Positions 1 to 22,388 of a stretch of DNA of 22,388 nucleotides are shown here, in pieces. The position numbers and the translations under genes were made by a program. Positions within the stretch are counted from its first letter, which is position 1; every line of letters begins with the position of its first letter. Below the pieces are notes generated by a model. It was given only the letters and a program-made list of their open reading frames with translations. It did not search any database and had not been told where the DNA came from. The DNA lies in IMG/VR virus record IMGVR_UViG_3300043122_000070, positions 1 to 22,388 of that record, one strand, 5' to 3'. This stretch comes from a virus.

Positions 1-597
1 AGGGCACCCCTTAGGACACTCTATTGTACCTGCGATGCTTGCCATCCCCACACACCAATACGCTCCCCAGATAAATTAATAGACCTCAATAGAGCTTAAC
101 AGATAGCTCAATATCTCCCTACAAAGCTCCCTAACAAGCGTTCTCCTTAGCCTATACCAGCCTACAGGGTAGCTCGATAAGGCTTGTCAGAGGCTCAGGG
201 GGATGCTGATGGGCAGCTAGTGAGTAGGCTGTCTGGGATGCTATCGAGTAGCTAGTGAGTAGCTATGAGGTATGTCCGATGAGGATTTGGAGGCCACCCC
301 TCTTAGGAGGCGCTGGTGGGGGACTTAACCTAGGAGTACATTTTGAGCCTTTTGAGACCACCCCCTTCCTCCCTAGAAGCTCAATAGTGCTAATTTTTTG
401 GCGGTATTTTGAGACTTTTCCAAGCATTCTGCATAGTCTCCCTCTAAAGCACCTCAATAGCATCCTCACTATGGAAAGGGATAGCATACTAATGGGTATA
501 GCTGAGAGTTTGCTTATAAGGATACTGTCTAACTTAGTTGTCTAGTGTAGCTATGGAGCAGTATGATAAGGGATACTTGAGTATAGTCTTGCTAGTG
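1..597. other. Non-coding region left of the early block
   Basis: No open frame here has a Shine-Dalgarno sequence or a recognisable product, so I read this stretch as non-coding. It is rich in TAG/CTA triplets. It carries a 13-bp direct repeat, AGCTAGTGAGTAG, at 215-227 and 250-262, and three TTTTGAG words between about 340 and 415. Leftward transcription from the neighbouring block should mostly stop at the terminator at 713-736 before reaching it. I see no clear origin or attachment site. Confidence 0.5.
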
Positions 598-697
598 TCT
601 GTAGAGGATCTGTCATGCGACAGAGTGCCCTACGGGCTTAGCACGGTGTATAAGGGATTCCTTTAAGATGGGAGGATGAATCACATCATCTCCTCCC
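598..697. repeat. Structured repeat element, copy A
   Basis: This is one of two copies; copy B is at 14842-14940. In order it holds TCTGTAG, hairpin CTGTC-ATGC-GACAG (610-623), hairpin GCCC-TAC-GGGC (627-637), the invariant box GGTGTATAAGGGA (645-657), and a hairpin with arms GGGAGGA/TCCTCCC (670-676 and 691-697). Spacings match copy B to within a base or two. The second stem changes on both sides between copies while its TAC loop is kept, which suggests a conserved structure. The functional strand and role are unknown. Confidence 0.6.
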
Positions 698-712
698 TCT
701 TCTAGTGGTGCT

Positions 713-736
713 AAAAAGGGGACTTTGAATGTCCCC
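713..736 (-). terminator. Rho-independent terminator ending the leftward block
   Basis: On the minus strand GGGGAC (731-736) pairs with GTCCCC (718-723) around a 7-nt loop and is followed by five T residues (713-717). It lies about 55 nt beyond the stop of the last leftward gene. A second GTCCCC on the plus strand at 742-747 offers an alternative pairing. Confidence 0.75.
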
Positions 737-791
737 AAAATGTCCCCTAAAAAAGGTCTCTTTTCCCTAGTAAACATAATAATAGGAAAAA

Positions 792-1472
792 CTACTTCAG
801 CCACCTTGAGACTGTCTTCCTGCTCACTCCTAGTTTCTCTGCTATGTCCTTTACTTTCCAGCCTTTCTCCTTCAGTAACCCTGCCTGTTCACTAGGTGGT
901 AGGTCTGTGTTAATTGCCTTGTAGAGATGATCTACTCTCACTTCGTTCACATCAAGATCCATACGCAGCTTAGTGGCATTCTCTTTGAGAGCCTCTATTT
1001 CCTCGTGGATACCTTTGTAGAAGGACAACCTTTTCACAAGCTGAGTAACAGAGCGAGAGTTTGTTAGTGTGGCCTTGTCGAGGTGTCCTGAAGACTGGAT
1101 AGCTTTCTGAACAGGATGTTCTTTATGCATCTCATACACCTCCTTTGAGTGGTTGAACCTCTTGTGCTTAACTTCTTGTATCCACTCAGCATCCTTACCG
1201 AGACACTTTGCAGCTACCTCCATAGCCTCATTGTAAGATAGGTCATCCTCTAGTACGTGGTGGTATGCCCACTGACCAAACACTAAGGAGGGATAGTTGT
1301 ACTCCTTACCATCTGCTTTATCTTTCGTGGTGAGGTTTGCAAAGATAGCCTTTTGACGATGCTCCAAGTACCCCATGCAGTATTTCCTATCTAGTGTGCC
1401 TTCCTGAATCATCTGATCCATCTTGGAAGGCGGGATGTCGTCAAGTTCCCTATAGCTTGGTTTCTTTTCCAT
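792..1472 (-). CDS. Helix-turn-helix DNA-binding protein
   Basis: This is a 226-residue soluble protein and the last gene of the leftward block. The C-terminal 25 or so residues read as a helix-turn-helix, with WKVKDIAEKLGVSRKTVSRW typical of HTH domains in phage regulators and transposase-like proteins. Just before it (about residues 145-195) is a charged stretch of likely coiled coil that could mediate dimerisation. The first 140 residues match nothing I recognise. I chose the ATG at 1472 because AGAGGA lies just upstream; an upstream in-frame start would overlap the helicase gene. A role as a transcription regulator or DNA-organising protein is inferred only from the HTH. Confidence 0.75.
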   Translation of the reverse strand: MEKKPSYRELDDIPPSKMDQMIQEGTLDRKYCMGYLEHRQKAIFANLTTKDKADGKEYNYPSLVFGQWAYHHVLEDDLSYNEAMEVAAKCLGKDAEWIQEVKHKRFNHSKEVYEMHKEHPVQKAIQSSGHLDKATLTNSRSVTQLVKRLSFYKGIHEEIEALKENATKLRMDLDVNEVRVDHLYKAINTDLPPSEQAGLLKEKGWKVKDIAEKLGVSRKTVSRWLK

Positions 1473-1500
1473 TTTTAGTCCTCTGAGAGTGGGTTTGTTC

Positions 1501-2961
1501 CTACTGCACGGTTGATAATGCCTCTGTGGACTCTGATACTTTGCCACAAGTGATACTACTAGCAATCTCTAAGACCTCTACAGCTCGTGTAAGTGCTACG
1601 TACAGGAGGTTACGCTCTGGGTCACTCCGGCTACCTGATTCATCGGTATCTGGGTAATCATCAGCAATTACCACTTGATCCCACTGCCGTCCTTTACTCT
1701 TGTGTGCTGTGGTGAGAAGAACATCATAGTCTTCACGAGAGGTCTTCTTGACCTCTGCGAGGTACTTGATGAACATACCCGATAGACCCTTCTCTGTGAT
1801 CTGTGCAGCACGTTTGATATCAGGGTTGAAATCACCAGCTTCCATGAACATACTCCACGACTGATAGGGAGCTACGTCAGGATGCTTCACCTTGCGCATA
1901 TCACCTTTGAAGAGTGCTTGTGCAGACTCAAGAAGTTTGATTAGATTGGTGGCATCTACTTCGCACTTCACCTTCTTGCCCTCTTTGACAAGCTCAACAG
2001 CTTCTGACAGGAGAAGCCCATTAGTCCGATAGATCTTCGTGTAGGGCTTGCTCATATCCACTTCACCTACTACAGATTTGATCTTAGGGTTGCCTTTAAT
2101 CTCGATAGCACCGTCAATCATGTCAGTGGCCTCATCAGCAATCTCTTGGCCATATCGGAAGGACATGGAGAGGATTCGTGTAGGTGCGTTCACTTGCTCC
2201 ATAGCATCAACTGCACCACGGAACTGATAGATGCTCTGATAGGTGTCCCCTACGTAGCACACCTTAGCGTGTTCCTGTTTGCGTACAATGTCGAGTACTA
2301 CAGGGTTGGTATCCTGAGCTTCATCGAGATAGATGATGTCGTAATCCAGACGTGGGGAGCTAAGGTGCCACATCTTCAGGTAAGTATCGTGAGACGCCAA
2401 TACATCTGAGTCTACATCAGTACGATCCTCCCAGAACTTCTTAGTGATCTTCTGGACTTCCTTACGGACAGCTTTGAGATCAAGTACATCATACATCTTG
2501 CAGAGTTCTTTCAGCTTTGCTGTAGGACAGTGGTGCATTGCCACAACTTTGTCAGCAGACTGTTCAAAACGCTTAATAGTGTGGTACACCAGTGTGGCGA
2601 TAGCCAGTGCGGGCATCTCTTCAAAGTCTTTAATGCGGTAGTATTGCATGATCTCTGAAGGAGTGCCTGCTACGTTCACGTAACCGCCTCGTGGACGACT
2701 CATCTTGTGGCGGATCTTGCTACCAAACTCTGCGTAAGCCAGTGAGTGTGTTGTACGGCACTCTACGTGGTTAGGGAAGCGTTCAGACGCCTCTGTGGCG
2801 ATGGACTTGTTGAAGGCCATATACAGGCTTGGTTTGCGGTAGGCTGCGGCAAGAAGCTCCAAAGTGCTCGTCTTGCCGCTACCTGCCACTGCGTTTACTT
2901 TCATGACTCGTGTATCAGCGAAGTCTTTGATGATGATCTCTTGTTCGGTTGTCGGTTTCAT
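1501..2961 (-). CDS. UvrD/Rep-like superfamily 1 DNA helicase
   Basis: This 486-residue protein carries the ordered motifs of an SF1A (UvrD/PcrA/Rep-type) ATP-dependent DNA helicase. Walker A is AVAGSGKT at residues 24-31. Motif Ia is around MAFNKSIA (residues 48-55). Walker B is YLDEAQD (about 211-217). Motif III is VGDTYQSIYQFRG (about 237-249). Motif IV includes SFRYGQEIA. Motif V is TTAHKSKGRQWD. Motif VI is LLYVALTRA near the C-terminus. It is shorter than host UvrD (about 720 residues), as usual for phage versions such as Dda-like helicases. The ATG at 2961 follows a strong AGGAGGA; an 18-residue upstream extension has no such site. It probably acts in phage DNA replication or recombination. 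Confidence 0.93.
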   Translation of the reverse strand: MKPTTEQEIIIKDFADTRVMKVNAVAGSGKTSTLELLAAAYRKPSLYMAFNKSIATEASERFPNHVECRTTHSLAYAEFGSKIRHKMSRPRGGYVNVAGTPSEIMQYYRIKDFEEMPALAIATLVYHTIKRFEQSADKVVAMHHCPTAKLKELCKMYDVLDLKAVRKEVQKITKKFWEDRTDVDSDVLASHDTYLKMWHLSSPRLDYDIIYLDEAQDTNPVVLDIVRKQEHAKVCYVGDTYQSIYQFRGAVDAMEQVNAPTRILSMSFRYGQEIADEATDMIDGAIEIKGNPKIKSVVGEVDMSKPYTKIYRTNGLLLSEAVELVKEGKKVKCEVDATNLIKLLESAQALFKGDMRKVKHPDVAPYQSWSMFMEAGDFNPDIKRAAQITEKGLSGMFIKYLAEVKKTSREDYDVLLTTAHKSKGRQWDQVVIADDYPDTDESGSRSDPERNLLYVALTRAVEVLEIASSITCGKVSESTEALSTVQ

Positions 2962-2986
2962 TCTATATCCTCCTTGTTGGTTAATC

Positions 2987-3460
2987 TCAATAAACCCTAT
3001 CAACGTGCTTCTCAATGAAGTCTACCTTACCTTCCTCGTAGCAGTCAAGGAACATCTCCCCTATAGTGTGCCCACAAGAGCACTTAAGAGGTTCTCCCAT
3101 ACTATACCCGCAGCATCCATACCCACTAATGAACGCTGGGATGATACCTTCCAGAACACTCTTCTCAGATACTACCAAGGTGTCCTCAGTGGCTTTCAGG
3201 ATCTGTGCGGGCGTATCATCACAAAACTTGTTAGCAGATGCCTTGTCACCACGTCTCTTGAAGAAGAGTCCCCTCTTTACCTTGTACTCTTGGAAGTAAA
3301 CATCGCCATCCTCATCAACGATCCCTCCTGTGGTATCGAAGACTGCTCCAGAGTTCTTGACGAGCTTCCTGCCTGACAGGCGAGACTCCTCCCAAACCAC
3401 TTTCACTTGGTAGAGATCCTCTGTCAGGGTCTTCTTGCACTTTGAGCATTGTAGCTTCAT
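2987..3460 (-). CDS. Cys-rich protein with possible zinc ribbon
   Basis: This is a 157-residue protein of unknown function. An N-terminal CSKC at residues 5-8, a GYGCCGYS stretch near residue 115 and KCSCGH near residue 127 could together bind a zinc ion. The rest is charged and soluble, with no signal peptide or membrane segment. AGGAGGA precedes the start, and the ATG overlaps the stop of the upstream gene (ATGA), so translation is probably coupled. Confidence 0.8.
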   Translation of the reverse strand: MKLQCSKCKKTLTEDLYQVKVVWEESRLSGRKLVKNSGAVFDTTGGIVDEDGDVYFQEYKVKRGLFFKRRGDKASANKFCDDTPAQILKATEDTLVVSEKSVLEGIIPAFISGYGCCGYSMGEPLKCSCGHTIGEMFLDCYEEGKVDFIEKHVDRVY

Positions 3461-3936
3461 AAATCCTCCTTGTACATTCCCGTCAGCTTCTTCTTTCCTT
3501 CCAGATACCCGACCTCTTGTTGTGCCCGCTCGACCTCTGAGGAATACTCATCCCACTTGACCCTCAAGTACTTGTTTTCATCTCCCGTCATGTTGAGGTG
3601 ATCTGATGGCGTCCAATCATCTGGAAAGATAGTTCCTTTCAGAATAAGACCTGTCTTGGAGTCCTGAATGAGATCCTCGTAACACCTCATACGATCATTG
3701 TGGTCAAGAACACCTAATGTCCTATGCCAGCACTCCTCAAGGAGCTTTTGGTAGTGGCTGCTAAGGTTGTCCTTCACGAAGAGGTCATCTTTCTCAACGT
3801 ATGCTAGATGGAACACCTTCCACCTTCCTTCCTCCGTGAACGTTCGTGCTATCGTCAAGATAGGCTCTGAGATAACAGGCTGAATCTCTTCAGGTTCCTT
3901 TGAAGCTTCCTTCCGTAACCATTTAAACATGTTCAT
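3457..3936 (-). CDS. Hypothetical protein, 159 aa
   Basis: The product is not recognised. It is a soluble, acidic protein with a short basic N-terminus (MNMFKWLRKE) and a charged, probably helical C-terminus. Two ATGs are possible. The one at 3936 overlaps the upstream stop as ATGA but lies directly against AGGAGGAGGA. The one at 3930 has more usual spacing and gives 157 residues. The gene sits in a tightly overlapping operon of small early genes, so an accessory, host-directed role is plausible but unproven. Confidence 0.75.
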   Translation of the reverse strand: MNMFKWLRKEASKEPEEIQPVISEPILTIARTFTEEGRWKVFHLAYVEKDDLFVKDNLSSHYQKLLEECWHRTLGVLDHNDRMRCYEDLIQDSKTGLILKGTIFPDDWTPSDHLNMTGDENKYLRVKWDEYSSEVERAQQEVGYLEGKKKLTGMYKEDL

Positions 3937-4142
3937 TCCTCCTCCTTAATATACCTGTTAACTTCTTCCCAGCACTCATCACTGTCAAGGAAGCAATGGT
4001 CTGTGTAGACCATCTTCTCCGCACACTTGTCACAGTATACCCCAGACTGCATTGCGTAGGTGTACTCGTAGACGATGGAATATACAGGTGTTCCCAAGTC
4101 TTCCTCTTCCGTTAGGATGTGCCCACAAGATGCTTGAATCAT
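3933..4142 (-). CDS. Small Cys-containing protein, 69 aa
   Basis: A short acidic protein with SCGH near its N-terminus and YCDKC in the middle, a spacing compatible with a single zinc site. No family was recognised. The ATG at 4142 follows TAGGAGGA; an in-frame start eight codons upstream has no SD. The stop overlaps the next gene's start as ATGA. Confidence 0.75.
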   Translation of the reverse strand: MIQASCGHILTEEEDLGTPVYSIVYEYTYAMQSGVYCDKCAEKMVYTDHCFLDSDECWEEVNRYIKEEE

Positions 4143-4150
4143 AAATCCTC

Positions 4151-4351
4151 CTATCGTGTGACCCAATTAGTAATCCACTGAATAACCCCAATCGGAGCAG
4201 CTACACAGGGGATCATTACGAGCATGATTGCCCAGACCTTCTTAGTATTCCTCACCTCGCTTCCTTCATCAACAGCTACCCTACTGGCGATTGCTAAGAG
4301 GCTTGCTCCTGCACAGTGCCAAACGAATAGCACTTTGAAGATATCTATCAC
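4151..4351 (-). CDS. Small membrane protein, two TM segments
   Basis: A 66-residue protein with two hydrophobic segments, about residues 4-25 and 41-62, separated by a short charged loop (DEGSEVRNTKK). This predicts a small inner-membrane hairpin protein. GAGGAGGT precedes the start. Function is unknown; lysis, superinfection exclusion and host-membrane modification are general possibilities only. Confidence 0.75.
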   Translation of the reverse strand: MIDIFKVLFVWHCAGASLLAIASRVAVDEGSEVRNTKKVWAIMLVMIPCVAAPIGVIQWITNWVTR

Positions 4352-4563
4352 AGTACCTCCTCATCAATAATACTACCAACTTGCACCTCTACGATATCCT
4401 CTACACCAAACCCATAAGCATTGACAGAGCCTCTGACAATCCCCTCTTTCTTGAGGTGCTCCCAGATACCCTCTTCGTTCACAGAATCTTCTGAGTAGAT
4501 ACTCCGTAGAATAGTTGCTCGGCTAGTGTTGTGGTTGGTGCCGTGTACAGTCCATATCTTCAT
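4348..4563 (-). CDS. Hypothetical protein, 71 aa
   Basis: A small acidic soluble protein of unknown function. The ATG at 4563 follows GAGGAGGAC at good spacing and is preferred over an in-frame ATG 12 codons upstream without an SD. The stop overlaps the downstream membrane-protein gene as ATGA. Confidence 0.75.
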   Translation of the reverse strand: MKIWTVHGTNHNTSRATILRSIYSEDSVNEEGIWEHLKKEGIVRGSVNAYGFGVEDIVEVQVGSIIDEEVL

Positions 4564-4598
4564 TATCCAGTCCTCCTCAATAGTTATCCTCACCAGCA

Positions 4599-4627
4599 AT
4601 CCTACACAGCATCCTGTGCTTTGTCAA
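4599..4627 (-). promoter_or_regulatory. Candidate sigma-70 promoter, leftward
   Basis: Reading leftward, a perfect TTGACA (4622-4627) is followed after 17 nt by TAGGAT (4599-4604). It overlaps the last codons of the 46-residue gene and would drive the gene starting at 4563. The -10 matches consensus at four of six positions. Confidence 0.45.
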
Positions 4628-4742
4628 GCTCTTGGCGCTTCTTAATGTACAGTACAAGGCCGGCCACTAAGAGTGCTAGCATGAATGGTGAGAGAAGTAA
4701 GAGAGGCTTGAATGGGCCTGCTGCCATGAATAGCTCTATCAT
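4602..4742 (-). CDS. Short single-TM protein, 46 aa
   Basis: The coding frame starts MIELFMAAGPF, continues with a hydrophobic span (about residues 11-32) and ends with a basic-acidic tail, KKRQELDKAQDAV. This predicts one transmembrane helix. GAGGAGGA precedes the ATG, and the ATG overlaps the upstream stop (TGATG), so coupled translation is likely. It is easily missed because of its size. Function is unknown. Confidence 0.65.
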   Translation of the reverse strand: MIELFMAAGPFKPLLLLSPFMLALLVAGLVLYIKKRQELDKAQDAV

Positions 4743-5107
4743 CACTTATCCTCCTCAGTTACTTGTACGTTTGCATGTGTAGCTGCATGCCACTCATCCC
4801 ACCTCACAGGCTTCTCATCAGACTCTCTCATCTTGGCTACGTAGTTTCTGTAAAGCTCTAGCATCACCTCCTCGGGGGCTACTAGCGGCCCTGCTGGGCA
4901 GGGGTCTTCTTCACAGACTCTTAGCATGTGTCGTGCCCAGTCTTCTTTGCTCATAGTTTGATCCTCCGCAAGTTTTCGATAAGCTTCTTCATAACGCTCA
5001 AAGGAACGCTTACAAGCTTCTTCCAGTTGCTTCTTGTGGTCTCCTTCCGAGGGAGATGCTTTAGAGCAAGCTCCTTCAGGGCGTGGTGGTATTGTCAGCT
5101 TCTTCAT
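4742..5107 (-). CDS. Hypothetical protein, 121 aa
   Basis: A soluble, strongly charged and probably helical protein of unknown function, with a Pro-rich N-terminus and several cysteines. GAGGATC precedes the start. It is the first gene after the terminator/promoter module at 5136-5213 and so heads a small transcription unit. Confidence 0.75.
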   Translation of the reverse strand: MKKLTIPPRPEGACSKASPSEGDHKKQLEEACKRSFERYEEAYRKLAEDQTMSKEDWARHMLRVCEEDPCPAGPLVAPEEVMLELYRNYVAKMRESDEKPVRWDEWHAATHANVQVTEEDK

Positions 5108-5135
5108 AGCTTGATCCTCATCAGTGTGTCCCCTG

Positions 5136-5164
5136 AAGATACAGCTCTACAGCATTCCTGTCAA
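5136..5164 (-). promoter_or_regulatory. Sigma-70 promoter, leftward
   Basis: Leftward TTGACA (5159-5164), a 17-nt spacer and TATCTT (5136-5141) lie directly downstream of a terminator and upstream of the gene starting at 5107. The placement in a true intergenic gap supports it. Confidence 0.6.
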
Positions 5165-5176
5165 GCCTCTAGATAC

Positions 5177-5213
5177 GAAAAAGCCGGAACACCCGCTGTG
5201 AGGCATTCCGGCT
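5177..5213 (-). terminator. Rho-independent terminator, leftward
   Basis: Minus-strand AGCCGGAA (5206-5213) pairs perfectly with TTCCGGCT (5182-5189), closing a 16-nt loop, and is followed by a run of T. It sits just past the stop of the gene at 5223-5444 and before a new promoter, so it separates two transcription units. Confidence 0.8.
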
Positions 5214-5222
5214 AGGTGCTGT

Positions 5223-5444
5223 TTAGTTATCTGTCAGCACTTCTTTCTCATAAATATCCCACAGATCCTTTGTACTCAGCTCTGCAAGCTCTTCCTCAGT
5301 CTTATCAGTGGTCTCAGCAATCTGTGGAATGACATCCTTACGGAAATTAGCTGTGTCGAATGCCATGTCAAATCGTGAGAAGAACTTCTTATTGCTTGCA
5401 CGGGACTTGATAGGATTATTGGTGATGTCATTACGAGCACTCAT
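5223..5444 (-). CDS. Hypothetical protein, 73 aa
   Basis: A small soluble protein with a basic N-terminal third (KSRASNKKFFSR) and an acidic C-terminal two thirds. Function is unknown. GGAGGAG precedes the ATG. The start overlaps the stop of a possible 17-codon leader as ATGA. It is the last gene before the terminator at 5177-5213. Confidence 0.78.
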   Translation of the reverse strand: MSARNDITNNPIKSRASNKKFFSRFDMAFDTANFRKDVIPQIAETTDKTEEELAELSTKDLWDIYEKEVLTDN

Positions 5445-5494
5445 TCAGTCTCCTCCATAGTTTCCATCAAGTAGTCGTGGTCAGTGTTTTCCAA
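5441..5494 (-). CDS. Possible 17-codon TTG-start peptide
   Basis: A TTG codon at 5494 has AGGAGGAGG about seven bases upstream and opens a frame encoding LENTDHDYLMETMEETE. The frame ends in TGA overlapping the ATG of the next gene. The SD plus the stop/start overlap, in a gap with no other gene, suggests a coupling leader or mini-protein. Its size makes chance hard to exclude. Confidence 0.4.
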   Translation of the reverse strand: MENTDHDYLMETMEETE

Positions 5495-5508
5495 GTCTTA
5501 TCCTCCTC

Positions 5509-5718
5509 CTAGTAAAAGTCTTCTGGGGATTTCTCACCAGTAACCAATGAAACCCCGTCCTTTATAGTCAGCTTACGGGTATTGATCAGCTTCCACCCAC
5601 AAGCTTCTTCCGTAGCAGCTTGGAAATCTTCCTCAGATTCGTACCTGCTTAGGACTTCTCGTTGGTGTTCTGTCAACTGTATGGGAGAGTAAAAGCAGTA
5701 CCACCAACGAGTCTTCAT
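5509..5718 (-). CDS. Hypothetical protein, 69 aa
   Basis: A small soluble protein beginning MKTRWWYCFYSP, with unusually dense aromatic residues, followed by an acidic, probably helical middle. Function is unknown. TGGAGGA precedes the ATG. Confidence 0.77.
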   Translation of the reverse strand: MKTRWWYCFYSPIQLTEHQREVLSRYESEEDFQAATEEACGWKLINTRKLTIKDGVSLVTGEKSPEDFY

Positions 5719-5741
5719 AAGATTGTTCCTCCAGTAGTCCT

Positions 5742-6023
5742 TTAGTGTTTCTTCTGAGCCTTCTCAAGCTTTGCTATCACAATGTCCATCTTATCTTCAA
5801 ATGCTTGCTTCTCATCAGCAGCTTCTTGGTAGATCTTCCCCAGTGTACACCGTGTAGTGATTAATGCAAGCTCCTTGTCACTGATAGCTATCTCTTCTAC
5901 CACTTCACCAGTGTCATTCATCTCTTGCATGTATTCCCAATCAATCTCTCCCCAGATAGCTTCGAGGTGCTTCTTGTCGAACTCTGAGAGGATCTCTGGA
6001 GAGTCTTCTTCGAAGCTGTTCAT
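5742..6023 (-). CDS. Hypothetical acidic protein, 93 aa
   Basis: An acidic, largely helical soluble protein; its last 30 or so residues (EDKMDIVIAKLEKAQKKH and before) are compatible with a coiled coil. Function is unknown. The ATG at 6023 follows TAGGAGT and overlaps the upstream stop as ATGA; the in-frame ATG 19 codons earlier would lie inside the upstream gene. Confidence 0.75.
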   Translation of the reverse strand: MNSFEEDSPEILSEFDKKHLEAIWGEIDWEYMQEMNDTGEVVEEIAISDKELALITTRCTLGKIYQEAADEKQAFEDKMDIVIAKLEKAQKKH

Positions 6024-6214
6024 ACTAAGACTCCTAATACTTTTGATGAGGCGATTGCTACAATGGTCATTACCCAGCACATTGCAGCAATCATGTTGTA
6101 CGTGTTGCTATCAATCTTGAAAGCCTTCTTGAAAGGCAGCCCTGCTACGTAGTAGATAACTCCAAGCCCTAACGAGACTATGAGAGCAATGATGAGATCT
6201 TCGAGAGTGGTCAT
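6020..6214 (-). CDS. Small membrane protein, two TM segments
   Basis: A 64-residue protein with hydrophobic spans at about residues 5-26 and 42-63 and a basic loop (PFKKAFK) between them. By the positive-inside rule the loop should be cytoplasmic. AAGGAGGA precedes the ATG at 6214. Function is unknown. Confidence 0.75.
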   Translation of the reverse strand: MTTLEDLIIALIVSLGLGVIYYVAGLPFKKAFKIDSNTYNMIAAMCWVMTIVAIASSKVLGVLV

Positions 6215-6227
6215 AACGTTTCCTCCT

Positions 6228-6533
6228 TCAGTTAGTGTGTAACATTTCGATAATCTCTTCGTAAATAATATCTTCGCCTCCGCCTTTCGGTGCAGGGTTT
6301 TCAATACGCACCTGTTCAACAAACTTCATTGCCCATGCCAGAGATGATCGGAGTTTTTCTAATTGCTTGTCCTTGCTGTTAATGAGGTCAACGGCCATCT
6401 CGTGAATGTTACCGTCGTAATCACATTCTAAATCATCTCCGTACTCTTCTTTGTTGACAGGATAGCCATACGTATCAAGCATCCCCTCCGCTTGCAGTTT
6501 ATCTCGCAGTGATTTGTAACTGTAGTACGCCAT
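6228..6533 (-). CDS. Hypothetical protein, 101 aa
   Basis: A soluble protein with a Tyr/Lys-rich start, an acidic middle and a helical C-terminus; not recognised. AAGGAGGA precedes the ATG. A 19-bp sequence containing that SD and the preceding bases is repeated in front of the next gene (6221-6239 and 6540-6558). A promoter at 6566-6594 lies just upstream. Confidence 0.77.
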   Translation of the reverse strand: MAYYSYKSLRDKLQAEGMLDTYGYPVNKEEYGDDLECDYDGNIHEMAVDLINSKDKQLEKLRSSLAWAMKFVEQVRIENPAPKGGGEDIIYEEIIEMLHTN

Positions 6534-6565
6534 CTCAAATCCTCCTTCAGTTAGTGTGCAGAGTC

Positions 6566-6594
6566 ATCTTAGGACTTCCTTGCCCTGCTGTCAA
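6566..6594 (-). promoter_or_regulatory. Sigma-70 promoter, leftward
   Basis: Leftward TTGACA (6589-6594), a 17-nt spacer and TAAGAT (6566-6571) lie in the 67-nt gap upstream of the gene starting at 6533. The first promoter of the block (14786-14815) has the same -35 and -10 hexamers. Confidence 0.6.
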
Positions 6595-6600
6595 GAACTT

Positions 6601-6798
6601 TTACACAAAGTCTTCGTGGACAACCTCGTTAGTTAGGATGTTGAAGATGTGCCCAAAATTGTAGCCGTCCTCACGAGGTGCCATCAGAGAGTATAGGAAC
6701 ATCTTAGCTTCTTCAAGCTCATCAAAGTCTTGGAAGAAATCATCCATGCCTCCTAGAGGATGCTCTGCATTGAAAGCAAATACCATGTAAGTCTTCAT
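6601..6798 (-). CDS. Hypothetical protein, 65 aa
   Basis: A short acidic protein starting MKTYMVFAFNAEHPLGG, which looks like one beta strand followed by helix. Function is unknown. AAGGAGC precedes the ATG, and the upstream stop TAA overlaps the ATG by one base. It is the last gene before the gap containing the promoter at 6566-6594. Confidence 0.75.
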   Translation of the reverse strand: MKTYMVFAFNAEHPLGGMDDFFQDFDELEEAKMFLYSLMAPREDGYNFGHIFNILTNEVVHEDFV

Positions 6799-7025
6799 TA
6801 GCTATGCTCCTTAAAGAATGTGTTGTACAGGCTCTCTAGTCCAATATCCTTGTTAGTGTCCCACTGCTCACACCTCCGCAGATACTCCCCAAGAGCCTCA
6901 TTAGTTTGAGCTAGTGCAGCTCGCATCTCTGCAAGATCTTTACAGACCTCTCTGAAAGCTGTGTCCAGCTCAGATTCACTGTAAGGGACTGGCAGGGGCT
7001 TGTTAAGGGTTTCTTTTAGGCTCAT
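6798..7025 (-). CDS. Hypothetical helical protein, 75 aa
   Basis: A mostly helical, charged protein; residues 18-55 could form a coiled coil. Not recognised. TAAGGAG precedes the ATG, and that SD overlaps the stop of the 40-residue gene upstream. Confidence 0.75.
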   Translation of the reverse strand: MSLKETLNKPLPVPYSESELDTAFREVCKDLAEMRAALAQTNEALGEYLRRCEQWDTNKDIGLESLYNTFFKEHS

Positions 7026-7038
7026 CTTAAAGTTCTCC

Positions 7039-7161
7039 TTAAGGTTGCTTGAACTTCTTCACACGGGCCTTCTTCTTAGGCTTCTCACGAGTCTCCCCTT
7101 CCAGCCAGTCTTGAGGGACACGCTGCTCAGCTTCTTTCTCGTACTTCTCGTCGATGATCAT
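7039..7161 (-). CDS. Small basic-tailed protein, 40 aa
   Basis: A 40-codon frame starting MIIDEKYEKEAEQ and ending in a strongly basic tail (EKPKKKARVKKFKQ). Its ATG overlaps the upstream stop as ATGA, AGGTGG lies at SD distance, and it fills an otherwise empty gap. The basic tail could contact nucleic acid, but function is unknown. It is easy to miss because of its length. Confidence 0.65.
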   Translation of the reverse strand: MIIDEKYEKEAEQRVPQDWLEGETREKPKKKARVKKFKQP

Positions 7162-7409
7162 ACCACGCCACCTGTGAAGTTAATCTGGAAGGCTTTGTTG
7201 CGAAGCATCTTACCAGTCTTCCGGCTGAAGATATCCATGTGATGAGTAGTGTTTCCTTTGATAGTGTCTACGTAGCACATCACTTGTAGATTCTCACGGG
7301 CCTCGTCAGTAGTCCAACTATTCTCTTTCATCAGCTCTTTCAACTCACCCTCTTGCCATTCCAGTAAGGCATTCGCAGCTTCCCTGTAGAGTTCTTCGTG
7401 TAGACTCAT
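7158..7409 (-). CDS. Hypothetical protein, 83 aa
   Basis: A soluble protein with a helical acidic N-terminal half and a C-terminal half richer in beta-type residues. Unrecognised. GAGGAGGA precedes the ATG, and both ends overlap neighbours by ATGA-type junctions. Confidence 0.77.
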   Translation of the reverse strand: MSLHEELYREAANALLEWQEGELKELMKENSWTTDEARENLQVMCYVDTIKGNTTHHMDIFSRKTGKMLRNKAFQINFTGGVV

Positions 7410-7705
7410 TCTTCTTCCTCCTCAATCTTCATAGCATTCAAGAAGAACATCGTCTCGTATCCTCTGCCACACTGCATGTCAATCATCACAGCAGTGTAAT
7501 CTTCAAGCTCCTCTACAAACCGTACATAGCCGCTGAAAGTATCCCCTTCTCCACTCAGGAGATCCTCTTTGGTGCCATTTGTAAAGCACGCTTCAGAGTC
7601 TCCCTGCATCCAGTAGCCTTCGTGGTAGTCCACTTGTAGGTTCCAATAGTCTACACTGTCCTCGTACTGCTTGATAGCTTCGTAAAGGTTTCCTTTAGTT
7701 TTCAT
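7406..7705 (-). CDS. Hypothetical acidic protein, 99 aa
   Basis: An acidic soluble protein ending in a run of glutamates (MKIEEEEE). The glutamate run is partly created by the GAGGAGGAAG sequence that serves as SD for the next gene. Function is unknown. The ATG at 7705 follows GGGAGGA, and I prefer it over an in-frame start five codons upstream. Confidence 0.76.
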   Translation of the reverse strand: MKTKGNLYEAIKQYEDSVDYWNLQVDYHEGYWMQGDSEACFTNGTKEDLLSGEGDTFSGYVRFVEELEDYTAVMIDMQCGRGYETMFFLNAMKIEEEEE

Positions 7706-7962
7706 TCTTCTTCCTCCCAAGCATTCTTGACAATTTTATTTTCAGCCTCTTGAGACCATGCTTCCCAGATCTCACGAACACCTTCCGAGCCTACCAATAC
7801 GTCAATGTCATACTGATGAATCGGATCAGATCGTCGCAAGTAGTTCCTATCATTGAACGCCATACGTTTAGTCTGACAGCGTTCCACCATAACACGCTCA
7901 ATAGATCCGTCCGAGTGGTGTACGAGCTTCACTACACGGTAGGGGAAGGTGCTCTTGAACAT
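7702..7962 (-). CDS. Hypothetical protein, 86 aa
   Basis: A soluble protein with a basic N-terminal half (Arg/Lys-rich, for example RVMVERCQTKRMAF) and an acidic C-terminus ending WEEEE, where the SD for the next gene is again encoded. Not recognised. AGAGGA precedes the ATG. Confidence 0.76.
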   Translation of the reverse strand: MFKSTFPYRVVKLVHHSDGSIERVMVERCQTKRMAFNDRNYLRRSDPIHQYDIDVLVGSEGVREIWEAWSQEAENKIVKNAWEEEE

Positions 7963-7966
7963 CTTG

Positions 7967-8500
7967 TTAGTCCTCTTGGTTGAGTTCTAGCCAGCGATTG
8001 AGTGTATCACGTGCCTCGCGGATATCATCCCATTTACTCTTACCACCTGTGCGGACTCCTGACAGCAGGAGCTTCTTGGAAGCATGTTGGATAGCACCTG
8101 ACGGGTCATCTACAGAGAACAGTTTGTGGACTCCATAGACATCCAAGGATGTAATCTCAGAGACATCTTTGTAGTACTTTGGGTAGAGCTTACAAACATC
8201 TTCTGAGGACTGTTCGGACTTGGAAGCTTTCTCAATCTCCACAGCTTCTTCGAGAGATGCTTTTAGATCCAAAAAGAGCTTGTTGGGACGCTTATGGAGT
8301 ACCGTGTGGTCATACCCAGAACCTGCATTGGTTATATACCAACACTCCTCGTCGGGGCCATCATCTGTACATACCCAATCTCCGTTAAAACCCTTCAGAA
8401 GGGGTTCGTGAGTATAAGCCCACAGCTCCCCGTCTGAATCTAGCGCACAGAAGTTCGCCTCCTCTGGGATATTATTCCAATCCACTGTAAGTAATTTCAT
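7967..8500 (-). CDS. Hypothetical phage protein, 177 aa
   Basis: A soluble protein. The C-terminal 55 or so residues (from SLDVYGVHKLFSVDDPSGA to DIREARDTLNRWLEL) resemble a short helical module I associate with uncharacterised phage proteins, in the pattern AxQHAxKKLL followed by DIxEAxDTLxRWLE; I cannot assign it a reaction. The N-terminal 70 residues are rich in Trp, Cys and acidic residues. GAGGAGGA precedes the ATG. It is one of the larger non-endonuclease genes of the block. Confidence 0.8.
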   Translation of the reverse strand: MKLLTVDWNNIPEEANFCALDSDGELWAYTHEPLLKGFNGDWVCTDDGPDEECWYITNAGSGYDHTVLHKRPNKLFLDLKASLEEAVEIEKASKSEQSSEDVCKLYPKYYKDVSEITSLDVYGVHKLFSVDDPSGAIQHASKKLLLSGVRTGGKSKWDDIREARDTLNRWLELNQED

Positions 8501-8512
8501 AAGTATTCCTCC

Positions 8513-8713
8513 TCAGTTCTTTTGATTTCGCTTGTCAGCGTCTGCTGTGCTACTAAGACTAACACCCATCCCAGCAACACTCAAGAAGTTTTTACAAGAA
8601 TCTGGAGAGCCGTTTGAGTAGTCTGTGTAGGTGGTGCTTCCGAAGTTTGGGGTCATCCTATATTTCAAACAGCTTTCTCTACGGGAGCACTTGTATTGGT
8701 CACATAGTATCAT
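8513..8713 (-). CDS. Small Cys-rich protein, 66 aa
   Basis: Four cysteines (CDQYKC, ESC and DSC) in the first 41 residues could form a small metal site. The tail is Ser/Asp/Lys-rich. Function is unknown. GGAGGG lies upstream of the ATG, and the ATG overlaps the upstream stop as ATGA. Confidence 0.73.
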   Translation of the reverse strand: MILCDQYKCSRRESCLKYRMTPNFGSTTYTDYSNGSPDSCKNFLSVAGMGVSLSSTADADKRNQKN

Positions 8714-8850
8714 TCTCGGACACCCTCCGTGACGGAATCTTGGAGGTCTTCCAGCTCCTCCTGAGCCTCCAGAAGCATCTTAGCAAGCTGGTAGGCGCTG
8801 TACTTCTCGGTGAGATCAACAGCATCTTCGTGGGTCTTGAAATTATTCAT
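8710..8850 (-). CDS. Small coiled-coil protein, 46 aa
   Basis: An acidic, fully helical-looking protein with heptad-like spacing of hydrophobics. The ATG at 8850 has TAAGGAG at good spacing. Both the SD and the first codons lie inside the 3' end of the HNH gene, so translation depends on sequence kept within that gene. Function is unknown. Confidence 0.68.
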   Translation of the reverse strand: MNNFKTHEDAVDLTEKYSAYQLAKMLLEAQEELEDLQDSVTEGVRE

Positions 8851-9652
8851 AAGTGTTCTCCTTAAATTGTTCCTGTTGGCTTTCTGCGAAGTCAACCCCA
8901 TGGTAAGGATGTTCTGGGTGTTTGTCAAGCATTTCTTTCAGTGTTCTTTTTGCCTCGTTAATATCCTTCGCATGTCTCCGAACCCTCTTCCCTTGAATTA
9001 TCAGCGTCACCACCCATGCGTCTCTATTTTCACGCATCGAGATGTAACGGTATCCAGAGGGCGTATTGGCTTCCAGTGTTTTGACTGGTTTTGCACGTTC
9101 CTGTCTTTTCTCCCCGTGCCCCGATGAGAACCCATGTAATTCTCGGAAAGATTTTACAGCGGAAACCGCATCCTCTTTTTCGTCAAAGTACCCTAAGTTT
9201 CTGGTGATATTTTTGTACGTTCCATGGGCGACCCATTTAGAATAATTTGGGTACCAGCTCACACCTGAAAATCCAGATGAGTTGTCTTTCCTGAGAGATG
9301 CATTGCGTGTGTTTTCCTCAAAAGTAATGATTCTTAGGTTACACCACCTGTTATCATCTCCTTGCCTGTTTATATGATCTATCACGTATCCGTGGTCTGG
9401 CCACTCCCCTTTCATATAAAACCACGCCAATTGGTGTTCCGGCACTAGTGTACCTAAAAGACCAACGCAACGTTTTAAATACCCTCCTCTGTTTTGCACA
9501 GAACCCGCCCGCTTCCCAACGCGGGCTTTTCCGGAGGGTGTGGAAGCGTCTGGGTGAGATCTCCATGTAAACACCCCAGTCTCACAACTGTATGAAAGTC
9601 GTGCTCTGACATACTCTTGGGTAACAACTTTTCGAAATTCATCTATTTTCAT
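8843..9652 (-). CDS. HNH homing endonuclease with AP2-like domains
   Basis: This is a 269-residue free-standing HNH endonuclease. Its N-terminus resembles the SYSCETGVFTWRS lead-in seen in phage HNH proteins. The HNH core runs from EHQLAWFYMKGEWPDHG through VIDHINRQGDDNRWCNLR to ENTRN (about residues 80-125). Two AP2-like DNA-binding segments follow, one at SGFSGVSWYPNYSKWVAHG and one at SGYRYISMRENRDAWVV. Such proteins cleave DNA to copy themselves into related phages. I prefer the ATG at 9652 after GAGGG. A TTG at 9679 or ATG at 9664, before and after an A10 tract, would add 9 or 4 residues. It is inserted between small early genes. Confidence 0.85.
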   Translation of the reverse strand: MKIDEFRKVVTQEYVRARLSYSCETGVFTWRSHPDASTPSGKARVGKRAGSVQNRGGYLKRCVGLLGTLVPEHQLAWFYMKGEWPDHGYVIDHINRQGDDNRWCNLRIITFEENTRNASLRKDNSSGFSGVSWYPNYSKWVAHGTYKNITRNLGYFDEKEDAVSAVKSFRELHGFSSGHGEKRQERAKPVKTLEANTPSGYRYISMRENRDAWVVTLIIQGKRVRRHAKDINEAKRTLKEMLDKHPEHPYHGVDFAESQQEQFKENTYE

Positions 9653-9679
9653 ACCATCCCTCATTTTTTTTTTAGACAA

Positions 9680-10378
9680 CTACAGGTTTTCAAAAGTTGA
9701 GATCAGAGTTTGGGGAAATCCTTTTAATCTATATCCAGCTTCTGTTAGATGGTAGTCGTAACCCAAACCTCCTATTACCTTACAAACATCCTCTACCTGA
9801 TTGTCGTCTACCCAACCTTCGAGCATCTTCTGGCCTTCCTCATCTTCTTGGACATACACCCCGTAGGTCTCAAGTATCTCCAAGTTAGCTTCCTTGACAA
9901 ACATCCCCATTATCATGCAACCGCCACGATCCTTGATATCCTCCCAAGCCACCTCAACACATTCTTGAAGGCTCCATTCCTTACTCTCTGCGTAGCGCTC
10001 CAGAGCCTCTACATAGTAACCCACCTCTTTGAGGATTTCAACAGAATTATTGTGCTTAGGATCTTGTGAGATCTCCACCATCCATTCGAGGCTGTTGAGA
10101 CACTGTCCGATGTTGCTCTTGAGGCTATCCTCTTTGGGGAGGATGTCCCGTACAGCATAACGTGCAAGGGAGGCTGTACTGCCAAGAATCCCTGCGATCA
10201 TTGAGAGGACAACGTATTGATCCCCTAATGAGTCTTTGTCATCATCTGTTAGCATCTCTTCGTACTCTTGGCGCAACTTTTTACATTGAGCACTCACACG
10301 TTTCATACGGTTCTCTTGAGTGGTTACTGTGATACCCCTCTCGTGGCCCCACTGTAGGATTGAGTTCTCTCTTTTCAT
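9680..10378 (-). CDS. MazG-like nucleotide pyrophosphohydrolase
   Basis: This 232-residue protein carries the signature of the MazG / all-alpha NTP pyrophosphohydrolase superfamily, which hydrolyses NTPs or alarmones to the monophosphate and pyrophosphate. Visible elements are ILQWGHERGIT (residues 7-17), the metal-binding QEYEEM (about 37-42) and DSLGDQYVVL (about 49-58). The late segment runs from WSLQECVEVAWEDIKDRGG to FVKEANLE. Usual phage forms are about 100-130 residues. Here an extra helical stretch of some 70 residues separates the DxxGD region from the AWEDIKDR region, and about 60 unassigned residues follow. GAGGAGGA precedes the ATG, which overlaps the upstream stop as ATGA. Confidence 0.75.
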   Translation of the reverse strand: MKRENSILQWGHERGITVTTQENRMKRVSAQCKKLRQEYEEMLTDDDKDSLGDQYVVLSMIAGILGSTASLARYAVRDILPKEDSLKSNIGQCLNSLEWMVEISQDPKHNNSVEILKEVGYYVEALERYAESKEWSLQECVEVAWEDIKDRGGCMIMGMFVKEANLEILETYGVYVQEDEEGQKMLEGWVDDNQVEDVCKVIGGLGYDYHLTEAGYRLKGFPQTLISTFENL

Positions 10379-11112
10379 ATTTCCTCCTCGTTGTTTTTCA
10401 GGTCGCTCTCGTAAGAAGTTGATTTAATCTTACCATAAAATTTAATCTCAGCATCCTCCCGCGCCTTGATTGCCTCTTCAAGGCTGTGAGTGCAAAGCAA
10501 GTGGTATTGCTCCCCTCCGTGGCTGATAACAGCTTGGTAGGTTGGATTCTCGGGATTTGAATACGATGTCTCTGTGACTCCAGTCCTCCCTGTTTTATTA
10601 CTCTTAAATCTCCGTCTATTATATGCCTGATCAGCACTACTGGACCACTTGCAATTCTCGGGAGAATAGTTCCCGTTGGAGTCTATCCTATCCAAGGAAA
10701 GTCCTGCTTCGGGTTGTCCCATATCCTCAATGAAATTCGTCACGCCAGTGTCTTTATCCAACCACCGATCACACACCCTGATACCACGGCCGCCGTAGTA
10801 CCTATAGTTTTCGTCATTTGGATTATAACACCGACGTTTCATCATTGTATAGGATTTATAGGCTCTAGTCTTTGTAAGGCCGTGCTTTCTGCACCTATCT
10901 ACCACAGTTTTTGTCAAAAGACACCCACATGACTTTGAGCCTTTGCCGATGTTACCAAAACGTAACACTTTAGTTTTTCCACACTCGCAGATCACTTCCA
11001 CTTGCCGCACCCGCTTACCTTTAGGGGAGACAACAGGTTCTACATCTCTTAGGAAGGTCAGTTGTGTTCCTTCGAACTTGTGACCTTTAGTTAATTCTAT
11101 TTTGTATTTCAC
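10375..11112 (-). CDS. HNH/AP2-type phage endonuclease-like protein
   Basis: This is a 245-residue protein of a family common in phages and usually annotated as HNH endonuclease or AP2-domain protein. It has a small Cys motif, CECGKT...SCGCL (about residues 41-65). The conserved block follows, with YGGRGIRVCDRW, then FIEDMGQPEAGLSLDRID and NGNYSPENCKW. A C-terminal GRTGV segment is AP2-like. It starts with GTG after AAGGAGG at long spacing. It is paralogous to the gene at 12235-12927. Its 3' end contains the SD of the MazG-like gene. A self-mobilising nuclease role is inferred from the family; catalysis in this sub-type is not certain. Confidence 0.8.
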   Translation of the reverse strand: MKYKIELTKGHKFEGTQLTFLRDVEPVVSPKGKRVRQVEVICECGKTKVLRFGNIGKGSKSCGCLLTKTVVDRCRKHGLTKTRAYKSYTMMKRRCYNPNDENYRYYGGRGIRVCDRWLDKDTGVTNFIEDMGQPEAGLSLDRIDSNGNYSPENCKWSSSADQAYNRRRFKSNKTGRTGVTETSYSNPENPTYQAVISHGGEQYHLLCTHSLEEAIKAREDAEIKFYGKIKSTSYESDLKNNEEEI

Positions 11113-11132
11113 TGACTAGCAACCTCCTTAAG

Positions 11133-11345
11133 TTAAATATCCTCGTTGAGTCGTCTGAGTTTTCTTATCAGACCCAAGAGGTCAGCCCTCTCAGTCACCC
11201 CTACGTCCATACTTGCTAATGATACGTTATACTCGATAAGGCTGTCAAGGCACATTTGAATCTCTCCAATATCCATAAACACTGTGTATGGGTGCTCACG
11301 GAACACTGGCGGGACTTTCCTCTCGGTGTCTGTATTGATCCACAT
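11133..11345 (-). CDS. Hypothetical protein, 70 aa
   Basis: A small soluble protein of unknown function with a helical C-terminus (RADLLGLIRKLRRL). CAGGAGA precedes the ATG. A good leftward promoter (11219-11248) lies inside this gene and points at the endonuclease gene downstream. Confidence 0.74.
   Translation of the reverse strand: MWINTDTERKVPPVFREHPYTVFMDIGEIQMCLDSLIEYNVSLASMDVGVTERADLLGLIRKLRRLNEDI
11219..11248 (-). promoter_or_regulatory. Sigma-70 promoter inside a gene, leftward
   Basis: Leftward TTGACA (11243-11248), an 18-nt spacer and TATCAT (11219-11224, five of six consensus bases). It would give a start near 11212 and transcribe the HNH/AP2-type gene and MazG-like gene separately from the rest of the operon. 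Confidence 0.5.
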
Positions 11346-11346
11346 G

Positions 11347-11679
11347 TCAGTTCTCCTGTTGACCGAACCTTTCGCGCATCTCTTTCTGAAACGCCTCGTT
11401 AGATTCTATTATAGCTTCAAGCTCTAAGAGTTTTTGTTTTTGGTTTGCCTTGCGCTCATCGTTAAGCTTCTTCTTAAACCTACTCCATTCAGCATCTTCA
11501 AGTTTTCCCACACGCTCGTCTAAGAAGTTGATGGTGCGACTATCACGTACGACACTGTGCGCTTCTTTCTGCACATACTCTCGGAGTTCTTCTTGAGCAA
11601 CACCATACGCACCATAGCAGATAGCACCTGCACCAATCACTGACAATACTGCTACTGAGTATTCTTTGAGTTCTTTCAT
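11347..11679 (-). CDS. Membrane-anchored coiled-coil protein, 110 aa
   Basis: An N-terminal hydrophobic segment (about residues 8-27, AVLSVIGAGAICYGAYGVA) is followed by a long, highly charged helical region rich in Glu, Lys and Arg, consistent with a membrane-anchored coiled coil. The topology resembles Rz-like spanins or small phage membrane proteins, but nothing specific supports a lysis role here. AAAGGAGA precedes the ATG. Confidence 0.75.
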   Translation of the reverse strand: MKELKEYSVAVLSVIGAGAICYGAYGVAQEELREYVQKEAHSVVRDSRTINFLDERVGKLEDAEWSRFKKKLNDERKANQKQKLLELEAIIESNEAFQKEMRERFGQQEN

Positions 11680-11691
11680 ATCATTTCTCCT

Positions 11692-11991
11692 TTAGTGTAT
11701 TGTAAAAAGACTGTCGTCTTCAGAAGTGTAATTTACGAAGTTACTAATCAGCTCAGCACGCTCTACATCAGAGTCCTCCACAATCATCTCTACAAAGGCA
11801 TCTCGCTTCTTCTCTGTAGAGAACGTGAACAGACGCTCAGGAGAGGACATGTAAGTGACTAGCACGTGGTGTAGCTCCATAGGATTCAACAGGTCTTCCA
11901 ATATCTCTGCTTGTTCCTCTGACAGCTCTGTTGAGGCAGATGCTATGTAGTTTCCATGAATGGAATAATCGTAGTAATCATCGCTGCTCAT
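11692..11991 (-). CDS. Hypothetical acidic protein, 99 aa
   Basis: An acidic soluble protein with a Tyr/Asp-rich start (MSSDDYYDYSIHG) and a helical middle. Not recognised. GGAG lies at SD distance, and the gene overlaps the upstream gene by 14 nt. Confidence 0.75.
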   Translation of the reverse strand: MSSDDYYDYSIHGNYIASASTELSEEQAEILEDLLNPMELHHVLVTYMSSPERLFTFSTEKKRDAFVEMIVEDSDVERAELISNFVNYTSEDDSLFTIH

Positions 11992-12238
11992 TAGTCACTC
12001 TCCGGTATGTGCTGTAGTCACCATCTTCAATCTGCTGAAGATTCCCTAGAATATACTCGTGGAACCTGTTCGGGTGTAGCTTTGAGTGTGCCTCACAGTA
12101 TTTGTACGCAGCAGGGATTCCCAAGTGGCTGTGAAGGAACTCCATAGTGCCGTCAGGAAGCACACCGTACGCCTCTACCCTTTTGTTGTTCTGCTTGTAT
12201 CCTTCTTGGAGTTCATCGAAGAGTTCTTGTGAGATCAT
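11978..12238 (-). CDS. Hypothetical protein, 86 aa
   Basis: A soluble protein with mixed charge, no membrane segment and no recognised motif. The ATG at 12238 follows AAGGAG and overlaps the stop of the upstream HNH/AP2-type gene as ATGA. The SD therefore lies inside the endonuclease gene's last codons. Confidence 0.74.
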   Translation of the reverse strand: MISQELFDELQEGYKQNNKRVEAYGVLPDGTMEFLHSHLGIPAAYKYCEAHSKLHPNRFHEYILGNLQQIEDGDYSTYRRVTNEQR

Positions 12239-12927
12239 TTTTCGCACTCCTTTATGTGTCCATAGACTTCTATTTCTGCTTCTTCTCTGGCACGAACTGC
12301 CTCGTCGAAGTCAGATGTCGTCAACAGCACCTTTAATTTACCATCTTTGCGGATGGCTGCCCTGTACTTAACAACCCCTTTTCTACTCACCACGATGTCA
12401 ACACCCGTCCTGCCTGACTTATTCTTGGGCCTCCGACGTTTATTAAACGATTGTTCTTTCACGCCCGCCCATTTACAGTTCTCCGGTGTATAGTCTCCAT
12501 TCACATCTTTCCTCTCTAAGGACGTCCCTTCTGGTCTTGGTCCAAGATCTTCTACAAAATTGACTACACCAGTTCCCTTCTCTCGCCACCTGTCGCAGAC
12601 TTGGATGCCTCGTCCCCCGTAGAGGTAATACTCAGCACAGTCCACTTTGTAACACCGTTTCATCATAGAGCCATAACTACTGTAAGCACCTGTTTGAGAT
12701 AGCCCATGTTTTCTATGACGTGCTGAGGATAGCTCAGAAGACAAGCACCCACAAGACCTGATAGACAAGTGCCTGACAGTTGCGACCGTTTTTATGCAAG
12801 TCTTTCCGCAGTCGCACAAGAACACACATTGTCTCTTCCCCAGCTTGGTATCCTCTGCTTCTCTTACGTAGCGTAATCTAGTCCCCTCGAACCTGTGTCC
12901 CAGACTGTATTCGTAACGTTTCTTCAC
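12235..12927 (-). CDS. HNH/AP2-type protein, paralogue of 10375-11112
   Basis: A 230-residue paralogue of the protein at 10375-11112. Shared features in the same order are GHRFEGTRL near the N-terminus, CDCGKT...SCGCL, the HGLSQTGAYSSY segment, YGGRGIQVCDRW, FVEDLGPRPEGTSLERKD, NGDYTPENCKW and C-terminal GRTGV with an AP2-like tail. It also uses a GTG start, here with GAGGAGGT. The family is associated with free-standing homing nucleases. One substitution to note is SLERKD where the relative has SLDRID. Confidence 0.8.
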   Translation of the reverse strand: MKKRYEYSLGHRFEGTRLRYVREAEDTKLGKRQCVFLCDCGKTCIKTVATVRHLSIRSCGCLSSELSSARHRKHGLSQTGAYSSYGSMMKRCYKVDCAEYYLYGGRGIQVCDRWREKGTGVVNFVEDLGPRPEGTSLERKDVNGDYTPENCKWAGVKEQSFNKRRRPKNKSGRTGVDIVVSRKGVVKYRAAIRKDGKLKVLLTTSDFDEAVRAREEAEIEVYGHIKECEK

Positions 12928-12942
12928 ATCTTACCTCCTCAG

Positions 12943-13185
12943 TCATTTTACAAAAGTCTCTACGTCGATAGAGGTGTCGAGTTCGGGGTAAACTCCCCAA
13001 TCTACGAGCTGTTCCAAGTCGTACCATTTGGCGTTCCACTTCACTTTGATATGGTGGCATTGGCCGCTGAACCACTGTACCTTGCCTCCACGTTGATTCA
13101 GGTAGTTGATCCGCTGATACTGCTTCGACAGGATAGCTTCACGGCGATCTTGTGGGTAGTACATAGAGCGTGCCTGTTGTAACAT
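12943..13185 (-). CDS. Hypothetical basic protein, 80 aa
   Basis: A soluble protein, basic and aromatic in its first two thirds (for example YPQDRREAILSKQYQRINY) and acidic at the end. It could bind nucleic acid, but no motif is recognised. TAGGAGA precedes the ATG. Confidence 0.75.
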   Translation of the reverse strand: MLQQARSMYYPQDRREAILSKQYQRINYLNQRGGKVQWFSGQCHHIKVKWNAKWYDLEQLVDWGVYPELDTSIDVETFVK

Positions 13186-13186
13186 A

Positions 13187-13372
13187 TTAGAAGTCTCCTA
13201 GTTGGTCTGCATTGGAATCAATGCTGTAGATTTGCACAACATCACTGTACTCGTAAGCGTCCTTCATCGAACTCATAGCATCCTGATAAGTAACTTCTAG
13301 GCTGTGAACCGCAGGTGAACGCACTCCGAAGGCACCTCTGACGAATGTAATTACCACGTAGTCATAGATCAT
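13187..13372 (-). CDS. Hypothetical protein, 61 aa
   Basis: A small soluble protein with a beta-type N-terminus (MIYDYVVITFVRG). Its start lies in the first of three identical junction cassettes. I chose the ATG at 13372, about seven bases after AGGAGGA, over the one at 13378 that abuts the SD. Function is unknown. Confidence 0.72.
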   Translation of the reverse strand: MIYDYVVITFVRGAFGVRSPAVHSLEVTYQDAMSSMKDAYEYSDVVQIYSIDSNADQLGDF

Positions 13373-13653
13373 CACCATTCCTCCTTAGGTGCCAAGTGCT
13401 TTGCAAGAATCTTGAGTTCTTCGTGAGGAATCTTGGAGACGTTCTCAAGAGCGTACCAGCAGTCGTCTCCACCAAGCCCTGACCAAATGCGTAGCTCATC
13501 TTTCTTTGAGTCATACTCAAGACAGTTGTTCTCGGAGTCGTATCGAGAAGGACTCCAATCATTCCATCGGTAGACCCCAAAGCACTCGTCAAAGGTCTTT
13601 TCTCCGAAGCATTCAGTAACACGTTTCATATCTTTCTCGTTTGCTTTACTCAT
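13372..13653 (-). CDS. Hypothetical protein ending EEW, 93 aa
   Basis: A soluble protein with five Trp and four Cys residues; no family was recognised. It begins in the second copy of the junction cassette (ATG at 13653) and ends PKEEW, the last three residues being encoded by the SD of the following gene. Confidence 0.74.
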   Translation of the reverse strand: MSKANEKDMKRVTECFGEKTFDECFGVYRWNDWSPSRYDSENNCLEYDSKKDELRIWSGLGGDDCWYALENVSKIPHEELKILAKHLAPKEEW

Positions 13654-13871
13654 CACCATTCCTCCTTGAGTCGTTTGAGGGCTTCTTTAGCCTCTTTAAA
13701 GCCCGCTGCAATCATCTGAAACGAGATGACAGGTAACACTATGAATGGGCACATCACGACACCTGTCAGTATAACCTTCCATTTGGGGTCTGTGTAGCGC
13801 TGCGCCTCAGTGGTAATATAACCTGCCCACACAGCGTGTGTAATACACCACAGAATCATCAAGTAGATCAT
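13653..13871 (-). CDS. Small membrane protein ending EEW, 72 aa
   Basis: Two hydrophobic segments (about residues 2-20 and 33-55) are followed by a charged helical tail, KEAKEALKRLKEEW. This predicts a small inner-membrane protein with a cytoplasmic tail. It begins in the third junction cassette and ends in the second. Function is unknown. Confidence 0.74.
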   Translation of the reverse strand: MIYLMILWCITHAVWAGYITTEAQRYTDPKWKVILTGVVMCPFIVLPVISFQMIAAGFKEAKEALKRLKEEW

Positions 13872-14131
13872 CACCATTCCTCCTCGGCATCTTCATCAGT
13901 GAGCTGTCCAAGCCTCTCGTAGTATTCACTCTCCATATCTATCTTAAAGCGTTCTCCGATGCTTTGCAAGCAATCCACACTAAGACTATCGTTGATATGA
14001 TTGTGGAGGATCTCCAAGAGCACATGGAGCATCTCCGTCTGGTAATGCACTGACAGAGGGCCGATGAGCTGCTGTGCTATCTGAGCCTGCTGTGGAGTGA
14101 GTTCTGACAGGTTAAGCTGTGTAGTGCTCAT
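13871..14131 (-). CDS. Hypothetical protein ending EEW, 86 aa
   Basis: A helical, acidic soluble protein with a Gln-rich N-terminal region (LTPQQAQIAQQLIG). It ends AEEEW through the third junction cassette. AAGGAGGGA precedes the ATG, which overlaps the upstream stop. Not recognised. Confidence 0.75.
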   Translation of the reverse strand: MSTTQLNLSELTPQQAQIAQQLIGPLSVHYQTEMLHVLLEILHNHINDSLSVDCLQSIGERFKIDMESEYYERLGQLTDEDAEEEW

Positions 14132-14481
14132 AAGGATCCCTCCTTCTTCACCACATGCTCTGAGTGCTTCCGAAAGGCTTCCTTGAGTTTCTCAGAAGGC
14201 TCTGGTGGATTCTCCAGCACGTTCATCATCTTCTCAAAGTCCTCGTCAGAGAGTGTTAGCACCTCCGCAGGTGTTACTTGCATCATCTCTACGATCTCTT
14301 TAGTTTGCTCATCAGCAAGTCGTTGCTCTTCAACAATGTCATCGACAGACTTTGCTATCAGCATTGCTCTATCCCATTGCTCTTGGGGCATACCCTCCGG
14401 CTTCATCTCCTGTCGAGTCTGCTGCTCTTCAAGCATCCTAAGAGCAGCCTCGCTGAGCTTCTTTATTTCATCAGTGTTCAT
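14128..14481 (-). CDS. Hypothetical helical protein, 117 aa
   Basis: A highly charged, almost entirely helical protein. The segment AALRMLEEQQ near residue 12 resembles KALKMLEEQR in the neighbouring upstream product, suggesting a local duplication. GAGGAGGA precedes the ATG. Function is unknown. Confidence 0.76.
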   Translation of the reverse strand: MNTDEIKKLSEAALRMLEEQQTRQEMKPEGMPQEQWDRAMLIAKSVDDIVEEQRLADEQTKEIVEMMQVTPAEVLTLSDEDFEKMMNVLENPPEPSEKLKEAFRKHSEHVVKKEGSL

Positions 14482-14723
14482 TTGGAATCCTCCTCATGAA
14501 TCGGATAGTATTTATCCTCGTGAAGTTCAATACGTGTAACAAGTTCTTCGAAGCGTGCTTCTTGGTCGCTATCAAGCTCACCAACCTTATCAAACAGCAG
14601 CGATAGTTCCTGCAAGTCTTCGATGTAACGTTGCTCTTCAAGCATCTTCAAAGCTTTCTCTCTGGCAGACTTGATAGATTCTGGAGACATTCCAGCTCGT
14701 AAGTCTTGATATGATTTAGTCAT
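14478..14723 (-). CDS. First gene of the leftward block, 81 aa
   Basis: A charged helical protein. The ATG at 14723 has AGGAGGT at good spacing; an in-frame ATG 29 codons upstream lies inside the promoter and lacks an SD. It is the promoter-proximal gene of the block and probably among the earliest expressed. It has a short similarity to the next gene (xALxMLEEQ). Function is unknown. Confidence 0.76.
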   Translation of the reverse strand: MTKSYQDLRAGMSPESIKSAREKALKMLEEQRYIEDLQELSLLFDKVGELDSDQEARFEELVTRIELHEDKYYPIHEEDSK

Positions 14724-14785
14724 CAGTCTACCTCCTGTAAAGTTTCTTTTGAATATCTTGTTGGCTCCCCCAAGCCAGTAGATGT

Positions 14786-14815
14786 ATCTTATCAAAGGTG
14801 AGCACTCCATGTCAA
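14786..14815 (-). promoter_or_regulatory. Main leftward sigma-70 promoter
   Basis: Leftward TTGACA (14810-14815), an 18-nt spacer and TAAGAT (14786-14791), 60 nt upstream of the first leftward gene. A second leftward candidate, TTGACA at 15100-15105 with TAGACT at 15076-15081, lies further upstream. Confidence 0.65.
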
Positions 14816-14841
14816 CACCTTTTTGGGATTACTTGGTAGTT

Positions 14842-14940
14842 TCTGTAGGGATGCTGTCCGACGACAGGACATCTACGATGCTACCTCGGTGTATAAGGGA
14901 CTCTTCAAGGAGGGAGGAGATGATGATATGTCATCCTCCC
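14842..14940. repeat. Structured repeat element, copy B
   Basis: It has the same architecture as copy A at 598-697. It holds TCTGTAG, hairpin CTGTC-CGAC-GACAG (14854-14867), hairpin CATC-TAC-GATG (14870-14880), the identical box GGTGTATAAGGGA (14888-14900), and a hairpin with arms GGGAGGA/TCCTCCC (14912-14918 and 14934-14940). The second stem is CATC/GATG here and GCCC/GGGC in copy A. Confidence 0.6.
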
Positions 14941-15129
14941 GTCTTAGGAGCTATGCTTGACAGGAAAGATCAACAGGAAGTTACTCAGTAGCTCGCTTGA
15001 CTGTCTGTTGAGCATCTGTCAGAGTCCCTACTTCAGGATGATCCTTCATCCAACGTGGCCAAGGCGAAGCCGTGTAGTCTACCTAGTAACTACTACGCTT
15101 GTCAAGGAAAATAAATTATCAAAAGGGTG

Positions 15130-15159
15130 TTGACATTTTCAAGCTCTCGTACTCATAAT
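15130..15159 (+). promoter_or_regulatory. Rightward sigma-70 promoter
   Basis: TTGACA (15130-15135), an 18-nt spacer and CATAAT (15154-15159, five of six). The predicted start lies just before the palindrome TACTATATAGTA (15170-15181), a plausible operator position. Confidence 0.55.
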
Positions 15160-15328
15160 ACTTAATAGATACTATATAGTAACTAAAGAGCTTTACTAAG
15201 TAGACTACCTAGTAGTTATTAAGTTCTCTATCTATATTCTATTAAGCTTAGTAGTTACTACAGAGTAGCTCTACAGAGTATCTCTACAGGATGCTCAAGA
15301 GGTACTCAAAAGAAACCCTAAAAAGGGC

Positions 15329-15358
15329 TTGACAGGAAGGGGCAATCTTTGAGATAAT
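15329..15358 (+). promoter_or_regulatory. Rightward sigma-70 promoter with extended -10
   Basis: TTGACA (15329-15334), an 18-nt spacer and GATAAT (15353-15358) preceded by TGA, giving an extended -10. It lies 67 nt upstream of the first rightward gene. Confidence 0.7.
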
Positions 15359-15425
15359 CCATCTACGGATTCAGGAAGATCTCCCCCAAGGCTCCTGAAG
15401 ACAAACCAAACACGAGGAGGACACC

Positions 15426-15632
15426 ATGAACGATACAATGGCTATCCAGCACATCGACGAGGTAGGACGCTTCGGGATTCCTCGGAGCTTAGCTTGGAAG
15501 GAAGACCACTGGGTATCCACTTCAGGGAGTCCGGTACGATCCTCCGAGTATTCAGCTACGAATCAAGTCTCTCTGATGATCCGTTCAGCAGTCCTTGAGA
15601 CTGACAAGATCCTCCTGAGAATGACTCGATAG
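15426..15632 (+). CDS. Hypothetical protein, 68 aa
   Basis: A small soluble protein of mixed composition and unknown function. GAGGAGG lies six bases before the ATG, and a good promoter sits upstream, so expression is likely. It is the first gene of the rightward block. Confidence 0.72.
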   Translation: MNDTMAIQHIDEVGRFGIPRSLAWKEDHWVSTSGSPVRSSEYSATNQVSLMIRSAVLETDKILLRMTR

Positions 15633-15775
15633 GTTTACTAGGCAATCTGAGAGCTAGAAACGACGAAAAACACCTTACCCTATACCAACACCCTACCTAG
15701 CCTCTAAAAACGATTTGAGGCACTTTAAAGCACGCAAACGGAGGGTTAAGAGACGACATACGAGGAGCACATCTG

Positions 15776-16159
15776 ATGACAGACGAAAAGAAGAGCACAG
15801 CAGGCAAAGGATACAACCACCAATCCGCTATCCAGCACACCCCTGTAGAGATTCCTGAAGGAGTGACTAAGGAGCAATGGAAATGGAAAACTTGGGCATC
15901 ACGCTGTGAATGTTGCAACAAGGCTATCCGGCTCCCTACAACGGAGACCAACAAGATCACCAAGCAGTTTGATCCATTCTGCCGAGAATGCCGTAATGTC
16001 ATCCGAGACGCTGTCAATTATCATGAAGAGGAAGCCGGCGTAATCTATGAAGTCGTCTGGAACAATCCTCATGAGCGTATGGGAGGGGAGCTTGCAGGCG
16101 GCTACGAAGATCCTGAAGATGCCTATCAGGGCGGGGCTTGGAAGCCCACTATGGAGTAG
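15776..16159 (+). CDS. Putative zinc-binding protein, 127 aa
   Basis: Two Cys pairs, CECC (about residues 44-47) and CREC (about 69-72), are spaced like a treble-clef or zinc-ribbon fold with a basic stretch between them. The C-terminal 50 residues are acidic and Gly-rich. This suggests a small nucleic-acid-binding or HNH-like fold, but no HNH catalytic residues are evident. GAGGAG lies ten bases before the ATG. Confidence 0.75.
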   Translation: MTDEKKSTAGKGYNHQSAIQHTPVEIPEGVTKEQWKWKTWASRCECCNKAIRLPTTETNKITKQFDPFCRECRNVIRDAVNYHEEEAGVIYEVVWNNPHERMGGELAGGYEDPEDAYQGGAWKPTME

Positions 16160-16183
16160 TATCAAAAACATAGTCTTGCATAG

Positions 16184-16212
16184 TTGACAAGACACACTAA
16201 GTAGCTTACTAT
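16184..16212 (+). promoter_or_regulatory. Rightward promoter overlapping an inverted repeat
   Basis: TTGACA (16184-16189), a 17-nt spacer and TACTAT (16207-16212). The inverted repeat CTATAC-AGT-GTATAG (16209-16223) overlaps the -10 and start region and could be an operator. Confidence 0.5.
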
Positions 16213-16256
16213 ACAGTGTATAGAGAGCACCAAGGAATATTACAGAGGACTTTGAG

Positions 16257-16466
16257 ATGACTACCGAACAGAAACTTCAAGAGATTACAGAGCTGCTTGA
16301 TCGAGCTAAAGAGTTGATCCAAGAGGCTTACGAGCATCATCTGCTTCCTGATGAAGATTGGCTGAATGCGGCCCGCATGGAAATCTCTCGCGGTCCTCTG
16401 AATGATGTTAAATCCGCCGAGGAGCTACTTCTACCACGAGACATGAAAGGCAACCTCTTCGAATGA
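16257..16466 (+). CDS. Hypothetical protein, 69 aa
   Basis: An acidic helical protein; residues 1-27 (MTTEQKLQEITELLDRAK and onward) look like an amphipathic helix. Function is unknown. AGAGGA precedes the ATG, with its own promoter upstream at 16184-16212. Confidence 0.75.
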   Translation: MTTEQKLQEITELLDRAKELIQEAYEHHLLPDEDWLNAARMEISRGPLNDVKSAEELLLPRDMKGNLFE

Positions 16467-16649
16467 GGCTGACAAGTTAACGGCATCAAGCGAAGTATCT
16501 TAGCAGCACTATCCAGTACGTCCACGGGGATTGCGATATTCCTCCCGTAAGACCTCGGGGCGTACACTTCGGAGAATGCTTGTGAGGATGCTACAAAGCT
16601 TAGATTAACGCATGGCCTTCAGCGTAGCCGGAAATGGAGGCCACTTAGA
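16467..16649. other. Gap before the tRNA cluster
   Basis: No supported gene. It contains short possible stems (GGCC/GGCC around 16613-16642), but nothing I can assign. It is probably leader or spacer RNA for the tRNAs. Confidence 0.4.
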
Positions 16650-16726
16650 GCGCCTATGGCTCAACTGGATAGAGCAAGAGTTTTCTAGTCTCTAGGTTGC
16701 AGGTTCGAATCCTGCTAGGCGCGCCA
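16650..16726 (+). tRNA. tRNA-Arg (anticodon TCT)
   Basis: A complete 77-nt cloverleaf. Acceptor GCGCCTA pairs with TAGGCGC. D stem GCTC pairs with GAGC around AACTGGATA. T stem GCAGG pairs with CCTGC around TTCGAAT. The discriminator is G and CCA is encoded. The anticodon loop TTTCTAG places TCT at 16684-16686, reading AGA codons. The lowest anticodon-stem pair (T31-T39) is mismatched. The D arm sequence is typical of tRNA-Arg. Confidence 0.88.
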
Positions 16727-16736
16727 CTTAAGAGTT

Positions 16737-16937
16737 TGCAAGGAAACGTTGCCAATGAGGGGTACAGTAGGCTGTCAGGCTTTGTACAGAGCTTTTCAGG
16801 CGAGCTATCTAGTAATGGGGCAGGTTGTACAACTTGAAGGATGCACACGTAGTAACTTTGGATTGGGGTGAGGCCCAACTATTCTACGCTCTCTCCAACA
16901 AGATGCCGTTGGTTCGAATCCAGCACGTTTCCTTGTA
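16737..16937 (+). ncRNA. Large tRNA-like structured element
   Basis: A proper T arm, GTTGG-TTCGAAT-CCAGC (16908-16924), abuts the 3' strand of an acceptor-like helix without a linker, as in real tRNAs. That helix pairs 16737-16749 with 16925-16937 over 13 positions (one G-U), far longer than 7 bp. T occupies position 8. A D-like arm with GCC/GGC follows. The interior is about 190 nt instead of about 75 and includes a long hairpin, TTGGGGTGAG (16863-16872) with CTCTCTCCAA (16889-16898). No convincing anticodon arm, no CCA and no group I core was found. It could be a degenerate tRNA with an insertion or a tRNA mimic. Confidence 0.4.
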
Positions 16938-16957
16938 AACTCCACTAAGCATCTAAC

Positions 16958-17032
16958 GGGCCTTTAGCTCAATGGGAGAGCGGTCAGCTCATAACTGATT
17001 GGTAGTGAGATCGAAACTCACAAGGCCCACCA
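16958..17032 (+). tRNA. tRNA with CAT anticodon (Met or Ile2)
   Basis: Acceptor GGGCCTT pairs with AAGGCCC, then discriminator A and an encoded CCA. D stem is GCTC/GAGC with a short loop. Anticodon stem GTCAG/CTGAT holds the loop CTCATAA. T stem is GTGAG/CTCAC. The CAT anticodon fits elongator tRNA-Met or, if lysidinylated, tRNA-Ile for AUA codons; I cannot separate these by eye. It is not a clear initiator. The T loop is ATCGAAA, so the usual T54 is A. Confidence 0.85.
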
Positions 17033-17194
17033 GAGGTGACACCACGTATCACGAGTCTCTATTCCAGAGAGTCTTCACTCCTTTTCCTGATGAGGACTTT
17101 CTGAGCTAGATGACTTGCTAAGCACGAATCTTCCCAAACTAACTAACGGAGATGTGCTGTCGAGGATCTGCTCAACCAACTACTGGAGGAACAC

Positions 17195-17416
17195 ATGACT
17201 AAACAAGATCACATTGAAGATGGCCTACAAGGCTGTGAGCATCTTGATCGGCTTCTTGAGAAGATCACTGAGAAGAGTGTCTCATACGCCACTGGACAGG
17301 AAGAGAGCTTAGGAGCTATTGAGAGTGTCTGGCGAGATTATAAGAAGGCGCTCAAGAGGGTTCGTAAGAATGCTGTGGCTGTGGCCCCTAAAGGAGGTTC
17401 TGATGAAGACTCTTGA
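17195..17416 (+). CDS. Hypothetical protein, 73 aa
   Basis: A charged helical protein with a basic C-terminal segment (KKALKRVRKN). Function is unknown. TGGAGGA precedes the ATG. It overlaps the next gene by 14 nt, and its last codons carry that gene's SD. Confidence 0.76.
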   Translation: MTKQDHIEDGLQGCEHLDRLLEKITEKSVSYATGQEESLGAIESVWRDYKKALKRVRKNAVAVAPKGGSDEDS

Positions 17417-17687
17417 GGATTACGTCCTTCCTTCTGGGTGGGAGTGTAAGAAGTTCGGTACGATACACTATGGAGTTGACCACGAGAAGGGTCAGTTTTC
17501 AGACTTCCACATTCAAGGTGATGGCACTGAAGAGCAATCTATGGACACTGTCGAGGCTATCTTACGAGCGAGCATCACGTATCTTGCAGAGCGCTTAGAT
17601 GAGCGACGTGAGGAGCTGAAGTATGTCCGAGCTAATCCTAACGAGTTCAACTACATCGAGTTTGACAAGGACACTACGGAGGATTGA
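17403..17687 (+). CDS. Hypothetical protein, 94 aa
   Basis: A soluble acidic protein with a beta-rich N-terminal half containing Trp and Tyr and a helical C-terminal half. Not recognised. The ATG at 17403 follows AAAGGAGG; an in-frame upstream start has no SD. Confidence 0.76.
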   Translation: MKTLEDYVLPSGWECKKFGTIHYGVDHEKGQFSDFHIQGDGTEEQSMDTVEAILRASITYLAERLDERREELKYVRANPNEFNYIEFDKDTTED

Positions 17688-17688
17688 C

Positions 17689-17985
17689 ATGCGTTATAAG
17701 ATTACTGAGAAGGTTGGTGATGTAGAGGTAAGTTACGAAGCCTTCACTGTTAAGGGCGCTCACGAGCTTGCTGAGTATCCTTCTAAAAAGGATCTTTCAG
17801 AGTACACTGTGCTGGAGCTTCTTGAGGCTGTGCGTGATAAGTCACGATCTGAAGGAGGTCAATTAGTATTGATGGACGCAGAACAGCGTGTTGGCTACCC
17901 TCAAGGCATCTCTAACTGCAAGGTTATTATGACACTTCTCACAGACAGTTTCAGTGTTGAGGATTTCGAAAGGTTCTACAGATGA
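17689..17985 (+). CDS. Hypothetical protein, 98 aa
   Basis: A soluble protein with a beta-rich start (MRYKITEKVGDVEVSYEAF) and a helical end. Not recognised. The ATG at 17689 follows CGGAGGA. It is closely spaced with the genes on both sides, consistent with one operon. Confidence 0.76.
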   Translation: MRYKITEKVGDVEVSYEAFTVKGAHELAEYPSKKDLSEYTVLELLEAVRDKSRSEGGQLVLMDAEQRVGYPQGISNCKVIMTLLTDSFSVEDFERFYR

Positions 17986-18095
17986 AGACAAGAGCTGAGA
18001 AGCAATTTGAGAGGTTCTGCTGGGCATACCACTCGGCAGTGCTGGCAGGGCACATTACAGAGCTATACGTGATGGCTGTGCTGCTTACTGGCTAG
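17982..18095 (+). CDS. Small protein, 37 aa
   Basis: A 37-codon frame whose ATG overlaps the upstream stop as ATGA. The second half is hydrophobic (HITELYVMAVLLTG) and may insert in a membrane. The SD is weak (AAAGG). It fills the space before a strong terminator, and the overlap supports it being real. Confidence 0.5.
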   Translation: MKTRAEKQFERFCWAYHSAVLAGHITELYVMAVLLTG

Positions 18096-18106
18096 CAAGA
18101 CTATGA

Positions 18107-18136
18107 GGCTCCCTTCGGGGAGCTTCTTTCATTTCT
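18107..18136 (+). terminator. Rho-independent terminator with UUCG loop
   Basis: GCTCCC (18108-18113) and GGGAGC (18118-18123) enclose the very stable TTCG tetraloop, followed by a T-rich tail (TTCTTTCATTT). It ends the small-gene/tRNA transcription unit before the packaging genes. Confidence 0.75.
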
Positions 18137-18257
18137 ATTAAGAACAATCAATGGCAAGAGCTGCTCAGGTTCTTGTTTAGTATCCGCAGAGGATGCTCCT
18201 CAGTGCCCCGTTGAGATCAGCTCACGGGCGTGGGGTTACAGATATTGAGGAGAGATT
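18137..18257. other. Leader of the packaging genes
   Basis: A non-coding stretch between the terminator and the terminase genes. It contains a bulged hairpin, CCCGT-GAG paired with CTC-ACGGG (18207-18230). No clear sigma-70 promoter is visible, so the packaging operon may be read by another promoter type or by read-through. Confidence 0.4.
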
Positions 18258-19148
18258 ATGCAGAACACTAACGAGAGCTTTTGGGTTGACTGGATAGACC
18301 CAGCAGATGACACTTTGAAGTATCTAGCTGTCAGTGCTGCTTCAGGGCACTACTGGACAGATGATACACAAGATCCAAACATTGTTGACGGGTCTCTACT
18401 AGAGATCAAATACACAGAAGAAGACACCATGCAGCAGATTGGTCAGAAGTGGAAGATGCCTAACGGCGGACGCCAGTATGAACGACACAATCTCATCAAA
18501 CACCCTAACGAGCACGCTTGGATTGCTGTGATGAAGCTTCCGAGTGGTGCGCGTACAGAAGACGACAAACTGATTAGAACCTATCAAGCGTTCTGGTCAC
18601 GTAAGTTCAAAAACGTAGTATGCATCTCGAGGATTACTGGCAAGTGTCAAGGTAATCCCACCTTCCAAGATAAAGAGCTTGCAAGAGCCTCTTCAGCAAA
18701 AGCAAAGATTGCTCGTAAGAAGAAACTGGAGACTCTTGAAGCAGCTTCTAAGCGCCTCAACTTCAACCCTGCCGAGCAGCTAATCGCATGGGCACAAGGC
18801 GATGAAGAGAAGCTAAACACACGGCAACCCATTACGAACGCTCAGCGTATTAAGTGCCTTGAGATTCTGGCAGGCTACTCGTGGGCTAAACCGAAACCAG
18901 TTGACCCGATGGCGCTTGAGAAGGCTAAGCAGTCTGAGAACACAGGGCCAACAGTTCACGTTACGCTGCCTAGCAACACTCGTGAGCTATCCCAGCACGT
19001 TATCTCCCATCAGGACTCAGAGAGTCTTGACAAGTACTTCAAAGATGCGTATAAAGAACCTGACGAGGTTCAAGCTGTCAGTGAAGAAGCTGGCGAATAC
19101 GATGAAGAGGCTGGTGGGTTTACACTGCCAGATAACGGGAGGGAATAA
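18258..19148 (+). CDS. Probable terminase small subunit
   Basis: A 296-residue protein directly before the large terminase. The middle segment LNFNPAEQLIAWAQGDEE followed by NAQRIKCLEILAGYSWAKPK resembles the helical region of many phage small terminases (NPxExL...A...L.YxxPK). That region precedes a disordered acidic tail, present here from about residue 225. The N-terminal 130 residues are unlike a classic small terminase and may be an extra domain. The small subunit binds phage DNA at the packaging start site and regulates the large subunit. The call rests on gene order plus this segment. GAGGAGAG precedes the ATG. Confidence 0.6.
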   Translation: MQNTNESFWVDWIDPADDTLKYLAVSAASGHYWTDDTQDPNIVDGSLLEIKYTEEDTMQQIGQKWKMPNGGRQYERHNLIKHPNEHAWIAVMKLPSGARTEDDKLIRTYQAFWSRKFKNVVCISRITGKCQGNPTFQDKELARASSAKAKIARKKKLETLEAASKRLNFNPAEQLIAWAQGDEEKLNTRQPITNAQRIKCLEILAGYSWAKPKPVDPMALEKAKQSENTGPTVHVTLPSNTRELSQHVISHQDSESLDKYFKDAYKEPDEVQAVSEEAGEYDEEAGGFTLPDNGRE

Positions 19149-20062
19149 TGGGAAATACAGAAGCAGTCTACGAACTTTACTGGGTACGGGAGAAACACCA
19201 CACGTCTATCACCAAGGAAGGTTATGTTGGGATCACTTCAACAGGTCTCAGTAATCGCCTAAAATCCCATAAGAGTTCAGCTCTGAAGGGTGAAGGGTGG
19301 ACGTTCCAAGAGAAGATACGTGAGATTGGTCTTGAGAATATGGAGGCCAGTGTAATGTGCGTAGGCTCTTTTGAGTACATTCAAGCGTTGGAGCTGAAGC
19401 TGCGGCCCCACCCTTACATAGGTTGGAACCACGCGAAAGGCGGTGGAGGTCACACTCCAGAGTTTGCGAGAGAGCGGCAGAAGAAGGTCATGGAAGAGAT
19501 GCGCGGGACAGACGCTTGGTATGAGCGTATCGAGAAGTATAAAGAGTCCATGCAGAAGCATTGGGATGACCCAGAGTTCCACGCTAAACGCTCAAAAGCA
19601 CACAAAGAGTCTTGGGTTGGTAACGATGAACGCCGACGTGCTACGTCCGAACGAGCTAAGAAGCTGTGGGAAGACGAGGATTATAAGCAGCGTATGACTG
19701 CCCACACAAAGGCACGCTGGGAAGATCCGGTCTACCGAGAAGAGCGTGTAGCAGAGCTGAAGGATCGTTACAAAGACCCTGCCTACAGAGAGAAGCATAG
19801 TAAGTCAGCTTCGGAGGCTGCAAAGCGGAGATACGCCAACCAACCATGGTGGCATCACCCGAGCTGTAACAAGGTGTCTGCTGAAGTTGCTGACGAAGCT
19901 TATGTACTTTGGAGCACTAACAGGTGGGGCCATAAGCGAGTAGAGAAGGCACTAGGTTTGAAGCTCTACGCACTCGACTCCCTTATAAAACGGTTCCGTA
20001 AAGGGTGGGTTCCTTTAGAAGACCATGAGTGGGTTAAAGAGTTCAAAGGAGGTTCTGAATGA
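19148..20062 (+). CDS. Free-standing GIY-YIG homing endonuclease
   Basis: A 304-residue protein. The N-terminal GIY-YIG domain shows YELYWV, GYVGIT and the catalytic-region Arg in NRLKSHK. It then has ALELKLRP followed by YIGWNHAKGGGG (about residues 80-102), the usual late catalytic Glu and GWN motif. Four short repeats with the theme WxDPxY (HWDDPEF, LWEDEDY, RWEDPVY, RYKDPAY) between about residues 138 and 215 resemble NUMOD3 DNA-binding modules. A helical C-terminus follows. The start overlaps the small terminase stop (TAATG) and the end overlaps the large terminase start (ATGA). The likely role is nicking or cutting DNA of related phages near terL. Confidence 0.88.
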   Translation: MGNTEAVYELYWVREKHHTSITKEGYVGITSTGLSNRLKSHKSSALKGEGWTFQEKIREIGLENMEASVMCVGSFEYIQALELKLRPHPYIGWNHAKGGGGHTPEFARERQKKVMEEMRGTDAWYERIEKYKESMQKHWDDPEFHAKRSKAHKESWVGNDERRRATSERAKKLWEDEDYKQRMTAHTKARWEDPVYREERVAELKDRYKDPAYREKHSKSASEAAKRRYANQPWWHHPSCNKVSAEVADEAYVLWSTNRWGHKRVEKALGLKLYALDSLIKRFRKGWVPLEDHEWVKEFKGGSE

Positions 20063-21873
20063 CAGGATATACAAACCTCAAGCCGCAGGAAGGTAAGCAG
20101 GATCTTTTCATGCGCAGCGAGGCCGATATTTGCTTGTACGGCGGCGGTGCTAGGTAACTGGCCGCTTCAGCAGCAATGCTGGAGAGAGTATTGGGTGAAT
20201 TGCTGGAAAGCTAAGTCTTCGGATATGCCAATCAGCAGCCAAGCCTGTTAAGCGTAACAGGAAGGTTCAGAGACTACTGGGTTCAACACGATCTTGTTGA
20301 GTAATACCAGACTAGCGCCCAACATCCTTATGGGATGATGATATAGTCCATGCCCGCCGAAAGGTGGGATAAAATGGGTTCTGGGAAGACATTCGCTCTT
20401 CTCATGGAATGCCTCCGCCATCTAAATGTTCCAAATTTCTACACGTTGTTCCTTCGACGTACCAAAGCAGAGATTAAACTTCCGGGCGGCCCTGTCGATG
20501 AATCAAGGAATATGTTCCCTCAGTTTGGAGGAGAATACTTTGAGTCGTCTATGAAGTGGGCCTTCCCGTCAGGCTCTAAAGTCCAGTTTGCAGGTATCGA
20601 ATTAGATAAAGACCTTGAGAACTTCAAGGGTTCACAGGTTCCGTTAACCGATCAGCGGCTCTAATCAGCAATGGTTAGATGATAACCGGATGAATTCAGG
20701 GGAAGCCTTCGGGTAATCCTGAGCCAAGCCTATTAAGCGTAGTAGGAAGGTGCAGAGACTAGGTGGTGTGACACGATCTTGTCACGTAATACACCAATAG
20801 CGTCCGGCATCCTAATAGGATGATGATATAGTCCACAAGTGATCATATTCGATGAAGCAACAGGCTTTACTGAGCGTATGTTCTGGTATCTTCTTTCACG
20901 TAACCGTTCCAGTACAGGAGTAAAATCTTATGTTCGTGCGACCTGCAACCCGGTAAGCGAAGGGTGGGTGCGTAAGCTAGTAGACTGGTGGATTGACGAT
21001 GACGGGTATCCAATAGAAGAACGTTGTGGTGTCCTTCGTTGGTTTGTCCGCCGAGGTGAAGACACACACTGGTACGACTCAAAAGAAGAGGCTGAGAGGA
21101 TATGGGGCGAAGACGCCATGCCGAAATCATTTTGCTTCATAAATGCAACCGTAAGGGACAACAAGTTAATAGACCCATCATACGAAGCTAACTTGAAAGC
21201 CCTATCTCGTATTGAGCGAGAGGCTCTCTATCTTGGTAACTGGAACGTAAAAGCTAACGCGGGTAGTTACTTCCAGAGTGACTGGTGTGAGTTTGTTGAT
21301 CGTAAAGATGTCCCCAAGGCTAAGTCGGAGATGAGGGCATTTGATACGGCCTCAACAATCCCTTCGGAGGTGAATCCTGATCCTGATTATACAGCCTGTG
21401 TCAAGATACGTCTCGCAGAGGACGGATACTACTATATCATGCACGCAGACCGCGATAGGTTACGACCAGATGGCGTTAAGAAGATGATGCGTAAGTACGC
21501 AGAGCTTGACGGTAGATCCTGTACAGTCGGCATCCCACTAGATGCTGGGGGCGCTGGTAAAGCTGTCTTCGAGGATCATGCGAAGAACCTAGCAGGGTTT
21601 GTCTACAAGAAGTGTAAGACTAACAAGTCTAAGCTGGATCGCTTCCTTCCTTTCTCATCTGCTGCTGAAGCGGGTCTCATCAAGATCGTTAAAGGTGATT
21701 GGAACGACACTTTTATAAGTGAACTAGAGAACTTTGTAGGTGACGGTAAAGGACACGACGATCAAGTGGACGCTTGTGCGGACAGTTTTAACAACCTCGC
21801 AACAACAAAACCCCTCCCCAGTAGCCTCTCATGGAATCCCTCACTAGGCTCCCAGTCAAACGTCTGGGAATAA
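20059..21873 (+). CDS. terL: Terminase large subunit, split by two group I introns
   Basis: The ATP-driven DNA packaging motor and headful nuclease. The proposed spliced CDS joins 20059-20148, 20377-20644 and 20840-21873 and gives 463 residues with no internal stop. Walker A is GGGGSGKT (residues 28-35), restored by joining exons 1 and 2. Walker B is LIIFDE (120-125), whose Leu codon is split T/TG across intron 2. Coupling motif TCNP is at 154-157. The C-terminal RNase H-like nuclease keeps D288 (AFDTAS), D354 (PLDAGG) and D426/D427/D430 (GHDDQVDA). AAAGGAGG precedes the ATG, which overlaps the endonuclease stop. Without splicing, exon 1 ends at TAA soon after the P-loop, so no working motor would be made. 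Splice sites are deduced from RNA pairing and protein alignment, not from RNA data. Confidence 0.9.
20149..20376 (+). ncRNA. Group IA intron 1 in terL
   Basis: A 228-nt ORF-less self-splicing-type intron. P1 pairs exon GCGGT (20144-20148) with GCCGC, giving the U-G pair at the 5' splice site. P2 is CAGCA-GCAA-TGCTG. The core matches the canonical elements: AATTGCTGGAAA (P), AATCAGCAGCCAAGC (Q), GTTCAGAGACTA (R) and GATATAGTCC (S). P6 is CCTGTT/AACAGG. P7.1 is a long stem (CTGG/CCAG with TCAAC/GTTGA). P3 pairs TTGGG with CCCAA. P8 is CATCC/GGATG. P9 is CCCGCC-GAAA-GGTGGG. The last base is G (20376). P10 pairs AACT with exon 2 GGTT. P7.1 between P7 and P3 places it in subgroup IA. Confidence 0.9.
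20645..20839 (+). ncRNA. Group IA intron 2 in terL
   Basis: A 195-nt ORF-less intron related to intron 1. P1 pairs exon CCGT (20641-20644) with GCGG, with U-G at the splice site. P10 pairs intron GATCA with exon 3 TGATC perfectly, fixing both splice sites. P2 is CTAATCA-GCAA-TGGTTAG. P3 pairs CCGGA with TCCGG. P4 pairs TCAGG with CCTGA. P6 is CCTATT/AGTAGG. P7 uses AGAGACTA with TATAGTCC. P7.1 has GGTG/CACC and GTGAC/GTCAC. P8 is CATCC/GGATG. The 3' end is G (20839). It lacks the P9 hairpin present in intron 1 and is close to the minimum size for this intron class. Confidence 0.9.
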
Positions 21874-21890
21874 CCCGTGAAGCTGCTCAT

Positions 21891-21914
21891 GAAGCCTTCT
21901 CCTCAGAGGGCTTC
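21891..21914 (+). terminator. Hairpin after terL, possible terminator
   Basis: GAAGCCTTCT pairs with AGAGGGCTTC (10 positions, one wobble) around a CCTC loop, starting 18 nt after the terL stop. The following tail, TACTAAAGTTTTATT, is only moderately T-rich, so termination may be partial. Confidence 0.6.
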
Positions 21915-21949
21915 TACTAAAGTTTTATTGACAATCCTTTTAAACGCTC

Positions 21950-21978
21950 TTGCAAAGTATTACTAACGAGCATATACT
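21950..21978 (+). promoter_or_regulatory. Candidate promoter upstream of the portal gene
   Basis: TTGCAA (21950-21955), a 17-nt spacer and TATACT (21973-21978, five of six). The inverted repeat ATATAC-TTCAGT-GTATAT (21972-21989) overlaps the -10. A nearby TTGACA (21928-21933) has no -10 at normal spacing. Confidence 0.45.
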
Positions 21979-22064
21979 TCAGTGTATATTGAGCCACACG
22001 CAATAATCCTCGCTGATTATGCCACTGAATGCAACAATGCTCACAGGTCTAACAGGAGGACTGT

Positions 22065-22388
22065 ATGGCGTCATCAGAACATCCGCAGGAGCCGTCCCAA
22101 CAGGTTCCTCAGCAGGATGCTTTATCAGAAGCTATTCATAAGGCATCCTCACCAAGTTATAATCCTAGTAGTTATGTTCCTCGTGAACAAGGCACTACTG
22201 GCCTCCGTCACATGTCTGGATACATTGACGAAGAAGATATCCGAGAGCTTCGCTGGCCACACTGCGTTAAGGTGTATCGCCAGATGGAATCTGACCCGCT
22301 TATTCACGGTGCTCTCTTTGCTATCAGGCAGTTCATCAAGTCATCCGAGTGGAAAGTTGAAGAGTATAAAGGGCAGGACAAGCCTAAA
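22065..22388 (+). CDS. Portal protein, 5' part, cut by the window end
   Basis: The first 108 codons are present and no stop is reached. After a Gln/Ser/Pro-rich, probably disordered start of about 50 residues comes LRWPHCVKVYRQMESDPLIH, then GALFAIRQFIKSSEWKVEEY. The pattern of a Met/Asp-Pro segment followed by A-L-x-x-I and W-x-V-E is typical of phage portal proteins, including DUF935-like ones. The portal forms the dodecameric ring at the capsid vertex through which the terminase pumps DNA. Position directly after terL agrees. CAGGAGGA precedes the ATG. Confidence 0.72.
   Translation, partial: MASSEHPQEPSQQVPQQDALSEAIHKASSPSYNPSSYVPREQGTTGLRHMSGYIDEEDIRELRWPHCVKVYRQMESDPLIHGALFAIRQFIKSSEWKVEEYKGQDKPK

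Follow-up and report, generated by a model that had tools for sequence, protein, structure and literature searches.

Two copies of a noncoding intergenic unit of about 112 nt were found in the window, i.e. the whole 22,388-base IMG/VR record analyzed here and read as a bacteriophage fragment. In each copy, a nested hairpin (P1-P2-P3) comes first, followed by a TATAAGG box and then by a terminator-like hairpin (hairpin 3). The unit is duplicated and shows a fold preference, its hairpin 3 is inverted between the two copies, and the same layout occurs at one of the two sites (the A site) in one related lineage. It is probably a control element, most likely a transcription-stop signal. According to the preferred reading, to which we give a probability of roughly 40 %, the duplicated unit would act as RNA and would mark or make a transcript end, with its last hairpin serving as a two-way terminator.

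Position and homology of the two copies

Copy A (588-700) and copy B (14832-14946), both on the plus strand, flank a block of small leftward genes (about 792-14810), one at each end. As the sequence-only reading had proposed, copy A lies past a predicted terminator-like site of this block (736-718, minus strand) and copy B is located immediately upstream of a promoter-like site that points leftward (14815-14786, minus strand; 10/12 match, consensus only). The last gene of the leftward block (792-1472, minus strand) encodes an HTH protein, and homologues are found in the same place in the related contigs G007 and G013 and in Nitrincola phage 1M3-16. The rightward block carries two tRNAs and a terminase gene that contains two group I introns; terminase relatives (L004-L010) show 72-82 % identity. 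The two terminase introns (20142-20369 and 20632-20856) are about 80 % alike over 114 nt and are accompanied by a homing endonuclease gene (19148-20062). Three HNH endonuclease genes (8843-9679, 10375-11112 and 12235-12927) are present in the leftward block.

Copies A and B are homologous, far above chance. Their local alignment over about 112 nt scored 60, the maximum in 2000 dinucleotide shuffles being 29, and self-BLAST matched 588-676 with 14832-14918 (74 %) and 664-699 with 14910-14946 on the opposite strand (89 %). The identical 13-nt box in the same orientation, which the sequence-only reading had noted, occurs without mismatch on the plus strand at 645-657 and 14888-14900. Counting the preceding C, it comprises 14 nt (CGGTGTATAAGGGA; 644-657 and 14887-14900 in the pattern scan). 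Since the homology of the copies spans about 112 nt, the box is the best-kept portion of a duplicated unit. When the window was scanned with up to two mismatches, three matches were obtained against 0.29 expected; the third (19979-19991) has two mismatches and is situated within a gene. The possibility that the box holds a phage-polymerase or sigma-70 promoter was rejected, as a -35 element does not stand at the right distance (by eye) and the late region has no extra copies.

The constant box flanked by two hairpins would also suit a small regulatory RNA or a cis leader, in which some partner would pair with or bind the box and hairpin 3 would be the RNA's own terminator. A weak promoter-like site that faces rightward and precedes copy A (409-437, plus strand; 9/12, with a total for the region no higher than in shuffles) and the tandem copies in G007 (see below) are in line with this explanation. 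However, no plus-strand promoter was predicted just upstream of copy B, the sole other box-like word is the mismatched one mentioned above, and no plus-strand gene follows copy A before the leftward block ends. We consider a small RNA or leader unlikely.

Predicted fold

On the plus strand, each copy is predicted to form one long imperfect hairpin before the box. In copy A (590-643), the helices P1 (590-595/638-643), P2 (600-604/630-634) and P3 (610-614/619-623) had pair probabilities of 0.85-1.00. The corresponding values in copy B (14835-14885; P1 14835-14839/14881-14885, P2 14844-14848/14873-14877, P3 14854-14858/14863-14867) were 0.98-1.00, except for the outer U.G pair of P2 (0.08). P1 reads GCTAG/TTAGC in copy A and GGTAG/CTACC in copy B. 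P2 (TGTAG/CTACG) reached 0.99-1.00 in both copies apart from the U.G pair of copy B, and is separated by an internal loop of 5 by 5-6 from P3 (CTGTC/GACAG), which has a 4-nt loop. The earlier description of the CTGTC/GACAG stem as invariant with a variable loop is accurate, the 4-nt loop being different in the two copies. When 15 pairs were compared between A and B, 13 were the same, one was changed on one side and one on both sides (P1, C-G to G-C).

The three-hairpin fold as drawn in the sequence-only reading was not predicted. Its stem 2 (GCCC/GGGC in A and CATC/GATG in B), which had been taken as a four-pair compensatory change around a TAC loop, had a pair probability of 0.00 in both copies. 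The invariant TAC belongs to the 3' strand of P2 and pairs with the invariant TGTAG, so the covariation of stem 2 is not that of a predicted structure.

For the stretch including the nested hairpin, the box and hairpin 3, fold z-scores on the plus strand were -3.86 for A (580-706) and -3.16 for B, and -2.76 and -3.06, respectively, on the minus strand; relative to shuffles, both strands thus fold significantly well, and no clear preference for one of them was seen. Shorter stretches of 111 nt gave weaker values (plus strand -2.19 for A and -1.42 for B; minus strand -2.50 and -1.01). P2, the internal loop (5 by 5 or 5 by 6) and P3 with its 4-nt loop recall an RNase III-type processing signal, the kind of irregular, internally looped hairpin known from T7 early RNA. 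The unit is not placed between genes of one transcript, which argues against such a signal; we consider it quite improbable here.

Inversion of hairpin 3

Hairpin 3 (664-701 in copy A and 14907-14946 in copy B) is inverted in one copy relative to the other. Hairpin 3 of A aligned locally with the reverse complement of that of B with a score of 52 over 37 nt, against 21 in direct orientation, and global alignment gave 22.5 (inverted) and 10.0 (direct), or 8.0 and -2.5 for the inner part. The flanks CTTTAAG and CTTCAAG remain in direct orientation. The small bulge does switch sides, as had been noticed before, and we reinterpret this as a consequence of the inversion of the hairpin between the copies. 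Judged from the two sequences, a single inversion would account for the moved bulge as well as for the loop of hairpin 3. Two independent deletions in opposite arms would explain the bulge and leave the loop unexplained.

In the predicted folds, hairpin 3 of both copies is GC-rich, as is the hairpin of an intrinsic terminator. A clean T run is missing in A and B, and neither hairpin was among the terminator predictions at the two sites. T-rich tails were seen by eye after the hairpins of G007 (TTTTCTTCT in the first unit and GGCTTTTT in the second). As a near palindrome usable from either strand, hairpin 3 may be a two-way terminator; if it works on both strands, it could be flipped without loss. 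Its inverted yet intact state fits a palindromic function.

The A site in related phages

The layout of the unit was observed at the A site, beside the HTH gene, in all three near relatives known to hold this site (G007, G013 and G014); most of the stem letters differ there, but pairing is kept. As these three are near-identical at the A site, they represent one lineage. The sequence-only reading had named a lack of conservation in close relatives as refutation; in this one lineage the layout is conserved.

In G007, the homologue of the HTH protein has 28 % identity, and the noncoding gap after its gene carries the unit (L160:381-505). This first G007 unit has the stems TGTTAA/TTAACA and TGTGC/GCACA; its box reads TTATAAGG, and TTTTCTTC comes after its hairpin. 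P2 and P3 are near-certain here also, according to pair probabilities, and the fold z-scores were -5.26 (plus strand) and -4.73 (minus strand). Because MAFFT aligned the stems of A, B and the G007-type units out of register, pairs were counted by hand; in this hand register, which covers one independent lineage, 9 of 15 pairs are changed on both sides between A and the first G007 unit and still pair. The G014 unit differs from that of G007 by a single loop change. The G013 unit shows seven substitutions, one deletion and one insertion, of which four substitutions are unpaired, two are in P1 (one changing U-A to U.G, the other breaking an outer pair) and the remaining one, together with the deletion, is in the outer flank of hairpin 3. 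The A site of G013 (L220) is a noncoding gap where genes of both strands converge. G013 and G014 are mosaic, as their helicase and HTH region is near-identical to that of G007 whereas their terminase is 45 % like that of the window, compared to 79 % in G007.

A second unit in tandem (L160:526) was found in G007, G013 and G014 with a descriptor of the layout. The descriptor was written after A, B and the first G007 unit were known, so only this second unit was a prediction. In plain sequence, the two G007 units are no more alike than expected by chance (154 of 1000 shuffles). The second one has a stronger z-score on the minus strand (-3.20) than on the plus strand (-2.09), with helix probabilities of only about 0.5-0.6. 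In the first G013 unit, the box taken by the descriptor is a neighbouring TATAAGG; the aligned box reads TATAGGG.

The setting of the A site would agree with a DNA element in both long noncoding gaps, namely a binding or replication-origin site, for example for the neighbouring HTH protein. An HTH gene adjoins the site in the window, G007, G013 and the Nitrincola phage, and a long noncoding gap is present there in these four and also in Acinetobacter phages. Folded as single-stranded DNA, copy A beats shuffles on both strands (z -2.99 and -3.34). However, copy B does not clearly do so (-1.04 and -1.24), the helices include G.U pairs, which are weak in DNA (the U.G in P1 of G013 is kept on the plus strand), and the stem letters vary freely across lineages, unlike those of a usual protein site. 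A DNA element is rather unlikely on this evidence.

Long noncoding gaps with many repeated short words were seen at the end of the helicase-HTH operon in the window (1-790) and in L159 (17110-18960). Acinetobacter phages (L158:9220, L164:7159, L239 ~2160, L240 ~2315 and L241 ~420) have a noncoding gap after the helicase/HTH genes with the constant flanks TTGTTTGCTCC...GCTTGATACGAGCATTA. The stem inside these flanks changes on both sides (TAAGAC/GTCTTA vs TGATC/GATCA) and has a variable loop, and it is a candidate for a separate structured RNA.

The B site in related phages

The unit is absent from the B site in four of the five relatives holding that site (G007, L005, L008 and L009; descriptor and reading by eye), a count taken without G013 and G014, whose B sites were not located. 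In the fifth, L004, a match of R1, a model built from copies A and B only, spans 3595-3728 with the hairpin-3 part alone aligned, and a nested hairpin was seen nearby by eye; a unit is possible at this site. As the B site is mostly empty in the relatives, copy B seems either to have arisen in the lineage of the window itself or to have been lost elsewhere. The B-site gap of L009 contains an 80 % direct repeat (785-921 and 958-1095) with a promoter-like TTGACA...TAGAAT.

The suggestion that the element bounds the leftward block applies to the window, where both ends carry it, but it is not general, given the B sites without the unit, the hairpin-3-like match only in L004 and the tandem position of the second copy in G007, G013 and G014. 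The same-orientation copies at both block ends of the window could also be read as direct repeats bounding a mobile block and letting it recombine out. The tandem arrangement at one end in the three relatives and the four empty B sites speak against this, and we regard it as very improbable.

Searches for further members

The descriptor was run over 3.98 Mb, a total that counts both strands and duplicate loci, and gave 458 matches, including 17 rows with a TATAA box. Sixteen of these rows correspond to eight units (two each in the window, G007, G013 and G014) and one is unrelated (L128). On shuffles of three regions, a match was obtained in 1, 1 and 0 of 1000. Box-bearing matches were absent in the more distant phages of the same gene order (Nitrincola, two Acinetobacter and Alteromonas).

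Model R1 matches 580-708 and 14824-14951 of the window by construction. With filters off (68,286 bases), it matched the A site at full length, in the right place and orientation, with marginal E-values of 0.014 (G014), 0.042 (G007) and 0.086 (G013); matches to the inverted hairpin 3 alone (E-values 0.0022-0.011) ranked above or among them. All ten matches in 19 sources (259,429 bases) were at the G014, G007 and G013 sites. In 28 whole records searched with the first-look filter, R1 was strong only in the window and weak in two named phages (0.10, 0.12 and 0.33), and the G007, G013 and G014 sites were missed.

The statement that no known family has this layout agrees with Rfam 15, in which the whole window matched only introns and tRNAs at gathering score; at E-values up to 5, the best matches (0.89, 0.76 and 2.4) were all far under gathering. 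When A and B were each used as BLAST queries against named phages, only short chance matches were obtained. Two sequence scans were discarded after inspection by eye: the pattern TCTGTAG...GGTGTATAAGGGA (one viral-contig match, in a gene, and six in genome contigs, none element-like) and exact CGGTGTATAAGGGA (55 viral stretches, none with the element). The window helicase as a single query found no relatives, and a helicase alignment recovered 53 loci at 34-48 % identity, none with a box-bearing descriptor match. The HTH alignment search recovered G007, G013 and G014 only, and the zinc-ribbon protein beside copy B was too divergent for a scan. No description of the unit was found in a literature search, which was shallow in depth and is not proof that the unit is undescribed.

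Proposed function

The sequence-only reading had listed a regulatory RNA, an RNA-processing signal, a protein-binding DNA element and a recombination site. A conserved structured noncoding element is supported, and with respect to its function the evidence leans to transcript ends at the RNA level. Our preferred reading is a lineage-specific transcript-end or boundary module that is probably read rightward; the convergent gap in G013, the T-rich tails in G007, the copying of the whole unit and the palindromic last hairpin fit a transcript-boundary module best. We infer that it is transcribed rightward (plus strand) and acts as RNA. At A, it would mark or make a transcript end at the point where transcription from the left runs into the leftward block, and at B where rightward transcription would cross the start of that block. 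The nested hairpin may be a stabilising, processing or protein-binding portion of the same RNA.

A wider claim would be that of a new phage noncoding RNA family, with a nested hairpin, a TATAAGG box and a reversible terminator flipping in place, which marks the transcript boundaries of the early block and is duplicated as a whole, either in tandem or to the opposite end of the block; we consider this doubtful. If the transcript-boundary reading is right, a phage lineage copies and reshapes such a module as one unit, and a natural example of in-place hairpin inversion within a single genome is at hand. The unit would then also be an element open to testing in a group of uncultured phages with otherwise unannotated noncoding gaps; as long as there is no cultured relative, its practical reach is limited.

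Comparison with known systems

The unit is not a new system. The put RNAs of phage HK022 are a phage-encoded pair of hairpins with two copies per genome; they are situated just downstream of early promoters and act on the transcript reading into genes. The unit is likewise a phage-encoded pair of hairpins in two copies per genome, but A and B are neither just downstream of early promoters nor reading into genes. The literature search for put papers found none. In T7 early RNA, the RNase III processing signals are irregular hairpins with an internal loop. The unit resembles them in this respect, a likeness which comes from its predicted fold, and differs in lying outside a polycistronic message. 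Small hairpin inversions reported from chloroplast genomes are similar in that a hairpin is flipped in place between related copies, whereas here the two copies are within one phage genome.

The bidirectional intrinsic terminators of converging operons also have a GC-rich, nearly palindromic hairpin within a noncoding gap, as the unit does where the leftward block ends. In contrast to them, the T runs of A and B are imperfect, and the last hairpin comes after an additional nested hairpin and a constant box, which are copied along with it. Such terminators are orientation-free, which fits the inversion of hairpin 3 between the two copies.

Follow-up and report, generated by a model that had tools for sequence, protein, structure and literature searches.

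Layout of the terS-terL locus

The window analyzed here is the whole viral record IMGVR_UViG_3300043122_000070 (22,388 bases), in which a terS-like gene, a homing endonuclease gene and terL follow one another on the plus strand (all coordinates below refer to this strand). The terS-like gene (18258 to 19148; 296 aa) was called as an ORF and named from its position and clade homology only: Pfam and PHROG searches with the protein itself gave no terS match, and the upstream neighbor of terL is 39 to 65% identical to it in related loci L003, L004, L006, L007, L008, L009 and L106. Next comes P0001 (19148 to 20062; 304 aa), a free-standing GIY-YIG homing endonuclease gene by ORF, PHROG match and predicted fold. 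Its ATG has one base in common with the terS stop. At the other end P0001 runs 4 bases into terL, whose ATG is at 20059, in agreement with an earlier note on this DNA in which the GIY-YIG gene ended at the terL start codon. The ribosome-binding site of terL (AAAGGAGG, 20045 to 20052), recognized by its sequence, lies within the 3' end of P0001.

The terL gene comprises three exons (20059 to 20151, 20377 to 20644 and 20840 to 21873; the third with matches to Pfam Terminase_6C, E = 1e-25, and to PHROG_979, E = 5e-117) and two ORF-less group I introns. Intron 1 (20152 to 20376; 225 nt; Rfam RF00028, 93.2 bits, E = 4e-23) splits the Walker A codons between GGGA and GSGKT, a position referred to below as site 0. 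Intron 2 (20645 to 20839; 195 nt; RF00028, 68.7 bits, E = 9e-16) lies upstream of Walker B at site 2, which is also occupied in L004 and L106. Both introns match RF00028 across the full core (model positions 1 to 253 in each case), and at 225 and 195 nt they have no room for a nuclease, as the earlier note had observed. Boundaries were set by the U:G pairing in P1, the terminal G and alignment to uninterrupted homologs. P0001 is 89 nt from intron 1 and 582 nt from intron 2; the former distance had been given as 86 nt, the splice site then chosen lying 3 nt further upstream. Splicing of both introns is predicted from the restored reading frame, the predicted product being an uninterrupted 464-aa TerL with GGGAGSGKT and VPLIIFDEAT whole. 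At the matching places of their uninterrupted terL genes, L003 and L009 encode GGGAGSGKT and VPLIIFDELT.

Predicted fold and relatives of P0001

A Pfam search with P0001 gave no match, PF01541 (GIY-YIG) included, and the PHROG search matched PHROG_314, "homing endonuclease" (E = 1e-6). Relatives of P0001 in L009 and L296 gave weak Pfam GIY-YIG matches below the cut-off (E = 0.005 and 0.006). The AlphaFold model of P0001 was built from two sequences and is poor over the whole chain (mean pLDDT of 53), with the N-terminal domain alone usable. Residues 7 to 97 (19166 to 19438) of that domain aligned to the catalytic domain of I-TevI (1ln0) with a VIA Z of 9.2 over 85 residues, and Foldseek gave a probability of 1.00 for the same pairing, yet an E value of 0.07. 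Residues Y11, Y26, R37, H41, E82 and N94, which we take to be catalytic after I-TevI, are present and are conserved in L009. The C-terminal part is helical in the model, with a helix-turn-helix-like region at residues 245 to 288 (19880 to 20011) where pLDDT is low and matches are weak (VIA Z of about 5). P0001 is thus predicted to be a GIY-YIG homing endonuclease with an I-TevI-like fold. While the fold of residues 7 to 97 is common to the I-TevI catalytic domain (1ln0, 1mk0), the two proteins are only about 20% identical and differ in their C-terminal parts, and I-TevI is intron-encoded whereas P0001 is free-standing.

Close relatives of P0001 were not found in a single-sequence search of viral contigs. 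A two-row alignment search of the same contigs recovered five loci, among which the record of L009 alone matched most of the length; L296 was reached later, through a terS search. P0001 is 26% identical to its relatives in L009 and L296. A sequence search of the PDB returned nothing, and comparison with annotated phages returned four weak matches only. Elsewhere, the opposite strand of the window holds three HNH nuclease genes, around which Rfam detected no intron.

Nucleases at the terS-terL junction of related phages

In scans of viral contigs for close-clade loci, terL and terS served as queries (one scan covering the best 80 of 590 loci). Junctions were read by eye and then checked, and intron positions are given in nucleotides, counted from where intron 1 lies in the window. 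In the window a junction GIY-YIG gene accompanies introns at sites 0 and 2. L008 retains a GIY-YIG tail remnant with an intron at site 0, and the same site is occupied in L006, next to an HNH gene, and in L007, next to an HNH gene with an internal deletion (terL of L006 and L007 is 99.8% identical, and the two are hardly independent). L004 combines an HNH tail remnant with introns at sites -9 and 2, and L256, which is one contig with L294, an HNH gene with an intron at -9. L106 has a zinc-ribbon/phrog_681-type nuclease and introns at -24, at site 2 and, as a third, in exon 3. Three loci carry a junction nuclease beside a terL without introns: L009 (GIY-YIG), L254 (zinc-ribbon/phrog_681 type) and the more distant L296 (GIY-YIG). 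In L003 terL lacks an intron and the junction is empty, a search of that junction having recognized no nuclease remnant. P-loop introns of the clade therefore occupy three positions (-24, -9 and 0). L005 begins within terL and was excluded from junction counts. The remnant matches in L008 and L004 were equaled in 0 of 300 shuffles each, and the ORFs of all 8 junction nucleases, even the shortened one in L007, run into the terL start, with overlaps of 4 to 16 nt.

Two further searches added no members. A terL search of genome contigs returned nothing. A DNA pattern made of the intron end and P-loop codons hit 88 loci, of which three were terL (L006, L007 and L008, already known); the others were mostly chance matches in coding sequences that we assume to be PhoH-like, with a few unrelated.

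For comparison, 131 distant loci were considered, 18 of which were dropped for unreadable upstream sequence or lack of a terL N terminus. In all 113 remaining loci terL was in one piece (tblastn), and these yielded 100 distinct upstream ORFs. The Pfam tally over these ORFs covers the first 25 of 45 families, and a second scan, with every family listed, took in the 47 that have no terS-like tail motif; a single HNH-family match resulted. A nuclease or remnant at the junction was thus present in 9 of 10 close-clade loci, compared with 1 of the 100 distinct ORFs upstream of terL in the distant loci (P of about 2e-11, a descriptive value because the loci are related). The junction nucleases are of three types, I-TevI-like GIY-YIG (window, L009, L296), HNH (L006, L007, L256) and zinc-ribbon/phrog_681 (L106, L254). 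The terS-terL junction is a hot spot for nucleases that is specific to this clade.

Do junction nucleases and terL introns move together?

The earlier note had proposed collaborative homing, which in its strict form would have P0001 recognize the uninterrupted P-loop codons of terL, with intron 1 destroying the site and protecting the genome, and repair moving the two elements together. General accounts have been given of collaborative homing and of the preference of introns for conserved sites (PMC3984707, PMC2814812), and terL introns are recorded in Bastillevirinae (PMC11878797). The layout of the window, which stands as the note described it, is like that of two published systems. In the psbA gene of cyanophage S-PM2, a group I intron likewise has a free-standing nuclease as neighbor, F-CphI, which cleaves the intron-less allele and from which the intron protects (PMC6083498). 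F-CphI is of the Endo VII type, and its cleavage and the protection were demonstrated, whereas cleavage by P0001 and protection by intron 1 are hypothetical. In phage ICP1, terL is split by an intron and a nuclease adjoins the N-terminal exon outside it, for which PMC10448857 cites collaborative homing; there the nuclease is T5orf172 and splicing was proven by RT-PCR, whereas the window combines an I-TevI-like GIY-YIG gene with two introns whose splicing is predicted. A terL intron with an adjacent nuclease is therefore an arrangement already published for ICP1, and the window is a further example. The same paper names nuclease turnover as an alternative to collaboration that can leave such nuclease-intron pairs, and states that nucleases at one place may belong to wholly different classes (PMC10448857).

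Co-occurrence, which the note had suggested as a check, gave a divided answer. Each of the 7 junctions with an intron holds a nuclease or remnant (intact in 4 of 7), as collaborative homing would lead one to expect, but an intact nuclease is also present at 3 of the 4 without an intron, and the association is not discriminating (Fisher P = 0.36). L103 and the farther loci L297 to L300 were kept out of this count: in L297 and L298 a P-loop intron carries its own nuclease and the junction has none, and with these added 7/7 would fail, while L299 and L300 have neither. The type of nuclease is not fixed either, the intron at site 0 being accompanied by GIY-YIG (window; remnant in L008) or by HNH (L006, L007), which counts against collaborative homing. 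So do the GIY-YIG relatives beside intron-less terL in L009 and L296, which argue that a P0001-type nuclease needs no intron as a shield.

One observation favors collaborative homing. The window and L008 are not sister loci, yet they have both a GIY-YIG lineage and the site-0 intron in common. L008 instead groups with L003 (support of 95/93 and 94/89; the deep forks of the clade tree are poorly supported), and L003 has neither nuclease nor intron. Joint movement of nuclease and intron would yield such sharing. When terL is divided into bins of 60 columns, the identity of L008 over the first six averages about 69% to L003 and about 60% to the window, and the bin holding site 0 reverses this trend (67% to the window vs 63% to L003). 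Identical-codon fractions in 12-codon flanks gave no clear signal of exon co-conversion around shared intron sites, and for window pairs they were near the gene-wide level. Among intron-sharing pairs, site 2 in L004-L106 (P = 0.057) and site 0 in L008-L006 (5', P = 0.107; 3', P = 0.075) came closest to a signal. Because the intron-discordant pair L008-L106 reached P = 0.025 at site 2, no pair was counted as co-converted. The two introns at -9 are 91% identical vs 72% in the exons, but since introns at different sites already reach 70 to 85% with the same loosely gapped aligner, this identity is only suggestive of horizontal intron movement. Collaborative homing in the strict sense is possible, unproven and not favored by the co-occurrence data, and we consider it an unlikely account of this locus, though the likeliest of those competing with the one we prefer.

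Elements in terL of farther relatives

The terL P-loop and Walker B codons draw other elements in farther relatives. L297 and L298 carry an 843-nt terL intron at -6 with its own GIY-YIG gene, and all of L297 to L300 carry an in-frame P-loop insert, read as an intein, in which a LAGLIDADG domain and a weak match to Hint were recognized. L299 and L300 lack the -6 intron and are otherwise near-identical (flanks of 3035 and 2176 bases, with 2 mismatches in each), and thus represent a natural empty site for it. In Listeria phage LPML1, Walker B of terL is the site of an intron that contains an Endonuclease VII ORF. Because intron-encoded nucleases occur in terL, the ORF-less introns could be decayed versions, that is, what is left of classical mobile introns after the loss of a nuclease ORF of their own, with P0001 arriving independently. 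The nuclease-bearing introns of L297, L298 and LPML1, the near-identical intron-less allele in L299 and L300, and HNH genes carried in or near other introns by phages of the same clade all fit such an origin. However, no nuclease remnant was recognized within the close-clade terL introns (all about 195 to 254 nt), and we regard decay of this kind as improbable, more so than strict collaboration.

A proposed history of nuclease and introns

The reading we prefer is that P0001 is a free-standing homing endonuclease seated at a hot spot of nuclease turnover and that the nearby introns hitchhike at best; we put its probability at roughly 55%. P0001, with its I-TevI-like GIY-YIG domain, occupies the nuclease hot spot between terS and terL. 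During co-infection it would most likely cut nuclease-less relatives in or near terS-terL, and repair from the P0001-bearing genome would copy the nuclease gene into the cut relative. The terL introns, at their distances of 89 and 582 nt, may be co-transferred if the repair tract is long enough. The junction nucleases turn over (GIY-YIG, HNH, zinc-ribbon, decayed remnants), and introns would persist, move and vanish largely independently of this turnover. Support comes from the close-clade excess of junction nucleases, their three types, their remnants and their overlap with the terL start, from the nuclease beside intron-less terL in three loci and from the one intron site found with different nuclease types, as well as from a high base rate: with three HNH genes elsewhere in the window, it is no rare event for a gap between genes of this phage to hold a nuclease. 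The unbroken 7/7 among intron-bearing junctions, and the sharing of a nuclease lineage and site-0 intron by the window and L008 to the exclusion of L003, count against it. Overall, turnover at a hot spot is better supported than collaborative homing, as it fits more of the observations.

Two other readings are less favored. Any group I intron within the ~24-nt P-loop stretch of terL might block successive, unrelated junction nucleases, so that introns at -24, -9 and 0 would be kept as shared shields while GIY-YIG, HNH and zinc-ribbon nucleases come and go; we think this somewhat less probable even than the decay of nuclease-bearing introns. If it were true, collaborative homing would belong to the site itself rather than to any single pairing of nuclease and intron. 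That P0001 is domesticated and aids packaging, as mentioned in PMC10448857 for the HNH protein upstream of the HK97 terminase, would suit its position and translational overlap with terL, but is very improbable given the unrelated nuclease types, deleted form (L007), remnants (L004, L008) and empty junction (L003), which suggest a dispensable and interchangeable gene.

This small clade is a natural test of collaboration against turnover: one and the same terL junction holds a GIY-YIG, HNH or zinc-ribbon nuclease, a remnant or nothing, and the terL beside it has an intron at one of three P-loop positions or lacks one.

Group I introns in terL of related phages

In the closely related locus L106, terL carries three group I introns (5273-5503, 5802-6001 and 6547-6800), the first of which lies 24 nt upstream of the insertion site of intron 1 in the window. 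Further group I introns were found elsewhere in four records of the same clade (L192, L194, L195 and L196), with HNH open reading frames near some of them and none near others. In two more distant, near-identical phages that share an in-frame intein-like insert in the terL P-loop, an 843-nt intron bearing a GIY-YIG nuclease is present in the P-loop of one (L297, 3244-4086) and absent from the other (L299, at 3035). In Listeria phage LPML1 (L103, 3342-4121), a group I intron with an Endonuclease VII-type open reading frame splits terL at Walker B, and the divided gene is annotated as separate hypothetical proteins. The terL P-loop of another locus (L120, near 5700) reads GGAA*VGGGK: an in-frame stop codon and two additional residues stand in a reading frame that is unbroken elsewhere, either through a sequencing error or as an oddity.

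Other nuclease and tRNA genes of the window

Upstream of the terminase genes lie tRNA-Arg(tct) (16650-16726) and tRNA-Met(cat) (16958-17032). Three HNH-type nuclease genes are encoded on the minus strand, at 8846-9679 (PHROG_99), 10378-11112 and 12238-12927 (both PHROG_374), the first two separated by a MazG-like gene (9683-10378). The minus-strand open reading frame at 795-1565, which adjoins a DNA helicase gene, has weak matches in its C-terminal part to DNA-binding and homing-endonuclease PHROGs, and is perhaps another nuclease relic.

Follow-up and report, generated by a model that had tools for sequence, protein, structure and literature searches.

Group I introns have been described in general as selfish, nearly neutral elements lodged at positions from which imprecise removal would be fatal to the gene (PMC2814812). 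Several phages carry them in terL, their terminase gene. In the Vibrio cholerae phage ICP1, splicing of terL, which has a homing endonuclease gene (HEG) as its neighbor, was shown by RNA-seq and RT-PCR (PMC10448857). The terL gene of Bacillus phage Moonbeam contains two group I introns (PMC4299906), and some terL genes of the Bastillevirinae contain two or three (PMC11878797). Introns without an ORF of their own can be mobilized by free-standing HEGs, a process called collaborative homing; the psbA intron of cyanophages and T7-like phages are the cases of it cited in PMC10448857, where it is also discussed for ICP1.

Here we describe a phage contig, an entire IMG/VR virus record, 22,388 bases long (the window), in which terL is broken at both of its nucleotide-binding motifs. 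An earlier sequence-only reading had attributed the breaks to two group I introns, and had further proposed that the double interruption is unusual and that splicing may gate late packaging. We discuss below how these proposals fare against covariance-model searches, related loci and cultured phages.

The split terL gene and its two introns

The right end of the window is a packaging module that consists of a gene in the small-terminase position, a GIY-YIG nuclease gene, the three-frame terL (20059-21873) and a portal gene (Table 1). The direction of the genes switches at about 14.8-15.8 kb, being leftward below about 14.8 kb and rightward above about 15.8 kb, and two tRNA genes are present (Arg-TCT, 16650-16726; Met-CAT, 16958-17032). 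The phage is nuclease-rich: besides the GIY-YIG gene, there are three free-standing HNH endonuclease genes on the minus strand (8843-9679, 10375-11112 and 12235-12927; phrog_99, phrog_374), in the leftward gene block.

Table 1. Features of the packaging module of the window.
Feature	Positions	Strand	Description
Gene in small-terminase position	18258-19148		Conserved in relatives; no family match
GIY-YIG-type homing endonuclease gene (predicted)	19148-20062	+	304 aa, free-standing; PHROG match and I-TevI-like fold of the model
terL exon 1	20059-20151	+	31 codons, ends ...YGGGA; N-terminus same in L003 and L009
Group I intron 1	20152-20376	+	225 nt, no own ORF; inside Walker A (YGGGA^GSGKT), phase 0; RF00028 93.2 bits
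terL exon 2	20377-20644	+	268 nt; phrog_979, PF03237
Group I intron 2	20645-20839	+	195 nt, no ORF; within the Leu codon ahead of IIFDE (Walker B), phase 1; RF00028 68.7 bits
terL exon 3	20840-21873	+	Rest of ATPase and RNase H-like nuclease domain; phrog_979 (E 5e-117), PF17289 (E 1e-25)
Portal gene	Right-end packaging module		phrog_113

RF00028, the Rfam model of group I introns, matches both intervening segments over its full length (intron 1 at 20142-20369, E 4e-23; intron 2 at 20632-20856, E 9e-16), the gathering score of the model being 50, and both segments contain the conserved P3-P7 catalytic core. A U stands ahead of each 5' splice site (U20151 and U20644), and the last intron bases are G20376 and G20839. 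In intron 2, CCGU pairs with GCGG in P1, which includes the U-G pair, and UGAUC pairs with GAUCA in P10; the insertion separates the first base from the other two in the Leu codon directly before IIFDE, and the junction restores QVPLIIFDE. An extra P7.1/P7.2 insert suggests that both introns are IA-like. The flanking exons match phrog_979 (E 9e-25 and 5e-117), and a Shine-Dalgarno sequence, AGGAGG, lies ahead of exon 1 at about 20047-20052.

We put at about 0.9 the probability that terL contains two group I introns and that both are removed by splicing in this phage. Of the sequence-only reading, the three frames, the terminal G of each intron, the location in both nucleotide-binding motifs and the exact limits of intron 2 are all borne out by the model matches and by the relatives, with a correction of one codon in intron 1. 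That the frame breaks instead reflect pseudogenisation or an assembly error has a negligible chance, since two full-length ribozyme matches are accompanied by correct splice-site pairing and by insertions at the identical nucleotides in independent contigs.

The correction concerns the 5' end of intron 1. Its 3' end had been read correctly at 20376; its start, read at 20149, belongs at 20152. When the cut is made after U20151, the spliced protein reads YGGGAGSGKT, as do the uninterrupted proteins of two relatives (L003 and L009) and the spliced proteins of three others (L004, L006 and L008); the earlier junction gives YGGGGSGKT. With the Ala codon kept, the protein has 464 residues, not 463. 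In the alignment with L003 and L009 (76% identity) the exons join as proposed, and the only gap at a junction is this Ala, which the earlier start had deleted and the corrected site restores. A cut after U20151 also brings a P10 helix, GGUU/AACU, next to the U-G pair of P1. In the homologous intron of L006-L008, five P1 and six P10 pairs form at the equivalent register (bounds GGGGCT^...^GGTAGT), and the P10 bases have changed between these loci and the window while their pairing is kept. On the strength of the Ala in the homologues and of the P10 register, we reject a 5' site after 20148. It was chosen earlier because a longer, competing P1 can be drawn at U20148 (GCGGU/GCCGC), which has no adjoining P10. 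The P1 at 20151 is weak, with three pairs and two more on the loop side, and in view of the longer competitor efficient splicing at 20151 is not certain. An isoform lacking the Ala, arising through the competing P1, is possible but unsupported.

In the mechanism that we propose, each intron would fold after transcription, cut by means of guanosine after U20151 or U20644 and join its exons, which would yield the 464-residue TerL with Walker A and Walker B intact. Unspliced RNA encodes a 32-residue peptide, and joining of exon 1 to exon 3 places a stop directly after exon 1; unspliced or exon-2-skipped RNA would give only short, inactive products.

Intron content, sites and kinship among close relatives

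Seven relatives, with 72-82% identity in the C-terminal part of TerL, were compared. The terL genes of L003 and L009 are uninterrupted, with QVPLIIFDE intact. Those of L006, L007 and L008 have the Walker A intron only, with the site and boundaries of intron 1 of the window. In L004 a Walker B intron occupies exactly the nucleotide position of intron 2, and a different group I intron lies in Walker A, 6 nt upstream of site 1 of the window. L005, which is cut off at its start, is without intron 2, and the site of that intron is likewise empty in L003, L006, L007, L008 and L009. The base preceding site 1 is U in the intron-bearing loci (the window and L006-L008) and C in L003 and L009, as would be expected if P1 needs the U, although the numbers are small. 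Among the wider set of TerL relatives in IMG/VR, 80 loci are uninterrupted and no Walker-motif introns beyond those of L004 and L006-L008 were found (a few loci end at a contig end). Introns are the minority state in this set.

This presence/absence polymorphism implies that phages of this group can do without the introns, which argues against a regulatory role such as the gate proposed earlier. In a role of this kind, splicing would respond to timing or to the energy state and hold back active terminase until late. In its favor, both introns must leave before the ATPase can form, and for other phages introns have been hypothesized to be 'molecular on-switches', with the transcripts of some of their genes maturing later in infection (PMC11878797). 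During infection by SIOphi, in whose terminase exon 2 skipping has been seen, all terL transcripts observed were spliced, however, and we see no sign of regulation in the window. Taken together with the intronless terL of L003 and L009, these observations make a gate quite improbable.

The two introns of the window resemble each other over the core (62% in a trimmed alignment), and the AU test does not reject a common clade (p = 0.105), which would be consistent with the derivation of one from the other by transposition within terL. Each has a nearer match, however, in a relative's intron at its own site (72% and 78%), and FastTree groups intron 2 with introns of vibriophages (CNP site) and of a Klebsiella phage (a tRNA region; support 0.98). 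We hold transposition within terL to be unlikely. FastTree and IQ-TREE disagree on the deep branches of the intron tree. An unannotated intron closely related to intron 2 (69% in the trimmed alignment) is found among clustered tRNA genes of the jumbo Klebsiella phage Muenster (L214 1398-1646), where it possibly splits a tRNA gene.

Mobile introns were also expected, in the earlier reading, to favor conserved residues. Site 1 agrees with this, lying at the 98.7th percentile of local conservation, and site 2, at the 64th, does not; the probability that both fall in such conserved positions under random placement is 0.04, a weak enrichment.

The upstream nuclease gene and intron spread

The stop codon of the nuclease gene overlaps the start codon of terL (ATGA). 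The protein has a weak sequence match to PHROG homing endonuclease families (E 1e-6) and no GIY-YIG match in Pfam. In a structure model that is confident only for about residues 5-90, residues 7-102 resemble the catalytic domain of I-TevI (VIA Z 9.7, rmsd 2.7, 85 aligned), and the best Foldseek matches are 1mk0/1ln0 (E 0.03); by this model, the nuclease has a GIY-YIG (I-TevI) fold. A single-sequence search of IMG/VR returned no close relatives of the protein, and a search with a two-sequence alignment returned only the contig of L009 and weak partial matches.

We envisage that the introns are retained as selfish, nearly neutral insertions at positions where their imprecise loss would destroy an essential ATPase. 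They would spread most likely by recombination following DNA cleavage by an endonuclease encoded in trans, which is plausibly the product of the GIY-YIG gene that ends on the terL start codon. We give collaborative homing by this nuclease, with the terL introns as its beneficiaries and their sites as its target, about an even chance. A GIY-YIG-superfamily gene in the slot at the terL start fits such homing, or else a nuclease that targets the locus by itself. It is possible, with a somewhat lower chance, that the nuclease is unrelated to the introns and homes on a terS-terL site of its own, with the introns owing their movement to some other nuclease or to earlier recombination. In L009 a diverged homologue of the nuclease (31% identical) sits in the same place, next to a terL without introns, and in the Vibrio phages eugene and RYC a GIY-YIG-superfamily or endonuclease-family gene in that slot likewise precedes an uninterrupted terL; conversely, introns but no nuclease homologue at that place are seen in L004 and L006-L008. 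Against this dissociation stands the recurrence of a GIY-YIG-superfamily or endonuclease-family gene directly before a split terL in ICP1, VnaP, 1.187, qdvp001, 11895-B1 and PH357. The distribution of nuclease and introns in the relatives of the window does not decide on homing.

Insertion points in Walker A and comparison with known systems

A search with the region as query found similar introns in cultured phages. Three group I introns interrupt terL in Vibrio phage 1.193, and the first of these is in Walker A; the terL genes of VnaP and 1.187 also have three each, and that of 11895-B1 has two. In Vibrio phage qdvp001 (KT932418), whose terL is annotated as three CDSs, one group I intron lies in Walker A and one in Walker B. 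The terL of PH357 is split one codon before GSGK/GGGK in Walker A, as is that of ICP1, and RF00028 has no match at its gathering score in the PH357 split. Nor does RF00028 report, at that score, the ICP1 intron (L229 14400-14660, minus strand), the splicing of which is proven, indicating that the model misses some real phage introns. We placed the ICP1 intron in Walker A, at GGA^AGGGKS, by our own reading of the sequence. On a literal reading of the P1/P10 pairing and the frame, the last base of the Walker A intron in 1.193 (L215 783-1052) and in qdvp001 (L224 2240-2500) appears to be A, not G.

The insertion points in Walker A occupy three places within four codons. One, YG^GGAGSGKT, is used in L004; another, one codon before GSGK/GGGK, in ICP1, 1.193, 1.187, qdvp001 and PH357; and a third, directly before GSGK, in the window, L006-L008, VnaP and 11895-B1. 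These positions suggest that the Walker A motif of TerL may be a recurrent hotspot, entered by group I introns of at least two lineages at no fewer than three points within four codons, and that the nuclease targeting it may be encoded by the free-standing gene of GIY-YIG type that keeps a fixed place at the start of terL. We hold this reading to be evenly balanced, and found no statement of it in the literature searched. The apparent repeated invasion of Walker A is the most interesting residue of the present finding. The locus is also another case of phage packaging genes that are split by introns and that annotation reports as separate 'terminase' genes. Together with its relatives it forms a compact comparison set, with none, one or two introns and with or without the nuclease among loci 72-82% identical in the C-terminal part of TerL, which would allow direct tests of how introns are gained and their sites chosen at a motif of an essential ATPase, and of collaborative homing there.

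The interruption of both motifs, earlier called unusual, is real, but it is not unique: L004 and qdvp001 are also doubly interrupted, Moonbeam and some Bastillevirinae have multiple terL introns, and the arrangement is already known from other sequenced phages. Of these, qdvp001 resembles the window in having introns in both motifs (the Walker B one at VLVD^E) and an endonuclease-family ORF upstream, although its Walker A site is one codon upstream, its Walker B site a few codons downstream and its intron sequences are different. The terL genes of Moonbeam and some Bastillevirinae are similarly split by two or three group I introns, some of which have been demonstrated to splice in vitro or in vivo, but their introns are longer and most have homing endonuclease genes of their own. 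ICP1 shares with the window an intron in Walker A and a GIY-YIG-superfamily gene directly upstream that overlaps the terL start, but has one intron only, inserted one codon further upstream, and its nuclease, a T5orf172 HEG, has a T5orf172/CapR architecture, in contrast to the N-terminal GIY-YIG domain predicted for that of the window. As in the collaborative homing of the psbA and T7-like phage introns, the window combines ORF-less introns with a nearby free-standing nuclease gene, and the two would constitute a putative pair of this kind.
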